Shown piece after piece: positions 1 through 64,000 of a stretch of 64,000 nucleotides of DNA. The stretch comes from Haloarcula mannanilytica (lineage in GTDB: Archaea; Halobacteriota; Halobacteria; Halobacteriales; Haloarculaceae). Within the stretch, counting starts at the first letter, position 1. Each line of letters starts with the position of its first letter. The DNA is taken from assembly GCF_005406125.1 (NCBI RefSeq), contig NZ_BIXZ01000006.1, positions 165,504-229,503 of the forward strand, read 5' to 3'. The notes beneath the pieces are model-generated. The model was not told the origin of the DNA. It saw only the letters and a program-made list of their open reading frames with translations, and did not search any database. Both the position numbers and the translations under genes were made by a program.

Positions 1-904
1 GTTCGTCGTACATCCGCTCCGGCTTTCCGTACTTCCCGTATTCACCGAACAACTCGCCGTGGTCGGACGTGAGTACCACGAGCGTGTTCTCGAACTTCCC
101 AGCAGATTTGAGTGTCTGGACAAGCCGGTCAATCTGGCTGTCGACGTAGACGATAGCCGCTCTGTACAGCGCACGCATCTCCTCAATTTGTTCATCCGTG
201 AGAGTTGTGGAGTCGTCAAGCAACATCGAGTACAGATCTGAGACCGTTTCCACGTCGATGTGCTCTACGCCGAACCGTTCCCTGTATTCCGCCGGCGGGT
301 AACAGGGATGGTGAACGTCCATATAGTGAGCCCAACAAAAGAACGGACTGTCTGCGTCTTCGAGCCAGGCAACGGCATCATCCGTTATAACGTCGGCACC
401 GACGTATGGTCGCGCTTTCCCACTGACACGCCGGTACGCAGATTTCAGTAATCCGGTCAGATTGATCGCGTCGTCGATCCGCTCGAGTTTCGGGTTGTTT
501 ATTTCGATACCGCGGGGGAATATCTTCGTTGCGACCCCCATCATCGGGTTCTGGTAATCTTTGAACTCGTCGAACCCGACATCGTAATTAAAATGTGTCG
601 ACAGGAAGGGGTTACTGTGGAACCCGGCCGTTGTGAACCCGCGCTCACGGAGCTCCATTGCGACACGTGGCCTATCGTCGGTCAGTGGACCGAGTCCGTC
701 ATACGACAACGGCAGTGTCCCGGACAACATCCCCGGAAACGACGGCGTCGTCCCCGGGCCAGTTGCGAACGCCTGGTCGAAACTCACTCCAGCCCGTTCC
801 AGTTTCGGACCCGAAGTGAGTGACGGCTGCATCTGTTTCCAAGTGTCGTAGCGGAGCGAGTCGTACGTGATGAGGAGGACGTTATCGACGGTGTCTGCTG
901 TCAT
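1..904 (-). CDS. Sulfatase-superfamily hydrolase, 3' end cut by window edge
   Basis: The reading frame starts at the ATG at 904-902 and runs open to the window edge, about 301 codons. It begins with LLITYDSLRYD, the metal-binding aspartate motif of the alkaline phosphatase/sulfatase superfamily. Further on it has TGPGTTPSFPGML around the usual nucleophile position, HYMDVHHP in the middle and TSDHGELFGEYG, the second metal site, near the visible end. The classical C/S-x-P-x-R formylglycine motif is absent, so Thr rather than formylglycine may be the nucleophile. The start overlaps the stop of the upstream glycosyltransferase (TAATG), so it is the fourth gene of a coupled operon of sugar epimerases and a glycosyltransferase. 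It could remove, or by analogy with related transferases add, sulfate or phosphate groups on the glycan. The substrate is unknown. Confidence 0.85.
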   Translation of the reverse strand, partial: MTADTVDNVLLITYDSLRYDTWKQMQPSLTSGPKLERAGVSFDQAFATGPGTTPSFPGMLSGTLPLSYDGLGPLTDDRPRVAMELRERGFTTAGFHSNPFLSTHFNYDVGFDEFKDYQNPMMGVATKIFPRGIEINNPKLERIDDAINLTGLLKSAYRRVSGKARPYVGADVITDDAVAWLEDADSPFFCWAHYMDVHHPCYPPAEYRERFGVEHIDVETVSDLYSMLLDDSTTLTDEQIEEMRALYRAAIVYVDSQIDRLVQTLKSAGKFENTLVVLTSDHGELFGEYGKYGKPERMYDE

Positions 905-2169
905 TAGTTGGCCTCCATCTGGATTTGTTCCGTCCCCGAGAGCATCTGATAGTATTCGTCGATAGCGATGTCTTTGACAAAATTCGCCTCGAAAGCCTGT
1001 CTGGCGTTTTGCCCCTGTTTCTCAACGAGGTCGGGGTTCTGTTGCCAGCGTTCGAGAGCGGTTGCAGCGTCCTCTACGGCCCCCTGTTTGACGTTGACGC
1101 CCGCGTCGAACCGCTCGATGAGTTGTGCCTCGTCGTCGTTCGGCTGGGAAATCACGAACACTGGCTGCCCGGCAGCCATCGCTGTGTAGAGCTTGCTTGA
1201 TACGACGATCCCTTCGAACCCTTCTTTCACCGCTACAACCGAAACGTCGGCGGCAGTGAGGCTGTAAGGCAGGTCTTCCCAAGGCTGATACGGGAGGAAA
1301 CGGACAGTATCGCCCCGGACGCCCAGTTCTTCCGCGAGATCGATTATTCGTTCTTTGTTATCTCCTTCACCGATGATGAGGAACTGAATATCAGCGTCGT
1401 CAAGTTCTGCAGCTGCTTTGACCAGCGTCTCCAGGTCGTGGAACGTCGCGATATTGCCTGAATAGAGGACCGTGAACGTATCCTCTAACCCGTGTTCTTT
1501 ACTGAACCAGTTGTCTGACTTCGCCATTGGAGTGATAAACTCCTCGTCTTCCCAGTTGTGTATGATTTTGACCTTGTCAGTGTCGAACGATTGACCCCCT
1601 TTCGCACTGATACGCGATTTCATCACCGGACCGAGCGCAACGACGTGCTTTGCGTCTTGGAACGCTTTCCGATCGAACATTTCCCATAGCTGATGGACGA
1701 CACCACTTTTTTGCAGATAGCCCAGCTCAACCGGCTCGTCCGGATACAAGTCGTAGGCGATATAGGTGTACTCCCAGCCTCTAACGGTGCAGACGAACCA
1801 CATCGCGGCGGACATGAACGGCGGACAAGTGACGAAAATCAGTTCTCGCTCACGGTCGACTCGTTCAAAGAGTAACAGGGCCGTCATCCAGGTGGTAAAC
1901 AGCGCCCAGTTCATGAGTCGACGCACTATCGACGACTGCCGGACCTGCGGGGCTCTGATACGACGGACCGGGACGCCTTCGTGCGTCGAATGGGTCGGCT
2001 GTCGTTCGTTCGCTCCGCTGTGGTAGTTCGGCTGACCGGTGTACACCGACAGATCCAGACCGCGTTCGTGGAGGCCCACGGCAAGGTCTGTCATCAGTTG
2101 GCCAGTCGACGCGGTGTCCGGATGAAAGTACTCAGTGACCAGCAGGTACTCTTTGTGATCCCCAGACAT
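904..2169 (-). CDS. Glycosyltransferase family 4 (WcaI/WbuB-like)
   Basis: This 421-residue protein has the two-domain GT-B layout. The N-terminal domain starts with LLVTEYFHPDTASTGQL and contains YTGQPNYHSG, as in colanic-acid WcaI and WbuB type transferases. The C-terminal domain has VLYSGNIATFHDLETL (nucleotide-sugar site), FLPYQPWEDLPYSLTAADV and EGIVVSSKLYTAMAAGQPVF, the acidic Glu motif of GT4 enzymes. It probably transfers a sugar from an NDP donor onto a lipid-linked glycan at the cytoplasmic face. Its start overlaps the stop of the epimerase gene before it (TAATG) and its own stop overlaps the sulfatase start, so the genes are likely translationally coupled. The sugar transferred cannot be told from sequence. 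Confidence 0.9.
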   Translation of the reverse strand: MSGDHKEYLLVTEYFHPDTASTGQLMTDLAVGLHERGLDLSVYTGQPNYHSGANERQPTHSTHEGVPVRRIRAPQVRQSSIVRRLMNWALFTTWMTALLLFERVDRERELIFVTCPPFMSAAMWFVCTVRGWEYTYIAYDLYPDEPVELGYLQKSGVVHQLWEMFDRKAFQDAKHVVALGPVMKSRISAKGGQSFDTDKVKIIHNWEDEEFITPMAKSDNWFSKEHGLEDTFTVLYSGNIATFHDLETLVKAAAELDDADIQFLIIGEGDNKERIIDLAEELGVRGDTVRFLPYQPWEDLPYSLTAADVSVVAVKEGFEGIVVSSKLYTAMAAGQPVFVISQPNDDEAQLIERFDAGVNVKQGAVEDAATALERWQQNPDLVEKQGQNARQAFEANFVKDIAIDEYYQMLSGTEQIQMEAN

Positions 2170-3188
2170 TATCTCTCGTGAAGGAGAGTCTCTAGGTTTT
2201 CCCGTACGTATTCCCGGTCTCGATTCGTTGTGTACCAGTCGAGAGTGTTCTTTAGTCCCGCTTCGAGCGTATACTCGGGCTCCCAGTCGAGGAGAGTTTC
2301 AGCACGCGTCGTGTCCGCAGCTCGGTGACGAACGCCGACGGGCTTGTCCGTCATGTACTCTCTTTCACTTGGTTCCCAGTCAAGGTGGGTGAAGATTGCA
2401 TCAACGACCTCGTTGATCGAGACGTAGCGACTGATACCCGCATTGACCGGCGTCGCATCTGTAATGTTCTCGGCGGCTAGACGGAGTGCCCGCGTGATGT
2501 CTTTCACGTACGTGAAATTACGTGTCTGTTCCCCGTCCCCCCAAATTCGGAACGGGTCTTGTCTGGCGTACGCTTTCGCCATGAGCGCGACTATCGCGTG
2601 TGTCTCGTTTTCGCGCGGGCCATACGCGGTGAATATTCGCACGATACTCGCATCAATATCGTACTGTTCGTGATATGCCTGTAAAGAACGTTCACCCATG
2701 AGCTTGGCCCATCCATACACCTCGTCGGCGTACGCACCACCCCGTTCATCGAAACTCACCATGTCTTCCTGCAATCGCTTACGGTTCTGCTGGATATCGG
2801 TGGGGTACGTGCATGCGCTGGAGGCAAATGTTATTCGCTCAACGCCGTTCTCCGCTGCGGACCCGTAGACAATATTGTCAAGGGCCATATTGGTCGCGCA
2901 GTTGGCCGGATAGTTCGAGATGTACCCTCGGCCACCGTGATCTGCAGCGAGATGGAATACAGTATCGATGTCCTGTGTGGCCCTATCGGTGAATTCCGCG
3001 TTTTTCAGGTTTCCTTCGACCACTTCAATCTGGTCTCTGACTGCGTCGAGATTCTCCCTTTCGCCACTCGAAAAGTCGTCTGCCACGCGCACGGTCGCCC
3101 CCGCCTTGACGAGGTCTTCGACCAAATGGCTCCCGATAAACGACGCACCGCCAGTGACCAGTACGCGTTCCTTACTCCAATCGATCAT
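2169..3188 (-). CDS. NAD-dependent nucleotide-sugar epimerase/dehydratase
   Basis: An extended-type SDR protein of 339 residues. The Rossmann NAD motif VTGGASFIGSHL is near the N-terminus, with SSACTYP (catalytic Ser region) and YGWAKLMGE (catalytic Tyr-x-x-x-Lys) in the middle. The frame is open 60 bases further upstream, but the start at 3188 is preferred because its ATG overlaps the stop of the preceding epimerase (ATGA) and the protein then begins just before the first beta strand. It resembles GDP-mannose 3,5-epimerase and UDP-glucose 4-epimerase families (AADHGGRGYI region). It likely makes an activated sugar for the glycosyltransferase directly downstream. Confidence 0.88.
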   Translation of the reverse strand: MIDWSKERVLVTGGASFIGSHLVEDLVKAGATVRVADDFSSGERENLDAVRDQIEVVEGNLKNAEFTDRATQDIDTVFHLAADHGGRGYISNYPANCATNMALDNIVYGSAAENGVERITFASSACTYPTDIQQNRKRLQEDMVSFDERGGAYADEVYGWAKLMGERSLQAYHEQYDIDASIVRIFTAYGPRENETHAIVALMAKAYARQDPFRIWGDGEQTRNFTYVKDITRALRLAAENITDATPVNAGISRYVSINEVVDAIFTHLDWEPSEREYMTDKPVGVRHRAADTTRAETLLDWEPEYTLEAGLKNTLDWYTTNRDREYVRENLETLLHER

Positions 3189-4204
3189 AGCTTGCCTCGG
3201 TTTGTCGCGATCTCCGGCTGGCGGGCTCCCAGTTCCACTTCTGCCCATCTGTATACCCGTTGCAGTCCATCTTCGAGTTGTACCGTGGGCTCCCAGCCGA
3301 GTTCTGATTCCATTTTTGTCATATCGCAGGCGTATTTGTCGGTCCCTGTCGGTTTCGAGCGGTCGTACTCCAGCGAGAGGTCCTTCCCGCTGATCTCGAT
3401 AATCATTTCCGCGAGCTCTTTGATGGTCACAACTTCAGTAGAGTTCCCGAGATTAATCGGTTCCCCGTCGGCCTTTTTTGTAAACGTTTCAAGCATCCCG
3501 TCAACCAGATCAGTTACGTAAATGAATCCTCGCTGCTGTGAGCCGTCTCCGAAGAGCTCGATCTTATCGCCATCTGAGGCTTCGATAACTTTTCGGCAGA
3601 GTGACGGTATCACGTGACTGCTTTCGGGATCCAAGCTCTCTCGGGGACCATAGCAATTGAATATCCTAACACTGCTGGTCGCGATATCTGTATCAGTTTG
3701 GTATGCTTCACAGGCAATCTCCCCCAGTAGTTTTGCCCACCCATAGGTGCTATGTGGATCCGCGGGAATCGCCTGATCCTCGGAGAATAGATTCAGGTCG
3801 TCGTGCTGTTGCCTGTACACACAGGCACTTGAGGCAAACAGAAACCGATCAACATCGTTGATTCGTGCCGCCTCAAGCATAAACTGGTTCATCAGAACAC
3901 TGGGCGTAAGCCCCCCTACGTTCTCATTCTTGATGTAGTGGATGCCACCCACGCTCGCGGCCAGGTGGAACACGTAGTCGATCCCCTCCGTTGCTTCGAT
4001 ACATCCTTTTTGAGTCGTTAGATCGACGGGGAGTACTTCGATGCTATCACGAACTGACTCTAGCTTCGATAGATCTCCGCGTGAAAAATTATCAGCGACC
4101 CGGACATCGGCACCAAGCGAAACCAATCGTTCGGTGAGGAAGGATCCGATAAACCCGGCTCCACCCGTCACGAGGATGTTACCATCTGATAGGTTGACAC
4201 ACAT
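3185..4204 (-). CDS. NAD-dependent epimerase, GDP-mannose 3,5-epimerase-like
   Basis: 339 residues, extended SDR fold: NAD motif VTGGAGFIGSFL near residue 12, FHLAASVGGIHYI, SSACVYRQQ and YGWAKLLGE (catalytic Tyr/Lys). The VGG-HYI segment, LEAARINDVDRF and the Cys in SSACVY are reminiscent of GDP-mannose 3,5-epimerases. It is a paralogue of the next gene, with which it shares a 4-base ATGA overlap. It is the first gene of a four-gene minus-strand operon that runs off the window start. A weak TATA-like stretch lies near 4234-4242. GDP-hexose epimerisation is inferred from family resemblance. The exact sugar is not shown. Confidence 0.88.
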   Translation of the reverse strand: MCVNLSDGNILVTGGAGFIGSFLTERLVSLGADVRVADNFSRGDLSKLESVRDSIEVLPVDLTTQKGCIEATEGIDYVFHLAASVGGIHYIKNENVGGLTPSVLMNQFMLEAARINDVDRFLFASSACVYRQQHDDLNLFSEDQAIPADPHSTYGWAKLLGEIACEAYQTDTDIATSSVRIFNCYGPRESLDPESSHVIPSLCRKVIEASDGDKIELFGDGSQQRGFIYVTDLVDGMLETFTKKADGEPINLGNSTEVVTIKELAEMIIEISGKDLSLEYDRSKPTGTDKYACDMTKMESELGWEPTVQLEDGLQRVYRWAEVELGARQPEIATNRGKL

Positions 4205-4629
4205 GGCTTGAGTCAGTGGAAATTCTGTGAGTACATTGTTATGTGACGTTTACTACAACTATTGACCAGGCAAGATACTACTACAGTTGAATAGCGTTCA
4301 ACTAACCCGATTTTTTAGAGCCAGAAATGACTACACTAATAGTACGTTGGCAAATAGATCTGCGTACTTATTTAAAAATAACAATACTGGGCATTATAAT
4401 TCGTCTTTAGCTGCTTCCACCACATGGTTCTATTCTTTCCATAGAGCGATCAATCTACCACTAAGCTACAACGGTCTGCTCGTGGATCTGAGTTAGCCAC
4501 GTTCAATCTGGGCACAACGGGTGCATCGACAAGATGCGTCGCGTCTCGACCGTATCCCGTTAACTCCTGTTTTCTGGTGGTACTGAGGTGTACCATTAGT
4601 GTCGGCTGATGTGGATTCACTCCGAAAAA
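4205..4629. other. AT-rich intergenic region with no gene seen
   Basis: This 425-base gap holds the promoter of the leftward epimerase operon. It is clearly richer in A+T than its neighbours between about 4300 and 4420. A short inverted repeat (GTTGAA-TAGCG-TTCAAC) lies at 4286-4302. Its GTTGAATAGCG half also occurs just before the decayed insertion sequence near 25.8 kb, so it may be the scar of an insertion. Short open frames here have no haloarchaeal composition and no recognisable motif. Confidence 0.5.
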
Positions 4630-5598
4630 TCAGCGGTACCCAAGCATTTCGAGTTGCTCTTCGACTTGCTGTTCAAGGTTATCGTCGACAGTATCCGGTT
4701 CCAGACGAATCGTGTACTCGTTGCGACCCTGACCGGATGTTTCAACCCATGGAACTCTCCGAAGCGGTGGGATGGGTAGCATCGGGTGTGCGTAAACACC
4801 GAACTCGCCAAACGCTTCTCCGTGGTCGGAGGTAATAACAATCTTCTCTGCGTCGATGTCTTCGATCAACGTTTCGACGCTCTCTAATCCGAACGCAAGT
4901 TCCTCCAAATAGCTATCCCAAACTCGTTCTCTGGCGGTCCCGTTTTTTAATGCACTCCACGGGTCTTCTTCTATCTCGTTCAGTGGTCGGTTTTCCGCGA
5001 GGGCTCGTGCACCGTAGGGGATGTGCGGTGGGAGATAGTGTACGATCATCTGATCGGCAGCTGTCTCCCGCCAGGTCGCTATCGCACGGTCTGTCACGGC
5101 ATACGGCATTACGGTACCGCTGAACGGATTCGTTGGACCGTATCGCCACACTTCGTCGAATTCGCAAAAATCGCTCGGTTCAACAGTATCCCAGCGAGTA
5201 AGCCGTTCCAAGAACTCGGGCCAGTTCGGTTCAGCCTCGTGACCTAGCCCCCATCTGCTTGTCGGATTAGCAGTTACCAGTGCCGTTTTCCTGATCTGGT
5301 CGATGTTCTCGTTGGTAAACGTGTGCGGAACCCACTCACGCGTTGCACTCCCCCGGGACCAAATCGACGTTCCGGAGTCAAGAAACGAATACTCCGAGGC
5401 GATCTGATCCATTGCGTCAGCTCTGCATGTATCTAAAATAACGAGAACGTCCCACTCTCGGTCGAATATATCAACACCGTGGGGGATCCACGACGATGAG
5501 ACTTTCAACAACGCGTCCGCTAGCTGTGTTACCTGTGACCCCCCTGGAATACGATTGCGAACGGCATTCTGAACGAATCGGGAGCTAGGCATTACCAC
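4630..5598 (-). CDS. Alkaline-phosphatase/sulfatase-superfamily protein
   Basis: 322 residues. VLVILDTCRADAM (residues about 50-62) is the N-terminal metal-binding Asp motif, and VITSDHGEAFGEFGVYAHP near the C-terminus gives the second Asp-His pair and a third metal-binding His. There is no C-x-P-x-R sulfatase motif. It is shorter than typical sulfatases (about 450-500 residues) and matches a haloarchaeal subgroup common in glycan clusters. ATG codons at 5598 and 5592 are both possible starts. It stands alone, with gaps on both sides. Hydrolysis or transfer of a sulfate or phosphate ester on the surface glycan is a family-level inference. Confidence 0.8.
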   Translation of the reverse strand: MVMPSSRFVQNAVRNRIPGGSQVTQLADALLKVSSSWIPHGVDIFDREWDVLVILDTCRADAMDQIASEYSFLDSGTSIWSRGSATREWVPHTFTNENIDQIRKTALVTANPTSRWGLGHEAEPNWPEFLERLTRWDTVEPSDFCEFDEVWRYGPTNPFSGTVMPYAVTDRAIATWRETAADQMIVHYLPPHIPYGARALAENRPLNEIEEDPWSALKNGTARERVWDSYLEELAFGLESVETLIEDIDAEKIVITSDHGEAFGEFGVYAHPMLPIPPLRRVPWVETSGQGRNEYTIRLEPDTVDDNLEQQVEEQLEMLGYR

Positions 5599-5674
5599 TT
5601 CATTTATATTCTTTGTTCAAAATGTTTTTCACTAGATTGGTTGCCGCACCTCAGCCTTCTAAAACGAGTTGCGG

Positions 5675-6826
5675 TTATTCAAGCTGTTCCAGACGTTCGT
5701 TCAGTGTCTTGATATCCTCTTCAATACTGGCGAAGTTCTCGTTAAGCGGGATATGCCAATCTAGAGACCCCTGTGCTGGCAGGGTATAATTGCCGAGGTT
5801 CGTCGGTTGTGAACTGTCATCGGAGTTGGATCCGTCGTCAGTAGGTGTCTCAGTGCTGGTCTCGTTTTCACTCCCGATATCGACGAGAACCTCGTTCTGC
5901 CAGGCATTTCCGGAGTCGATCAGATTCGTCTCGCTTTCCGGCCAGAGACGGTGGCTACCGCCACCAGCCGATTCTGCGTTCCAGTACCCCTGGAACTCAA
6001 CGTTATTGTTACGCATATAATCGAACATCCGGTGGATGAATTCGGGGTTATCCCCGCCGGATGGGTTGTAGTAGGCATCGTTTCCGACACCCCACTCACG
6101 GAATCCCAGCGTCGTGTTCCTCGCTGTGGCGAAATCGTTCCACATGTCCAACAGTGGCTTGTGTTTGTTCTGCCAGATCTCGTCTCGGAGTTTTTCTAGT
6201 TCCGATTGGCTGATCGAAGACAGGTCATCGGGATATGTTTGTCCGGCATCGTAGAACGATGGCATCACGACTGGCGGCGATTCGCCGCTTGGCCAGTACT
6301 CGGATTGAACCGGCCATGCTTCAGGTGCGACGCCGAGTCTGTTGCGTGCTGGCGCATAACAGAACGTGAAATTCGCTCCGTCGACAGACTGCATTTCCCG
6401 GACACATCGAGCGTAGCCGTCCCGGTAATTTTCGGGTTCATCCATCGCCGATTTCGACCCCCAGTCCAGATTGAACTCGTGGTTCGGCGCGATGAGTGAA
6501 TCGCCCATCCCGAGATCGACCAGACTGCGAGCGAACTTCCGGTATTTTCCATCAAAGTCCCCGCGTGCGGGCGGGGCGTAATTACCGCGGTTTTCGCCTG
6601 CGAACTCGTATGCGATGATCATTTGACGGTCGGTCTGACCGAACGTCCGCTGGAGTGATTTGGCCTTCGTGTCCGTACCCGCACCGGGTTCCCACGTAAT
6701 TCCGACGAAATCGTGGAACCCTTCAGTGAAGGTCGTCGTGATAAGATCGATCTTCTCGCCGTCCAACCACTCCTTTTCGAACTGCTTCACTCGGCTTTCG
6801 GAGAGAATGTATGCTCCGTGTTTCAT
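5675..6826 (-). CDS. GH26-like glycoside hydrolase without signal peptide
   Basis: 383 residues. The first 300 or so look like a (beta/alpha)8 barrel of the GH26 (beta-mannanase-like) type. NHEFN (E117) fits the acid/base motif and REWG (E244) fits the nucleophile motif. The same pair recurs in the paralogue at 11178-12317 (HELN, PEYG). No signal peptide is visible: the barrel begins almost at the start codon. After the barrel comes a Ser/Thr/Asp-rich linker (about 325-350) and a short helical tail, ENFASIEEDIKTLNERLEQL, likely a coiled coil. The start overlaps the stop of a 28-codon upstream frame. A role in trimming or modifying the cluster's own polysaccharide is inferred. Activity is not proven. 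Confidence 0.7.
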   Translation of the reverse strand: MKHGAYILSESRVKQFEKEWLDGEKIDLITTTFTEGFHDFVGITWEPGAGTDTKAKSLQRTFGQTDRQMIIAYEFAGENRGNYAPPARGDFDGKYRKFARSLVDLGMGDSLIAPNHEFNLDWGSKSAMDEPENYRDGYARCVREMQSVDGANFTFCYAPARNRLGVAPEAWPVQSEYWPSGESPPVVMPSFYDAGQTYPDDLSSISQSELEKLRDEIWQNKHKPLLDMWNDFATARNTTLGFREWGVGNDAYYNPSGGDNPEFIHRMFDYMRNNNVEFQGYWNAESAGGGSHRLWPESETNLIDSGNAWQNEVLVDIGSENETSTETPTDDGSNSDDSSQPTNLGNYTLPAQGSLDWHIPLNENFASIEEDIKTLNERLEQLE

Positions 6827-7120
6827 CGCTTTTCACCCGTTCGCGTACGTTCGGAAACCGCTAGGTTTGTTGCTGGCGCGGATCGGTTTTTGGCATTTCT
6901 CTGCATGTACACAGTGCTCTATGATATCCTTAATTAAGCGTAGTTATACCTTACCGAGATTCTCATGCAAAGTGGAGCCTCGTTACAAACGGATGTGCTA
7001 CATTTACTTACGATGTACCGTGTTAAATGAGAGTTTACTGACTCCATCTCCTTCGATAGGGCCACCCTACTGAGAGGTACGGCCTACTATCGTGGTCAAG
7101 TGAGTGCTACCCCTCTTTCG
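6827..7120. other. Intergenic region, nothing recognised
   Basis: 294 bases between the GH26-like gene and the DUF1616 gene, both leftward. A short frame (from about 6907) ends in an ATGA overlap with the GH26-like start, but it is basic and has no recognisable motif. AT-rich tracts near 6930 and 7000 could hold the promoter of the GH26-like gene. Confidence 0.4.
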
Positions 7121-8107
7121 CTACTGGGATTCGATATCGACCCAAATATGAACTTCTCGATATGCGTTATCCGTAGACGGATACGACGGTGGTTGCTCGG
7201 TGTACAGAAGATACGTCAGTCGATGGTTTGGTCCAGCAGTAGGCGGGGTAACTGAGACGTTTAGCTCCGCAGTTTCGTTGTTTTCGACAGTCCGCTTAAT
7301 TGTCTGTAGTTCGACCTCTTCGACAAGCGTTTCTGAACCGTCAACCGTTTCGAACTGTTGGAGAAGTATGACAACGGTGTAGTCAACTGACTCTCCCTCT
7401 TGATTATCAATCCCGAGGACAAAAGGCTCGGAACTATCACGAGTCATCGTGCTGGGGTAGTCTGTCGTCACGAATTCCCCATCTTCGTTCTCTGAGAGGA
7501 GATAAAACTCGGTAAGATTGGCTTCGTTGGTCCCGTTGAAGCCAGCGCCAACTGAGACAACAGCGATGATAACTGTAACTACGACTGCAAGATTGATAAC
7601 CAGCACGTGAGCCGGTTGCTCGGTAGAGAGTTTCGAACGGCTTCGGCGAATCATCGCCAAGAGCGGTGGGTAGAACCGATCTTCGGGCGGAACTGCGATC
7701 CGACGGAACGCTGCAATTGGTAGACAGACAACTGTAAGAAGTGCGAGTGTACTGTATAGCCGTGCCGAAGTGATACCTATGGAGGTAAATCCGAGTGCAA
7801 GCCCCCCCAGAATCGAAAGTGAAACACTAACCCCGAACGAAAAAACGACGTATTCGAGTAGCGTCTCGCTCAGGTCCGTCGTCTGGTCCCCAGTCCCGCG
7901 TCGTCTGCCCCGAGGGAGCAGTGACACAGTGAAGACGTATCCTGGGACAAAGAGGAGAAAGCCCAGCGCGAGTGCTGGGCGTAGTAGAGTCTGGTTCAGC
8001 GGCTGAACCAACACGAACACTCCAGTCAGAGCGGTGAGAACGGTGATAACAACGAGGTCAGCGAGGACGACCGATAGCCGGTCTTCCTGTTCGGCTGATT
8101 CTAACAT
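7121..8107 (-). CDS. DUF1616 membrane protein
   Basis: 328 residues. Four hydrophobic segments fill the first 190 residues. The second contains RPALALGFLLFVPGYVF, the signature of DUF1616 proteins. A further membrane segment (about 170-190) leads to a roughly 130-residue acidic, probably extracellular domain with beta character. DUF1616 proteins in haloarchaea are often found inside surface-glycan clusters. Their function is unknown. Start at the ATG at 8107, with no competing upstream start in sight. Confidence 0.85.
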   Translation of the reverse strand: MLESAEQEDRLSVVLADLVVITVLTALTGVFVLVQPLNQTLLRPALALGFLLFVPGYVFTVSLLPRGRRRGTGDQTTDLSETLLEYVVFSFGVSVSLSILGGLALGFTSIGITSARLYSTLALLTVVCLPIAAFRRIAVPPEDRFYPPLLAMIRRSRSKLSTEQPAHVLVINLAVVVTVIIAVVSVGAGFNGTNEANLTEFYLLSENEDGEFVTTDYPSTMTRDSSEPFVLGIDNQEGESVDYTVVILLQQFETVDGSETLVEEVELQTIKRTVENNETAELNVSVTPPTAGPNHRLTYLLYTEQPPSYPSTDNAYREVHIWVDIESQ

Positions 8108-8430
8108 GCATTGTCATTTATTCTCCTGTTGAATAATAGTATACTCTCCGTTCGCACCCGCTGATTTATGGGTAACATTCTCTGTGGGACGCCACATCTG
8201 TCTAGAGGGTGGCTTATGACTGGGAAACAGGACCTTTCTTAACACGCCGGGGAACATGTCGTTTCACATGCTTTTAGGCCATGTCCCCGGCAAGGTGACC
8301 GTGGCAAACACCTACGCCGAAAAATGGGTCTATCTCGCCACTGATCGGCGGGATAGAACTCACGGAGGGGATCGGACACGCCCCGTACATATATATTGAA
8401 ATCAATTACTTTCGAGTGGATTTGTAATAA
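8108..8430. other. Divergent intergenic region with hairpin elements
   Basis: This 323-base gap separates the leftward DUF1616 gene from the rightward flippase gene. It holds both promoters (TATA-like CATATATATTG near 8387-8397 for the flippase) and the two hairpins described in the next entry. No open frame here looks coding. Confidence 0.5.
8240..8357 (+). ncRNA. Candidate structured RNA (two strong hairpins)
   Basis: Two GC-rich inverted repeats sit in an otherwise AT-rich gap. The first pairs 8246-8258 with 8280-8291 (12 base pairs with one bulged A). The second pairs 8329-8339 with 8347-8357 (11 base pairs including one G-U, 7-base loop ACTGATC). A short AGGTG/CACCT stem (8293-8313) lies between them. 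A TATA-like CTTATG at about 8212-8217 would place a start near 8240, just before the first hairpin. This is seen in the sequence only. It could be a small RNA, the long leader of the flippase transcript, or the end of a lost mobile element. Confidence 0.35.
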
Positions 8431-9888
8431 ATGTACAACCTAGGTGATGTCTCCGAAACGGTCCAACAGTTTGTCCGAGACGTTGGCGCGTATTCGATAG
8501 CAGGCATTGCCCCGGCCATTTTTAGCGTTATTGCACTAACGGTTTTCACACGTCTGTTTTCACCGTCGGCGTTCGGCCGCTACTCGATTGCGATCTCGGT
8601 TGGCGGAATTGGGAGTACACTCCTGTTCGGCTGGCTCAATAAATCGATAATCAGATTCGGTTCGAAAGTGGACGAGAGAGAACTGATTGGGACTGCTTTC
8701 GCTGTTGTCATCGGTATTAGTCTCTGTCTTGTCGCAGTCGCAGGCGGCGTGTATGCACTTATCGGTAACACGCTCGGTCCGTATCAACCGTTTTACGCCG
8801 CTGCTCTGGCGTTTCTCCTGATGCAAGGGGCATTCCAGCCAATAATCGCGCTGTTCAGGGCCACGCTGAACTCGAAGCTCGTGACGGTGTTTATGTGTAT
8901 CAAGGCCGTTTCGATGCTTGCGTTTTCAGTTTTTATCGTTCTATTCGTGTATAATCACATTTCGGGCTGGATTTGGGGAAATGTGATCGCTATTGCCATT
9001 AGTATTCTCACTGTCGCCGCGCTGTCGGATCTCCTTCGAACCGTCCCACAGATCAACCGCGACATGCTCGTCCGTATGGCGGGGTACGGACTACCGTTGA
9101 TCGGGTGGATAATGGGTGACCCACTGTTGAACCAGGCAGATCGCTTTCTGATCGAGTTCCTTCGTGGGAGTGCTACGGTTGGCATCTATACCTCGAACTA
9201 TAGCCTGGCCGACCGTGGGTTACGACTGGCGATGATCCCGCTACTAGACGCGATTCAACCAATCGTAATTGATCGATGGAACGGAGACAACCAGGAACGG
9301 ATCGAAGAGCTGCTCAACCAGTTCACCAAGTACTTCCTCGTCCTCGCAGTTCCCGCACTGGTCCTCCTAGGCGCATTCAGCAGACCACTGAGTACACTTT
9401 TGCTTGGAAAAGCATATCACGAAGGATACGTCGTCATCCCGATAGTTGGCGCTGGAGTATTCATGTGGTCGCTTGGAAACCTCGGGCAAATCGGCCTGGA
9501 AATCAGAGAACGAACGGCGCTGATGTCGCGTGGGCTCATCGCTGCAGTTGTGTTCAATATCCTCGTCAACATCCCACTGATCATGAGCTTCGGATACGTG
9601 GGAGCAGCATTCGGAACACTGCTCAGCTATTCGGCGTACGCCGCGTTCGTCTTCTGGTACTCTCGGGATCGGATAGTTTGGCACCTACCAACGGAGACCA
9701 TCGGCAATGTCTTATTGGCTGGCACTGCTATGGCAGCGCTTCCGGCACTGCTGTACGTGTCTGATTGGTACACACACGGGCTGGTAGTAGTGGCAGGGGT
9801 CGTGTCGACCGTCGTTTACGTCGCTATTCTCTATGTGTCGGGAGAAATAACAGACGAGAATATCACACGGATTCGAGAATTGACCTAA
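8431..9888 (+). CDS. Polysaccharide flippase, MATE/Wzx-like
   Basis: 485 residues with 12-14 hydrophobic segments throughout, in the pattern of the oligosaccharidyl-lipid flippase group of the MOP superfamily. Shared features with the second flippase (17672-19135) include FTRLFSPSAFGRYSIA near the start, NQADRFLIEFL in the middle and IPLIMSFGYVGAAFGT near the C-terminus, so the two are paralogues alignable over their full length. It probably moves lipid-linked glycan from the cytoplasmic to the outer face of the membrane. Its 3' end overlaps the convergent DUF457 gene by 26 bases. Confidence 0.9.
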   Translation: MYNLGDVSETVQQFVRDVGAYSIAGIAPAIFSVIALTVFTRLFSPSAFGRYSIAISVGGIGSTLLFGWLNKSIIRFGSKVDERELIGTAFAVVIGISLCLVAVAGGVYALIGNTLGPYQPFYAAALAFLLMQGAFQPIIALFRATLNSKLVTVFMCIKAVSMLAFSVFIVLFVYNHISGWIWGNVIAIAISILTVAALSDLLRTVPQINRDMLVRMAGYGLPLIGWIMGDPLLNQADRFLIEFLRGSATVGIYTSNYSLADRGLRLAMIPLLDAIQPIVIDRWNGDNQERIEELLNQFTKYFLVLAVPALVLLGAFSRPLSTLLLGKAYHEGYVVIPIVGAGVFMWSLGNLGQIGLEIRERTALMSRGLIAAVVFNILVNIPLIMSFGYVGAAFGTLLSYSAYAAFVFWYSRDRIVWHLPTETIGNVLLAGTAMAALPALLYVSDWYTHGLVVVAGVVSTVVYVAILYVSGEITDENITRIRELT

Positions 9889-10471
9889 TACGCTCCAGGC
9901 CCGGTGCTCCATCGCGATACCATTTCAACCCAGCTACAACCGCCACGCAGACCTCTAAGATCCGTATCCAGAACCGGAGGTCCTCACCCTTCGGGAGTGT
10001 GCGAGCGGTCCATGCAGGCTTTTTTCGTATGACTGGCTCTACATACGCAATATTGGAAACCGCATTGACGATACCATCAGCAGGTAGGGTAACCGGCCAC
10101 ACGAGAAACGATATCTCGAGCAGATCCCGCGCAACTGTCCCCTGTAGAACGAACAGCGAGGCATCAGCGAAGGGTTGTACGGCCCAGCTTAGACCGAAAG
10201 CAATAACCGTCCTCCGAATTCCAGCATCGTTTCGACTGACAAACAGTAAACACAAAAAAGCCGGTAGCACAACTAGCATCGAGTGAGCAACGGTCCGACC
10301 GCTAACGAACGGTTCCCCAAGCAGTACCAACGGCTTATCGATGAGATCTGCAAACTGGGAACCGATCAGGATGGCACCGAGTTCACGCTGGCCAGGTGCA
10401 CGACGGAGGGCTCCGGTAGTGTACGCTGATACGGTGAGGTACCCAAGCGCGAGATGTGCGTGCGGGAGCAT
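9863..10471 (-). CDS. DUF457-type membrane protein (YdjM-like)
   Basis: 202 residues starting MLPHAHLALGYL, with an N-terminal His pair, then SQFADLIDKPLVLL and VAHSMLVVLPAF, the His/Asp pattern of DUF457 proteins annotated as membrane-bound metal-dependent hydrolases. Four or five hydrophobic segments follow. The gene is convergent with the flippase and overlaps its 3' end by 26 bases. Family function is poorly defined. A link to glycan or lipid metabolism is suggested only by location. Confidence 0.8.
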   Translation of the reverse strand: MLPHAHLALGYLTVSAYTTGALRRAPGQRELGAILIGSQFADLIDKPLVLLGEPFVSGRTVAHSMLVVLPAFLCLLFVSRNDAGIRRTVIAFGLSWAVQPFADASLFVLQGTVARDLLEISFLVWPVTLPADGIVNAVSNIAYVEPVIRKKPAWTARTLPKGEDLRFWIRILEVCVAVVAGLKWYRDGAPGLERIRSILESV

Positions 10472-10620
10472 TTCTCACTGATGGGAATTCGCCAGAGATA
10501 TCCATCAATGATGGGGATGGTGTCATGCTCATGCAACTGGCTGAGAATCGTATCGTGATACTTTAACCGAGCACACATGAGCCCGACTTATTATTACACT
10601 CTAGTAATTCACCTATCATA

Positions 10621-11163
10621 GTGGCACCCGACCCAGCGTATTGTTCGACTTGTGGGACCGAACTAGACGACCGGGAAATCGAGGGCCGGACGAGACGCTA
10701 CTGTCACAATTGCGCGAAACCGATTTACAGAAATCCGAAGCCGTGTGCTGGCGTCCTCGTAGTTGACGAGCAGAAGCACGTATTGCTAGTCAAACGGACA
10801 CAGCCACCTGCGGCTGGTTCTTGGAGTCTCCCCGCAGGGTATCTAGAAGCCGATGAACCCCCGCAGGAAGCAGCGAGTCGAGAATTGCACGAGGAGACCG
10901 GACTCTCCGTTTCGACGAGCGACATCACACTTCACGATACAAATTTCGTTCAACACCCTAGCGGTCAGCACATTCTTGTCGTAATCTATCTCACGACACG
11001 AGCATCGACGACAGGTTCGCCAACTCCCGGGTCCGATGCCGGCGCAGCACGGTTCTGGGATCTCGAAGAGATAATTTCGAGTGCTCAGCGGATCGAACCG
11101 GGGTATGAAGGGATTTTCGAGGCGGCAGTACGCGTTACAAATACCACCACATCGGACCGCTGA
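10621..11163 (+). CDS. Nudix hydrolase with N-terminal zinc ribbon
   Basis: 180 residues. Cys pairs CSTC (8, 11) and CHNC (about 28, 31) form a zinc ribbon as in NudC-type enzymes. The Nudix box follows as GYLEADEPPQEAASRELHEE with TGL after it, matching Gx5Ex7REUxEExGU. Starts at GTG 10621. A TATA-like stretch about 30 bases upstream fits leaderless transcription. Likely hydrolyses a nucleoside diphosphate-linked compound (NADH, ADP-ribose or an NDP-sugar). In this setting control of an NDP-sugar is possible but unproven. Confidence 0.88.
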   Translation: MAPDPAYCSTCGTELDDREIEGRTRRYCHNCAKPIYRNPKPCAGVLVVDEQKHVLLVKRTQPPAAGSWSLPAGYLEADEPPQEAASRELHEETGLSVSTSDITLHDTNFVQHPSGQHILVVIYLTTRASTTGSPTPGSDAGAARFWDLEEIISSAQRIEPGYEGIFEAAVRVTNTTTSDR

Positions 11164-11177
11164 AGTAACGCTTCCAG

Positions 11178-12317
11178 TCAGCTAAACCGCGATTTGAACT
11201 CGCTAGAGGCGGTTGGATGGGGCGGATACTGTTCGGAGGCGTGGAGAGATGTCGGACCTACAAAATGGGGGCCGGCGGTGAAACTCCAGACGTTGTGCCA
11301 CTTCACGATATCGCTGTTCTCTGCGATCCACTGTGCGAAATTTTCAATGAACAGGGGGTTATCACCTCCCCCAGCGTCGTTCCGGTTTCGAGCGACCACT
11401 CCATATTCCGGGAATGCAAGTGGTTTCTCGTGTTGTCTCGCGAACTCTGCCCAATCGTTCAGCCCAAATTCCTGGCTAACGAGCCGGTTCCAGGTCCGCT
11501 TACGACGCTCACGGACACACGAGTCGCCACACTGGTCCGGGTAGTATAGTTCCCCTTTGTCGTAAACTGTCAATCCGATGATGTCTACCCACTGATCTCC
11601 TGGGTATGCAGTTGTTGGGTCCATGTGGACTCGTCCGATATGTGGGGCCCACATGTAGCTGAAATCCGCGTCGTCAACTGAATTTATCGCCGTAACTACC
11701 TCTTTCCATGCCTTGATGAATAGTTCGGGCCTATCTACCGCCCCGTCTGAAGACCATCGCCCGTTCAGTTCGTGTCCGAGCCGTAACGTCGCATCTGACA
11801 TTCCGTTCCGAATCAAACTACGAGCAAATTGCTGATGTTGAGTCGTGTGTTCCCCCTCAGCTACGGCGGACAAAGTCGACTCCCCCGGAGGGAACATTTT
11901 CGCTGTGACCGCTATCTCACGCTCTGATGCGATTGGCTCAATGGGGACTTCGAACGGCATATTGTCGATACGATACCTGTCCCAGCCGCTGTGTGGGACG
12001 TTGAATGAGTAGTAATCAACAGTCCGTCCGAACCACTCCTCCCAGGGCTCTAACGCGGAGTCGTCGCCCAGATAGACCCCCACGCCAATGCCCGCCTCCT
12101 GTTCTGTCGTTTCCTCGGTTGTGGGACGCTCTGTAGAAGGATCCACCGAAGTATCAGCCCACGTGCTACAGCCAGCGAGCAAACTCAAACCCATTGCCGT
12201 GCTAGTAGAAAGTGTTTTGATAAAACCACGCCGACTCTTCTCTAATGTTTGTGGAGGGCCATGGTTCCCAGTCTCCGAGTCTTTTTCAGGAGGGATTTCT
12301 GACTCAGGCTTGTGCAT
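11178..12317 (-). CDS. GH26-like secreted lipoprotein
   Basis: 379 residues. Twin arginines at 29-30 (SRRGFIKTL) and a lipobox LLAGC with Cys 50 show a Tat-exported lipoprotein. After a Thr/Glu-rich linker the catalytic barrel begins near residue 76 (GIGVGVYLG). GHELNGRW (E183) fits the GH26 acid/base motif and PEYGV (E304) the nucleophile. Two Cys (about 263, 267) may form a disulphide. It is a paralogue of the unsignalled protein at 5675-6826. A membrane-anchored endo-acting hydrolase for the cell's own surface polysaccharide, or a mannan-type substrate, is plausible. It is divergent from the GT2 gene. Confidence 0.78.
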   Translation of the reverse strand: MHKPESEIPPEKDSETGNHGPPQTLEKSRRGFIKTLSTSTAMGLSLLAGCSTWADTSVDPSTERPTTEETTEQEAGIGVGVYLGDDSALEPWEEWFGRTVDYYSFNVPHSGWDRYRIDNMPFEVPIEPIASEREIAVTAKMFPPGESTLSAVAEGEHTTQHQQFARSLIRNGMSDATLRLGHELNGRWSSDGAVDRPELFIKAWKEVVTAINSVDDADFSYMWAPHIGRVHMDPTTAYPGDQWVDIIGLTVYDKGELYYPDQCGDSCVRERRKRTWNRLVSQEFGLNDWAEFARQHEKPLAFPEYGVVARNRNDAGGGDNPLFIENFAQWIAENSDIVKWHNVWSFTAGPHFVGPTSLHASEQYPPHPTASSEFKSRFS

Positions 12318-12480
12318 TCACACCGTTTCTTATCCGAACAAATTTAGTTAGAAGCTCATTATTTATCCGAAATGTCGGTCTGATAATTACGGTCGGTAAG
12401 ATTAGATCTGTGATACATCGTAGATCTGGAGTTTGGATACACCTTACTATAACACATATCTAGCATACTGCGGACGTAGG

Positions 12481-13452
12481 ATGAATGACGTTCCCACGAG
12501 TTATTCACCGGCAGAGAACGCTTCGGGTGTTCGAAACGATACTGTATCGGGCACCGATACCGCCCCATCCGTGGCTATCGTAATTCTCACCTGGGAAAAC
12601 TACGATGAGATCGTCGAATGTTTAAATTCGATACAATCGATTACGTATCCTAACTATCGCGTTATTATCGTCGACAACGGCTCGGAAGACGGTTCGATAG
12701 AACGACTGCAATCGGAGTACGAATGGTGTGAGTTCGTCCTCAACGAGGAGAACGAAGGATTTGCCAGGGGAAACAACGCCGGAATTTCGTATGCTCTTGA
12801 TAGCGGTGCGGACTACGTACTTCTCCTAAACGACGATACGATCGTATCGGAAGATTTCCTTGAGCCACTGGTTGATGCGATGGAAACGTACGATTCCGTG
12901 GCTGCTGTCGGCGGTGTCAACCTCTATGCCGATTCGGGGGAGATTCACAATGCAGGGTATACTTTCCATCCCTGGATTGCAGCGAAAGGGGAACTGTATC
13001 GCGAGCCGAAATCGAGTGAACCGTACCCGGTTGATTACGTTCAATCCTGCCTTATTCTCTTGAATCCGGAGTTCCTTGATGAGATCGGTTTGTTGAACGA
13101 AAGCTATTTTCTAGGGATGGAAGATGTGGATTTAGCGTGGAAGGCGAGAAAGAAAGGGTGGAAGGTTTTGACTGCTCCTGATTCGCGGATCCGGCATCGT
13201 ATTGGTGAAACCGCAACACGGTCACCATTCAGTTCGTATCACAAGATAAGAAATAAGTTGCAGTTCGGGGCTGAAAACCTCTCACTACCGTGTCGGATCC
13301 CGCTATATCTGTCGCTCATAGCTGAGACACTGTATCTGTTTCTATGGTGGTCTGTAACCGGCGGGTTCAATAAAATACGAACGACAGTACTCGGTGCATA
13401 TGATCACTTCAGAGACGCCGAGTTCAGAGATTACGATAGACTCACGAACTGA
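12481..13452 (+). CDS. Glycosyltransferase family 2 (rhamnosyltransferase-like)
   Basis: 323 residues from the ATG at 12481. The frame is open further upstream to a TTG at 12433, but a TATA-like ACTATAACA about 30 bases before 12481 favours the later start. The GT-A fold shows VAIVILTWENYDEI, VIIVDNGSEDGS and LLLNDDTIVSEDF (DDT as the metal-binding DxD-like motif), then GMEDVDLAWKARKKGW near the acceptor site. A hydrophobic segment near residue 280 may anchor it to the membrane. Similar proteins are annotated as dTDP-rhamnosyl transferases (WbbL-like). The actual donor is unknown. Confidence 0.88.
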   Translation: MNDVPTSYSPAENASGVRNDTVSGTDTAPSVAIVILTWENYDEIVECLNSIQSITYPNYRVIIVDNGSEDGSIERLQSEYEWCEFVLNEENEGFARGNNAGISYALDSGADYVLLLNDDTIVSEDFLEPLVDAMETYDSVAAVGGVNLYADSGEIHNAGYTFHPWIAAKGELYREPKSSEPYPVDYVQSCLILLNPEFLDEIGLLNESYFLGMEDVDLAWKARKKGWKVLTAPDSRIRHRIGETATRSPFSSYHKIRNKLQFGAENLSLPCRIPLYLSLIAETLYLFLWWSVTGGFNKIRTTVLGAYDHFRDAEFRDYDRLTN

Positions 13453-13574
13453 CACTCCCGCCTGTTCGAAGAGTTGGGGTTTTACAAACGACGGACAGTA
13501 ATTTGTCGGTTGGTGTATAGTGCAAATATTTAATTGGAAAACAACCGTATCAACAATCAGTATTGTGAGATAAT

Positions 13575-14156
13575 ATGAAACAGAGTCCGTTTAACCTATT
13601 GGCCGAGAAGGGGCTGGTCACCTTTGCCGTCATCTGTAAATCGTATCTCGCTAGTGAACTATACAAACGGTATCTCAACAGCCGTCGCAACGTTTCAATC
13701 GATAACTCAGCCGAAATCGACCTGGCAACTGACTTCGGAACGTCGGGCAATATCACCATCCGCGAAAACTGTCGGATCCGGAAATATACCGTCATCTCTC
13801 CGTCCGGAGGGGAAATCGAAATCGGAGCCAACTCCTTGGTCAACGCCTTTGGGTCCCTCCTTGGTCATGGGTCAATCCACATTGGTCAGGACGTATTAAT
13901 CGGTCCACATACGACCATTGTCGCTGCGAATCACACGTTTAGCGATCAGACTGTCCCAATAGTTCAACAGGAGGTCACAAAGGAGGGTATTACCATTCAC
14001 GACGACGTATGGATAGGCGCTAATTGCACGGTGTTAGATGGCGTTACTATCGGCGAGGGTGCTGTTGTCGCAGCCGGAAGTGTCGTCACTGAATCTGTGC
14101 CCGAATCTACCGTCGTTGCCGGCACTCCTGCGGAGCAGATCGATACACGAAACTAG
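13575..14156 (+). CDS. Hexapeptide-repeat O-acyltransferase
   Basis: 193 residues. After a helical N-terminus come left-handed beta-helix repeats ([LIV]-G-x4), e.g. ITIHDDVWIGANCTVLDGVT, IGEGAVVAAGSVVT and a VVAGTPAE ending typical of the maltose/galactoside O-acetyltransferase family. VAANHTF carries the likely catalytic His. Probably O-acetylates a sugar of the glycan in the cytoplasm, using acetyl-CoA. It lies between the GT2 gene and the large membrane protein, same strand. Confidence 0.87.
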   Translation: MKQSPFNLLAEKGLVTFAVICKSYLASELYKRYLNSRRNVSIDNSAEIDLATDFGTSGNITIRENCRIRKYTVISPSGGEIEIGANSLVNAFGSLLGHGSIHIGQDVLIGPHTTIVAANHTFSDQTVPIVQQEVTKEGITIHDDVWIGANCTVLDGVTIGEGAVVAAGSVVTESVPESTVVAGTPAEQIDTRN

Positions 14157-14248
14157 TTCAATCAGCATTCATTCGGCGGTTTAGACGGCCTATACTAAGA
14201 CAGTAATATATAAATACTCATCATCGGAGACTTTGAGTTGTAAAATTG

Positions 14249-16225
14249 ATGTCAACTGCTACGTGGCAAGACGTGACGCGCCTGCTTCTTCCGACATCTC
14301 TAATTATCGCATTATTTGCCTCCCTTGTGGCGTTTCAGATCCTGGGCCCAGTGGCCGGTGTCAAAAGCGGGTACGTGTTCCTAGGCTTGCTATTTGCAAT
14401 CGTAATCTATCGGTACTCACAAACAGAGGGAGAGGAAGTAGGCCACAGTAGCTATACAGTACAGAGCTCGGAGTTAGGAAAAGTCGTTTTCGGCGGCGTA
14501 CTGCTCGCTATAGCAGCGGTGGCACAGGCAGACGCATTGCTCCCGTTTGGAGCGCCGACCATGCGGACTGTGAGCCTTCTTGTCGTTCTGCCCATCGGGT
14601 ACATATTACTCGCAGTACAAATCCGACAGCGAGCACCAACAGGGTGGCTCATCAGCCAGCTCGTCGCGTTATTTGCACTCGATCCACTAACGAAATACCA
14701 ATCAACTAACTTTTATTTCGGGCGGGGCGACATTCCAAAACACGTTTACTACACTGATCTCATCACGTCAAGTGGAACGTGGCGGTCGCTTCCGGAAACC
14801 ACGATGTATCAGTACTTCCCGGGACACCAAACACTTCTCGGAGCAGTGAGCTTTCTTACCGGGTTCTCGTCGTACGATTCACTCGTTATCACCGGGATAC
14901 TCACGTATCTCGTCGTCATTTGCGCCGCGTATTTACTTGCCCGCCTCTTTTTTCCGGATCGAATACTCTCAATCTGTATCCTGTTCGGTGTTACAGTACT
15001 TGGCCCAATCCATCGATACAGCGTCTACTTTTACCCACAAGCGGTCGCAGTTGCGCTAGGGCTGATCGTTATTCTGGGTGCCTATCGATACAGTACGTTC
15101 GAACCGACGAGCTATCTCGTGCACACGGTACTTACCATACCCATCGTCGTTGCGCTTTGGTTCACTCATCATTTCACTGTTGTCCTGTTTGCTCCGATAC
15201 TGGCCGGACTGCTCACGGTTCCTATTCTCGCTAACCGCGGTTTCGGATTCGAAGGTGTCATCCGCCCCCAACTACTGCCAATCGTTGCGTGGGTCGGCGG
15301 CAGTGTGGCGTACTGGTTAGTCGGCAGTGTGTTTATCAGTACGCTGATTTCTGCCCTGACCAGAGTAGTCAGTTTCATGCAAGTGACTGGCGACGCGAGC
15401 GGCGGTGATCCAGTTCAAACGCTTGGACGTTCGCTCCCTGAACCATCCATTACTGAGGCCGTAATTAGTCTATTCAGCGTTAGTGGGATCTACAATGTCT
15501 TTCTCGTCTGTTTGCTCTCTCTCGGGGTGTTGGTGCTCTTTCGAAACCACAACTTGTACCGCCGCGCCGCTGGAATCGTCACTGTCGGCGTGCTCGGATC
15601 AATTTTCATGATCAGAATACCGCTTGAGATACACGGGATCCAGCGGATACAACTCCCACTTAGCCTCTTTGTCGCGTTTATCATTGGATCGAGCCTTTAT
15701 TGGCTCGTCTCTAACCCGAATACGTCTCTCAAGCGAATCGCTCCGGGGCTTCTCGTGGTCGCGGTACTGGCGACTGCCGGCCCTGCTGTGGCAGCTGATG
15801 ATCTTTACGGCCTCCACTCGGGGCCAGATCTCTGGGAGAAACAATCACTGCCCGAAACCCAAAAAGAATTCAGTGCCGCTGAAATGGAGAGTTTCCAGCA
15901 ATCAGCGACGTATCTCAAAGAGCAAGAGACCTCCGTCGCTACCGACTGGAATTCGGCTATCGGTCTCAGTAGATACGGTGCAGGCTCTGGTTCGTTCGTC
16001 GTAGCGGATGATCGCATCAGAACAGAGCAAGATCTGCTCCTGTACCGACAGCGGTGGACGACCCACAGTGTGCGGTACGTTCCATCGCGGATTGATTTCA
16101 GGACGCTCCTCGTTTCGGATGACTGGATGAGAGGGTCTGTCCGTAGTGAAAACAAGGTGTACACGACCGGTGAAATAGGAATGCTCGCAGACAGGGAGAA
16201 CGCTACGTATCTTGATCGCCAGTAA
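14249..16225 (+). CDS. Large multi-spanning membrane protein (GT-C or polymerase candidate)
   Basis: 658 residues from the ATG at 14249 (a TTG lies directly before). About 13 hydrophobic segments cover residues 10-510. A loop at about 150-190 reads FYFGRGDIPKHVYYTDLI and FPGHQTLLG, an arrangement of acidic residues after the early transmembrane helices that recalls GT-C enzymes. The last 150 residues form a soluble, likely external domain. No family is recognised with certainty. Its place among glycosyltransferases and flippases suggests a glycan polymerase, ligase or dolichol-sugar-dependent transferase. The 3' end overlaps the convergent GT4 gene. Confidence 0.7.
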   Translation: MSTATWQDVTRLLLPTSLIIALFASLVAFQILGPVAGVKSGYVFLGLLFAIVIYRYSQTEGEEVGHSSYTVQSSELGKVVFGGVLLAIAAVAQADALLPFGAPTMRTVSLLVVLPIGYILLAVQIRQRAPTGWLISQLVALFALDPLTKYQSTNFYFGRGDIPKHVYYTDLITSSGTWRSLPETTMYQYFPGHQTLLGAVSFLTGFSSYDSLVITGILTYLVVICAAYLLARLFFPDRILSICILFGVTVLGPIHRYSVYFYPQAVAVALGLIVILGAYRYSTFEPTSYLVHTVLTIPIVVALWFTHHFTVVLFAPILAGLLTVPILANRGFGFEGVIRPQLLPIVAWVGGSVAYWLVGSVFISTLISALTRVVSFMQVTGDASGGDPVQTLGRSLPEPSITEAVISLFSVSGIYNVFLVCLLSLGVLVLFRNHNLYRRAAGIVTVGVLGSIFMIRIPLEIHGIQRIQLPLSLFVAFIIGSSLYWLVSNPNTSLKRIAPGLLVVAVLATAGPAVAADDLYGLHSGPDLWEKQSLPETQKEFSAAEMESFQQSATYLKEQETSVATDWNSAIGLSRYGAGSGSFVVADDRIRTEQDLLLYRQRWTTHSVRYVPSRIDFRTLLVSDDWMRGSVRSENKVYTTGEIGMLADRENATYLDRQ

Positions 16226-17381
16226 TCAATTCGAATACTCTGTCGTATTGATCCATTAGCGAGTCCCAGGAGTGATTTGACGCGATCTCTGGCCCTGCAG
16301 CCGCGAGTCGGTGACGGAGTTCGTTCGAAGAGCGAAGCTGTTCGATGCCGCGAACAAATCCGTGAGCGTCCTCATAGATAAGCACATCTTTGCCGTCTTC
16401 AACAGTGAGTCCCTGGGCACCCACAGGAGTCGTAATTGTGGGTAATCCGGCCGCCAGATAATCTAACATCTTTAATTTAGTCCCGGAACCACTGAACAGC
16501 GGACATAGTGCGATGTCCGCTAACTGCAAGGCACCAGGGAGTTCATCAACATAGCCGGGTGTATATACATTGCTTGCCGATGTTGAAGGGGGATTCCGTC
16601 CGATGAGGAGAAAGGTTACGTCGTCGAATTCGGGGGCAATCTCTTCGCTAATTACCGTTGCCGCGCGTCTGTTCGGTGCATAGTCGTATGAGCCGAGGAA
16701 CACACACGTGAACACATTCTCGTCTATACCACACTCTCGTGCCGCTTGTGCCGGATTGCCCCCATCGCGTATCCACTGGAAGTCACACCCGTTCGGGATG
16801 ACGAATGTTTCGGTTCCGGGTGTCTCCTCGAACCGGGCTTGATCGTCTTTGGATTGGAACACCGTTATGTCGGCTGCACTAATCGCTTGCTTTTCAAAGG
16901 AGTAGAAGTTCTCTACTGTTCGGCGTCGAAGGAGATCGGGAACACCTCTCTCCTGAAGGTAGCCGTCCAGTATCGTGTGTTCGGCGTTGTGCTTGTTCAG
17001 GAGCATCACTGCATCGTGTTCCGCCGAGAGTTGCACTGCTGCATCCGTTACTTGCGGGAACTCACAGACGATAACGTCGAATGAGATTCCCAACGAATTA
17101 ACTGTCCTGACAAGACTCCGAGTGAGCAGTTTTCGAAGCGGGTGTCGCTCGCTAAATAAAAACAGTCCAGTCCAAAGTTCGTTCCAGATTGGTTGCCGGG
17201 TGAACAGTGGACTGGTCAGATCGATCCATTCGATATCATTCGATGGCTGTTCACTGCTGGGCGGTGCAGCTACCCATAAATCACCAAACTCAGTCATTTT
17301 CTGGGCAGTGTTCCATAGACGCACTTCGGCTCCGTTCTGTGGCGGGTACATTGCTGTCCGAGTGAGCTGTAAAATATTCAT
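16203..17381 (-). CDS. Glycosyltransferase family 4
   Basis: 392 residues, GT-B fold: MNILQLTRTAMYPPQNGAEVR as the N-terminal acceptor-domain start (glycine loop), VIPNGCDFQWI linking to the C-domain, VFLGSYDYAPNRRA and LLIGRNPP, then PLFSGSGTKLKMLDYLAAGLP, the acidic-replaced donor motif of GT4 enzymes of the WcaJ/TuaH neighbourhood. Convergent with the preceding membrane-protein gene, overlapping it by 23 bases. An AT-rich GAATTATCG about 27 bases upstream fits leaderless transcription from 17381. Confidence 0.88.
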   Translation of the reverse strand: MNILQLTRTAMYPPQNGAEVRLWNTAQKMTEFGDLWVAAPPSSEQPSNDIEWIDLTSPLFTRQPIWNELWTGLFLFSERHPLRKLLTRSLVRTVNSLGISFDVIVCEFPQVTDAAVQLSAEHDAVMLLNKHNAEHTILDGYLQERGVPDLLRRRTVENFYSFEKQAISAADITVFQSKDDQARFEETPGTETFVIPNGCDFQWIRDGGNPAQAARECGIDENVFTCVFLGSYDYAPNRRAATVISEEIAPEFDDVTFLLIGRNPPSTSASNVYTPGYVDELPGALQLADIALCPLFSGSGTKLKMLDYLAAGLPTITTPVGAQGLTVEDGKDVLIYEDAHGFVRGIEQLRSSNELRHRLAAAGPEIASNHSWDSLMDQYDRVFELITGDQDT

Positions 17382-17671
17382 TTGTCAAGAAGGGCGTTCG
17401 ATAATTCTCAAGCGTATTATCCAAATATCAGGTATCACACCTGTTAGTTATGCTGTCTTAATTTCTCGGATATCTCTTGGGCTGTGATCTCTATCGCATT
17501 ACTGAGAGTAGTGACCGCATTATTCTACCATTTTCGGCTCATATATTTAAATGAGAGTCGAGAATAGCAAAGAGAAAGACGACATGTGCTGCACGGATGT
17601 CGATCCGACGAGGGCATTAATATTGGACGAATGAATGACTGGCATGTGTAACATGATTACGCTGTAATATA

Positions 17672-19135
17672 ATGGCTAAGTCAGTTGATGCGTTCAGTGA
17701 CCGAATCCGACAGTTCGTCCACGATCTGAGCTTTTACTCTATTGCACATCTCGTCCCTGCGCTACTCTCTCTTGGTGCGCTGATGTTATTTACTCGAGTG
17801 TTTTCTCCGGAGATGTTCGGCCGATATTCGCTCGCGTTAGCGGTTGCGGGAATCACCAGTACCCTTCTGTACGGTTGGCTTGACTACTCGGTTCTTCGGT
17901 ATGCACCGCAGCTAGACGAAGAAATTGTTCTGAGAAATATCTACTCGCTGTATGTTGGAATCTCTGTGTTGTTGTTATTTCTCGCAACGGTCGGTTACCT
18001 GTTAGGGGGTTACTGGCTCGGACCGTATACGATATTTTTCTTCCCTGCGCTGGCGCTGGCTATCGCTCGGGGCGGAATACAAGTATTACTGGCTTTCTTT
18101 CGTTCTGTCTTAAATTCCCCAAAAGTCACCCTGTTTCGGGTGATGCGGGCCGTGATTTCCGTGACGGTTTCGGTTGTCTTAGCACTCATCGTGCTAGAAC
18201 ATATTGTCGGCTGGATCTTGGGTGCGACTATCGGCATTGTTGTGACCTGTGTGTATATTTTTGTGTCTTCGGAGACTGTTCGGGGAGTTCCATTATTCGA
18301 CCGAGAGATGATCAACCGGCTCTTCCGATACGGGGTCCCGATGGTCGGATTTATTATCGGGGATGCGTTTCTCGTTCAAGCTGATCGAGTGTTGCTCGAA
18401 CTCTTGGGAAGTAGTATCGCGGTCGGTATCTACTCCGCGAACTACATGCTGGTCGACCGGGGTCTCCGACTGGCGTATACGCCCATTATCCAGGCGATTA
18501 CGCCGATAATTATCGATTCCTGGGACGAGGGGAACGAACAAGAAATCGGGACGATGATACACAACTTTTCCAGGTATTTCATTCTCTTGGGCATCCCTGC
18601 GCTGGTTCTCGTTGCTGTCCTCAGTAAAACAGTGAGCACGCTGCTGGTCGGTGAAGAGTTTACGAGCGGATTCGTGATCATCCCTGTCGTCGCCATTGGA
18701 CTGTTTTTCTGGTCACTCGCGAATCTTATACAGGTCATCTTCGAAATCAAGGAGGAAACTGCCATGCTGTCGTATGGTATTGTTGGTGTTATCGCGGTGA
18801 ATCTCGTACTTAATGTCCCGCTGATAACGACGCTGGGCTATTTTGGTGCCGCCGTGGCTACAACCGTCAGCTACACGCTGTACCTGCTGTTCGTCATGAG
18901 ACTGTCATCTCGGTATCTTTCGTGGGAGTTTCCCGTTGTTTGTCTTCGAAACGCAGTCGTTGGGGCGATACTGATGTTGCTCCCGACTGTGATACTCTAC
19001 GTGTTCGACAGCTACACGCTGGTCAGCTCACTCAGTACTGCGGCCATCGGCACATTGTTCTACCTCGTGAGTATCTATCTGCTTGATGAGATCGGACAGG
19101 CTGAAATTGAGCAGATTCGGCAGTTTCTGGAGTGA
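17672..19135 (+). CDS. Polysaccharide flippase, second paralogue
   Basis: 487 residues, 12-14 membrane segments, alignable end to end with the flippase at 8431-9888: FTRVFSPEMFGRYSLALAV near the start, LVQADRVLLELLG and VPLITTLGYFGAAVATT. Having two flippases in one island suggests two distinct lipid-linked glycans, or a duplicated module now specialised. A TATA-like ATATTTAAAT near 17540 lies some 130 bases upstream, so a leader of about 100 bases is possible. Confidence 0.9.
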   Translation: MAKSVDAFSDRIRQFVHDLSFYSIAHLVPALLSLGALMLFTRVFSPEMFGRYSLALAVAGITSTLLYGWLDYSVLRYAPQLDEEIVLRNIYSLYVGISVLLLFLATVGYLLGGYWLGPYTIFFFPALALAIARGGIQVLLAFFRSVLNSPKVTLFRVMRAVISVTVSVVLALIVLEHIVGWILGATIGIVVTCVYIFVSSETVRGVPLFDREMINRLFRYGVPMVGFIIGDAFLVQADRVLLELLGSSIAVGIYSANYMLVDRGLRLAYTPIIQAITPIIIDSWDEGNEQEIGTMIHNFSRYFILLGIPALVLVAVLSKTVSTLLVGEEFTSGFVIIPVVAIGLFFWSLANLIQVIFEIKEETAMLSYGIVGVIAVNLVLNVPLITTLGYFGAAVATTVSYTLYLLFVMRLSSRYLSWEFPVVCLRNAVVGAILMLLPTVILYVFDSYTLVSSLSTAAIGTLFYLVSIYLLDEIGQAEIEQIRQFLE

Positions 19136-19241
19136 CATGGAAGACGATGCCCTAGCGCTATCGGAACAGTTCACATCGAGTAAACGACCGCATTACTTGC
19201 GGATCAGAGCTTCGCTTAACTAGTAGGATAGTTGTTATTAA

Positions 19242-20519
19242 ATGACTTTGCGTCAATCTACGGATATGCCCGAGATAACGGTTATCGGTGCGGGTGTCGC
19301 GGGTTGTTCACTGAGCTATCTCCTTGATCAGGAGGGGTTCGATGTCACCATCGTAGAAAAAGACGCTGTTGGTGGTCTGCTCCGAGAGATTGAGTTCGAG
19401 ACAGGGTACCATTGTGATTCCGCTCCGCATCTGTTGTTCTTCGACGAAGAGGAAGAGGCGATTGTCGGGGACCTCTTCTCAGAATTCACGCAGTTAGAGC
19501 CACACGAGTTCTATGCTGCGACGTATCCACGTGGGAAACTCTCCGATCCCCACCACTACCCAGTGAGTAAACAAAACATCGACAAATGGGACGATGCAGA
19601 CGCCATTCGTGAGGAATTAGCTGAAGCACCCGGAAAAACTGATGCCGAGTATTTCGAGGAGTATATGAAAAATCAGGTCGGGGAGACATTGTATAATAGA
19701 TATAACAAAGATTACACCGAGAAGCACTGGGGTATCGACCCCAAACGTATCACGGGTGACTGGTTCGATTTCAAGATCAGTTTCCCGGATGAGGAACAGG
19801 AGTTCTTCGGTGATGGAGCGTACTATCCCGACGACAAATACACCGATATCCTCCAGTCGATGATCGCTGACTGTGATGTCGTTTTCGATGGGGTCACTGG
19901 GTTGGAGACCGACGGTGATCGGATCTCCGCTATCGAAACGGAGAGTGGCGACCGGATCAACAGCGATCTTTTTGTCAGTACGATTGACCCGAGTATTCTG
20001 GTCGATACGTCGGAGTCACTCAACTATCGAAGTATGGTAATACTCGGAGCGCATATCGAGGCTTCCGAACGACTGTTTCCCGACCACGTCGACTGGGGGT
20101 ATTTCCCGAACCATTACGACTTTACCCGTATCACGGACTACAAATTCATCCCACAATCGACACCTGATGGAGAATACATTCTCACGACGGAATTCCCCAG
20201 TTTCATTGGGGATGAAGTCTGGTCCAATTCCGAAGAGTGGTACAGTGAGTACCTGATGGATTTCCTTGACGAGCAGGGAATTAATGCGACGTTACTCGAT
20301 GCGGAGGTCAGGCGTGCACCGCGAGCGTATCCCCTCCCGGTGACGGAAGAAATCGATACGTTCGAACGAATCAATGACCGGCTTAGCGCATACGAGAATA
20401 TGTTCAATCTCGGACGAGTGAGCACCTACGAGTATATCTGGATCAAGGACATCGTTCAGCAGGCTTACGAAACTCGGGACGATATCCTGGAATACGTTCA
20501 ACAGTCTACAGCCGACTAA
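19242..20519 (+). CDS. FAD-dependent UDP-galactopyranose-mutase-like protein
   Basis: 425 residues. The dinucleotide fold ITVIGAGVAGCSLSYLL (about 11-27) is followed by VEKDAVGGLL and SAPHLLFF, corresponding to the G-x-H segment of UGM proteins. YNKDYTEKHWGIDPKRITG matches the Y-x3-Q/H-W-G signature of UDP-galactopyranose mutases. It likely converts a UDP-sugar between pyranose and furanose forms, or belongs to a sister group of amine-oxidase-like flavoproteins in glycan clusters. The ATG at 19242 has a TATA-like GCTTAAC 27 bases upstream. A second ATG at 19266 is an alternative. Confidence 0.8.
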   Translation: MTLRQSTDMPEITVIGAGVAGCSLSYLLDQEGFDVTIVEKDAVGGLLREIEFETGYHCDSAPHLLFFDEEEEAIVGDLFSEFTQLEPHEFYAATYPRGKLSDPHHYPVSKQNIDKWDDADAIREELAEAPGKTDAEYFEEYMKNQVGETLYNRYNKDYTEKHWGIDPKRITGDWFDFKISFPDEEQEFFGDGAYYPDDKYTDILQSMIADCDVVFDGVTGLETDGDRISAIETESGDRINSDLFVSTIDPSILVDTSESLNYRSMVILGAHIEASERLFPDHVDWGYFPNHYDFTRITDYKFIPQSTPDGEYILTTEFPSFIGDEVWSNSEEWYSEYLMDFLDEQGINATLLDAEVRRAPRAYPLPVTEEIDTFERINDRLSAYENMFNLGRVSTYEYIWIKDIVQQAYETRDDILEYVQQSTAD

Positions 20520-20769
20520 AATCCGCCACACTGTCTCTCCGTCACAACGAAGATGAAATACGATGAAACAGCCACATGGACTCAAATTTCCTCAAATACC
20601 ACGATGAGCGCAACAATATCCTCTATTCCTGATGTTTTATACAGCAAATAATTCCAGGTTCGGTTCTTTGTGTTTTGTATAAAGAATATGCGGCCTAACG
20701 GTAATCGATATGTGATAATTCAATTATAATTAAACGTGTTACCTTACTGATTACCTTGTAGTCCCAAAC

Positions 20770-21798
20770 ATGACTGAGATGGACTCCGAAACGACCGAAA
20801 AAATATTTGTCACGGGCATAGCTGGCTTCCTTGGAAGCCACCTCGCTGATGAATTCCTTGAACAGGGGTACGAGGTCGCTGGGAACGATAACTTCGTGGG
20901 TGGATACGAAACCAATATTCCAGCGGAAGCTGAGTTCCATGAGGTCGACTGCAAAGACGTTTCAGGAATGAAGTCCGCGATGGAAGACGCCGATATCGTC
21001 TATCACACTGCAGCACTGGCATACGAGGGGTTGAGTGTTTTCGCTCCGAGTCGCATCAATCAGAGTATCTATCAGGCAACAACCGCGACGCTCGCTGCTG
21101 CTGCAGATGTCGGCATCGACCGGTTCGTCTACTGTTCCAGTATGTCCCGGTACGGGGAAAACGAAATGCCGTTTACCGAAGACATGGAGCCGCAACCACA
21201 GGATCCGTATGCCGTGAGCAAGGTGGCCGCAGAGGAGATGGTGGAATTGATGGCTGATATCTACGGATTCGAGTACGTTATCGCCGTCCCACACAACATC
21301 ATTGGGCCCCGACAGCGATACGACGATCCGTTCCGAAACGTCGCTGCGATTTTCATAAACCGGATGCTCCAGGGCAAACAACCGATCATCTACGGAGATG
21401 GCGAACAGAAACGCTGCTTCACCTTCATTCAGGACGACGTTCGCCCGCTCCAGAAACTCGCTCATTACGACAACGTTACTGGTGAAGTCATCAATATTGG
21501 TCCTGACGACGAGTTCATCACTATCAACCATCTCGCTGAAACGATTGCCGATATTCTCGATTTCGATCTCGATCCGATCTACAAACCGGATCGCCCACAG
21601 GAAGTAAAACTGGCGAACTGCTCGGCGGATAAGGCCCGGCGTATGATCGATTACGAGGCTCAGTACACGCTTCGTGATGGCTTGCAAGAGATGGCGGATT
21701 GGATCGAAGAGCGCGGCGCAAAGGAATTCGAGTACCACCTTGAATGTGAAATCGTCAACGATCAGACCCCTGATACATGGACGAACGAACTCATCTGA
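20770..21798 (+). CDS. NAD-dependent epimerase/dehydratase
   Basis: 342 residues, extended SDR: VTGIAGFLGSHLADEF near residue 14, YCSSMSRYGE (catalytic Ser), YAVSKVAAEEM (catalytic Tyr/Lys), VPHNIIGPRQRYDDPF for nucleotide-sugar binding. This resembles UDP-glucose 4-epimerase and related haloarchaeal enzymes. It lies 250 bases after the UGM-like gene on the same strand, which suggests that a UDP-galactose-type donor may be made here and then ring-contracted. That link is an inference. Confidence 0.88.
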   Translation: MTEMDSETTEKIFVTGIAGFLGSHLADEFLEQGYEVAGNDNFVGGYETNIPAEAEFHEVDCKDVSGMKSAMEDADIVYHTAALAYEGLSVFAPSRINQSIYQATTATLAAAADVGIDRFVYCSSMSRYGENEMPFTEDMEPQPQDPYAVSKVAAEEMVELMADIYGFEYVIAVPHNIIGPRQRYDDPFRNVAAIFINRMLQGKQPIIYGDGEQKRCFTFIQDDVRPLQKLAHYDNVTGEVINIGPDDEFITINHLAETIADILDFDLDPIYKPDRPQEVKLANCSADKARRMIDYEAQYTLRDGLQEMADWIEERGAKEFEYHLECEIVNDQTPDTWTNELI

Positions 21799-22052
21799 CT
21801 GGGCACTCTCTCCAACAGTCCGGACAGTAAGATCTACTCAAGGATTGTTTATACCTGGGTGAATTCTCACTGTATCAAGAGACTACCCCAGAAGACGGAT
21901 CTGATCATCTCTCGATTGGACGGTCGAAAAGAACCATCTTACAGGGTCGTTGACTCATCCATCTCAGCGTTCATCCCCTTTTTGATGTGGTAATCGTTCT
22001 ATGATTCCCTCGGGCCTGAAGTTTATTAGAACTGCTCGAAAATGTCGTCGTA

Positions 22053-22934
22053 ATGTCAGACGAGGCCGCACACGGTACGTCTGAGCGAACCCCCGTTTCT
22101 CAGTGGGTGTTGGGTCTGCCAGCCGCTGGCGCTGCTATTCTCACGGTCGCTGCTTTGGAAGCGTTCAGCCCGGCGTGGGTACTGAAAGGACCAGTACTTC
22201 TCTGGCCACTACCCGCAATTGCCGTAATTGCGGCCGTGTTCAGCGGTCCTGTGGCAGTGGTTGGGACGGTCGTCGGCTACGTCGGTTACCAATTATATCA
22301 CGCCAGCGTTGCTCTCTGGCCGACCGTCGGTTATCTTGTCTTCGGGTTCGCACTGTGTGTGTTCTTGGAAACGTCTGGTCCCAGGCTGCCTGCTCGATCG
22401 ACGGCTGTTGTCTCGGCCAGATGGCTTAGCCGTTTCGTCGTCGTTGTCGCCGTTGCTTCGCTCTACTTGGGTGTCGTGACTGCGTGGGGATACGAACTAA
22501 CCGGGCAGTTTCCCTTCTTTCCGACGAGTGTGTTTCTCGCGGTCAACGCGTTCCTCTCGGCTGCGCTCATCGGTGGCCTCGGCACCGTCACACTGACCCG
22601 ATCGGCTACAGTCATGCAGTACCTCTCGTGGCCCCGGAACTCTCAGTCATCGTTCGAATCGCTCACCGACGTGGATCAATCTTGGCCGCGCGTGCTCGTC
22701 TTCGCCCCAGTCGCGTGGTTCCTCCTCGGGAACGGCATCAGCGTCGGCTTCCACATCGTCGAACGGATCTCGTCGATTCACTTCCGGCGACGAGGGTTAG
22801 AGCCACTGTTGGTGCTAAAACACTCTCCGCTGATCGGCCAACCAGGGTCAGGGATTCAAGTGGCACTGGGAGCGACGGCGGTGACGGGGCTCGCTCTCGT
22901 GGTCTTGCGGTGGCGGCTGTCACGACTGGAATGA
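22053..22934 (+). CDS. Hypothetical membrane protein
   Basis: 293 residues with about seven hydrophobic segments: about 20-40, 48-65, 68-85, 90-108, 125-145, 160-185, 215-235 and a last one near 270-288. No family recognised with certainty. The N-terminal region has a look of the sensor-type membrane domains (MASE1-like) of haloarchaea. A TATA-like GTTTATTAG about 30 bases upstream supports the start. GC content is higher than in the glycan island, so it marks the island's right flank. Confidence 0.7.
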   Translation: MSDEAAHGTSERTPVSQWVLGLPAAGAAILTVAALEAFSPAWVLKGPVLLWPLPAIAVIAAVFSGPVAVVGTVVGYVGYQLYHASVALWPTVGYLVFGFALCVFLETSGPRLPARSTAVVSARWLSRFVVVVAVASLYLGVVTAWGYELTGQFPFFPTSVFLAVNAFLSAALIGGLGTVTLTRSATVMQYLSWPRNSQSSFESLTDVDQSWPRVLVFAPVAWFLLGNGISVGFHIVERISSIHFRRRGLEPLLVLKHSPLIGQPGSGIQVALGATAVTGLALVVLRWRLSRLE

Positions 22935-23206
22935 CCGGTCGTTCCTGGTTGGTGGGACATCCCGCCCGCTCTCGTGTCCGTGTTCAACTCCGGCGGATCG
23001 GCGCAGCTGGGTACACCGAGTAGGAACAGACCGCATTGATTTTGTTTCGCATTGAACTGGAAGGGCATCTCCGTACAACCGAGAAGTCTCTCATCGAGAT
23101 ACCCGGTGTCCTTGATCCGCTTGCACTCAACGCGACACCGCAGCACGGGTCATCTGATGGGTGGCTCTTGGACAAAGTGTAAGTTTGATAACTATAATAT
23201 ACTTGT

Positions 23207-23758
23207 ATGGAGCTTACACGACGGGACGCGCTAGCGGCACTCCTAGTCGGCAGCGCGTCCGCGGGAGCTGCCGTATATCTGCCAGAGACAGGTGATGGCA
23301 CGTCCACGGGCAAGGGGATGGATCTTACAGAAGGAGATATTGAGATCCTGACCGCCGTGGCGACAGTAGTGTATCCGTCCGAACTGAACACTTTCCGCGA
23401 GTTCATCGACGAGTACGTGCGGGGATTACATGCGGATCAACGAGCGAAGATTGCGGTCACAGCACGGGCGCTTGACGAGCGTACGCGGCGGATGCACGGA
23501 GAAACAATACGGTCACTCTCACTGACCGAACGCGACTCGGTATTGCGCACTATGGGGGTGGATCGAGTCGGTTCTGGTCCGGACGGGAGCCTCCCAGAAC
23601 AGGTCCGCTACTACATCGTCGATCAGTTGTTATACGGGCTGTACACTTCTCCCAAGGGCAGTCAACTGCTTGGTGTCGAGAACCCGGTGGGTCACCCAGG
23701 CGGCTACGAGTCCTACCAGAAACCGCCGGATACTATCGGGCCACAGACCGATGAGTGA
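23207..23758 (+). CDS. Gluconate 2-dehydrogenase subunit 3 family protein, Tat signal
   Basis: 183 residues. The N-terminus MELTRRDALAALLVGSASAG is a twin-arginine signal. The rest matches the gluconate_2-dehydrogenase subunit 3 family (LTAVATVVYPSE, LLYGLYTSPKGSQLLG, GYESYQKPP). In this family the small subunit carries the Tat signal and escorts the FAD-containing large subunit across the membrane. The stop overlaps the start of the GMC gene by eight bases (ATGAGTGA). No cytochrome subunit is seen nearby. Confidence 0.85.
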   Translation: MELTRRDALAALLVGSASAGAAVYLPETGDGTSTGKGMDLTEGDIEILTAVATVVYPSELNTFREFIDEYVRGLHADQRAKIAVTARALDERTRRMHGETIRSLSLTERDSVLRTMGVDRVGSGPDGSLPEQVRYYIVDQLLYGLYTSPKGSQLLGVENPVGHPGGYESYQKPPDTIGPQTDE

Positions 23759-25409
23759 GCCTGTATCGAGCCAACGCGACCGAACGCCGTCTCCGAATCC
23801 GGATGTCTGCGTCGTCGGCTCGGGCGTCGCCGGAGCGCTCGTCGCCTACTCGCTGTCGAGGCACGGCCACGAGGTGGTGATCCTCGAAGCGGGCCCGTGG
23901 TTCGATCCGTCGAATCGCCTCCAGCGGATGGAAAAGGCGCTCAGGCCAGACAGGCATTTCGAGGAGGTGTGGGACATGGGGGGCCCACGCGACCAGTACA
24001 CGTCGTCTGGCGACGTGTTCTACGGACTCAACAGGACGCGCGTGAAAGGCGTCGGGGGGACGACGCTCCACTGGCTCGGAGCGGCGGAGCGCTACCACGA
24101 GAAGGACTTCGAGATGAATACCCGGTACGGGCTCGCGTCGGACTGGCCGATCAGTTACGAGGATCTCCGTCCGTACTACGCGCGGGCAGAGCGGGAGCTC
24201 GGAGTGGCCGGCACCGATGACAATCCCTTCGCACCCCCTCGAAAACAGGAGTACCCGATGGAAGCGTTCCCCCCGAGTTACTCCGACTCGCTGTTCGCGG
24301 ACGCCTGTGACGACCTCGGAATCACGATGCACACCATCCCACAGGCCCGGAACTCCGAACCGTTCGACGGTCGAAGTCAGTGTCTCGGCTTCAGCACGTG
24401 CATCCCCGTCTGTCCCTCGGGGGCGAAGTACAGCGCCGATGTCCACGTCAGGAAGGCAAGAGCGGAAGGGGCCCGCATCGTCGACCGCGCCCCAGTCCAG
24501 CGGGTCGTCCTCGACGACAGAGGGGAGCACGTCGAGGCAGCGGTGTACGCCACGTCCGACGGTGAGCGACACCGGCAGACTGCCGACCAGTTCGTCCTCG
24601 CCTGCGGTGCCGTGGAGATTCCCAGACTGCTCCTATTGTCTGCGACCGACAGGTATCCCGACGGGCTAGCGAACAACAGCGGCACAGTCGGTCAGTACTT
24701 CATGGACCATCCGATCGTACGGATTAGAGGGACCCTAGACCAGCCGACGAACCAGAACCCGATCGGGTTCTATACAAGCGGGAGCGAGCAGTTCTACGAT
24801 CACGAGGAGCCGACGCCGGGGAGTCTTAAGGTCGTCTTCGAAAACGTGAATCCCGTCGGCCCGGGTCGCATGCTCCGGGGCGGTGACACGGGAACTCGGG
24901 AGGACCTCTCAGACCCGTTCACCGGCGACGCGTGGGGAGACGAACTGCTCGAACAGATGCGCGCAGAGACGCCGAACCGGCAGGTCGGGATGCTGGCGAA
25001 CGCGGAGTTACTGCCCCGCAAAGAGAACACAGTCACCCTCGACCACTCCCGGACGGACAACTTTGGAAATCCCGTGCCCGACGTTTCATGGAACCTCGGG
25101 TCACACGTTCGCGAAACGATGTCCTACGCTCGGGAGAAACAGCGGGACATCATGGACAAACTGGGCGCGACGATTACCGCAGAGAGCGACCTCGCGAATC
25201 CACGACAGGCCTCGCACAAACTGGGGACGACCCGCATGGGGACCGACCCGAGCGAGAGCGTCGTGGGTCCGACACTCCGGACGCATGATCTCAGGAATCT
25301 GTACATCGCCTCCGGCAGCGTCTTCGTCACCGGTGGCGCAACACATCCGACGCTAACGATCGCCGCGCTCGCACTGAAGGCCGCCGATCACGTCAATGAG
25401 AGGCTGTGA
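23751..25409 (+). CDS. GMC oxidoreductase, FAD subunit of a membrane-side sugar dehydrogenase
   Basis: 552 residues from the ATG at 23751. An upstream in-frame start inside the previous gene is disfavoured because the overlap ATGAGTGA is a coupling junction. Motifs: VVGSGVAGALVAYSLS (FAD fold), VGGTTLHWLGAAERY, SQCLGFSTCIPVCPSGAKYS (Cys-rich segment as in gluconate and 2-ketogluconate dehydrogenases), HKLGTTRMG and GGATHPTLTIAALALKAAD (C-terminal GMC signature, with His where many have Asn). There is no signal peptide, so export with the Tat-tagged small subunit is expected. Substrate likely an aldose or aldonate at the outer membrane face. Confidence 0.88.
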   Translation: MSEPVSSQRDRTPSPNPDVCVVGSGVAGALVAYSLSRHGHEVVILEAGPWFDPSNRLQRMEKALRPDRHFEEVWDMGGPRDQYTSSGDVFYGLNRTRVKGVGGTTLHWLGAAERYHEKDFEMNTRYGLASDWPISYEDLRPYYARAERELGVAGTDDNPFAPPRKQEYPMEAFPPSYSDSLFADACDDLGITMHTIPQARNSEPFDGRSQCLGFSTCIPVCPSGAKYSADVHVRKARAEGARIVDRAPVQRVVLDDRGEHVEAAVYATSDGERHRQTADQFVLACGAVEIPRLLLLSATDRYPDGLANNSGTVGQYFMDHPIVRIRGTLDQPTNQNPIGFYTSGSEQFYDHEEPTPGSLKVVFENVNPVGPGRMLRGGDTGTREDLSDPFTGDAWGDELLEQMRAETPNRQVGMLANAELLPRKENTVTLDHSRTDNFGNPVPDVSWNLGSHVRETMSYAREKQRDIMDKLGATITAESDLANPRQASHKLGTTRMGTDPSESVVGPTLRTHDLRNLYIASGSVFVTGGATHPTLTIAALALKAADHVNERL

Positions 25410-25880
25410 TTGCATGGTTTCGCTCTTGCCACAGTGGCTCATACAGGTCAATACGGCTGGCAGTTCGTTCTTGCAGGACTTATCTGACGCGTAGGCGACA
25501 AGTAAGTAGACGGGCGCCACGAGGACGGACGCTCTGAGCTACTATCCCACGAAGTGTTGGCCTCCGGCACTGCGGGTCTCCGATACTTTGAACCGCAGTT
25601 GCGTGGGTATCCGGTGAATTTCGGACTTTTGCGTTCAATTCGACCAGCAAGCGAAAGCGATGCTTACTTCCGGGCAAGATTGCGAAACGAACGTGAACCA
25701 GCAGGTAATGATATTAGATACGATATTTATCTGAGATACTTCCGGAGCGATGGCCATATTCTACTGCCGAACACCGACGAATCCACAGAGTAAGCCATGG
25801 AAGTACCTGCGTTGTTGAATAGCGGTGATCGCGCGGACAAGTGGTATTCAACGGCTCCGATAGCGTTTTCTGAGTGCTCT
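25410..25880. other. Intergenic region left of an insertion-sequence remnant
   Basis: 471 bases without a supported gene. A 79-codon frame at 25554-25793 has a non-ATG start and no recognisable motif. At about 25812 the sequence TTGTTGAATAGCGG resembles the outer end of haloarchaeal IS6-type elements and probably marks the left end of the decayed element that follows. Confidence 0.4.
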
Positions 25881-26513
25881 ATGCCCGAGGAGGGTAGCCT
25901 CAGCGGTAGTCTCGACCAACTCGACTTCGATTTTCTGGAGTGAGAGGTGACACCACGACTACTGATGAAGCTGGGTATTTGACTGTATCTGTCTTAATTA
26001 CCAATTTTATATAATAATTGAATTTTTTATGTTTAAGGGACGTAGCGAGGTCGTTCGACCGTGCATAATTGGTTCACAAGGGAAAGTTACAGCCCAAGGA
26101 TGGGTGATCGCTGGATCACATTGCGGTCGACAAACAGTGATCCAACCCAACGACGAGCAGTACTGGCTGTACGCTGCTATCGATTCAAAAACGAGCAAAT
26201 TACGCTATACAAAGCCCATATCTGCCACAATGAAGGGTTTACCTCATTCGGTTCGTGCTGAACCCAGCCAGAAACGCGACGGTGACCATGCCGTTTTTGT
26301 CGTCGACGGGTCACATTCATTGTAAGATGCGTGCCATCGACACGGCCTCGATCCCGGATACGAAAACATGGAAATCGGAATAGCGACGAATATATCTTTA
26401 GAGAAGGAAATGGTATAAAGTGTCTGTTTCCAAATTGTTTTAGCAACGCCGAAGCAGAAATAGTCGACGACCGGCTCAATTCGTTCAGTTCCGCTTGGAA
26501 TCAGCTTGTCTGA
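25881..26513 (+). pseudogene. Decayed IS6-family transposase
   Basis: Piecing frames together gives most of an IS6-type (DDE, haloarchaeal ISH14-like) transposase: MPEEGSLSGSLDQLDFDFLE, then a stop (25941-25943) where CGA is expected, then EVTPRLLMKLGI and more stops. A later segment reads VIQPNDEQYWLYAAIDSKT and VFVVDGSHSL. The C-terminus is in another frame: KHGNRNSDEYIFREGNG and CFSNAEAEIVDDRLNSF, SAWNQLV. At least three stops and one frameshift exclude activity. The element lies between the GMC dehydrogenase and the GH105 locus. Confidence 0.85.
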
Positions 26514-26578
26514 ACACGATATCTCCGAGGACACATACTTTTTTAAGAGTGCGACTGGCAGCTTGATACAGCGATCAG

Positions 26579-27649
26579 ATGTCGTCAGATAACGCCACAC
26601 AGCCAGCAACACGTGCAGCGTCGCATCTCAGAACGCTCGAACTCGACGGGAAGTCGTGGATAACCGGCGTCGCCATCAACGGCCTCCTCGCCGAGGGAAG
26701 CGAGCAGTCAGTCGAGACTGCCAGAGACCTCGTTGACAGAGCCGTTGCAACGCAGGCCGACAACGGTCAACTGGGATACGGTCCGAGCTATCCCATCGAG
26801 GTGTTCAGTCACGGCCGGGAGTACGATGCCAGTTGGGATCTCACAGTGAAAAAGTGCATGAACACCAACAACACGACTGCCATCGGCCACGGTGTACTCG
26901 ACTTCTACGAGCGGACAGGTGAGAAGCGATACCTCGACGCGGCGAGGGGCGAGTACGAGTGGCTCCAGTCAGTCGACCGCACGGAAACTGGGGGGATCCC
27001 ACATCACGACCCGGATGTTGCGGGGATCAAATCGCTATGGATCGATTCTGTGTATATGATGTGCCCGTTCTTCAGCCGATACGCCGAAGCCGCCGACGAG
27101 CCGGCGGCCCACGACGAAGCCGTCAGACAGTATCTGGTACACGCCGAGCATCTCCGCGACCCCCGAACCGGACTGTTCCGGCATATTTGGGTCGAGACGC
27201 CGGACCACTACCCGCAAGGGACGTTCTGGGCGCGGGGGAACGGCTGGGCTGCCGCGGCGGCCGTCGAAATCCTCGACCGGTTGCCGGACGACCACGCCCA
27301 GCGAGCGGAACTGGCCGACCACTTCAAGAGCCACTGCGAGAGTTTGCTCCCACTCCAGGACGGGAGCGGTTTCTGGCACAATCTCGTCGACGACACGGAT
27401 ACGCCTCTGGAGTCCTCCGGAACGCTGATGTTCGCCTTCGCATTCAACCGCGGCATCGAACTCGGACTCCTCGATGAGTCCCAGTACCGCGAGCCGGCAG
27501 ACGACGCGCTTGAAGCGGTGACGCACGTCGTGGATGATGAAGGCGCGGTCGGCCGCGTTGCCGGTCCGCCAGGCGGCCCCGAAGCACCACTAACAGTGAC
27601 CCCGTACGGGCAGGGTTGGTATCTCATGGCAGCCGATAGCGCACGCTGA
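26579..27649 (+). CDS. GH105 unsaturated rhamnogalacturonyl/uronyl hydrolase
   Basis: 356 residues with an (alpha/alpha)6-barrel pattern. WIDSVYMMCPFFSRY (D156) matches the catalytic-Asp segment of YteR/YesR-type GH105 enzymes, and FWARGNGWAAAA (217-225) matches their W-x-R-G-N-G-W motif. No signal peptide, so it acts in the cytoplasm on imported oligosaccharides. It should release the 4,5-unsaturated uronic acid left by a polysaccharide lyase, with rhamnose or another sugar as the rest. A TATA-like run (ACTTTTTTAAG) 30-38 bases upstream is the likely promoter. First gene of a catabolic locus that continues with the kinase at 27698. Confidence 0.87.
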   Translation: MSSDNATQPATRAASHLRTLELDGKSWITGVAINGLLAEGSEQSVETARDLVDRAVATQADNGQLGYGPSYPIEVFSHGREYDASWDLTVKKCMNTNNTTAIGHGVLDFYERTGEKRYLDAARGEYEWLQSVDRTETGGIPHHDPDVAGIKSLWIDSVYMMCPFFSRYAEAADEPAAHDEAVRQYLVHAEHLRDPRTGLFRHIWVETPDHYPQGTFWARGNGWAAAAAVEILDRLPDDHAQRAELADHFKSHCESLLPLQDGSGFWHNLVDDTDTPLESSGTLMFAFAFNRGIELGLLDESQYREPADDALEAVTHVVDDEGAVGRVAGPPGGPEAPLTVTPYGQGWYLMAADSAR

Positions 27650-27697
27650 CGCTGCTACTGAGGCAGATTTTTTACCGACCCGGGTGGAAGCAGTGGT

Positions 27698-29032
27698 ATG
27701 ATTCGAAACCGAGCCACACTCACAGCCAGCCCCGAACACGAGGTGGCCCTCGACTGTATCGAGGCTGCTGTGGACGCAGCCGCACCAGATGTAGCCACTA
27801 GGTCAGCCATCAGCCGTGCCGGCGAGACGCTGACCATCGAGGAAACGACGTACGACCTCGGTAACTACAGCGATGTCGTCGTCGTCGGTGGCGGGAAAGC
27901 CGCGGGCGGCGTGACACGCGCGCTCGAATCCATTCTCAGCGACTCCCTCAGCGGTGGTCACATCATCGTTAAGCAGGCTGTCGACACCGAAACTGTCCGG
28001 AGTTCGGTCGGAGACCACCCGTTACCGTCCGACCGGAACGTCGAAGCAACAGCGGATATTCTCGAAACGGTCGAGGAAGCCGGTGAAGACACGCTTGTCC
28101 TGTTCGTCCTGACTGGCGGAGCCAGTGCGCTCCTGTCAGCCCCGGCCGGGGACCTGACCCTTGATGACCTCCAAACAACGACTGACAGGCTCCTCAGCGG
28201 GGGGGTTCCGATTGCGGAGATCAATGCCGTCCGCAAGCACCTCTCGGACCTGAAAGGCGGGCAGATAGCGCGGCGGGCGGCCCCCGCCACTGTCGCCGGA
28301 CTGCTTCTCAGTGACGTGGTCGGCAACGACCTCTCGACCATCGGCAGTGGACCGTCGGTTCCGGACGAGACCACCTACGCCGATGCACTGGATGTGTTCG
28401 ATAGATACGATCTCACCCCGCCGCCGGCCGTTCAGGAACACCTCGAAGCCGGGCGAGACGGAGAGATTCCGGAGACGCCGTTTCCCGACGACCCGGCCTT
28501 CGACCGGGTCACGAACTATCTCGTCGGAGATAACGCGACCGCACTCGATGCCGCCGCTGCCGTCGCACAGGACGCCGGGTACGAACCGCTCATGCTCACG
28601 TCTCGCCTGCGCGGAGAGGCCCGAGAAGTGGCGAAGCCGCTCGTCGCTATCGCCGAGGAGGCTACAGCTACGGGGACGCCGGTCGAGCCACCGGCTGTCC
28701 TTCTCGCCGGCGGCGAAACGACAGTGACCGTAACCGGAGACGGAGGACAGGGCGGCCCAAATCAGGAGTTCGTGCTCTCGGGCGCACTGGCCCACGACGG
28801 CGACGCGGTCATCGCTGCCGTTGACACTGACGGCGAAGACGGGAGTTCCGACGTGGCCGGTGCTATCGCCGACGGGACCGTCGTCGACGACCGGGAGCGC
28901 GCTCGTGAGGCGCTGCTGGCGAACGACGCCGGCTCGTATCTCTCAGACATCGGGGCGACGATTAAGACCGGACCGACCGGGACGAACGTCAACGACGTGG
29001 CTGTTATCGTTGTTCCCGACACGGACGAGTGA
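27698..29032 (+). CDS. Glycerate 2-kinase, MOFRL family
   Basis: 444 residues. The N-terminal DUF4147 domain has VVVGGGKAAGGVTRAL, VLTGGASALLSAP and ISDLKGGQ-like KHLSDLKGGQIAR. The C-terminal MOFRL domain has LLAGGETTVTVTGDGGQGGPNQEFV. It phosphorylates D-glycerate to 2-phosphoglycerate with ATP, feeding lower glycolysis. A TATA-like GATTTTTTA is 24-31 bases before the ATG, so this gene is probably transcribed on its own as well as with GH105. Glycerate may come from the unsaturated-uronate or tartronate-type branch. That source is not shown by sequence. Confidence 0.88.
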   Translation: MIRNRATLTASPEHEVALDCIEAAVDAAAPDVATRSAISRAGETLTIEETTYDLGNYSDVVVVGGGKAAGGVTRALESILSDSLSGGHIIVKQAVDTETVRSSVGDHPLPSDRNVEATADILETVEEAGEDTLVLFVLTGGASALLSAPAGDLTLDDLQTTTDRLLSGGVPIAEINAVRKHLSDLKGGQIARRAAPATVAGLLLSDVVGNDLSTIGSGPSVPDETTYADALDVFDRYDLTPPPAVQEHLEAGRDGEIPETPFPDDPAFDRVTNYLVGDNATALDAAAAVAQDAGYEPLMLTSRLRGEAREVAKPLVAIAEEATATGTPVEPPAVLLAGGETTVTVTGDGGQGGPNQEFVLSGALAHDGDAVIAAVDTDGEDGSSDVAGAIADGTVVDDRERAREALLANDAGSYLSDIGATIKTGPTGTNVNDVAVIVVPDTDE

Positions 29033-29106
29033 CGAGCGTTTTCGGTATCGAACGGCAATTCTGGAACGGTTATTTTCCGTCGTGTACGGGCGGCCTGTGG
29101 GTCACG

Positions 29107-29112
29107 TTTATG
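29107..29112 (+). promoter_or_regulatory. TATA box deciding the start of the LarA-like gene
   Basis: TTTATG centred about 27 bases before the ATG at 29137. This places the transcript start on the ATG itself and argues against the longer open frame that begins at 29029. Confidence 0.55.
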
Positions 29113-29136
29113 ACCAGACGGGCTGATAGAACACGT

Positions 29137-30486
29137 ATGGACGCAAGCGATCAACAAATCGCGGCCAGCGCGCTTTCAGTGCCGGAGGAGACAATCATCG
29201 AGGCCTGTGGTGACCCGCAACTCCCCGACCTCGGCGTCATCGAGCAGGTCTGGGAGACGGACCCGATAGCTCCCGAGGATATCGAGTTACACGCGGCTCG
29301 TGCGGTCGAGTCCCTCTCGTTTGCCAACGTGCCTGACGGGGGCGAAATCGCCCTGGGTGTCGGAAGCCGCGGTATCGCGAACCTCCCTACCATCGTCGCT
29401 AGCGTCGTCGACGCGGTCTCGGACGCCGGTTACAAGCCGTTCGTCTTCCCGGCGATGGGAAGCCACGGTGGAGCCACCGGTGAGGGCCAGCGAACGATGC
29501 TGAACGAACTCGGCGTGACCGAATCGGCTATCGGATGTGAGATCAGATCCACCATGGATGTCGTCGAAGTCGGACGGACACCAGACCGGGACGTGCCCGT
29601 CGTCGCCGACGATAACGCCGTCGCGGCCGACGCCATCATCCCGATCAACCGCATCAAGCCACACACGGACTTCGACGGTCCGGTCGAAAGCGGGCTCTCG
29701 AAGATGCTCGTCATCGGCATGGGCAAGCAACGCGGCGCACAGATTGCCCACAAGTGGGCTGTCGACTGGTCGTTCCGCCGGATGATCCCAGAGATTACCG
29801 GCCAGCTACTCGAAGAACTGCCCATCGTCGGGGGCGTCGCAATCGTTGAGGACCAGCACGACGAAACGACGCTGATCGAAGGCGTGCCCCCGAGTGGCTT
29901 CCTCGACCGCGAGAAAGAACTATTAGAAACTGCCTACGACCTGATGCCGAAGCTTCCCTTCGAGGAACTCGATCTCGTGGTGTTCGACCAGCAGGGGAAA
30001 GAGATCAGCGGCCAGGGACTGGACACGAACGTTATCGGCCGCCGGCCGTTCTCGATTAACGAGCCCGCTCCGGAGACACCGGAGATCAAGCGCATCTACA
30101 CGCGCGCGTTAACGGAGAAGACCCACGGGAACGCGATGGGCGTCGGCTCAGCGGACGTGATCCACGAGGACATCGTGGCGGAACTGGACGCACAAACGTC
30201 GCTCATCAACGCGCTCACGGCCAGCACGATCCGCGGGGTGAAACTACCGCCGGTGGTCGAGACCGACCGCGCCGGCATCGTCGCCGCGCTGTCGACAATC
30301 GGCGTCGTCGACACCGATACCGTTCGCGTGCTCCGTGCAGCCGACACGATGCACCTGCACCGGCTTTACGCGTCACCGGCCCTCGTCGAGGCCGCGCGCG
30401 AGCGCGACGACCTCCGTGTCGTCGAGGAACCGTCGCCGATCGAGTTTGACAACGGCCAGCTCAGCGCACCGTCACTTCGCGAGTAA
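29137..30486 (+). CDS. LarA-like (DUF2088) 2-hydroxyacid racemase/epimerase homologue
   Basis: 449 residues from 29137. The sequence matches the nickel-pincer lactate racemase superfamily in its N-terminal half: GSH (H110), RIKPH (H176), GLSK (K189) and IAH (H205), spaced like H108, H174, K184 and H200 of Lactobacillus LarA. This correspondence was made by eye. The superfamily includes racemases and epimerases for lactate, malate and sugar acids. In this locus an aldonate or 2-hydroxyacid epimerase role is plausible. No LarB/LarC/LarE cofactor genes are in the window, so they would have to be elsewhere if the cofactor is used. It follows the glycerate kinase on the same strand. Confidence 0.72.
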   Translation: MDASDQQIAASALSVPEETIIEACGDPQLPDLGVIEQVWETDPIAPEDIELHAARAVESLSFANVPDGGEIALGVGSRGIANLPTIVASVVDAVSDAGYKPFVFPAMGSHGGATGEGQRTMLNELGVTESAIGCEIRSTMDVVEVGRTPDRDVPVVADDNAVAADAIIPINRIKPHTDFDGPVESGLSKMLVIGMGKQRGAQIAHKWAVDWSFRRMIPEITGQLLEELPIVGGVAIVEDQHDETTLIEGVPPSGFLDREKELLETAYDLMPKLPFEELDLVVFDQQGKEISGQGLDTNVIGRRPFSINEPAPETPEIKRIYTRALTEKTHGNAMGVGSADVIHEDIVAELDAQTSLINALTASTIRGVKLPPVVETDRAGIVAALSTIGVVDTDTVRVLRAADTMHLHRLYASPALVEAARERDDLRVVEEPSPIEFDNGQLSAPSLRE

Positions 30487-30552
30487 CCAGTTCCCTGACT
30501 TGTGCAGTGCTGCGTCGCTTTCGCCGTCGATCACGGCAGGGACACTCAAAGA

Positions 30553-30675
30553 TTTATAAGGTCCGCTACTGATGTGTTAGCTACGGAGACCGCCAGCTGC
30601 TGGTAGCGGGCTGTCTCGTCAGCGCCGTACACGGCGCGCGAGCCACGTCTGTGCCCAGCCACGGCACCACCACAC
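30553..30675 (+). promoter_or_regulatory. Promoter and structured leader of the Gfo/Idh/MocA gene
   Basis: TTTATA at 30553-30558 predicts a start near 30582, leaving a leader of about 95 bases, unusual beside the leaderless neighbours. Two inverted repeats lie in it: CCAGC-T-GCTGG (30593-30603) and GCGCCG-TACA-CGGCGC (30622-30637). These may be operators or leader hairpins. No known riboswitch was recognised. Confidence 0.4.
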
Positions 30676-31773
30676 ATGACATATAGAGCAGGCATAATCG
30701 GAACGGGCGGTATCGCGGGAATGGGTATCCTCGGCATGCACGACGAGGACGAGATCGGTACAGAGAAGATTGAAGCGAGCCACGCCGGCGGGTACGCGAG
30801 TACCTCGGAAATCGAACTCGTCGCCGTCGCTGATGTCGACGAAGAGAAACTGGCGACGTTCGGTGACGCGTGGGATATCCCGGCGGATCATCAGTACGTT
30901 GGTCACGACGCGATGCTCGAAGCCGAAGACCTCGACGTGGTCTCGGTCTGTACGCCGTCGTTTCTCCACCACGAACATACGGTAGACGCCGCGCAGTCGG
31001 CGGCCGACCCGGATATCATCTGGTGTGAGAAGCCCATCGCCTCGCAGGTCAACGCCGCCGAGGAGATGATCGACGTGTGCGAGGCGACGGACACCGAACT
31101 CGTCGTCAACCACTCGTTTCGCTTTACCGACAAACTCCAGCGCCTGCACGATCTCATCAACGAGCGAAACCTCCTCGGCGAGGTCAAGTCGGTGAGCACC
31201 CAATACCGGATGGAACTGATGCGAAACTCCACGCACGTCCTGGACACGCTCGTCTATCTCCTCGATACCAGAGCCTCGGAGGTCAGCGGGTACATCACGG
31301 GTGAAAACGAAGCCGTCGATTCGCTGGATGCGGCCCAGGAGGTCGTCGACGCCGGTGGCGGTGGGCACGTGGTGATGGACGACGAGTCCTTCGTGACTGT
31401 CGATTGTACCATCCCGCGGGACATGTCCTCGATGACGCTGAACTTCATCGGCACCGAAGGGAAGCTGTACATGAACAACGACGACGGCGAGTGGCGTTAC
31501 TGGTCGCTTGAAGACGGCGAGCACACCGAGGAACCGCTGCCCGGAATCGAGGGCGCGTGGACCTGGGAAGACGATTACCAGCGGTCGTTCGCAAATGCGG
31601 CGACTCACGTTCAGGACCTGCTCAACGGCGAGTCCGAGAACTACTCGCCCGGCACCGAAGCCGTCAGGTCCCTCGAAATCATCGTCGGGTTCTACCTCTC
31701 ACACTACACCGGGTCGTCGGTGGACATCCCGCTGGCCCAGCCGCTTCGGGACATCTCCATCACGTCCTGGTAA
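30676..31773 (+). CDS. Gfo/Idh/MocA family NAD(P)-dependent oxidoreductase
   Basis: 365 residues. Rossmann motif IIGTGGIAGMG at the start, VSVCTPSFLHHEHT, and WCEKPIASQVNAAEEM, the E-K-P motif with the conserved Lys. The C-terminal alpha/beta domain is of the GFO_IDH_MocA_C type, with KLYMNNDDGEWRYWSLE in its sheet. Substrates are sugars, sugar acids or inositols. Beside GH105 and a sugar transporter it probably oxidises or reduces a released monosaccharide. Divergence toward the AKR gene is tail to tail. Confidence 0.88.
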   Translation: MTYRAGIIGTGGIAGMGILGMHDEDEIGTEKIEASHAGGYASTSEIELVAVADVDEEKLATFGDAWDIPADHQYVGHDAMLEAEDLDVVSVCTPSFLHHEHTVDAAQSAADPDIIWCEKPIASQVNAAEEMIDVCEATDTELVVNHSFRFTDKLQRLHDLINERNLLGEVKSVSTQYRMELMRNSTHVLDTLVYLLDTRASEVSGYITGENEAVDSLDAAQEVVDAGGGGHVVMDDESFVTVDCTIPRDMSSMTLNFIGTEGKLYMNNDDGEWRYWSLEDGEHTEEPLPGIEGAWTWEDDYQRSFANAATHVQDLLNGESENYSPGTEAVRSLEIIVGFYLSHYTGSSVDIPLAQPLRDISITSW

Positions 31774-31993
31774 GCAACTGTTTGCAGCAGTATCCACGTC
31801 GCTGATCCGATTCTCCCTTGACCGATGATACAGCTACTTTCTGCTACTCAGTAGCGTTCGAAAACGATCTGCGGGGTTCCTGCTTGCTGACTACACTACT
31901 GAAAGTCGTCTCATAGTGATTCTTGTAGCGATTTACCGGTACGCGCCGACCCCCGGGGCAGCGCTATCCGGAAATAATCTACACTAATTACTA

Positions 31994-32803
31994 TCAGTCG
32001 TCGAGCCACGGCGCGCCGTCGCGTTCGACGTACCGCTCGGTCCGCTCGATGGTCTCGATTCGCTCGATGTCTTCATCGTCGAGTTCGAGGTCCAGTGCGC
32101 CGAGGTTATCCCGAATGTGGGCCTCGCTCGTCGCCTTCGGCACGGCGCGGACGTTCTCACGCGAGAGCAGCCACGCGAGACTGATCTGTGGCGCGCTCAC
32201 GTCGTGTTTCTCGGCGATGGCCTCCACCTCCGGAATATCGAAGACATCACCGCGGGCCAGCGGCGAGTAAGCGACGTGGTAGTAATCGTGTTCCTGTGCG
32301 TGTTCGACGAGTTCGTCCTGCTGTAACAGCGGGTGGGTCTCCACCTGGTGGGCGAACAGCGGCGATTCGAGGGTGTCAATCGCTTCGTCGAGAAGTTCCG
32401 TACTGAAGTTACAGACGCCAACGTAATCAATCAGCCCGCGATCGACGAGTTCGTCGAACGCCGGCAGCGTCTCGGCGGCGTCGTAGTTCCCGACCGGCCA
32501 GTGGACGTACAGCAGGTCGAGTGAATCGAGACCCAGTCGGTCGAGAGTGACCTCCAGTCCCTCGATGACTTCGTCGTAAGCCAGCCCGAACTTCTCCGCG
32601 TGGACCTTCGAGGCGACGAACACGTCTTCCCGCGGGACATCGGCGCTGGCGATCCCCTCGCCGACGGCCTCCTCGTTGCCGTAGTACTGTGCCGTATCGA
32701 TGTGCTGGTAGCCCATCTCCAGGGCTGTCCGAACGCTCTCTGCGCAGACATCCGGGTCGGTGTTTTGCCACGTTCCGAGACCAAGGGCTGGTAGTTCGCT
32801 CAT
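31994..32803 (-). CDS. Aldo-keto reductase
   Basis: 269 residues from the ATG at 32803. The frame is open 27 bases further, but an AGAAATATG box 25-33 bases upstream of 32803 points to leaderless transcription from there. The AKR tetrad is complete: D36 and Y41 (HIDTAQYYGN), K66 (VASKVH) and H101 (LLYVHWPVG). Cofactor segment near the C-terminus: RAVPKATSEAHIRDN, like the IPKS motif for NADP. Typical substrates are aldehydes, keto-sugars or 2,5-diketogluconate-type acids. It lies 154 bases beyond the small protein that ends the transporter operon, same strand, with its own promoter. Confidence 0.88.
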   Translation of the reverse strand: MSELPALGLGTWQNTDPDVCAESVRTALEMGYQHIDTAQYYGNEEAVGEGIASADVPREDVFVASKVHAEKFGLAYDEVIEGLEVTLDRLGLDSLDLLYVHWPVGNYDAAETLPAFDELVDRGLIDYVGVCNFSTELLDEAIDTLESPLFAHQVETHPLLQQDELVEHAQEHDYYHVAYSPLARGDVFDIPEVEAIAEKHDVSAPQISLAWLLSRENVRAVPKATSEAHIRDNLGALDLELDDEDIERIETIERTERYVERDGAPWLDD

Positions 32804-32956
32804 ATACGAGAGGATACCAGCAACGCACATATTTCTTGTGATTACCCCTGATACGTCGGCCAGAGACGATGCTGCCGTCGGGCAGTGAAAAACGGATACT
32901 GGTTTGAAACGAGCGAGAGCGACACCTGTGACAGCGGTGTCCGATGCTCCCGAAGG

Positions 32957-33121
32957 CTACACCAGCTGCCGTCGCTCGGACCGCCGCTCTCTGAGCCAGC
33001 TGATAAGCTGCGGCAGGAACCGGTGTCGGATATCGAAGTACAGCGACACCGCGCCGTATATCCAGAGGGCGAACAGGAGCGTCATCGCAACGATGTAGGC
33101 GATGCCGGCAGTCGTCGGCAT
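32957..33121 (-). CDS. Small membrane protein after the sugar-ABC ATPase (54 aa)
   Basis: The frame MPTTAGIAYIVAMTLLFAL starts at the ATG at 33121-33119, one base after the ATPase stop codon. One membrane segment (about residues 7-30: AYIVAMTLLFALWIYGAVSL) is followed by a basic cytoplasmic tail rich in Arg (LISWLRERRSERRQL). The frame is open further upstream only by running against the ATPase gene. The tight coupling and a sensible topology (positive inside tail) argue that it is real. It may be an accessory subunit of the transporter. No family is recognised. Confidence 0.65.
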   Translation of the reverse strand: MPTTAGIAYIVAMTLLFALWIYGAVSLYFDIRHRFLPQLISWLRERRSERRQLV

Positions 33122-33122
33122 C

Positions 33123-34274
33123 TCAGGCTTCCCCCTCGACAGCCACTTCCTCGACAACTGCGGTGGCGTCGACGAGACTGTGCGTGATCGCGTCACCTGT
33201 TCTCCCGTCGAAGACGTGTACGTCGTCACGCGAGAACACGACCTCGATTGCGTCCCCTTCGCTGATGTCCTTGTCGGGATCGACACTCATGAGCAGTTCC
33301 GTGGTTTCGCCGTCAGTCTCGGAGAGCAGATAGGCATAAGTCTGGTCGCCGACCGGCTCCAGCACGTCCACGGTCACCGTGACGGGACGGCTCGGATGGG
33401 CGATGTCTTCGGCATCGGCCGCGAGATAGATGTCCTCCGGCCGGATTCCGACCGTGACCGGATCATCCTGCTGGAGCGGCGTGTTGGTCGTATCGAACTC
33501 GACACTGAAATCGCTGACATCGAGGTCGTCACCGTCGACCTGTCCGTTGAAGAGATTCATCGACGGACTGCCGATGAACTGTGCGACGAAGGTGTTCACC
33601 GGCCGGTTGTAACACTCAAGGGGCGGCGAACACTGCTGGAGTTCCCCGTCGTTGATGATCGCGATGCGGTCTGACATCGTCATCGCCTCCTCCTGGTCAT
33701 GGGTGACATACACCGAGGTGATGCCCAGTTCCTTCTGGAGGCGCTGGATCTCCGTGCGCATCGCCACTCGTAGCTTGGCGTCTAAGTTCGCCAGCGGCTC
33801 GTCCATCAGGAACACGTCCGGTTCCCGCACAATCGCGCGGGCGATGCCGACACGCTGTTGCTGGCCACCGGAGAGTTCGTCGGGGCTGCGGTCGAGCATC
33901 CCCTCCAGTTGGACGATTTCGACGGCCTCCTCGACCCGCCGGTCGATCTCTTCCTGATCGAAGTCCCGGAGCCGCAGGCCGAAGCTGATGTTTTCATACA
34001 CCGTCATGTGCGGGAACAGCGCGATGTTCTGGAACACCATCGCGATGTTCCGGTCCTTCGGTGGCTTATTTGTTACGTCCCTGCCGGCGATTTCTATCGT
34101 GCCACTCGTCGGTGTCGTCAGGCCGGAAATCGTCTCCAGGGTGGTGGATTTACCACAGCCGGATGGCCCGACCAGCGTGACGAACTCCCCGTCCTCGATG
34201 GTCAGGTTCATGCCTTCGACAGCGACGACATCTTCGTACTCTTTGCGAACGTCAGTGAGGTTGACTTCTCCCAT
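33123..34274 (-). CDS. Sugar ABC transporter ATP-binding protein (CUT1, MsmK/UgpC-like)
   Basis: 383 residues. Walker A GPSGCGKST (about 37-45), Q-loop VFQNIALFPHMTV, signature LSGGQQQRVGIARA, Walker B VFLMDEPLANLDA, H-loop YVTHDQEEAM. The C-terminal TOBE/OB domain (from about 245) has VTVGIRPEDIYLA. This is the MalK/UgpC type that energises CUT1 importers. Encoded four bases after the downstream-membrane permease and followed one base later by the 54-residue membrane protein. Confidence 0.93.
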   Translation of the reverse strand: MGEVNLTDVRKEYEDVVAVEGMNLTIEDGEFVTLVGPSGCGKSTTLETISGLTTPTSGTIEIAGRDVTNKPPKDRNIAMVFQNIALFPHMTVYENISFGLRLRDFDQEEIDRRVEEAVEIVQLEGMLDRSPDELSGGQQQRVGIARAIVREPDVFLMDEPLANLDAKLRVAMRTEIQRLQKELGITSVYVTHDQEEAMTMSDRIAIINDGELQQCSPPLECYNRPVNTFVAQFIGSPSMNLFNGQVDGDDLDVSDFSVEFDTTNTPLQQDDPVTVGIRPEDIYLAADAEDIAHPSRPVTVTVDVLEPVGDQTYAYLLSETDGETTELLMSVDPDKDISEGDAIEVVFSRDDVHVFDGRTGDAITHSLVDATAVVEEVAVEGEA

Positions 34275-34278
34275 TGTA

Positions 34279-35190
34279 TTACTCCTTGAGGCCGCCCGCG
34301 GTCAGGCCGCGGACAATGTGTTCTTGTGCGATGATGACGAGCACTGCGATGGGAATAATCCCGATGAGGCTCGCGGCTGCCATCATGTTGTACATCTGTG
34401 TGTGTTGCTGCTGGAAGTTCAGAATCCCGTACACCAGGACGGCCCAGTTCTCCGGCGAGCCGTCGGTCATGATGAACGAGAAGAAGAACTCCCGATAGAC
34501 GCCGATGAACACGATAATCGCGGCGGTCACGACGCCGGGGGCCGACAGCGGCATGATGACCCGGAACAGTGCGCCGAGTCGAGTCGTACCCTCGACCCTA
34601 GCGGCGTCTTCCAGCCCGTCGGGAATCTGGCTGTAGAACGTCGTCAGGATGAATATCGTGATCGGTAAGCTAAGCATCGTGAACGGGAACACCATCCCCC
34701 AGGGCGTGTTGTAGAGGTCCGGCGTCGGCGTCCCGAGGATGCTCAGCGACCCGGTGAGTAGCTCGAACAGCGGGATCAGGAAGGCGATGCCCGGGAAGTA
34801 CGAGATGATCAGCAGCAACACTAGGAGCGGCCCCTTCCCGGGGAAATCGACCCGGCCAAACGCATAGCCCGCGAGGCTCCCCAGCGTGATACAGACGATG
34901 ACCGTGATCGTCGCAATGAGGATGCTGTTGAAGATGTAGTGATGCAGCGGGTACTCCTGAACGACGGTCGCGAACACGCCGATGTTGAAGTTCTCGGGCA
35001 CGACGCCCATCTGATAGAGCTGATTATCCGGCGTCACCGCCAAGACCAGTAGCCAGTAGAACGGGAACAGCGTGATCATGATGAACGAGACTAACCCGAC
35101 CCAAAAGCCCAGCCGGTAGACATCGGCCGAGTTCTGGATCGTGTACTGGACGATACGGCCGGTCAGGCCGCTGTATTCCTGTTCACTCAT
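34279..35190 (-). CDS. Sugar ABC transporter permease (MalG/UgpE-like)
   Basis: 303 residues, six membrane segments, with the EAA loop DGLEDAARVEGTTRLGALFRV around residues 190-210, typical of CUT1 permeases of the MalG type. Its start overlaps the end of the partner permease by four bases, and the ATPase follows four bases after its stop. Confidence 0.92.
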   Translation of the reverse strand: MSEQEYSGLTGRIVQYTIQNSADVYRLGFWVGLVSFIMITLFPFYWLLVLAVTPDNQLYQMGVVPENFNIGVFATVVQEYPLHHYIFNSILIATITVIVCITLGSLAGYAFGRVDFPGKGPLLVLLLIISYFPGIAFLIPLFELLTGSLSILGTPTPDLYNTPWGMVFPFTMLSLPITIFILTTFYSQIPDGLEDAARVEGTTRLGALFRVIMPLSAPGVVTAAIIVFIGVYREFFFSFIMTDGSPENWAVLVYGILNFQQQHTQMYNMMAAASLIGIIPIAVLVIIAQEHIVRGLTAGGLKE

Positions 35191-36140
35191 GACGCATCAG
35201 CCTCCCGGAATCGAACGATGTATACCATGATTATCACGGCGATGACGACCGCGGTGATGAAGGCGATAGCCGACGCAGTCGCCCAGCGCTGTTGCCGGAA
35301 GGTCTGGACGACCAGACAGGTTAGCGTCGGCACCGTACTACAGCCCGCTGACGCCTCCACGATACCGTAGATCTTCATCGAACTGATCGTGTAGAAGATC
35401 ATGCCGATGAACAGCACCGGCTTGATCTGCGGGAGGGTGATCATGCGGAACTGCTGCCACTTCGTCGCGCCCGCGACCTCGGCCACGTCGTAGAGGTTGC
35501 GGTCGATGCTCGCGATCCCGGCCATGATGATGAGCGCGATGAAGGGGATCTTCCGCCAGATATCGATGAGAATGACGATGATGGTGGAGTCCTGGCTGTT
35601 TATCAGCGGGTTGTCGCTGAACACGCCCAGATTCGCCAGCGGCTCGACGAACGGGCTCAGCGACGGCTGGAACAGCAGGAAGAACATCATTCCCTGGATG
35701 ACGATCGGGATCGACCACGGGAGGATGACGATAGTGCGTGCGTACCGTCGCCCTTTGAACTCCTTGTTGAGGATGATCGCCATGCCAAGTCCCATCACAG
35801 TCCCGATGGCAACGCTCACGACCGTGATGAGCAGCGTAACGATCAGTGCGCTGGAAAACGGTGCTTGCAGGTCAAAGAACGGCGACGACAGGATCGCGTT
35901 GGCGTCGCCGCTGAGTATCTGGACGTAGTTTTCCAGGCCGACGAACTCACCGATCGGGTGCGTTCCGGTCAGGTCGTCGTCCTGTAGCGAGAAGTACAAC
36001 GTCTTGACCAGCGGATAGAACGCCAGGACTGACAGGACGAGGAAGACGGGCGACACGAGCAGGAACCCGTATTTGGCCTCGTCCAACTGCTCGATCCTGA
36101 GAAAGATCGGTGATACTGCTTGCTGGACTTTTTGTTTCAT
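35187..36140 (-). CDS. Sugar ABC transporter permease (MalF/UgpA-like)
   Basis: 317 residues with six membrane segments after an N-terminal amphipathic stretch. The EAA loop is NLYDVAEVAGATKWQQFRMI near residue 225. It pairs with the MalG-type permease as a heterodimer. It lies 75 bases after the binding-protein gene and overlaps the next permease by four bases (ATGA). Confidence 0.92.
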   Translation of the reverse strand: MKQKVQQAVSPIFLRIEQLDEAKYGFLLVSPVFLVLSVLAFYPLVKTLYFSLQDDDLTGTHPIGEFVGLENYVQILSGDANAILSSPFFDLQAPFSSALIVTLLITVVSVAIGTVMGLGMAIILNKEFKGRRYARTIVILPWSIPIVIQGMMFFLLFQPSLSPFVEPLANLGVFSDNPLINSQDSTIIVILIDIWRKIPFIALIIMAGIASIDRNLYDVAEVAGATKWQQFRMITLPQIKPVLFIGMIFYTISSMKIYGIVEASAGCSTVPTLTCLVVQTFRQQRWATASAIAFITAVVIAVIIMVYIVRFREADAS

Positions 36141-36215
36141 AGTGTTCGTATTAGCACAGCCCGTAGCCCGGGGACTTGTAGATTACTACGCGCGGTGTCG
36201 AAGGTCGGGGCACGC

Positions 36216-37739
36216 TTACGACTCCTGTTCCTCGATCTGTTCAACCTGTTCCTGCGCAGCGGCGACAGCTTCTTCGGGTGATTTCTGCTGATTGAGACAG
36301 GCGTGGAACTCCTGTCCGATGGCGGACTTCTGTGGGTCCCAGACAGCGTTGATCGGCGGTGCGAACTGGTTCTCGGACTGGAACTGCAGCGTGTCGAGAT
36401 AGCGGTTCATCACGTCCACTTCCTGCGCCCGGTCGGAGCTGAACAGGCCGGGTTTGGGCGGCGTCGAACCGGTTGCCTCGAAGATGGTGAGGTAGAACTC
36501 GTCTGAGGTCATCGCCTTGATGACCTCGACAGTCGCGGCCAGCTTCTCCGTGTTCGGGTTGATCGAGAGATGCCAGCCGCCGAGTTTGGCGTTCGTCCCG
36601 CCGGTGCCCTCGTAGGCCGCCTCCGACTCGGCGACGCCGTAGGGATACGGCATAACCCCGAGGTCTTCGCCGAATTTCTCCTCGCTGCCGTAGTCGGCGA
36701 TGGCGAACGACCAGTTCCGGTGCATGACCGCTTCACCCGCGTTGAACGACTCCATCGACGGGGATGTGTCCCAGCCAAGCGCATTCGGTGGCGTGATGCC
36801 GCCGGTGAGGCCCTCAATCGCGTACTCGTCGTCGCTGCCGTACAGGAACGTCCGGAACTGTCGGAGCGTCTGGATGGTCTGTTCCTCGTCGATTGTCACG
36901 GGGCGGTCGCCGATGGGCCCGTTCTGGTTCGACATGTCGCCGAAGTAGTTGCCCCCGTTCGTGACGAGGTGTTCGTAGCCGCTGATGCTCCCGATGTTCC
37001 GCTGGTTCATCGCGGACGTGTAGCCGTGGTCGGTGCCGGCCTCCTCCTTGGCCGCCTTCGTGACCTCGGCGAAGTACTCCCACGTGAGCGGTTCAGTCGC
37101 CCAGTTCTCGCCCTCTGGGTCGTAGCCGGCGGCTTCGACGAGATCCTTCCGATACTGGATCGTCGGGATGTCGATGAACTGGGGGACACCGTACAGGCCG
37201 CCGTCCCAGCGCATCGAGTCGACCATCACCTGTGAGTAATCGTTTTCCAGCTCGGTCATCTTCTCGTCGCTGAGGACTCCCGAGAGGTCGAGCAGCCACT
37301 CCCGTGGCGCGAAAAACGGCGTGTACGAGAAGTTCGTCAGCATGAAGTCCGGCGTCGACCGTCCGGCCGAGAGGATCTGGTTGTACCGGTCCTGAAGGTC
37401 GTCGGCACCCCAGACGGTTGTCGAGAAGTTGATGTCGATACTCTCGGGCAGTCCCGCGTCGTAGGCGGCCTGCTGGAGCTGGTCGGAGATGTTCCCAAAC
37501 AGGGGGGCTGTACTGTACTCGACTGTCACGTCCTCCCCGTTGTACTCGATGTCTTCGGCTGTCGGCGTCTCGCCCCCGCTGCTGCCGTCACCACCGTCTC
37601 CGCTTCCGTTTCCGGTCCCCGAACAGCCGGCCAGTCCAAGCGCCACGCCGGTCGCGCCCATCGACGCGACGAACTGTCGGCGTGAAAGCGCACTGGCAGC
37701 TTTTCGGGTGTTCGTGGTTTTACCGCTATTGCGTACCAT
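36216..37739 (-). CDS. Sugar-binding lipoprotein of CUT1 transporter, Tat-exported
   Basis: 507 residues from the ATG at 37739. ATG 37748 is in frame, but the TATA box (37763-37772) is about 29 bases from 37739 and only 20 from 37748. SRRQFVASMGATGVALGLAGCSG shows twin Arg and lipobox Cys, followed by a Gly/Ser/Asp-rich linker. The mature part is a family 1 extracellular solute-binding protein of CUT1 size. First gene of the transporter operon, divergent from the beta-helix protein. Likely ligand: an oligosaccharide that GH105 attacks after uptake. Ligand specificity cannot be read directly. Confidence 0.9.
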   Translation of the reverse strand: MVRNSGKTTNTRKAASALSRRQFVASMGATGVALGLAGCSGTGNGSGDGGDGSSGGETPTAEDIEYNGEDVTVEYSTAPLFGNISDQLQQAAYDAGLPESIDINFSTTVWGADDLQDRYNQILSAGRSTPDFMLTNFSYTPFFAPREWLLDLSGVLSDEKMTELENDYSQVMVDSMRWDGGLYGVPQFIDIPTIQYRKDLVEAAGYDPEGENWATEPLTWEYFAEVTKAAKEEAGTDHGYTSAMNQRNIGSISGYEHLVTNGGNYFGDMSNQNGPIGDRPVTIDEEQTIQTLRQFRTFLYGSDDEYAIEGLTGGITPPNALGWDTSPSMESFNAGEAVMHRNWSFAIADYGSEEKFGEDLGVMPYPYGVAESEAAYEGTGGTNAKLGGWHLSINPNTEKLAATVEVIKAMTSDEFYLTIFEATGSTPPKPGLFSSDRAQEVDVMNRYLDTLQFQSENQFAPPINAVWDPQKSAIGQEFHACLNQQKSPEEAVAAAQEQVEQIEEQES

Positions 37740-37762
37740 ACTCGCCATATCATACTCTCCCT

Positions 37763-37772
37763 ATATAAAATT
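37763..37772 (-). promoter_or_regulatory. TATA box of the transporter operon
   Basis: On the minus strand the sequence reads ATTTTATATA, a strong archaeal TATA element about 29 bases before the ATG at 37739. It supports leaderless transcription of the operon. Confidence 0.55.
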
Positions 37773-37859
37773 ATTGTTAACGTAGATTTCCACACGCCAG
37801 GTCGCACCCCGTCAGACGGTCGGCTGAGGTGTTCGTTACGTGCTAACATTTCGTATCCA

Positions 37860-37881
37860 AAACTATAAGAAATAATAGTTT
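37860..37881. promoter_or_regulatory. Inverted repeat between divergent transporter and beta-helix genes
   Basis: AAACTAT and ATAGTTT, separated by eight bases, form an inverted repeat midway in the divergent promoter region. It is AT-rich, so chance is possible, but its place between two oppositely transcribed catabolic genes makes it a candidate regulator site. Confidence 0.35.
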
Positions 37882-37919
37882 GACATTTGAGCCGCTGTGG
37901 CAACACAGCTCGCGTTACC

Positions 37920-39971
37920 ATGAGTCACGACGATGTCTCTCCGACCGACAGCGAATCGACTTCAGACTATACGCTCCCGCGTCGAGGCGCACTCGCCTTG
38001 CTCGGGGCTGGCATTGTTGGCCTCGGGACTGGGTCCGCAAGCGCAACACAGAACGGCGGCAACGGGAACCAGCCGTGGTACGACTGGGGAGCTGACGTGG
38101 ATGCACACGAGAACGCGTTGCAGAACCTCGGTGCGCTCTCGATGGCTGGCAATGACGCCGCAGTCTCCGATTTCACCGGCGACAATCTCTCTGTTACCGA
38201 CGGCACACTCAATGCCAGCGGTAGCATCCCGGGATCAGTCCATATCGTCACGGAGTACCCGGGCGAGACACTCGACCAGAAAATCGAGAACGTACTCGCT
38301 GCGCTGCCCGAAGGCGACGACATCCCGAACCAGCAGCCCGGCCATCGCATCGTGGTCCCTGCCCCTGATCCCGAGGACCCCGCCGCGGCCGACGGGCTGC
38401 CGGCGTGGCGCGTCGAATCACCGATTGTCATCGACAACAACACCGGCAAGCTCGTCTTCGACATGGGCTGGACGCTCATCTATGCGACCGAGTCCATCGA
38501 GAGCTTCTTCGTCATCGGGCCGGACGAGAAAACGGAAAACATCACGCTCAACGGCGGGATGTTCTACGCACAGGAGAACCTCGAACGGTCGTTCATCGAT
38601 ATCCAGGGTCTCGGTCACGGACACATCTCGCGGATGTATCTCCAGAACCTGGAAGGGCGCAACACCGTTCCGGCCGGTATCAGACTGGCCGATTACCACG
38701 GCTCTAGCGAACTGACGGTCCACGACACCGAGGTCACAGGCTGTACCGACGCCTTCCTCGCCGAACACGGAAGCGACGACGTGCCGTACGGCCCCGCCTT
38801 CGATCTGGACATCTACAACTGGCGCGGCGGTGGCGGCGAACACAGCATCCGAATCGATGGCGGCGCGACTATCAACCTGGATTCGATACAGTGTGGCGGC
38901 CACCCGCTCCAATCCGTCAGCGAGAGCATCGTCAAACTTGAGAACTCGGTCACGTCAACGCGGAAGGTGTCGATATCGAACGTCCGGGAGCGCCACAACG
39001 CGATGGAGTATCACAGCGGCGTCACCGTCGCTGACGCGACCGATGGCGATGGTGACAGACACGACGGCGTCTACATCCAGAACGTCGACTGCTACAACGC
39101 CGAAGTCGGCACCGACATCGAATACGTCACCTACTTCGACCAGCAGAATATCCGTCCAGCACCGGAAGTCGGTGGCGACGCCGCCGGGTCGACGCGGTGG
39201 TTCGACGACGGGATACAGCGCCACGAAACGTCACAATCCCACGCGTTCCACGCGGGGTCTGGCGACGGGGCATCCTTCGTAGTCGAAGAGTCAGACGTTC
39301 AGATCCCAGGTGCCGGTAACGGTGCCATACTCACGACGCCTGACGGATCGAGCGAGTATCGCGTTCGCGTGGACAACGACGGCTCTCTCGTGACCGAACA
39401 GGTGGGGAGTGGCGGCGACACGCGCTCTGGTATCGTCGACAGTTTCGAGAGCGGTGACCTCTCCGCGTATGACGGAGCCACCGACGCGTACGTCGTGAAC
39501 GGTGACCCGCCAGTGGCGGACGGCGACAACAGCCTGAAGAACACGTCCGGCGATCCCGCTATCATCATCTCGACGGAGGGGCTACCCCGCTATCCACAAG
39601 CGGGTGATACGTTCGCGGCCACGGCCGCACGGACCGAAACGACCAGCAATCTCGGCATCGCGTTCGGTGTCCAGAGCGAGCAGGACTTCTATTTCGCTCG
39701 CGTCTATCCGGAGGGAGACAGCGACAGACTCCAGCTCTACAAGCGCGAAAACGGTGACTACACGCAGTTAGCCGAATCGGGCGTCACAGTTGATACGGGC
39801 GTCCTGTACGACTTCGTCATCGACTGGGCGTCACTCGGGACTATCGATGTCTCCCTCCGTGGTCCAGACGGGTCCGAGCTAGCATCCGTGGCGGCGACCA
39901 ACGAGACGTTCAAAGACGGCGGTATCGGAGTTCGAAGCACCGGCGTCCTCGACAACGTGCGCATCCTCTGA
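37920..39971 (+). CDS. Secreted beta-helix-like protein with C-terminal LamG-like domain
   Basis: 683 residues from the ATG at 37920. The Tat signal LPRRGALALLGAGIVGLG ends near SASA. Residues about 100-450 have short repeated strands rich in Asn/Asp/Gly (e.g. LGHGHISRMYLQNL, DGVYIQNVDCYNAEVG), fitting a right-handed parallel beta-helix of the pectate-lyase type. The last 170 residues (from DSFESGDLSAYDG) resemble a jelly-roll domain common in haloarchaeal secreted proteins. No catalytic residues can be named with confidence. Divergent from a sugar transporter, it could be a polysaccharide lyase or a surface polysaccharide-binding protein supplying the GH105 substrate. Confidence 0.75.
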   Translation: MSHDDVSPTDSESTSDYTLPRRGALALLGAGIVGLGTGSASATQNGGNGNQPWYDWGADVDAHENALQNLGALSMAGNDAAVSDFTGDNLSVTDGTLNASGSIPGSVHIVTEYPGETLDQKIENVLAALPEGDDIPNQQPGHRIVVPAPDPEDPAAADGLPAWRVESPIVIDNNTGKLVFDMGWTLIYATESIESFFVIGPDEKTENITLNGGMFYAQENLERSFIDIQGLGHGHISRMYLQNLEGRNTVPAGIRLADYHGSSELTVHDTEVTGCTDAFLAEHGSDDVPYGPAFDLDIYNWRGGGGEHSIRIDGGATINLDSIQCGGHPLQSVSESIVKLENSVTSTRKVSISNVRERHNAMEYHSGVTVADATDGDGDRHDGVYIQNVDCYNAEVGTDIEYVTYFDQQNIRPAPEVGGDAAGSTRWFDDGIQRHETSQSHAFHAGSGDGASFVVEESDVQIPGAGNGAILTTPDGSSEYRVRVDNDGSLVTEQVGSGGDTRSGIVDSFESGDLSAYDGATDAYVVNGDPPVADGDNSLKNTSGDPAIIISTEGLPRYPQAGDTFAATAARTETTSNLGIAFGVQSEQDFYFARVYPEGDSDRLQLYKRENGDYTQLAESGVTVDTGVLYDFVIDWASLGTIDVSLRGPDGSELASVAATNETFKDGGIGVRSTGVLDNVRIL

Positions 39972-40061
39972 GATGGCCCCACCACACCACAGTTCAGCGT
40001 TGCCAGTGCTGTAGGTGCGAACAAGCGGATCAGGCCAACTCTGACAGCCGAGAGTTGCCCT

Positions 40062-40080
40062 GATCCAGTATTACTGGATC
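40062..40080. promoter_or_regulatory. Palindromic operator upstream of the first IclR gene
   Basis: GATCCAGTATTACTGGATC, nine-base arms around a central T, a perfect palindrome. It lies 25 bases upstream of the TATA box of the IclR gene that follows. Its core TCC-AG-TATTA-CT-GGA shares the TCC-NN-TATTA-NN-GGA plan with the site before the second IclR gene, so autoregulation is likely. Confidence 0.65.
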
Positions 40081-40104
40081 TGAATTTGGCAAAGCTGGAA
40101 TAGA

Positions 40105-40110
40105 TTTATG
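40105..40110 (+). promoter_or_regulatory. TATA box of the first IclR gene
   Basis: TTTATG, centred 27 bases before the ATG at 40135. The ATG at 40108 lies inside this box and therefore cannot be the start of a leaderless message. Confidence 0.55.
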
Positions 40111-40134
40111 TCTGTCGGCGTGTTCCTGTCGTTT

Positions 40135-40902
40135 ATGGTTGACCAGCAGAACGCTAACGCTGTCAAAACAGCACAGACGACGTTCGAGATCCTAGAAGAG
40201 TTGAAGGACCGAAACGAAGCGACGTTAGCGGAGTTGACACAGGCGTTTGACCTGTCAAAGAGCAGTATCCACAACTACCTCACGACGCTGGAGGCGGACG
40301 GATACGTCGTCAAGGAGGGTGGTCGGTACAAGGTCGGCCTCCGACTACTCGATCTCGGCGGCCACGCACGACATCATGAACGGATATACGACATCGCGAA
40401 AGACGAGGTGGCGGCGTTGGCCGAGGAAACGGGCGAGCTGGCGAATCTCATGGTCGAACAGAAGGGGAAAGGGGTGTACCTCTACCGAACGCACGGTGCG
40501 GATGCAGTCAAGACGGATTCCTACACCGGACAGCGCGTGTATCTCCACAACACCGGTCTCGGGAACGCCATCCTCGCGCATCTCCCGCGCGAGCGTGTCA
40601 ATAAAATTATGGACACGCACGGGATGCCCGCAACGACGGAAAACACGATCACCGACCGGGAGGAGTTGTTCTCCCATCTCGAACAGGTTCGAGAAGCCGG
40701 GATCGCCTTCGACGATGAAGCCCGTGTCGAGGGACTCCGCTGTGTCGCGGTGCCCATCGTCAACAACAACAACACCGTCGAGGGAGCCATAAGCGTCTCC
40801 GGCCCGACCAGCAGATTCCAGGACGAGCGGTTCCGTGAGGAACTGCCTGCGAAGCTCAAAAGCGCAGCCAACGTAATTGAACTGAATATTACATACACGT
40901 GA
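40135..40902 (+). CDS. IclR-family transcriptional regulator
   Basis: 255 residues. N-terminal winged helix: FEILEELKDRNEATLAEL, recognition helix around SKSSIHNYLTTLEADGYV, then an IclR effector domain (about 80-250) ending SAANVIELNITYT. Paralogue of the regulator at 54205-54963. In haloarchaea IclR proteins control sugar degradation (XacR for pentoses in Haloferax volcanii is known). This one probably senses an intermediate of the adjacent GH105/ABC locus. Start chosen from TATA spacing. Recognition-helix residues differ from the paralogue, in line with the different operator dinucleotides. Confidence 0.9.
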   Translation: MVDQQNANAVKTAQTTFEILEELKDRNEATLAELTQAFDLSKSSIHNYLTTLEADGYVVKEGGRYKVGLRLLDLGGHARHHERIYDIAKDEVAALAEETGELANLMVEQKGKGVYLYRTHGADAVKTDSYTGQRVYLHNTGLGNAILAHLPRERVNKIMDTHGMPATTENTITDREELFSHLEQVREAGIAFDDEARVEGLRCVAVPIVNNNNTVEGAISVSGPTSRFQDERFREELPAKLKSAANVIELNITYT

Positions 40903-41043
40903 ACGGCCCACGTAGCAGTATCAAGCATTCCTGATAGTCGGTTCAGAAATACAATACGTAGGTCCAGCTTGAACGAATAGACTGGTCATCAATCGAGAAT
41001 TTTCACTAATTATGCGATGGTCTCCGGGATATATTCGCTTGTG

Positions 41044-41058
41044 TCCCACAATATGGGA
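41044..41058. promoter_or_regulatory. Palindrome TCCCACAATATGGGA, operator-like
   Basis: On the reverse strand it reads TCC-CA-TATTG-TG-GGA, again the 15-base TCC-NN-TATTR-NN-GGA plan seen before both IclR genes, with a third pair of specificity bases. No gene start lies close by. Confidence 0.4.
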
Positions 41059-41560
41059 TAAAATTCAGAATCGCTGCTACCACGTCGGTACATACTGAAG
41101 GCATCACAGGAGATACAGACAGCTACGGCCTGGGATAATAGATGTACGCGTGTTATATGAAATCGATATCAGCAGGCCGCAGAGTTCGGGATCCAGGTTT
41201 GAGACTGCTCAGGTGACACCCAAAGTAAGAGCATGGGCGGTATGGTGGAACCGAGCATCTCCGATTTATCACAGGCGTACATGCGTTATTCTGTTAGGGT
41301 TCTACCGAGCCTTCACCGTCGTTGTCGAATGTATGAGTGGGTATCCGGTGATGTCGGAAAATTTCGGCTGGGTGTTTCAGGAAGTATCCAGAAACCAGCT
41401 CGACTTCTGCTATCGTTTTGTGTGGAGTTCGTATGAACCCTCTGGCTATCTCTCCACACGAACCACGATAACCAGTAACGTCTCAGTTTGCACTAACCGG
41501 ACATTTGGTCGGTGCGCTCCCCCTGATTTATTCAGGTACTCCGGTGTGCCATGCAATTTT

Positions 41561-41575
41561 TCCGATAATATCGGA
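41561..41575. promoter_or_regulatory. Palindrome TCCGATAATATCGGA, IclR-operator-like
   Basis: A perfect 15-base palindrome around a central A, differing at one position from the site before the second IclR gene (54155-54169). The nearest recognised genes end, rather than begin, near it, so its target is unclear. Confidence 0.5.
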
Positions 41576-41727
41576 TACTTTGTCCGAACTCAGGGCCTCC
41601 GAAGTAGGTTTGAACGATATATCGAGTGTTTCAACCGACAATTCGATAAAATCAGTACGCGAGCGGCATCGTATGCGGTATCTGGCCGACGGTTCGACAT
41701 CGATTTCGAGGTATCAAGTGATATTTT

Positions 41728-41742
41728 TCCGATAACACCGGA
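41728..41742. promoter_or_regulatory. Palindrome TCCGATAACACCGGA, IclR-operator-like
   Basis: Differs at one position from the 54155 site. Together with flanking bases it forms TTTCCG...CGGAAA arms (41726-41744). On the minus strand it is followed directly by AAAATATC, which could serve as a TATA box for a leftward transcript. Confidence 0.5.
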
Positions 41743-41843
41743 AAGAATGAAACTGAGTGACACGCCAGTTCGGGGAAGAAATCGTGCTGGGAGGTTAGGC
41801 GCAGTTCATCACTCACGAATACTCGAAACGTGACGCCTAGCGG

Positions 41844-42173
41844 TCACACCATCCGATACACTTCGTCCATCCACTGGTCCTCCGAATCGACGAGGATCGG
41901 GTCCATCACCTCTCCCCATTCTTCTTGAGCCTCGCTGTTTGCCATGACCTCCTTGATCCTCTCGGCGTCTTCGACCGTCATAAACCCGAACACGTGGCCG
42001 TCTTTTTCGAACACGCTGTAGGTCTCGATTCCGGCCCCCGAATCGAGATACGCCGATTCGAGCGCGTCCGGCACGTCTTCGTGTTCCTCGCGGTATGCTT
42101 CGCGCTGGCCTTCTTTGATCCGAAGGTGAAACGCTATGCGTTCCATGTGTGCGCGTTCGGTAGCTCCTGACAT
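41844..42173 (-). CDS. rhaM: L-rhamnose mutarotase (RhaM family)
   Basis: 109 residues from the ATG at 42173, or 100 from the ATG at 42146 (MERIAFHLRI, the usual family start). The family motif is clear: from the second ATG the His in REEH is residue 22, the same number as the proposed catalytic His of E. coli RhaM, and ETYSVFEKDGHVFGFMTVED matches the central strands. It interconverts alpha and beta L-rhamnopyranose (possibly L-fucose) before oxidation. It is divergent from the lactonase gene with only 49 bases between, so the two probably share a control region. It is the best marker of the sugar this locus handles. Confidence 0.88.
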   Translation of the reverse strand: MSGATERAHMERIAFHLRIKEGQREAYREEHEDVPDALESAYLDSGAGIETYSVFEKDGHVFGFMTVEDAERIKEVMANSEAQEEWGEVMDPILVDSEDQWMDEVYRMV

Positions 42174-42222
42174 AATTCTTCCGCGGGCAAGACTTAGGTT
42201 CGTCACCGACGACACATCGGAT

Positions 42223-43092
42223 ATGTTCGATACGCATACGCACGCATGGGGCGCTGCGACCGAAGAACACCCGTGGGTGAACGGGCCGATACTGGACCTC
42301 GTCGATTCGTTCGACGTACATACCGTGTATACGGCCGACCGGCTCCTGGCGGATATGGACCGCAACGGCATTGACGACGCCGTCGTCGTCGGCTACCCGA
42401 TTTGTGATTGGACGGATAACTGGTACACACGGCAGGTCGCAGCCGAACACGACCGACTGCACGGCATCGTGATGCTCGATCCATTCGCCGAGGACGCGAC
42501 AACTCAACTGCGCGAGTGCATGCAGACAGAGGGTGTTTTCGGGTTCCGCCTCAGTGCGGCCTGTCCGTACGACCGGATGTGGGAGACATTCGACCCCAGC
42601 GTCTCCTGGCTCCGCGATGCGATTGCGGAGACCGAGTTCTGGGAGACGGCACTGGAACTGGATGCGACGGTCCAGATACTCTGTGACCACAGTCAACTCG
42701 ACCAGGCGCTGGAACTGGTCGAGACGTATCCAGAGCTGACGTATCTGTTCGACCATTTCGCCCACGCGGACCCAGAGACGCCGACGGACAACGGGACGTT
42801 CGCGCAGTTCGCCGAACTCGCCGAATACGAGACAGTTGCGGTGAAGGTGTCAGAAATCCCGCATATGTCCGACTCCGAGTTCCCCTACGCGGACATGCAC
42901 GACCACGTCCGCTGGTATCTGGACACGTTCGGCCGGGACCGCGTCATCTGGGGCTCAGACTACCCGAACGTCAGCGACGTGGCGAGTTACGCGGAAGCGC
43001 AAAACTGGCTTCGTGAGGTGGATTCAGTTTCGGCACAGGACCGCGAGTGGATAACGGACCGCTCGTTCCGACAGCACGTCGGCATCGAGTGA
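42223..43092 (+). CDS. Amidohydrolase-family sugar lactonase (L-rhamnono/fucono-lactonase)
   Basis: 289 residues from the ATG at 42223 (the longer open frame runs through the mutarotase start and is discounted). MFDTHTHAW gives the H-x-H metal motif (H5, H7). LFDHFAH in the middle and VIWGSDYPNVSD (metal-binding Asp) near the C-terminus complete the amidohydrolase-2 (COG3618-like) signature. Family members open L-rhamnono-1,4-lactone or L-fuconolactone to the acid. Next to RhaM this is the expected second step after oxidation at C1. Confidence 0.85.
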   Translation: MFDTHTHAWGAATEEHPWVNGPILDLVDSFDVHTVYTADRLLADMDRNGIDDAVVVGYPICDWTDNWYTRQVAAEHDRLHGIVMLDPFAEDATTQLRECMQTEGVFGFRLSAACPYDRMWETFDPSVSWLRDAIAETEFWETALELDATVQILCDHSQLDQALELVETYPELTYLFDHFAHADPETPTDNGTFAQFAELAEYETVAVKVSEIPHMSDSEFPYADMHDHVRWYLDTFGRDRVIWGSDYPNVSDVASYAEAQNWLREVDSVSAQDREWITDRSFRQHVGIE

Positions 43093-43102
43093 GATCAACC
43101 GC

Positions 43103-45283
43103 TTACGTCGCCAATAGCTCGATTGGATGACGTGGCTGTCGTTCCAGCAGGGCGTCGATCTGTTCGAGACAGGAGGTCCCGCTGGCGACCACGGCCCGCT
43201 CTTGGACGCCATCATCGCGCAGTTGCGTCCGGAGCCTGTCGCCGACATCCATGCTCAGTTCGTAGTAGTCGGACTTGTACCCGAAGCTCCCGGCCATGCC
43301 ACAACACTCCACGTCGGACGTGACCACGTCGTAGCCGCAGTCTTCGAGGACAGCAACGGTATGGGCTTCGAGCCCGAGCGTCCGCTGCTGGCAGTGGCTG
43401 TGGTACGCGATTTCGGCCCCCTCGACAGTCGACAGTGAATCGACGGACGCCCCGTTGTCGAGCAGTCCGAAGACGTACTCGAACACCTCGTAGCTGTTCT
43501 CCGCAATGTCGGTGAACGCCGCCTCGTCGAGCAGTCGCTCGTACTCGCGCGTGAACATCGCGTGGTCGCTCGGTTCGATGACGACCACGTCTCGGCCGTC
43601 CTCGATATGAGGAGCGAGCGACTCTGTGACTCGTTCCGCGTGGTCGGTCGCCGTTGAAATCATCCCCTGGGACAGCGGTGCGCGCCCGCTGGAGGGCGTC
43701 GGTGGAACCACCACGTCGACACCTAGCGATTCGAGGACCTTCACGGCGGCTTTGCCACGGTCGACCTGCACGTGGTTCGTGTACAGGTCCGGGTAGAGTA
43801 CCGCCCGGCGTTCGGGGTCCTCTACCCGTGAATCACGGGAAGCGGCCCAGTCGACGAGCGTCTCTCGCTCGAACGTCGGGAGGTCCCGACGCGGGTCGAT
43901 GTCCAAAATGCGGTCCATTGCCCGTCGAGAGAGGGTCGTCTCGGCCAGCCAGTTCGACACCGGGGCGGTGGCGCTGCCCAGTTTCGCAACGGTCTCGAAG
44001 TTCCCGAAAAAGCGCTTTTGCAGGGGCGCACCGTCCTCCTCTTCGTCGGGAGTGAGCCCGTCGACGAGCCACTCCCCAGGGGCGTCCTTGTCGCGGTTGA
44101 TCCGGTCCCGGACGACAGTGTTGATCCACGGGATGTCGATGCCGACCGGACAGGCGTTCACACAGCGCGTACACCCGGTACAGAGGTCGTTGAACTCCTC
44201 GGCCACGTCCAGGCCCTCGATGCCGGCTTCCCAGCCGGTCGCAATGCCACCCGAATACGTCTCCCCGCCGAAGGCGTGGCCGCCGACGCTCTGGAAGTTC
44301 GCACAGGAGTTCGAGCAGGCGGAACACCGGATGCAGTACAGCGTCTCCCTGAGGTGTTCGTCATCGCGGATCTCAAGCCGACCGTTGTCGATGAGCACGA
44401 GATGGAAATCGCGGTCGGAATCGAATTCTGATAGCGGCGTTTGGTCGTCGGTGAAATCGACGACCGGCGTATCGACCGGCGGGGTCAGCAGCGAGACGTA
44501 CGACGTGATGTCCTGGCCGGTCCCCGACCGACCGATGAGTTCGATAAAGGGATGCAGGTCCGAAACCGTCGGGATGACCTTCTCGACGCCGGCCACGGCG
44601 ACGTGTGTATCCGTCGCCGCGACTGTTTTGCGGGCGTTACCCTCGCTGGTGACCAGCGCCATCGTCCCGGTATCGGCCGTGATGAAGTTCGCGCCTGTGA
44701 TACCGACTTCCGCGTCGATGATCTGTTCACCCAGTTTCTCGCGGGCGAAACGGGTCAACTCCTCGGCGGTTTCCAGCGGTTCGTCGGGGTCGAACCGTTC
44801 GTTGAACAGTTCTGCGATGCTTTCGCGGGATTTGTGAATCGCTGGAGCGACGATGTGGGAGGGGGCTTCGTCAGCGACCTGCAACACCCACTCGCCCAAG
44901 TCCGTCTCGACCACATCCACGCCGTCTTCTTCGAGTGCGTCGTTGACCTCGATCTCCTCGCTCGTCATCGACTTGCTCTTAACGACCCGGTCGGCTGCTC
45001 GCTCGTCGACAACGTCGCGGATGTAGTCGTTCGCATCGGCGGCGTCGTCGGCGATATACACCGTCCCGCCGTTCGATTCGATGGTTTCGGTCAACTGGTC
45101 GAGAAGATTCGGTAGATCGGCGATAGCGTCCTCTTTGATACTCCGGGCGGCGCGTTTGAGGTCCTCGTAGTCTTCCAGGTCCGCCACAGAGTCATAGCGC
45201 CCCGCGTTGAATCCCTGCGTGTTTTCCGCGATTGCCGCTCCTTCCGTCCGCATCAGTTCGCGGAGTTCGTCGGCGGTCGCCAT
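43103..45283 (-). CDS. LutB-LutA fusion: iron-sulfur L-lactate oxidation protein
   Basis: 726 residues. N-terminal LUD domain (about 60-300), two 4Fe-4S Cys clusters (CIRCSACSNSCANF and CTGCTRCVNACPVG), then a C-terminal CCG domain with SHCQQRTLG and VECCGMAGSFGYKSD. This is LutB followed by LutA in one chain, whereas Bacillus has separate lutA and lutB. With LutC (two bases upstream) it should oxidise L-lactate to pyruvate and pass electrons to the membrane pool. L-lactate is one product of the diketo-hydrolase route for L-rhamnose, which explains its position in this locus. Confidence 0.88.
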   Translation of the reverse strand: MATADELRELMRTEGAAIAENTQGFNAGRYDSVADLEDYEDLKRAARSIKEDAIADLPNLLDQLTETIESNGGTVYIADDAADANDYIRDVVDERAADRVVKSKSMTSEEIEVNDALEEDGVDVVETDLGEWVLQVADEAPSHIVAPAIHKSRESIAELFNERFDPDEPLETAEELTRFAREKLGEQIIDAEVGITGANFITADTGTMALVTSEGNARKTVAATDTHVAVAGVEKVIPTVSDLHPFIELIGRSGTGQDITSYVSLLTPPVDTPVVDFTDDQTPLSEFDSDRDFHLVLIDNGRLEIRDDEHLRETLYCIRCSACSNSCANFQSVGGHAFGGETYSGGIATGWEAGIEGLDVAEEFNDLCTGCTRCVNACPVGIDIPWINTVVRDRINRDKDAPGEWLVDGLTPDEEEDGAPLQKRFFGNFETVAKLGSATAPVSNWLAETTLSRRAMDRILDIDPRRDLPTFERETLVDWAASRDSRVEDPERRAVLYPDLYTNHVQVDRGKAAVKVLESLGVDVVVPPTPSSGRAPLSQGMISTATDHAERVTESLAPHIEDGRDVVVIEPSDHAMFTREYERLLDEAAFTDIAENSYEVFEYVFGLLDNGASVDSLSTVEGAEIAYHSHCQQRTLGLEAHTVAVLEDCGYDVVTSDVECCGMAGSFGYKSDYYELSMDVGDRLRTQLRDDGVQERAVVASGTSCLEQIDALLERQPRHPIELLAT

Positions 45284-45285
45284 CG

Positions 45286-45804
45286 TCAGGCCCCCTCCTC
45301 GACGACGATAACGTAGACCGATTCTGGGCCGTGGGCTCCTTTGACGAGCGCGCCCATATCAGCCGTCGCGCTCGGCCCGGTAGCGATGATGGCGCTCCCG
45401 CCAGTATCGTTGAACCGCTCGTCCAGTTCTGCCACCGCCGCGTCCATATCTGGCTGGATGTCTTCCTCGTGAAGGATGGCGACATGGCGCTCGACGAACA
45501 GGCTCACGAGTTCGCTGGCCTCGTCAGTCATCGTCAGAACGAGTGAGCCGTAGTCTCCCACGCCGAGTTCGGCGCCGGTGACGCCGGTGGTCGCCTCGCG
45601 GAGCGCCACCGGCGTCGGGTCGACCGTTACCGGCGTCTCCGCGAGCGAAAACCCTTCCGCCCCCATCCCGTCGAGTGCCACGCCAACTGCGGGCTCTGTT
45701 ATCGCGTCCTCGATTGTATCCCCGAGTCCGGACTCGATTGTGCGTGTGACTGTCACACCCAATTCTTCGAGGGATGTCTCGAACGCCGTGCGTGTGTTTG
45801 CCAT
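45286..45804 (-). CDS. LutC-like LUD-domain protein
   Basis: 172 residues, a single LUD domain: TPVALREATTGVTGAELGVGD (split here for clarity: GVTGAELGVGDYGSLVL) and IIATGPSATADMGALVKGAHGP, the LutC signature with the terminal G-x-H-G-P. First gene of a two-gene minus-strand operon with the LutB-LutA fusion, two bases apart. Divergent from the sugar-binding protein gene at 46001. Confidence 0.88.
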   Translation of the reverse strand: MANTRTAFETSLEELGVTVTRTIESGLGDTIEDAITEPAVGVALDGMGAEGFSLAETPVTVDPTPVALREATTGVTGAELGVGDYGSLVLTMTDEASELVSLFVERHVAILHEEDIQPDMDAAVAELDERFNDTGGSAIIATGPSATADMGALVKGAHGPESVYVIVVEEGA

Positions 45805-45962
45805 CGTACCTGATTGGTTAGTCTACACCGTCATTTAGCTTTGGTCTCACCCGAAGGTCCGACCGCTGTCACTCACGATGTTCGATTTATTTTGTCGTCT
45901 ATGGCTGTCGTGGCGCGTCACAACGGATACTCGAACCATCGGACGTTCAGAGTCCCGGTACA

Positions 45963-45973
45963 TTTATTATATA
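45963..45973 (+). promoter_or_regulatory. TATA box of the second sugar ABC transporter
   Basis: TTTATTATATA centred about 32 bases before the ATG at 46001. No TCC-NN-TATTA-NN-GGA palindrome was found just upstream, so control may act through a different site. Confidence 0.5.
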
Positions 45974-46000
45974 GGACTCTCCTTTTGGTAATAGTGGATC

Positions 46001-47455
46001 ATGACAGACAAGAACACAGCACACGGACTGGACAGGCGTCAGTATCTGACAGGGGTCAGCGCTGCGATTGCCGCTGGCTTCGCTGGCTGTAGCGGCGGTG
46101 GAGACGGCGGCGACGGCGGCAGCGGTAACGGAGATGGAAACGGGGGCAACGGTGGTTCCGGAACACAAGACCTTGATTTCTGGTTGTTCGGTGGCATCCC
46201 GGCGGAACGGGAGTACATCAGCGGACACTACGACAGCTACGGCGACCACAACGTGAGCTATCAGCACCAGGAGTGGGGGCAGAAATACCAGATCATCGCC
46301 TCCGCCGCGGCCAACAACAACCTGCCGGACGTGATGGCGGGGCAGTGCCAGCAGATTCCCGACTACGTCGGTGCGCAGGCGATTCAGCCCCTCGACCAGG
46401 AACCGTTCCAGGACCAGCTCGAAGAGATTAACAGCCACTTCATCCAGGCTAACATCGACACGGTCGTCTACGAGGGGCTGGGCGACACCGACGGCGAGCG
46501 CCAGTGGGGGCTTCCCGGGGGCTACGCCGACCTCGGACCGTTTATCGACATCCGAACCGACTACCTCGAACAGACGAGCTTCGACCAGCCGCCGCGCAAC
46601 TGGCCCGAACTGATACAACTCGGCGAGGAGATGCAGGAAATCGACGATGTCTCGGCGGCCATCACCGCACCCGGAACCGACTTCGGACTGACGACCGGCT
46701 ACTTCATCGGGTTCGTGTACGCGAACGGCGGCCGCTACTTCGACCCCGAATCCATGGAGGCGACGGTCGACCAACCGGGCTTCGTCGACGCGGTGAAACT
46801 CTACCAGGACATCGCGGAGGCCGGCCTGTTCCCGGACTCGATGGCGGAGAACAACCACATCGACGCCGGTCGCCTCCTCCGGGAGGGCGAGTCGGGCATC
46901 TTCATTACGTACTCGCACGCGAACGCGGTGTACCAGACGACCGGTGCGCCACAGGAGTGGCTCGACGGCGAGGGCCACACCGTCACCCGCGCACCGCTCC
47001 CGGAGAACCCGTCGGGTGACTTCCAGCCACAGGACCTCCTGTTACAGAACGCACAGGGATTCATGCTGGGCAATGGCACCGAGAGCGACGCCGAACGACA
47101 GGCCGCCTTCGACTACACGAGCTGGTGGAACCAGCCCGAGCAGCTCGCGCCCTGGACCTACACCGCGGACGCTGACGTGGGTATCCGCGGACGGGTCCCA
47201 ACGCTTGAAAGCGCCTTCGAGGAGCCAAGCGACCTGTTCATGAGTCAGTTCGGTGACCTCGTTACGCTGTATGAGAACGACGACCTGTTCACCCGGACCT
47301 CGCGGTTCCCTTCGTTCTCCGGCATTGCTTCCATCCAGAGCATCATCAACACGCAGGTCATCCAGCCGGTCGTCCTCGGGAATGCGACCGCCGAAGAGGC
47401 CTGTAGCAACGCCAACTCCCAGGTGCAGGAAGTCGTCGACGAACAGATCGCCTGA
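46001..47455 (+). CDS. Sugar-binding lipoprotein, second CUT1 transporter
   Basis: 484 residues. LDRRQYLTGVSAAIAAGFAG then C shows Tat signal and lipobox. A Gly-rich linker (about 32-50) follows, then a family 1 solute-binding protein: LDFWLFGGIPAEREYI, AITAPGTDFGLTTGYFIGF. First gene of an operon with two permeases and an ATPase. The surrounding enzymes suggest L-rhamnose, a rhamnoside or another 6-deoxysugar as ligand. Confidence 0.9.
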   Translation: MTDKNTAHGLDRRQYLTGVSAAIAAGFAGCSGGGDGGDGGSGNGDGNGGNGGSGTQDLDFWLFGGIPAEREYISGHYDSYGDHNVSYQHQEWGQKYQIIASAAANNNLPDVMAGQCQQIPDYVGAQAIQPLDQEPFQDQLEEINSHFIQANIDTVVYEGLGDTDGERQWGLPGGYADLGPFIDIRTDYLEQTSFDQPPRNWPELIQLGEEMQEIDDVSAAITAPGTDFGLTTGYFIGFVYANGGRYFDPESMEATVDQPGFVDAVKLYQDIAEAGLFPDSMAENNHIDAGRLLREGESGIFITYSHANAVYQTTGAPQEWLDGEGHTVTRAPLPENPSGDFQPQDLLLQNAQGFMLGNGTESDAERQAAFDYTSWWNQPEQLAPWTYTADADVGIRGRVPTLESAFEEPSDLFMSQFGDLVTLYENDDLFTRTSRFPSFSGIASIQSIINTQVIQPVVLGNATAEEACSNANSQVQEVVDEQIA

Positions 47456-47505
47456 GTGGGCGCGGTGCCCGAAACTACGACATTCGGAGGACGTGTTCAC
47501 CATCT

Positions 47506-48432
47506 ATGAGTTACGTAGACCAAGCCCAGTCGTCGTACCGCAACGTGACCAGATACATCCCCGAGAGTCTGCGGGTGTATCTCCCGATCCTGCCCGTGAT
47601 GGCGTTAGTCGGGCTGTTCATCCTCTATCCCATCGCGCAGGCCATCTACTCGAGCTTTTTCACCAAGAGCCTCCTCAGGCCCAGTGAAGCCGAGTTCGTG
47701 GGCCTCGCGAACTACGTCGAAATCTGGACAGACCCGGACATCCACCAGGTGCTCTGGAACACGTTCGTCTGGGTGACTGTCGGTAGCCTGGCCGCAATCG
47801 TCCTCGGGTTCCTGATGGGATGGCTTCTCAACGAGAAACTCCCCTATACGAGCGTCGCCAGCGCTATCGTCCTGATTCCGTGGGTCCTTCCGCGGGTGGT
47901 CGGGGCGTCAATCTGGCAGTTCATGTTCGGCGGGTCCCAGGGTATCGTGAACGAACTCCTCGTCCAGCTGGGCGTCATCGACGAGTACATCGTCATGCTC
48001 GGGGCGACTGAGTACTCCCTGTGGCCGCCGATTATCGGGATGATTTGGCGGCTCGCACCCTTATTCGCACTCCTCACGCTGACTTCGTTGCAGGGTATCG
48101 ACGAGCACCTTTACGAAGCCGCGCGGATGGACGGGGCGACGCCGTGGGAGCAGTTCCGCTACATCACCATCCCGATGATGAAGTACAACCTCGCCATCGG
48201 CTTCCTCCTGATGCTCATCTACAACGTCCGGAACTTCTCGATGGTTTGGGTGATGACCAAGGGCGGGCCCGGCGTCTCCAGCAGCACGCTGCCGGTGATG
48301 ATATACCGCGCCGCGTTCATCGACTTCGAGGTCGGGTTCGCCTCGGCCCTGTCGGTGTTGCTGTTCGTCGTGCTGCTCGTGTTCTCGTACTACTACATCA
48401 AGTTCTACGACAAAGTCAGAGGTGAAATGTAA
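47506..48432 (+). CDS. Sugar ABC transporter permease (MalF/UgpA-like)
   Basis: 308 residues, six membrane segments, EAA loop DEHLYEAARMDGATPWEQFR near residue 205. Follows the binding protein by 50 bases. Its stop overlaps the next permease start (TAATG). Confidence 0.92.
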   Translation: MSYVDQAQSSYRNVTRYIPESLRVYLPILPVMALVGLFILYPIAQAIYSSFFTKSLLRPSEAEFVGLANYVEIWTDPDIHQVLWNTFVWVTVGSLAAIVLGFLMGWLLNEKLPYTSVASAIVLIPWVLPRVVGASIWQFMFGGSQGIVNELLVQLGVIDEYIVMLGATEYSLWPPIIGMIWRLAPLFALLTLTSLQGIDEHLYEAARMDGATPWEQFRYITIPMMKYNLAIGFLLMLIYNVRNFSMVWVMTKGGPGVSSSTLPVMIYRAAFIDFEVGFASALSVLLFVVLLVFSYYYIKFYDKVRGEM

Positions 48433-49397
48433 TGGCGACAGACAACTCAGATCCGACGGCGGAGTACAGACGGAACCAGTCGTGGCTCTACGACTCGAAA
48501 ACGGGCGGATACGTCCGGAAAACTGCTATCGGCCTGCTGACGCTCGTTATCGGTGTGTTCGTCCTGTTTCCGCTGTACTGGATGGTCGCCACAGCGTTCA
48601 AGACGACGGCCGAGATACAGCAGATTCCGCCAACGGTGTTTCCGGAGAATCCGTCGTTTGAGGGGTTCAGGCTCGTCATTGAGTCGTCGATTCAGGCCGG
48701 CGGCTATGCGGGGCTGGTGAACGACCTGCTCGGGATTACCGTCACCTCCGCCATCGACATCAATCTGCTCGCCCTCATCGTCAACAGTCTGAAGGTCGCC
48801 GTCGGTGCGGGGCTTATCGCCGTCATCCTCGGCACTGGGGCGTCGTACGTGCTCTCGCGACGGGAGTTCCGCGGGAAGAACCTGCTGATGTCACTCCTGC
48901 TCGCCTCGCTGATGTTCCCCGGGACCGCCATCATGGTGCCCGAGTGGGAACTCATTTCGACGCTTGGCCTGTTCAACACGCATCTCGCGCTCATCCTCAT
49001 CTACGGCGCGATGACTGCGCCGTTCGTCGTCTGGCTGATGAAGGGCTTTTTCGATGACTTCCCGGACTCGATCATCGAGGCCTCACAGATCGACCAGTGC
49101 ACCCCCTTCGAGACGTTCTGGTACGTGCTGGTCCCGATGGCGCGAAACTCGCTGATTGCGTCGTTCATCTTCGCGTTCCTGCTGGCGTGGAACGAACTGG
49201 TGTTCGCGCTCACGCTGCTTGACAACTCGAAATTCACGGTGCCGCCCGGCCTGCTCACGTTCGTCCAGGGGTTCAACACCCAGTGGAACGTCGTCGCAGC
49301 GGCGTCGATTATCGTCTCGATTCCAGTGCTGGCCGGACTGGCATACATCCAGCGGTACTTCGTGCAGGGCCTGACCGGCGGTGCAATCAAGGGCTGA
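48432..49397 (+). CDS. Sugar ABC transporter permease (MalG/UgpE-like)
   Basis: 321 residues, six membrane segments, an EAA-like loop PDSIIEASQIDQCTPFETFW near residue 220, with Asp/Gln-Cys replacing the usual Ala/Gly residues of the loop. It keeps the general D-x3-EA pattern. One extra predicted extracellular stretch (about 75-105) separates the first two membrane segments. Translationally coupled to the first permease. Confidence 0.92.
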   Translation: MATDNSDPTAEYRRNQSWLYDSKTGGYVRKTAIGLLTLVIGVFVLFPLYWMVATAFKTTAEIQQIPPTVFPENPSFEGFRLVIESSIQAGGYAGLVNDLLGITVTSAIDINLLALIVNSLKVAVGAGLIAVILGTGASYVLSRREFRGKNLLMSLLLASLMFPGTAIMVPEWELISTLGLFNTHLALILIYGAMTAPFVVWLMKGFFDDFPDSIIEASQIDQCTPFETFWYVLVPMARNSLIASFIFAFLLAWNELVFALTLLDNSKFTVPPGLLTFVQGFNTQWNVVAAASIIVSIPVLAGLAYIQRYFVQGLTGGAIKG

Positions 49398-49456
49398 CTC
49401 CCTGGTCTTTTTTATCGGCACTACCTTTATATTGGGTTAGATGGTATCACTTTGCA

Positions 49457-50623
49457 ATGACACACCTCGAGCTTGATAGTGTCAAGAAAGTGTTCGGCGA
49501 CCCGGAGAAGGAGGGGGTCGTCGCGGTAAACGACTTAGACATCGACGTGCCAGACGGTGACTTCCTCGTGTTGCTTGGCCCCAGCGGGTGCGGGAAGACG
49601 ACGACGCTCCGGATGATCGGCGGGCTCGAAGACCCGACGGAAGGCGAAGTCCGGTTCGATGGGACCGTCGTCAATGATGTCAAAGCCCGGAATCGCGACG
49701 TAGCGATGGTGTTCCAGGACTTCGCACTGTACCCGCACATGACCGTCCGGGAGAACCTCGGGTTCGGACTCCGCCGTGAGAACAACGACATGACTGACGC
49801 GGAGATCAACGAGCGCGTGACAGAGGTCGCTGAGATGCTCGAAATCGAGGAGTTGCTGAACAACAAGCCGGCACAGCTCTCGGGCGGCCAGAAGCAACGC
49901 GTCGCGCTCGGACGGGCAATTATCCGTGAACCGCGGCTGTTCCTCTTCGACGAGCCGCTGGCGAACCTCGATGCGAAACTGCGAAAGACGATGCGGACCG
50001 AAATCGACGAACTCCAGTCGGAAGTCGGCATCACGTCGGCGTACGTCACGCACAACCAGGAGGAGGCGATGACAATCGCAGACAAGATAGCGATTCTCGA
50101 CGACGGGGAACTCCAGCAGCTCGGGACGCCGGATCAGGTATTCAACGAGCCAGCAAATTTGTTCGTTGCGCAGTTCGTCGGGAGCCCGGACATGAATCTG
50201 TTCGAGGGGGCGCTCAGTGAACGGACCGACTCGTACCGTATCGAGATGGATGTCGCCTCCTTCGATATCCCGAAGCGACTCGTCGATACGGAGATAGACA
50301 CGCAGGACGTTCTCGTCGGGTTCCGTCCGCAGGACCTCTATCAGGCACGTACCCGAGCGACGGACGGTCCCGACTTCGAGACACAGGTCCGTGTGGTCGA
50401 ACCGGTCGGGACTGAAGCAATCGTCCACGGCACGTCTGCCCTCGGCGACGTGACCGCGAAGGTCGGCCGCTTCCATGATCTCGAACCGGACGACCAGATG
50501 GAACTGACAATCGCTCCGGAGCACATTTATCTCTTCGACCCAACTACCGAATCGCTACTGAAAGGTCGCCTCGTCACCGAGCGAGCAGAGGGCGGGGCGT
50601 CAGCCGATAGCGTCGAAGCCTAG
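49457..50623 (+). CDS. Sugar ABC transporter ATP-binding protein (CUT1)
   Basis: 388 residues from the ATG at 49457. Walker A GPSGCGKTT, VFQDFALYPHMTV, signature LSGGQKQRVALGRA, Walker B LFLFDEPLANLDA, H-loop YVTHNQEEAM, C-terminal TOBE/OB domain with VLVGFRPQDLYQA. The frame remains open 174 bases upstream into the permease gene, but MTHLELDSVKKVFG matches the family's usual start and is preceded by a TATA-like TTTATATTG near 49427-49435. Confidence 0.92.
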   Translation: MTHLELDSVKKVFGDPEKEGVVAVNDLDIDVPDGDFLVLLGPSGCGKTTTLRMIGGLEDPTEGEVRFDGTVVNDVKARNRDVAMVFQDFALYPHMTVRENLGFGLRRENNDMTDAEINERVTEVAEMLEIEELLNNKPAQLSGGQKQRVALGRAIIREPRLFLFDEPLANLDAKLRKTMRTEIDELQSEVGITSAYVTHNQEEAMTIADKIAILDDGELQQLGTPDQVFNEPANLFVAQFVGSPDMNLFEGALSERTDSYRIEMDVASFDIPKRLVDTEIDTQDVLVGFRPQDLYQARTRATDGPDFETQVRVVEPVGTEAIVHGTSALGDVTAKVGRFHDLEPDDQMELTIAPEHIYLFDPTTESLLKGRLVTERAEGGASADSVEA

Positions 50624-50649
50624 CGAAACAATCCAACATCATCACAATC

Positions 50650-51681
50650 ATGAAAGCAATCGTTCAAACCGGTCCACGGGAAGTCGAGACACAGGACAGA
50701 GAGAAACCGACAGTAGAATCCGACGAGGTACTCGTCAAAGTCCACACGGCAGGCCTCTGTGGGAGTGACGCACACGCCTACAAGTATGACGGCGGCTACG
50801 AGTGGATCCCGATTCCGCGGATCATGGGCCACGAGTACTCCGGCAAAGTCGTCGAGGTCGGCGATGCTGTCGAGGGATTCGCCGCGGGCGACAACGTCAT
50901 CGAGGAGCCGATCCACGACTGCGGGCACTGCTTTCAGTGCAAGAACGGGCAGCCAAACGTCTGCCAGAACTTCTCCATTACGGGGATGCACCGAGATGGC
51001 GCATACGCTGAGTACGTCACAGTCGCACCCGAGCACCTCCATGCCGTCCCCGAGGACGTACCGCTACGGCAGGCAGCCGTCACGGAGCCGCTAAGCATCG
51101 CAACGCGGGCAGTGCTCGAACAGTCGGTGACGACGCCCGGCGACAACGTGCTGGTCGAAGGCCCGGGTCCTATTGGGGTGCTGGTCGCCGCTGTCGCGGA
51201 TTCACTCGGTGCGAACGTCCTGGTTTCCGGTCTCGACCAGGACGCGGTGTACCGGCTCCCACTCCTCAATGACCTGGGTATCGACACGATGAACGCCCAG
51301 TCAGAGGATCTCGAAGCACAGGCCGAAGCCCGCACGGACGGTATCGGGTTCGATGTCGTGTTCGACTCGACCGGACACCACTCCGGTATCGGCACAGCAA
51401 TCGAACACGTCCGGAAGGGTGGACAGGTAGTCATGGTCGGGATTCCAAACGACACGAGCGAAGTCACGTTCACGTCCACGGTTCGTGGCGAGGTCGATGT
51501 CAACACGTCCTACGGCTCGACGTGGACGAACTTCGAACAGGCGCTTCGACTGATGGAGCGAGGCGAAATCGCCGTTGAAAAGATACTGGACACCTCCTAC
51601 GGCATGGATGACCCTGCGGCAGCCTTCGAGGCGTTCCTCGCCTCCGAGACCTGCAAACCGGTGTTCCAGTTCGGCGACTGA
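50650..51681 (+). CDS. Zinc-dependent medium-chain alcohol dehydrogenase
   Basis: 343 residues. Catalytic zinc residues C37, H61 and E62 (LCGSD, GHEYSG), structural zinc cysteines C91, C94, C97 and C105 (CGHCFQC...C), NAD fold VEGPGPIGVLVAAVADSLGA. Similar to sorbitol and threonine dehydrogenases. It follows the transporter ATPase by 26 bases and precedes the dehydratase. In the rhamnose route it could oxidise L-rhamnose at C1 or, more likely for this family, the C4 hydroxyl of 2-keto-3-deoxy-L-rhamnonate. Which one is not settled by sequence. Confidence 0.88.
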   Translation: MKAIVQTGPREVETQDREKPTVESDEVLVKVHTAGLCGSDAHAYKYDGGYEWIPIPRIMGHEYSGKVVEVGDAVEGFAAGDNVIEEPIHDCGHCFQCKNGQPNVCQNFSITGMHRDGAYAEYVTVAPEHLHAVPEDVPLRQAAVTEPLSIATRAVLEQSVTTPGDNVLVEGPGPIGVLVAAVADSLGANVLVSGLDQDAVYRLPLLNDLGIDTMNAQSEDLEAQAEARTDGIGFDVVFDSTGHHSGIGTAIEHVRKGGQVVMVGIPNDTSEVTFTSTVRGEVDVNTSYGSTWTNFEQALRLMERGEIAVEKILDTSYGMDDPAAAFEAFLASETCKPVFQFGD

Positions 51682-51815
51682 GCACTCCGGAGCTGTCCGC
51701 CCACGCACGGCGGTCGAACACTGGTGAGACTGCGATCCCCGTCAAAATGGGCGTGAGACGGTGACAGAAAAGGTTTTACTGCTGCCGCAAACACGTCTAC
51801 GTACGCGACTGACCC

Positions 51816-53021
51816 ATGGAAATCACAGACATCTCAGCGACGAAAGTCAGCAACGAGTCGTGGGGGGAGTTCATCGAGTTCCCACTCGTCACGATCATGT
51901 CGAAGTACGACGAGTACCGCAACGTCGACGGTGAGAACCCGCAGGCCCGCCGGAAGTGGATGGGGCCGGTCGGCGACGTGGTCGTCGAAGTAGAGACTGA
52001 CGCGGGCATCACCGGGGTCGGCGTCGGCAACTGGGGCACCGGTGCCATCGCCACCGTCGTCGAAGAAACGCTCTCGAAGATCGTACTCGGTGAGGACCCG
52101 ATGCGACGCGAACATCTCTGGGAGCAGATGTACCGCGCGACACTGCCCTTCGGGCGGAAAGGCGTCGCCGTCATGGCGATCAGCGCTGTCGACCAAGCGC
52201 TGTGGGACATCGCCGGTAAGGAAGCCGGAAAACCTGTCTACGAACTGCTCGGCGGTCCCACCACTGACGAGATCCCCGCCTACGCATCGAACCTCCATCC
52301 CGTCGATATGGAGAAGCTAGAACGCGAGGCCCAGGAATACGCCGAGGCGGGCTTCGACGCGATGAAACTGCGCTTCCTCCATGGTCCCGAGGACGGTCGT
52401 GCCGGTATGGAGAAAAACGAGGAAATCGTCAAGACCGTTCGGGACGCAGTCGGCCACGAGATCGACATCGCTGGCGACGCATACATGGGCTGGTCGGTCA
52501 AGTACGCGAAGAAGATGACCCAGCGCCTGGCGAAATACGACATGGCATGGGTTGAGGAGCCGGTCATCGCCGACGACATCGACGGCTACGCCGAGGTCCG
52601 TGAGGCCGCGCCGATGCCCATCTCCGGCGGCGAACACGAATTCACGCGCTGGGGCCACGAGGACCTGCTCGAAGAGGAGGCTGTCGACATCCTCCAGCCC
52701 GACGTGGGCCGTGTTGGCGGTATCACGGAACTACAGAAGGTCGCGGACATGGCCGAAGTCCACGACGTGCCGGTGATCCCCCACGCCGGGACGAATCCGA
52801 CGCTCCACGCCATCGCGGGGCACACGAACATGCCGATGGCGGAGTACTTCCCGACGCCCGAGTGGTTCCAGGAACAGCAAGAAGAGCAGGATTCGACCTA
52901 CGCCGACGCCATCTTCCAGAACCCGCCCTCGCCGGAAGACGGCTCGATTCCGCTGCCCGACGAACCCGGCCTCAGCACGCAATTGAACCACGACGCGCTT
53001 GACCACTTCGCCGTGGAGTAA
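51816..53021 (+). CDS. L-rhamnonate dehydratase-like enolase-superfamily enzyme
   Basis: 401 residues. Metal ligands D221 (IAGDAYMGWS), E247 (AWVEEPV) and E273 (SGGEHEFTRWG), with D296 (LQPDVGRVGG) and H323 (VIPHAG) forming the His-Asp pair and K184 (AMKLRF) near the active site. GEHEFTRWG, QPDVG-x-x-GGITEL and HGPEDGRAG match L-rhamnonate dehydratase (RhmD) segments as recalled, and the N-terminal MSKYDEYR matches its substrate cap. Converts L-rhamnonate to 2-keto-3-deoxy-L-rhamnonate. A promoter-like GGTTTTACTG lies near 51768. L-fuconate or L-lyxonate could be alternative substrates. Confidence 0.87.
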   Translation: MEITDISATKVSNESWGEFIEFPLVTIMSKYDEYRNVDGENPQARRKWMGPVGDVVVEVETDAGITGVGVGNWGTGAIATVVEETLSKIVLGEDPMRREHLWEQMYRATLPFGRKGVAVMAISAVDQALWDIAGKEAGKPVYELLGGPTTDEIPAYASNLHPVDMEKLEREAQEYAEAGFDAMKLRFLHGPEDGRAGMEKNEEIVKTVRDAVGHEIDIAGDAYMGWSVKYAKKMTQRLAKYDMAWVEEPVIADDIDGYAEVREAAPMPISGGEHEFTRWGHEDLLEEEAVDILQPDVGRVGGITELQKVADMAEVHDVPVIPHAGTNPTLHAIAGHTNMPMAEYFPTPEWFQEQQEEQDSTYADAIFQNPPSPEDGSIPLPDEPGLSTQLNHDALDHFAVE

Positions 53022-53024
53022 CCC

Positions 53025-54059
53025 ATGAGCAAGGACATCAAATTCGAGTACAACGTGCCTGTCTTCGCCGGTGCCCCCGATGCCGGTGACGACGAGCCTG
53101 TGCACCGTGATACGCCCGAATACGAGGCGCTAGACTGGGAGACGACAAAGATGGGTATCGAGACGGCCGAAGAACTGGGCTTCGATGCCGCGTGGGCACC
53201 CGACCATCTGATGCTCGGCCGCGACCGCGCCGAGTACGAGTGCTGGACGCTGCTGTCGGCGATGGCCGGGTTCACTGACGACATCAACCTCGGCTCACTC
53301 GTCCTCTGCAACGACTACCGGAACCCGGCGCTGGTCGCGAAAATGGCCGCGACCCTCGATGTCATCTCCGAGGGCCGCCTCGAACTCGGTCTGGGGGCCG
53401 GCTGGCACGAACCGGAGTACGAGGCCTACAACTGGGAGTACCGCGACGGGTTCGAGCGGTTGATGCGCCTTGATGAGTCCATTCGGCTGATGAAGCGGAT
53501 GTGGGACGCCGGGGGCGACGGCGCGAGCTTCGACGGCGACCACTACCAGATTTCTGACGCCCCGTGTGCCCCCACGCCCGTGCAGGACCCTCACCCGGAG
53601 ATTCTCGTCGGCGGTCAGGGCGAGCAGGTGACGCTCAAACTCGTCGCCAAACACGCCGACGTGTGGAACACGGACGTGTTCAACGGCGATGTCGAGACAC
53701 TCGAACACAAGACCGGGGTCATCGAAGACCACTGTGAGACTGTCGGCCGCGACCCCGACGAGATAGAGTACTCCTGGGACGGTCACGTCATCTGTACGCG
53801 GGACGAGGAGAAGTTCGACCGGCTCGTCGACCTGATGACGCCCATCCAGTTCGAGGAGGAGTACCAGGACCAGGCACCGATTGAAACTGAATCGGATGCC
53901 CGCGAGTTCTTCATCATGGGAACGCCCGAAGAGTGTGCTGAGGCCATCGAACGCCGGATCGACGCCGGCGTCACCAAGTTCCAGTGTTGGTTCATCGACT
54001 TCCCCGACACGAGTGGGATGGAACTGTTCGCTGACGAGGTCATGCCTCAGTTCCAGTAA
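53025..54059 (+). CDS. Luciferase-like (LLM) oxidoreductase, probably F420-dependent
   Basis: 344 residues with the LLM TIM-barrel features: GFDAAWAPDHLMLG, NPALVAKMAATLDVIS, GRLELGLGAGWHEPEYEAY and PEILVGGQGEQVTLKLVAKHAD. The close subfamilies in archaea and actinobacteria use coenzyme F420, and one well-known member, F420-dependent glucose-6-phosphate dehydrogenase, oxidises a sugar at C1. It starts three bases after the dehydratase stop, so it is part of the catabolic operon. No other C1 dehydrogenase of known type is in the locus, so this may oxidise L-rhamnose to its lactone. FMN use is the alternative. Confidence 0.85.
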   Translation: MSKDIKFEYNVPVFAGAPDAGDDEPVHRDTPEYEALDWETTKMGIETAEELGFDAAWAPDHLMLGRDRAEYECWTLLSAMAGFTDDINLGSLVLCNDYRNPALVAKMAATLDVISEGRLELGLGAGWHEPEYEAYNWEYRDGFERLMRLDESIRLMKRMWDAGGDGASFDGDHYQISDAPCAPTPVQDPHPEILVGGQGEQVTLKLVAKHADVWNTDVFNGDVETLEHKTGVIEDHCETVGRDPDEIEYSWDGHVICTRDEEKFDRLVDLMTPIQFEEEYQDQAPIETESDAREFFIMGTPEECAEAIERRIDAGVTKFQCWFIDFPDTSGMELFADEVMPQFQ

Positions 54060-54154
54060 TACTGAACTCGGGGTTCGGATTCTTTTGGAGCCATTCAATT
54101 TTTTTGTCCAGCATCCGGTAGTAGATAGTGGTATCCCAGTTGGCTCCGCCCCTG

Positions 54155-54169
54155 TCCGATAATACCGGA
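54155..54169. promoter_or_regulatory. Operator-like palindrome before the second IclR gene
   Basis: TCCGATAATACCGGA, a near-perfect palindrome (TCC-GG-TATTA-TC-GGA on the other strand), placed directly before the TATA box at 54174. Two near-identical copies occur at 41561 and 41728. The site just upstream of the promoter elements is typical for an activator or autoregulator. Confidence 0.65.
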
Positions 54170-54173
54170 AAGG

Positions 54174-54179
54174 TTTATC
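54174..54179 (+). promoter_or_regulatory. TATA box of the second IclR gene
   Basis: TTTATC centred about 28 bases before the ATG at 54205, consistent with a leaderless message. Confidence 0.55.
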
Positions 54180-54204
54180 TCAGAGCGCCCACTTTATCCG
54201 TCAT

Positions 54205-54963
54205 ATGAGCACCACCGTGCCGGTCAAGGCGGCGAAGATCTCTCTCGAAATCGTGGAGATACTGCGGGAGCGAAACGGCGCTGGCGTGTCCGAGATTGCC
54301 CGAGCAGTGGACAAGCCGACCAGTACCGTTCACGACCACCTCCAGACGCTTGAGCAGGAGGAGTACCTCGTCAAAGAGGGGACCGAGTATCACGTCAGTA
54401 CCCGGTTCCTCCAGCTTGGGAATCAGGCGCGGTCGCGCAAGAAAGTGTACGAAATCGCCCGACCGGAAGTCGACGAGCTGGCGGAAAAGACCGGTGAACA
54501 CGCAAATCTGATGATCGAAGAACACGGCCTCGGGGTGTTTCTGTACAAAGCTCGCGGGCCTGATGCCGTCCAACTGGATACCCACGCTGGGATGCGCGTC
54601 CCGCTGCAGACGACCGCGCTCGGGAAGACGATCATGGCGTTCCGCCCGCGCTCGGAAGTCGAGTCGTACCTCGACAGACACGGCATGCCGGAGATAACGG
54701 AGCGGAGTATCACGGACAGGGAAGAACTGTTCGAGACACTCGATCAGGTGCGGGAGCGCGGCTACGCCTACGACGACGAGGAGCGGGTCAAAGGCATGCG
54801 GTGTCTGGCTGCACCGATTACGGATCAGGACGACCGTGCAATCGCCGCGGTCAGCGTCTCCGGTCCGAAAAGCCGAATGCAAGGAGATCGGTTCTCTGAG
54901 GAAATCCCGGAACAGATCCTCCGCAGTGCGAACGTCATCGAGGTGAACCTCACGTACTCGTGA
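54205..54963 (+). CDS. IclR-family transcriptional regulator, second copy
   Basis: 252 residues. Winged helix with recognition region PTSTVHDHLQTLEQEEYL, then the IclR effector domain ending SANVIEVNLTYS. Alignable end to end with the regulator at 40135-40902. It lies inside the L-rhamnose locus, between the LLM gene and the FAH hydrolase gene, and so is the likely regulator of that locus, with a 6-deoxysugar or sugar-acid effector. The upstream palindrome suggests it also controls itself. Confidence 0.9.
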   Translation: MSTTVPVKAAKISLEIVEILRERNGAGVSEIARAVDKPTSTVHDHLQTLEQEEYLVKEGTEYHVSTRFLQLGNQARSRKKVYEIARPEVDELAEKTGEHANLMIEEHGLGVFLYKARGPDAVQLDTHAGMRVPLQTTALGKTIMAFRPRSEVESYLDRHGMPEITERSITDREELFETLDQVRERGYAYDDEERVKGMRCLAAPITDQDDRAIAAVSVSGPKSRMQGDRFSEEIPEQILRSANVIEVNLTYS

Positions 54964-55009
54964 CGACCAAGCACAACAGTTAGGTACCCGGCCACTGCAG
55001 TCTTCGGTG

Positions 55010-55852
55010 ATGCAGTTCGCCCGCTATACGACTGATGGAACCCCCCAGTGGGGGATCCGTCAAGACGACGAGATCGTACCGCTCAACGGCCTCAGAGAGG
55101 ATGTCACGTACCAGCAGCTCACTGATCCAGGGTTCCTTCGAGTCGTCGAAGACGCCGTCGACGCGGCGGCGGACCGAGCGATTCCCGTCGAAGACGCCAA
55201 ACTACTCGCACCTGTTCCCCAGCCCGGGAAAATCGTCTGTGTCGGGCTGAACTACCACGACCACGCCGAGGAACAAAACGAGGAGGTCCCGGAGCGGCCG
55301 CTGTTGTTCGGGAAGGCCGGCACCGCGGTCACGAACCCCGGCGACCCGATTGTCCACCCGGCGGCCATCGATGAAGTCGACTACGAAGTCGAACTCGGCG
55401 TCGTCATCGGTCGGACCGCGAAGGATGTCCCCGCGGCAGACGCCCGCGACTACGTCGCTGGCTACACCGCAGTCAACGACGTGAGCGGGCGGGACGCGCA
55501 GTTCGAGGACGAACAGTTCTTCCGCGGGAAGAGCTACGACACGTTCGCCCCGATGGGGCCGACGCTGGTCCCCGACAACGAACTTGACCCGTCGAGCCTT
55601 GACGTGGCCTGCCGCGTGAACGGCGAGACCAAGCAGTCCTCGAACACAGAGGAGTTCATCTTCGATGTCTCGGAAGTCGTCGAGTACATCAGCGGCATCA
55701 CCACACTCCGCCCCGGCGATGTCATCTCGACGGGGACACCGGGCGGCGTCGGTATCTTCCGTGACCCGCCGGAACTACTCGAACCCGGAGACACTGTCGA
55801 CGTTGAGATCGAAGGGATCGGGACCCTGACGAACCCAGTTGTCGGCGAATAG
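55010..55852 (+). CDS. Fumarylacetoacetate hydrolase-family 2,4-diketo-3-deoxy-L-rhamnonate hydrolase
   Basis: 280 residues from the ATG at 55010 (a GTG codon lies directly before). FAH-fold metal ligands E126 and E128 (VDYEVELG) and D157 (AVNDVSGRD), the NYHDHAEE segment (80-87) and K174 (FRGKSYDTFAPMGP). Ends with RPGDVISTGTPGGVG, typical of the family. In the diketo-hydrolase route this enzyme splits 2,4-diketo-3-deoxy-L-rhamnonate into pyruvate and L-lactate, which matches the LutABC-type genes in the same locus. Family members also handle other acylpyruvates, so substrate assignment is contextual. Confidence 0.87.
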   Translation: MQFARYTTDGTPQWGIRQDDEIVPLNGLREDVTYQQLTDPGFLRVVEDAVDAAADRAIPVEDAKLLAPVPQPGKIVCVGLNYHDHAEEQNEEVPERPLLFGKAGTAVTNPGDPIVHPAAIDEVDYEVELGVVIGRTAKDVPAADARDYVAGYTAVNDVSGRDAQFEDEQFFRGKSYDTFAPMGPTLVPDNELDPSSLDVACRVNGETKQSSNTEEFIFDVSEVVEYISGITTLRPGDVISTGTPGGVGIFRDPPELLEPGDTVDVEIEGIGTLTNPVVGE

Positions 55853-56073
55853 GAACGATATATCTATATTCTGATTTTTCTCCCTCTTTGCTGATCTTGC
55901 ACGTTCATATTTTGCGCATATAATCGTGAATCTGGTCAGGTATCCTTGTATTCTGAACCGCGTCCCAGACCGCGGTCCAACTACGCTCGCCCAGATCGCT
56001 CCTGATCTGGTGGTCCAATCCCCGGGAGGCAAGACGTTTTGTGGGGGCTCCGAGTAACGCCACCAACGGACCG

Positions 56074-57078
56074 ATGGACGACCGAACCAGTGCAACTCCT
56101 GAGACGGAGATCGCGTCACTGCTTGCACAAGGGCGGACGGCCGACGCGCTGACAGCCCTCGAACAGCTCTCCACGGCAGAGTCCGCCGACCGACAGGCGT
56201 GTCTGCGGTCGCTGAAGGCGACCGCCGACGACCGACCGGAGCTATTTGAAGACGTACTGACACCGCTTACCGAGTTTTTGAGCGACACTGATCGGCCGAC
56301 GAGACTCACGGCGGCGAAGTTGTTCGTTGCGGTCAGCGAGGGCGTCCCGGAGATCGTGGTTCCAGCCGTCCCGACACTCGCCGAGCGACTGGCAGACGAG
56401 TCCGAGTTCTACTACGTTCGCGCCCGGTGTGCGGAGGCGCTTGGCTATATCGCCGTCGACCACCCTGATGCGGTCGCCTCGCCCGAGATTATAGCGGACT
56501 TGCGTGTCAGCCTGGAGTTCGACGAACCCGAAGTAAAGGAGAAACTGGCCAAGGCGCTGTGCCACGTCGCACTCGGCGATCCTGACAGGCTCCGTCATCA
56601 GGTCGCCTCGCTCGCCGACCACCTCCAAGCGGACAACGAACTGGTCCGGTATCACCTGAACACAGCCATCGTCGTGATCGGCTGTGCTCGTCCGGAACGG
56701 CTCACGGACGCGACAGAGACACTCCTAGCCTGTCTGGAAGACCAAAACCAATACGTTCGTGGCCGCGCAGCCGAAGCGCTCGGCCTGCTCGCCGGCGCTG
56801 ATGGCGAAACGTCAGTTCCAACTGACAGACTTGAAGCGCTCTCAGCGGACGAGGAATTCGTTGCGGACCGAGTCCGGTTTGCACTGTCTCAGTGTCGTTC
56901 GGATGCAACCGATGCTAGTACAACAGACATAGCCACGATAGACGCAATTCGAACACAGACGACCGACATCGCTGCCGAGATTCGGGCACCGGATACTGAT
57001 GGCGAGTGCCCACATTGTGGACTGTCGTTTCCCGAATCCGGCCCGCCACTCTGTCCGGGTTGTGGAACACCGCTGTGA
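56074..57078 (+). CDS. HEAT-repeat protein with C-terminal zinc ribbon
   Basis: 334 residues from the ATG at 56074. A GTG at 56041 is an alternative start. Residues 20-270 are alpha-helical repeats of the HEAT type (e.g. FVAVSEGVPEIVVPAVPTLA, RARCAEALGYIAVDHPDAV, GRAAEALGLLAGADGE). The last 30 residues carry CPHCG and CPGCG, a zinc ribbon. Such proteins usually act as scaffolds. Partner unknown. It stands alone between the rhamnose locus and a convergent membrane-protein gene. Confidence 0.8.
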   Translation: MDDRTSATPETEIASLLAQGRTADALTALEQLSTAESADRQACLRSLKATADDRPELFEDVLTPLTEFLSDTDRPTRLTAAKLFVAVSEGVPEIVVPAVPTLAERLADESEFYYVRARCAEALGYIAVDHPDAVASPEIIADLRVSLEFDEPEVKEKLAKALCHVALGDPDRLRHQVASLADHLQADNELVRYHLNTAIVVIGCARPERLTDATETLLACLEDQNQYVRGRAAEALGLLAGADGETSVPTDRLEALSADEEFVADRVRFALSQCRSDATDASTTDIATIDAIRTQTTDIAAEIRAPDTDGECPHCGLSFPESGPPLCPGCGTPL

Positions 57079-57302
57079 GCGGATGGCCGATTCGCTGGTA
57101 ATTGACCCGACCACGAAGACACATGAAATAAGACCGGCAGAGATTCGAGCGGTCGGTGAGATGATATATTTCCAAATAGTCTATATATACTATTATAAAG
57201 TTCAGTTCTAGATGTAAAATCCAACTATAGGACTATATTGTTTGTTTTTGAAATATAGTATGGGTATAGACAGCTATCTGTTCCGCAGATTCTAAAGAAA
57301 GA
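57079..57302. other. AT-rich convergent intergenic region
   Basis: 224 bases between two convergent genes, strongly AT-rich from about 57165 to 57260. Both transcripts should end here. No clear hairpin was found, though T-rich runs fit archaeal termination. Confidence 0.4.
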
Positions 57303-58628
57303 TCAGTGTGCCGTGGGGGCACCAAGTGAGACACCAGCCAGGAAAATCGGCATGCCGGCGATAGCAGTTGCGGCAGCATACGCAACGGCGATAGGAACAA
57401 AGAGCACACCTAACCCAAACGGCGCTGGCAGGACCGGCAATACAAGCAGCACCGAGACAACGAACCCGACCGCGGCTGTTTTAATCGCAAGTCCACGGCG
57501 TCCGGTGCCGACTGCGTATCCGACTGGGAGGAGCGTGAACAATGGGCCTAAAACCAAACCACTAACCACCAGCGGGAGCGGCGACCCGTTTGAGGCAAAC
57601 AGTGACGCCCCCACGATAGTTGCGCCGATAGCGATACTCGCCCCGATCGCCGCACCACCGAGGAGCGTCCGGTAAGTCAGGCGTTCGCGGACCCGATGGC
57701 GCGAGAGAGCGATTCCACAGAGGAGCAACCCACTGCCGCCACCGAACAGCGGCGCAGCGGTCACACCGAACCGAACCACACCGGCGACCGACAGCAGCGA
57801 CAGCACTGTCGCCACTGTGCCGATACCAGCGACGACACGGCCGGCCGACCCCCGATGTTGTCGCAGGTCCCAGTTGAGCCATCCGACCCCGCCGGCCGCA
57901 GCACTGACAGCGAGTGTAAACACCGCTGTCGGCAGTGTCAGATAGGCGAGGGCCTTCACCGCCATCACGGGGCTGAGAAGCGACCCGACAGCGACGAGGC
58001 TCAACAGCGGCCCGAGCGAGGTATCGTGGGGGACGAACGTTACGATGCTCCCGGTATCGAGTTCTGTTAGCGTCATCCGGCGGCCGTCGTCTGAGACGGT
58101 CGCCCCGTCGATAGCCCACCCGACCCGCATTCCATCGGGTGCGATGACGATCAGCCGGTCGGCCCCGAGACCGTCGAGGTTGCGATAGCCGTACGCTTCC
58201 GTGAACTCGCCGGTGCGGACCGCACCACCGACGGACTGCGCGGCAAAATCAGCCTCGCGGTAGCGCAGCGTAACGACACCGTTTGTCGACACGTTCGCGT
58301 CCACCAACTCGGTGTCCCACATCGCCCTCTCCGCGATGGCAGTCCGAACAGTCTCGTTTGTCCGGAGACGTGTTGTGCCGTCAGATTCAGCCAGATGGTT
58401 GCGAACGACCCATGTGGCGCTGCCGTTTCCGTGGACGGAGAGGGTCGCGTTGCTGTGGGTGACAGTGACCGAAACGCCATGCGCTTTGGCCGTCGATTCG
58501 AACGAGTCACCGCAGGCGTCACAGAGCGGCCGCGGCGGCGGCGCTGCGCCAACTGGCGCGATAGCACCCAGAAGCGCCAGACAGACGATACCGAGGAGGG
58601 CAAGGGAGTACAGTCGATGCGGGGCCAT
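57303..58628 (-). CDS. Membrane protein with external N-terminal domain
   Basis: 441 residues. A Sec-type signal peptide (about 5-28, ending PVGAA), then an external beta-rich domain of about 180 residues with a CDAC pair near residue 38. After that come about eight hydrophobic segments (220-435), including a glycine-rich one (FGGGSGLLLCGIAL). No family recognised with certainty. Divergent from the ABC exporter genes, which may or may not be related. Confidence 0.72.
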   Translation of the reverse strand: MAPHRLYSLALLGIVCLALLGAIAPVGAAPPPRPLCDACGDSFESTAKAHGVSVTVTHSNATLSVHGNGSATWVVRNHLAESDGTTRLRTNETVRTAIAERAMWDTELVDANVSTNGVVTLRYREADFAAQSVGGAVRTGEFTEAYGYRNLDGLGADRLIVIAPDGMRVGWAIDGATVSDDGRRMTLTELDTGSIVTFVPHDTSLGPLLSLVAVGSLLSPVMAVKALAYLTLPTAVFTLAVSAAAGGVGWLNWDLRQHRGSAGRVVAGIGTVATVLSLLSVAGVVRFGVTAAPLFGGGSGLLLCGIALSRHRVRERLTYRTLLGGAAIGASIAIGATIVGASLFASNGSPLPLVVSGLVLGPLFTLLPVGYAVGTGRRGLAIKTAAVGFVVSVLLVLPVLPAPFGLGVLFVPIAVAYAAATAIAGMPIFLAGVSLGAPTAH

Positions 58629-58877
58629 GTAACATACTCATTCTGTCATGTGTTAAGAACCATCGATAGCTCAAACGACGGTCCCACCAACACAAACCAG
58701 GGGTATGTCAGGAGATACTCACCGAGTGTCGTCCCGTTCGATGACCACTCACTATCAACCACATCATTTGGAGGGCGATGAAAGTCGGTACTGTCCGCGG
58801 TCGATAGATCTATTTGGTATGTTCTTGCCCAGTAAAACAACTTATATTCGCGGAACGTCGATGGTAGGGAGAATCAC

Positions 58878-59627
58878 GTGCCAGCAATCGAAATCGAGTC
58901 GCTCGGAAAGTTGTACGGCGACGTAACCGCGATATCGGACCTCTCGCTGTCCATTGCCGACGGCGAACTGTTCGGATTGCTCGGCCCGAACGGGGCCGGG
59001 AAGACCACGACGATGGAGATACTCACCGGTCAGATTGTTCCGGAGAGTGGCCGCGTCGCGGTGTTGGATGTCGACCCCACGACCCGGCCGACGGCGGTCC
59101 GGGAAACGGTCGGAATCCTCCCCGAAAAGGAATCGCCGCCGAGTTTCATGACTCCGAGAGAGTATTTCGACTTCGTCGGTGCGGTCAGGGGCATGCCAGA
59201 CGAGACGGTGACCGAGCGTACCGAGTCATGGGCCGAACGCCTCGGCTTTCGGGCAAAGCTCGACACGCTGTCCTCGGACCTCTCGCGGGGCCAACAGCAG
59301 AAGGTAATGATCGCCGCCGCGTTCTTCCACGAACCCGCCGTCGTGTTCATCGACGAACCGCTTGCGAACCTCGATCCTATCGTTCAGGAGCGGGTCAAAC
59401 GCTTCCTGCTGTCCTACCAGGCGGCCGGCAACACGATTGTCGTCACAACACATGACGTGGACGTGGCTGCCGAGCTCTGTTCGCGGGTCGGCATCATGTA
59501 CGGCAGCGATCTCGTGGCAGATGTCCGGCCGTCGGAACTCGATGCCGGCGTGTCGCTTCTGGACGTGTTTCTGGACCATGTCGATGCAAGCGTCGACGAC
59601 GACAAACCGCTGGCAAGCCATGAGTGA
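58878..59627 (+). CDS. ABC exporter ATP-binding protein
   Basis: 249 residues from a GTG at 58878. Walker A LGPNGAGKTTTMEIL, signature LSRGQQQKVMIAAAFF, Walker B VVFIDEPLANLDP, H-loop VVTTHDVDVAAEL. This is the ABC-2 type ATPase (CcmA/NatA-like). A TATA-like CTTATATTCG is about 33 bases upstream. Its stop overlaps the permease start by eight bases (ATGAGTGA). Confidence 0.9.
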   Translation: MPAIEIESLGKLYGDVTAISDLSLSIADGELFGLLGPNGAGKTTTMEILTGQIVPESGRVAVLDVDPTTRPTAVRETVGILPEKESPPSFMTPREYFDFVGAVRGMPDETVTERTESWAERLGFRAKLDTLSSDLSRGQQQKVMIAAAFFHEPAVVFIDEPLANLDPIVQERVKRFLLSYQAAGNTIVVTTHDVDVAAELCSRVGIMYGSDLVADVRPSELDAGVSLLDVFLDHVDASVDDDKPLASHE

Positions 59628-61053
59628 TGGCCGGACGCGGAGAGTGTTCGTCGAGATGCTCCGCGAGGAGTGGCGACTCCACAGTCGACTCTTTCGCGGC
59701 AGTCACTTCTCCATGTTTCCGGTGCTTATCTGTCTCCTCGTCGCGGGCGCGGCCAAGCTGCTCGCTGTCACCGGGACTGCACCGGAGACAGTGTTTGCCG
59801 GCCTTCACGCACTCGTGTTTGTCTTCGGGCTCCACACGGGCTCAATCGGCTTCGTCGGGCGGGACGCCCTCCGGAACCTCATCGGTGACGTAACGCTACT
59901 GGTCTTTTCGGCCCGGACGCTCCCGCTTTCCCAGCGGAAGCTACTTGGGCTGTTTGTCGTCAAGGACGGGCTGTACTACGCAGTGTTGTTTCTGTTGCCG
60001 TTCGCCCTCGGAACGGTACTGGCGGTCACGGGTCTCGGGAATCCGGCCTTTGCGGCGAAGACTGTCTCGCTTCTGTGGATCACCCTGACGCTGACGTTCG
60101 TCCTCGGGATGGGGACGACGATCGCGGCTCTCGGACTCGCCGGTCGGGGCGTCCCCGGACTGGCGTTGCTCGCTGTCCCAGTCGTCGCAATCGCCACAGC
60201 GGTCGTTGCTGGCCTCAATCTCCCGGCCTACACCCCGTACGGTCTGTTTCTCGAACCGACACTTCCGCGAGTCGGCGCGACGGGAGTGTGTCTGCTGGGC
60301 GTGTTTGTGGTCGGCGCGGCCACGTTCGACGCGACTGCGCCCACCCCCGCTCGGACGGTCGAACCGGCCTTCCGCCGCTGGTGGCGGCGGGTCGGCGACC
60401 CCGTCGCAGCAAAGAGCCTGCTCGACATCCACCGGAGCGCCGGGGGGTTCGGAAAAGTGCTGTTCTCGGCCGCGGTGCTGTTCGGAGTCACCGCGGCGCT
60501 CGTCGATTTCGCCGGACAGATCACGGGCGTGCGACCATCTCCCGGAATCTCGTTCGGTGCGATACTCGGACTGTCGGGGTTTACGACCTACAACTGGCTC
60601 ACCCAATCCGACGACGTAGATCTGTATTTTGCCCATCCCCTCGCCGTGAAAGCCGTGTTCGCAGGGAAGTTCCGGGCGTTCCTCCTGCTCGGTCCGCTGG
60701 TCGGTCTCGTATTCTACGGACTGGCACTCGCCTGGCGCGGCGGACCGCGTATCGAAGCGGCCGTCGGGGCTGTCCTGCTCGTCGGCGTCGCGTGCTACAT
60801 CTTCGGAACGACGGTGTATCTCACCGGACTCTCCCCGAACGAGTTCCTCTTCGATACGGCCCTGTTCGCTGTTTTCGGCGCAGCGCTGGTCGTCCCGTTG
60901 GTTCCGATCCTCATAATCGGGTTCGCTATCTCACCTGTGTCCGGACCTCTCCTCGCCGCACTCGGTGGGTTCGGGGGCGTCCTCGCCATTGTCGGTGTCA
61001 CTCTCTACCGCCGGTCGCTGCCGAAGTGGTCCAAACGGTATCAACAGGCGTGA
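59620..61053 (+). CDS. ABC exporter membrane protein
   Basis: 477 residues from the ATG at 59620. The open frame extends 258 bases upstream within the ATPase gene, but the eight-base overlap marks the true junction. About 12 hydrophobic segments in two halves, separated by a cytoplasmic loop (about 225-270) with RRWWRRVGDPVAAKSLLDIH. Pairs with the preceding ATPase. Substrate unknown. The following iron-type binding proteins are in a separate transcription unit. Confidence 0.82.
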   Translation: MSDGRTRRVFVEMLREEWRLHSRLFRGSHFSMFPVLICLLVAGAAKLLAVTGTAPETVFAGLHALVFVFGLHTGSIGFVGRDALRNLIGDVTLLVFSARTLPLSQRKLLGLFVVKDGLYYAVLFLLPFALGTVLAVTGLGNPAFAAKTVSLLWITLTLTFVLGMGTTIAALGLAGRGVPGLALLAVPVVAIATAVVAGLNLPAYTPYGLFLEPTLPRVGATGVCLLGVFVVGAATFDATAPTPARTVEPAFRRWWRRVGDPVAAKSLLDIHRSAGGFGKVLFSAAVLFGVTAALVDFAGQITGVRPSPGISFGAILGLSGFTTYNWLTQSDDVDLYFAHPLAVKAVFAGKFRAFLLLGPLVGLVFYGLALAWRGGPRIEAAVGAVLLVGVACYIFGTTVYLTGLSPNEFLFDTALFAVFGAALVVPLVPILIIGFAISPVSGPLLAALGGFGGVLAIVGVTLYRRSLPKWSKRYQQA

Positions 61054-61123
61054 ACTGACAACGCCGCCGGTCAGGAGTGACTGGCGAGTGAGCGTTCTGG
61101 CTTCTCTGACACCACTTTGATAG

Positions 61124-61140
61124 CTCTCTCTCTCTCTCTC
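61124..61140. repeat. Short CT microsatellite
   Basis: 17 bases of alternating C and T in the intergenic region upstream of the iron-type lipoproteins. Such runs can change length by slippage. No effect can be shown. Confidence 0.7.
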
Positions 61141-61191
61141 GGGCGGAAATGCCCCTAGCAATACTTTCGGCGCGCCTAAAACCGAAAGCGG

Positions 61192-61197
61192 TTTATG
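61192..61197 (+). promoter_or_regulatory. TATA box of the iron-binding lipoprotein operon
   Basis: TTTATG centred about 26 bases before the ATG at 61220, giving a leaderless transcript. The DtxR-type palindrome lies between this box and the start codon. Confidence 0.6.
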
Positions 61198-61200
61198 TTG

Positions 61201-61216
61201 TTTAGGCCACCCTAAA
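61201..61216. promoter_or_regulatory. DtxR/Idr-type iron operator
   Basis: TTTAGG-CCAC-CCTAAA, a perfect six-base palindrome with a four-base spacer, of the TTAGGnnnnCCTAA form bound by DtxR-family iron repressors (Idr/SirR in haloarchaea). It covers the space between TATA box and start codon, where bound repressor would block initiation. Confidence 0.7.
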
Positions 61217-61219
61217 ATT

Positions 61220-62431
61220 ATGTCACGTGATGCCAACGACCGGCGCAGTTCCACCCGGCGTGACTACGTGAAGTACGGCTGTTCAGTGATCGGCAGCGGA
61301 CTGTTCGCGGGCTGTTCGAACCTCGCTGGCTCGGATTCATCCACCGGATCGGACGGGTCGGCAGGAACGACAGTCGGGACGGCGACGGAAACAGCCGAAG
61401 ACACGTCGTACTCCGTGACGATGGCTCCCGCGGGCGAGGTGACCTTCCAACGCGTTCCCCAGCGGTGGGTCCCGTACGACCCCGGGTTCGCCGACATGGG
61501 CGTCGCGCTCGGACACGGCGACGGAATGACCGGTATCGGGCAGGCACAGGAGTACTACACGTCCTACTACAGCGAGCTTCCCGGCGTCGGTGTTGACCGA
61601 GCGGTGCTCGAAAACAACGACCTCGTCGCCGCCGGGATGAGCAAAGAGCTGTTCTACGAACTCGAAAACGACGTGCACGTCATCGACCCGGTGTTCCTCC
61701 GGCAGGCGTTCGACTGGACCGACGACGACGTGGCCGAGATTCGGGAAAACGTCGCTCCCTTCCTCGGCAACCGACTGTTCCGCCGGTCTGACGAGTGGCA
61801 CGACTACCGGTACTACACCATGTACCAGGCCTTCGAGAAGATGGCACAGCTCTTCCAAGAGCAGCGCCGCTACGAGGCCTTCGAGTCGGTCCACGAAGAG
61901 TTCATTTCGTCCGTCCAGACGCGGCTCCCGCCGGCGGACCAGCGGCCCGACGTGCTGTTGACGTACGAGCACACGAACGAGCCGAGTTCGTTCTCCCCGT
62001 ACCGGCTGAACGACCGCGGCACGAACAAAAAGCAGTGGCGCGATCTGGGCGTCAGCGATGCCCTGGCCGGCACCGCCGTCGAGAACCTCAGCACGGACAA
62101 CCGGAGCGAACTGGACTACGAAAACCTCATCGAGGTCGACCCCGATGTCATCCTGATCCGGGGGCACGAGCGCAAATCCGCCGCGGAGTTCCGCGAGACG
62201 GTACTGGGATACATGCGCGACCACCCCGTCGCGAGCGAACTAACGGCCGTTCAAAACGGACGAGTGTACCGCGGCGGCCCTCTCAAACAGGGGCCGATAC
62301 AGAACTTCTTCCTGACTGAACGCGCCGCGAAGCAACTGTATCCCGACGTGTTCGGCGAGGTAACCGGTGACGCCAAGCTGTTCGACCGACAGCGCATCGC
62401 CGATATCGTCACCGGGGAGTACGAGGCATGA
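61220..62431 (+). CDS. Iron-chelate-binding lipoprotein, Tat-exported
   Basis: 403 residues. STRRDYVKYGCSVIGSGLFAG then C: twin Arg and lipobox. The linker is rich in Ser, Gly and Thr. The mature part has the FhuD/BtuF-like clamp fold pattern: LGHGDGMTGIGQAQEYY, LIEVDPDVILIRGHE near the C-domain start and ending FDRQRIADIVTGEYEA. It likely binds a ferric siderophore or other iron chelate outside the membrane. The operator just upstream suggests iron repression. Joined by an ATGA overlap to a paralogue. No permease or ATPase of the FecCD type is in the window. Confidence 0.85.
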   Translation: MSRDANDRRSSTRRDYVKYGCSVIGSGLFAGCSNLAGSDSSTGSDGSAGTTVGTATETAEDTSYSVTMAPAGEVTFQRVPQRWVPYDPGFADMGVALGHGDGMTGIGQAQEYYTSYYSELPGVGVDRAVLENNDLVAAGMSKELFYELENDVHVIDPVFLRQAFDWTDDDVAEIRENVAPFLGNRLFRRSDEWHDYRYYTMYQAFEKMAQLFQEQRRYEAFESVHEEFISSVQTRLPPADQRPDVLLTYEHTNEPSSFSPYRLNDRGTNKKQWRDLGVSDALAGTAVENLSTDNRSELDYENLIEVDPDVILIRGHERKSAAEFRETVLGYMRDHPVASELTAVQNGRVYRGGPLKQGPIQNFFLTERAAKQLYPDVFGEVTGDAKLFDRQRIADIVTGEYEA

Positions 62432-63747
62432 GCGACGCCGGCGATGAAACGCCGACCGACAGGCGGACGCGCCGGGACTATTTGCGGTACGGTGCCGTCC
62501 TCGGGGGGACCCTCCTCGCAGGCTGTACCGGCAATCAGGCGGAAGTGTCGACTGACGGCGACAGCGTAACCGGCACGGAGCCATCGACCGGTGCGGAAAC
62601 GGACACTGCGGCACCGACCGAAACCGAGACCCAGACAGCAACCGACGACCAAGCCGACACGGCGGCGATGGAACCGGTGGGCGAACTCACCTTCGAGCAG
62701 CCCCCCGAGACGGTCGTCAGCGGGTGGGGGTTCGTCGGCGACGTGTTGATGGCGCTCGGCCACGCCGACAGCGTGGTCGGGATGTCCCGGCCCGGGTTCT
62801 GGTATCAGGGGTTCTACGAACTCCTCCCGGACGTATCGATGCGGGACACGACTGCCATTCCCGCGGTCGTCTCGGACAGCTACCGCGTCCAGCGAGAACT
62901 CCTCTACGAGCTTGACCCGGACCTCCTGGCGACGGACCCGAACAGGTACCTCGCGTGGTACGGTCTCGAACCGTCGACGGTCCGTACGCTCGAAGAAGAA
63001 GTCGCCCCGTTTTTCGGCAACGAGAGCCGTTCGGAGCGCTCCCCGGAGTGGCCGAACTGGCCCGACGACGAGCCATACGACTACTACGGAATCCCCGAGT
63101 TCGTCCGTCGGTACGGGCAGGTGTTCCGGGAGCAAGCCCGCGCGGACGCGATGATCGAACTCTATGAGCGGACGATGGACGACATCACATCCCGAGTTCC
63201 GCCCGAGGACGAGCGCCCGACCGTCGCTCTGCTCAATGCCTTCGCCAACCCGGAGAGCAGGGGCTTTTTCGGCGTAACCAAGCCGGAACCGACCCTCGAT
63301 GTGACCCACGAACACAAGCAGTACGGCGACCTCGGCGTCGTCGATGCCTTCGAGGGAAGATATCCAGACAACGGCGGTCACTACGACCTGAAGACCGACT
63401 TCGAGGGGCTACTGGAGGTCGACCCTGACGCTCTTGTCTTTGCTGAGGCCGTGAACGCGCTCGGCGGCCAGAACGTCTACGGCAACACGGAGGCGTACGA
63501 ACAGACGTTAGAACTGCTCCGGACGAACGAGGTCGGCCGGCAACTCACGGCAGTCCAGCACGACCGCCTCTACCCGGGCGGAACGGGGTCACAGGGACCG
63601 ATCATCAATCTGTTCCAGACCGAGATGCTGGCCAAACAGCTCTATCCCGAGGAGTTCGGCGAGTGGCGTGGGTTCGGCGAGACCCCCGCCGAGGAGCACC
63701 TGTTCGACCGCCAGCGGGTCACGGACATCGTCATTGGCGACATCTGA
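62428..63747 (+). CDS. Iron-chelate-binding lipoprotein, second copy
   Basis: 439 residues. RTRRDYLRYGAVLGGTLLAG then C: Tat signal and lipobox, then a Thr/Glu-rich linker. Mature part parallel to the preceding protein: MALGHADSVVGMSRPGFWYQ, LLEVDPDALVFAE, and ending LFDRQRVTDIVIGDI. The start overlaps the stop of the first copy by four bases (ATGA). Tandem duplicates with diverged binding regions suggest two different chelates or a heteromeric receptor. Confidence 0.85.
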   Translation: MSDAGDETPTDRRTRRDYLRYGAVLGGTLLAGCTGNQAEVSTDGDSVTGTEPSTGAETDTAAPTETETQTATDDQADTAAMEPVGELTFEQPPETVVSGWGFVGDVLMALGHADSVVGMSRPGFWYQGFYELLPDVSMRDTTAIPAVVSDSYRVQRELLYELDPDLLATDPNRYLAWYGLEPSTVRTLEEEVAPFFGNESRSERSPEWPNWPDDEPYDYYGIPEFVRRYGQVFREQARADAMIELYERTMDDITSRVPPEDERPTVALLNAFANPESRGFFGVTKPEPTLDVTHEHKQYGDLGVVDAFEGRYPDNGGHYDLKTDFEGLLEVDPDALVFAEAVNALGGQNVYGNTEAYEQTLELLRTNEVGRQLTAVQHDRLYPGGTGSQGPIINLFQTEMLAKQLYPEEFGEWRGFGETPAEEHLFDRQRVTDIVIGDI

Positions 63748-63875
63748 CACCTATAGTTAGGGTGTCATAAAATAGTTCACAAGGTAGTTTGTTTCAGCAC
63801 TTTTGAGGGAGAACTACCCGCTTAGTACGTCTGCGAGCAATACATATTTGTTACCTGACTGGAAATAGAGGGCTG

Positions 63876-64000
63876 ATGGCAAATAGTGTTTCTAAGAACA
63901 GAATAAGCCGAGCAGAGACAGCACTACTGCTCGGTATCAGTCTCCTGTTTTTTGTGTACGGCATGGCGCAGTGGACGAACACTATTACTTATACTCCGCC
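63876..64000 (+). CDS. Start of a membrane protein, cut by the window end
   Basis: The ATG at 63876 opens a frame running to the window edge (41 codons). After a basic start (SVSKNRISRAET) it has a hydrophobic segment ALLLGISLLFFVYGMA. A TATA-like ATACATATTT lies about 30 bases upstream, so it has its own promoter. Too little is visible for a family call. A permease for the preceding binding proteins is possible but not supported by a motif. Confidence 0.5.
   Translation, partial: MANSVSKNRISRAETALLLGISLLFFVYGMAQWTNTITYTP

Follow-up and report, generated by a model that had tools for sequence, protein, structure and literature searches.

A luciferase-like oxidoreductase conserved beside rhcD in haloarchaeal rhamnose operons, a candidate F420-linked enzyme

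Introduction

Which reaction does a luciferase-like (LLM) oxidoreductase catalyse when its gene lies inside a sugar operon? The question is raised by a 64,000-nucleotide stretch of the Haloarcula mannanilytica genome (contig NZ_BIXZ01000006.1, positions 165,504 to 229,503), hereafter the window, whose open reading frame (ORF) listing contains an intact, ATG-started LLM gene of 344 codons. The initial annotation placed this gene three bases past a dehydratase gene, in an operon that also encodes a zinc MDR enzyme, and both observations are confirmed here. It went on to argue that the route needs two dehydrogenases and that, with no rhamnose-type SDR in sight, the LLM protein might oxidise C1 of an unphosphorylated 6-deoxyhexose with F420, in the manner of F420-dependent glucose-6-phosphate dehydrogenase (FGD). 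Passages of two publications (PMC8498797, PMC6279831) describe sugar C1 oxidation as known LLM chemistry, carried out by FGD and FSD. Here we ask how far the gene neighbourhood, its conservation, the relationships of the protein and the distribution of F420 biosynthesis bear this assignment out.

Results

The LLM gene lies within a predicted L-rhamnose operon

Judged by its homologues (Table 1), the region around the LLM gene forms an almost complete L-rhamnose (rhc) operon of haloarchaeal type, so that the sugar operon first proposed is borne out as one for rhamnose, with RhcC, RhcD, RhcE and RhcF homologues that match genes so annotated in Haloarcula pelagica at the identities listed. The rhc operon of Haloferax volcanii was reportedly described by Reinhardt et al. 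in 2019; like it, the window has homologues of rhcC, rhcD, rhcE and rhcF, an IclR regulator, an ABC transporter and the LLM gene, whose orthologue, 88% identical, belongs to a protein cluster that takes its name from Haloferax volcanii. The mutarotase and lactonase genes, like the three upstream oxidoreductase genes of Table 1, had escaped the initial annotation. An RhcE-type MDR is encoded in all 28 LLM genomes searched (best match 68–100%), a set in which the genomes of loci L023 and L027 were not entered under those loci, the L027 genome being that of L015. The positions of rhcE, rhcF, transporter and regulator genes vary among loci, where they are inverted, moved or absent from the stretch examined, and alpha-L-rhamnosidase genes lie near loci L011, L019, L025, L029 and L080–L082.

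Table 1. Features in and upstream of the predicted rhamnose operon of the window.
Position	Strand	Predicted product	Evidence or remark
23874-25409		GMC oxidoreductase, upstream of operon	a further candidate sugar oxidase close to the operon
30721-31773		Gfo/Idh oxidoreductase, upstream of operon	
31994-32716	-	AKR oxidoreductase, upstream of operon	start uncertain
40108-40902	+	second IclR-family regulator	PF01614; IclR structures
41844-42146	-	L-rhamnose mutarotase	PF05336 rhaM, 59.1 bits vs 23.4
42223-43092	+	rhcC-type L-rhamnono-1,4-lactonase (amidohydrolase 2)	PF04909; 82% to Haloarcula pelagica rhcC
43103-45283	-	LudB/LdhH-type L-lactate oxidation iron-sulfur protein	LUD, Fer4 domains; NF045670 452.1 bits, below cut-off 800
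45286-45804	-	LudC-type LUD-domain protein	PF02589
46001-47455	+	sugar ABC transporter substrate-binding protein	PF13416/PF01547
47506-48432	+	ABC transporter permease	PF00528
48432-49397	+	ABC transporter permease	PF00528
49457-50623	+	ABC transporter ATPase	PF00005
50650-51681	+	zinc MDR, RhcE-type	ADH_N/ADH_zinc_N; 87% to Haloarcula pelagica rhcE
51816-53021	+	rhcD-type L-rhamnonate dehydratase (enolase superfamily)	PF13378/PF02746; 94% to Haloarcula pelagica rhcD
53025-54059	+	luciferase-like (LLM) oxidoreductase, TIGR03560-like, tightly linked to rhcD	PF00296; TIGR03560; rhcD directly upstream in 27/29 loci
54205-54963	+	IclR-family regulator, position of rhcR	PF01614/PF09339
55007-55852	+	rhcF-type 2,4-diketo-3-deoxy-L-rhamnonate hydrolase (FAH fold)	PF01557; NF053535 220.6 bits, below cut-off 500; 85% to Haloarcula pelagica rhcF

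The LLM protein matches PF00296 (Bac_luciferase) with 176.7 bits against a Pfam gathering score of 27.9, and its predicted structure is confident (mean pLDDT 93.7). Its best NCBIfam model is TIGR03560 (F420_Rv1855c), at 228.4 bits with the next model at 170, yet this score falls 3 bits short of the curated cut-off of 231.4; the protein is accordingly termed TIGR03560-like, a label given by model score and under that cut-off, while several of its orthologues bear the TIGR03560 name itself.

Other features of the window can be noted for their own sake. An SDR identity for the gene listed in Table 1 as the second IclR-family regulator was ruled out by PF01614 and by IclR structures. Positions 26579-37661 hold a pectin/rhamnogalacturonan-type set comprising GH88, a DUF4147/MOFRL protein of glycerate-kinase type, the Gfo/Idh and AKR oxidoreductases and a second sugar ABC transporter, with a 435-residue protein at 29179-30486; a Gfo/Idh protein, conserved at about 80%, adjoins the mutarotase in Haloferax and Halorubrum loci. 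GC content is 50–55% in the first 24 kb and 57–63% thereafter, and the stretch 1-24000, which includes an NAD-dependent epimerase (20770-21798), looks like a surface-sugar island. At 61220-63747, two adjacent ORFs of 403 and 439 residues resemble related solute-binding lipoproteins. Haloarcula pelagica carries a second cluster beside rhc (L079:20192-31023) with an aldehyde dehydrogenase, an FAH hydrolase, an MR/MLE enzyme, an ABC transporter and an SDR, perhaps for another sugar acid.

The LLM gene is a near-invariable neighbour of rhcD

A scan of genome contigs returned 47 LLM loci, 29 of which encode proteins 79–96% identical to the window protein over most or all of its length; L047, 80% identical over residues 286-344 only, was left out of this set. 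In 27 of the 29, rhcD immediately precedes the LLM gene in the same orientation, and in 26, where the gene caller placed both genes, the two are separated by -4 to +10 bases (the pair at L026, missed by the gene caller, was recovered by tblastn). The two loci without rhcD are L023, where a mutarotase gene adjoins the LLM gene and no rhcD is found within the stretch examined, and L027 (10001-10933), a second LLM copy in Halocatena marina that covers residues 35-344. A second copy of the same type in G084 has an in-frame stop (TGA), and the L027/G084 copy is likely a decayed duplicate.

Presence and absence follow the same pattern. Among 116 genomes of the family, 13 hold both a close LLM gene (79% or more) and a close rhcD (E<=1e-120), none holds only one and 103 hold neither, 8 further genomes of the 116 having only an LLM relative of 42–48%. 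LLM and rhcD genes occur together in the same 8 of 15 Haloferax genomes and are both missing from the other 7, and the 19 plasmid records with rhcD at 69.8% or more are the same 19 that carry LLM at 79% or more; the genomes counted are related, and these co-occurrence counts are not independent. Because 29 loci are conserved at 79–96% and the same dehydratase stands directly upstream in 27, the presence of the LLM gene by chance is excluded. The LLM gene is thus firmly linked to rhcD as a near-invariable neighbour in the haloarchaeal rhamnose operons sampled, and its coupling is to rhcD, not to the lactonase or to a C1 enzyme, which weighs against a C1 role.

Several haloarchaeal LLM relatives of 38–48% identity also lie in sugar gene clusters: L093 beside Gfo/Idh dehydrogenases and GH9/GH31, L092 beside an SDR, an AKR and a GlcNAc-2-epimerase-like gene, and L031 and L096 near enolase-superfamily genes. 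Some of the LLM group may therefore serve haloarchaeal sugar breakdown alongside NAD(P) dehydrogenases. Relatives at L032 and L034 adjoin peptidase genes, and no sugar gene was found among the three neighbours scanned of the Caldilineaceae relative L035. At L031:6406-8606, a second LLM gene is followed directly by an enolase-superfamily gene, an LLM-dehydratase-type pair outside the rhc operon, and a Thaumarchaeota bin carries a tandem pair of LLM genes behind a transketolase-type gene (L033:5876-7892).

SDRs complicate the assignment of C1 oxidation

Homologues account for mutarotase, lactonase, dehydratase, RhcE, RhcF and LudBC, which leaves the LLM protein and the C1 step over. This elimination holds within the operon, where it is strengthened by the fit of the MDR to the later RhcE step. 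The initial two-dehydrogenase argument thus keeps its premise, as the MDR takes the RhcE step (87%) and the LLM protein is the sole leftover enzyme of the operon proper, while its conclusion, a C1 role for the LLM protein, is put in doubt by Haloferax, which carries an SDR named L-rhamnose 1-dehydrogenase and still keeps the LLM gene. Likewise, the reported lack of a rhamnose-type SDR stands for the operon and for the Haloferax type: no SDR was detected among the operon genes scanned with Pfam, and, in contrast to Haloferax, a search of the window genome with the SDR found after rhcF in Halorubrum and Haloferax (query L003:12879-13652) gave no match at E<=1e-50. SDRs of another type do occur elsewhere in the genome, unlinked to the operon; they share 64% and 57% identity with L082:16589-17368, an SDR whose gene comes after the LLM gene in Halopiger. 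The Halopiger SDR scores 184.2 bits against the Lra1 L-rhamnose 1-dehydrogenase model, below its cut-off of 400, and its best model is a broad glucose 1-dehydrogenase subfamily (231.9 bits, cut-off 215).

The Haloferax SDR adjoining rhcF (L005:12994-13791), whose type we label RhcB here, is 96% identical to a Haloferax protein cluster that NCBI names L-rhamnose 1-dehydrogenase, a database name that, we would guess, rests on the 2019 work. A relative of this SDR was found in 11 of the same 28 LLM genomes, with no match in 17 (E<=1e-50). All 8 Haloferax genomes with rhcD hold both the LLM gene and the SDR (the eighth SDR in L078), which follows rhcF in 7 of them; in G142 some 12.5 kb separate the SDR and LLM genes. 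When six Haloferax genomes were set aside from the 28, an L082-type SDR was present at 50% or more in 18 of 22. In three of the 17 (G116, G128 and G138), no SDR of either type exceeds about 45%; G116 holds locus L001 of Haloarcula japonica, whose LLM protein is 96% identical to that of the window. The 17 genomes, and these three in particular, speak for the initial proposal.

The elimination argument is weakened because the LLM gene is kept beside the Haloferax SDR and because the window genome has unlinked SDRs; these SDRs, or the upstream Gfo/Idh, AKR or GMC enzymes, could be C1 oxidisers. As the LLM gene is not lost where the Haloferax SDR is present, its product may have another role. It might be an F420-linked oxidoreductase working at a step outside the published pathway, on a substrate or product of RhcD, with SDRs performing C1 oxidation throughout; it could handle a by-product or an alternative 6-deoxyhexonate, or serve in repair. 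This reading, which we regard as rather unlikely though a serious contender, gains from the joint presence of LLM and SDR in every rhcD-bearing Haloferax genome, from the tight spacing to rhcD itself, from the distant LLM genes that also lie near enolase-superfamily genes (L031, L096) and from the wide occurrence of the L082-type SDR, and it is opposed by the three genomes with neither SDR type. We know of no such extra step in the rhamnose pathway.

The LLM family forms a branch separate from FGD

The FGD model gives the LLM protein 62.1 bits against a cut-off of 420. In a maximum-likelihood tree of 45 rows (partial chains for ten PDB references, L030 left out, and the monooxygenase reference 3rao only putative), the F420 enzymes FGD, fHMAD, Adf and Mer group together and three monooxygenases make up a second group (support 100/98). 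A third group, whose support of 94/83 is not strong, unites the LLM protein with relatives from haloarchaea, Thaumarchaeota, Chloroflexota, Thermomicrobiota and Actinomycetota. The comparison with FGD and monooxygenase branches that had been suggested at the outset thus yields a branch of its own, yet one that falls on the monooxygenase side under midpoint rooting, which was used for drawing only. The apparent position of the family outside the F420 dehydrogenase/Mer group counts against F420-linked C1 oxidation.

The residues are mixed. FGD D39-H40 and G178 are kept in the LLM protein as D60, H61 and G199, and are found in 5/5 F420-type references and 0/3 monooxygenase references. FGD W44 falls in a gap and E109 is replaced by W127, the residue of the monooxygenase references, while G197 is shared with monooxygenases and Adf; the FGD phosphate residues K198, K259 and R283 correspond to D222, a gap and E294. 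We take H40, W44 and E109 to be the catalytic residues of FGD. Bacterial luciferase also has a histidine at the place of H40, and for this reason D60-H61 is weak evidence for F420 and no proof. Model score, separate branch and the loss of W44, E109 and the phosphate residues, relative to FGD (3b4y, 5lxe), together rule out FGD-family identity; the missing phosphate-binding triad is, on the other hand, as expected for the unphosphorylated substrate that the same annotation had proposed.

The protein could instead be an FMNH2-dependent monooxygenase of the SsuD, SfnG or sulfoquinovose monooxygenase kind, whose substrate would be a substituted or sulfonated sugar imported together with rhamnose. 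We consider this improbable, as the three SsuD/SfnG/RutA references lack the D-H pair, G199 is likewise as in the F420 references, the LLM family has its own tree branch and none of the operon genes scanned with Pfam showed a flavin reductase domain. In structure comparison Mer reaches a tied VIA score (34.4), and Adf (33.4) and FGD (33.0–33.2) come close, which also speaks against a monooxygenase; as support for F420, the use for which predicted structures had been put forward, these scores fail, FMN and F420 enzymes being tied in score.

cofD co-occurrence favours F420

The F420 gene cofD is present in the window genome (365.6 bits, cut-off 257.45), as an F420-linked enzyme would lead one to expect. 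It exceeds the cut-off in 16 of 18 genomes, comprising this one and 17 with distant LLM relatives, but not in the other 2, and is present in 3 of 14 well-known control genomes. Across 300 Chloroflexota genomes, which are related and not independent, cofD (E<=1e-60) occurs in 163 of the 185 that encode an LLM relative (E<=1e-35) and in 39 of the 115 that do not, an odds ratio of 14.4; the remaining 22 of the 185 show no cofD. This co-occurrence favours F420 without proving its use, and FMN could still be the cofactor because of the 22 exceptions and the mixed residues. An F420 cofactor for the LLM protein is moderately supported.

Discussion

The proposal that we tentatively prefer is that the LLM enzyme, alone or beside an SDR, performs F420-linked oxidation of unphosphorylated L-rhamnose at C1. 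It would transfer a hydride from a rhamnose-pathway compound to the deazaflavin F420; the oxidised site would be C1 of the free sugar, the resulting lactone would be taken over by the lactonase RhcC, and F420H2 would presumably be re-oxidised elsewhere. In species with an RhcB-type SDR, the SDR and the LLM enzyme would work in parallel. C1 oxidation is the best single mechanism but is not established, and a different step is nearly as likely.

That the LLM protein is a second 2-keto-3-deoxy-L-rhamnonate 4-dehydrogenase, oxidising a secondary alcohol like Adf and fHMAD, is very improbable. In its favour, the presumed substrate would be the product of RhcD, encoded directly upstream, and F420-type LLMs oxidise secondary alcohols (1rhc; PMC8498797), but the RhcE-type MDR found in 28/28 genomes already covers this step.

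More broadly, it is almost an even call, falling slightly on the negative side, whether haloarchaeal rhamnose breakdown includes an obligate F420 step in which the LLM enzyme, from a sugar-oxidising lineage separate from FGD, oxidises unphosphorylated L-rhamnose or a pathway intermediate. According to a 2021 annotation review of Haloferax volcanii (PMC8305020), its authors knew of just a single reported F420-dependent enzymatic reaction in halophilic archaea; the review calls the importance of F420 in these organisms enigmatic. A pathway treated as solved carries an uncharacterised LLM enzyme, conserved with the dehydratase across many genera, and the rhamnose operon offers a concrete, genetically tractable test of the role of F420 in haloarchaea. 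If the proposal is true, L-rhamnose breakdown would supply the first sugar substrate for F420 in haloarchaea and would assign a well-defined metabolic function there to a cofactor about which little is understood.
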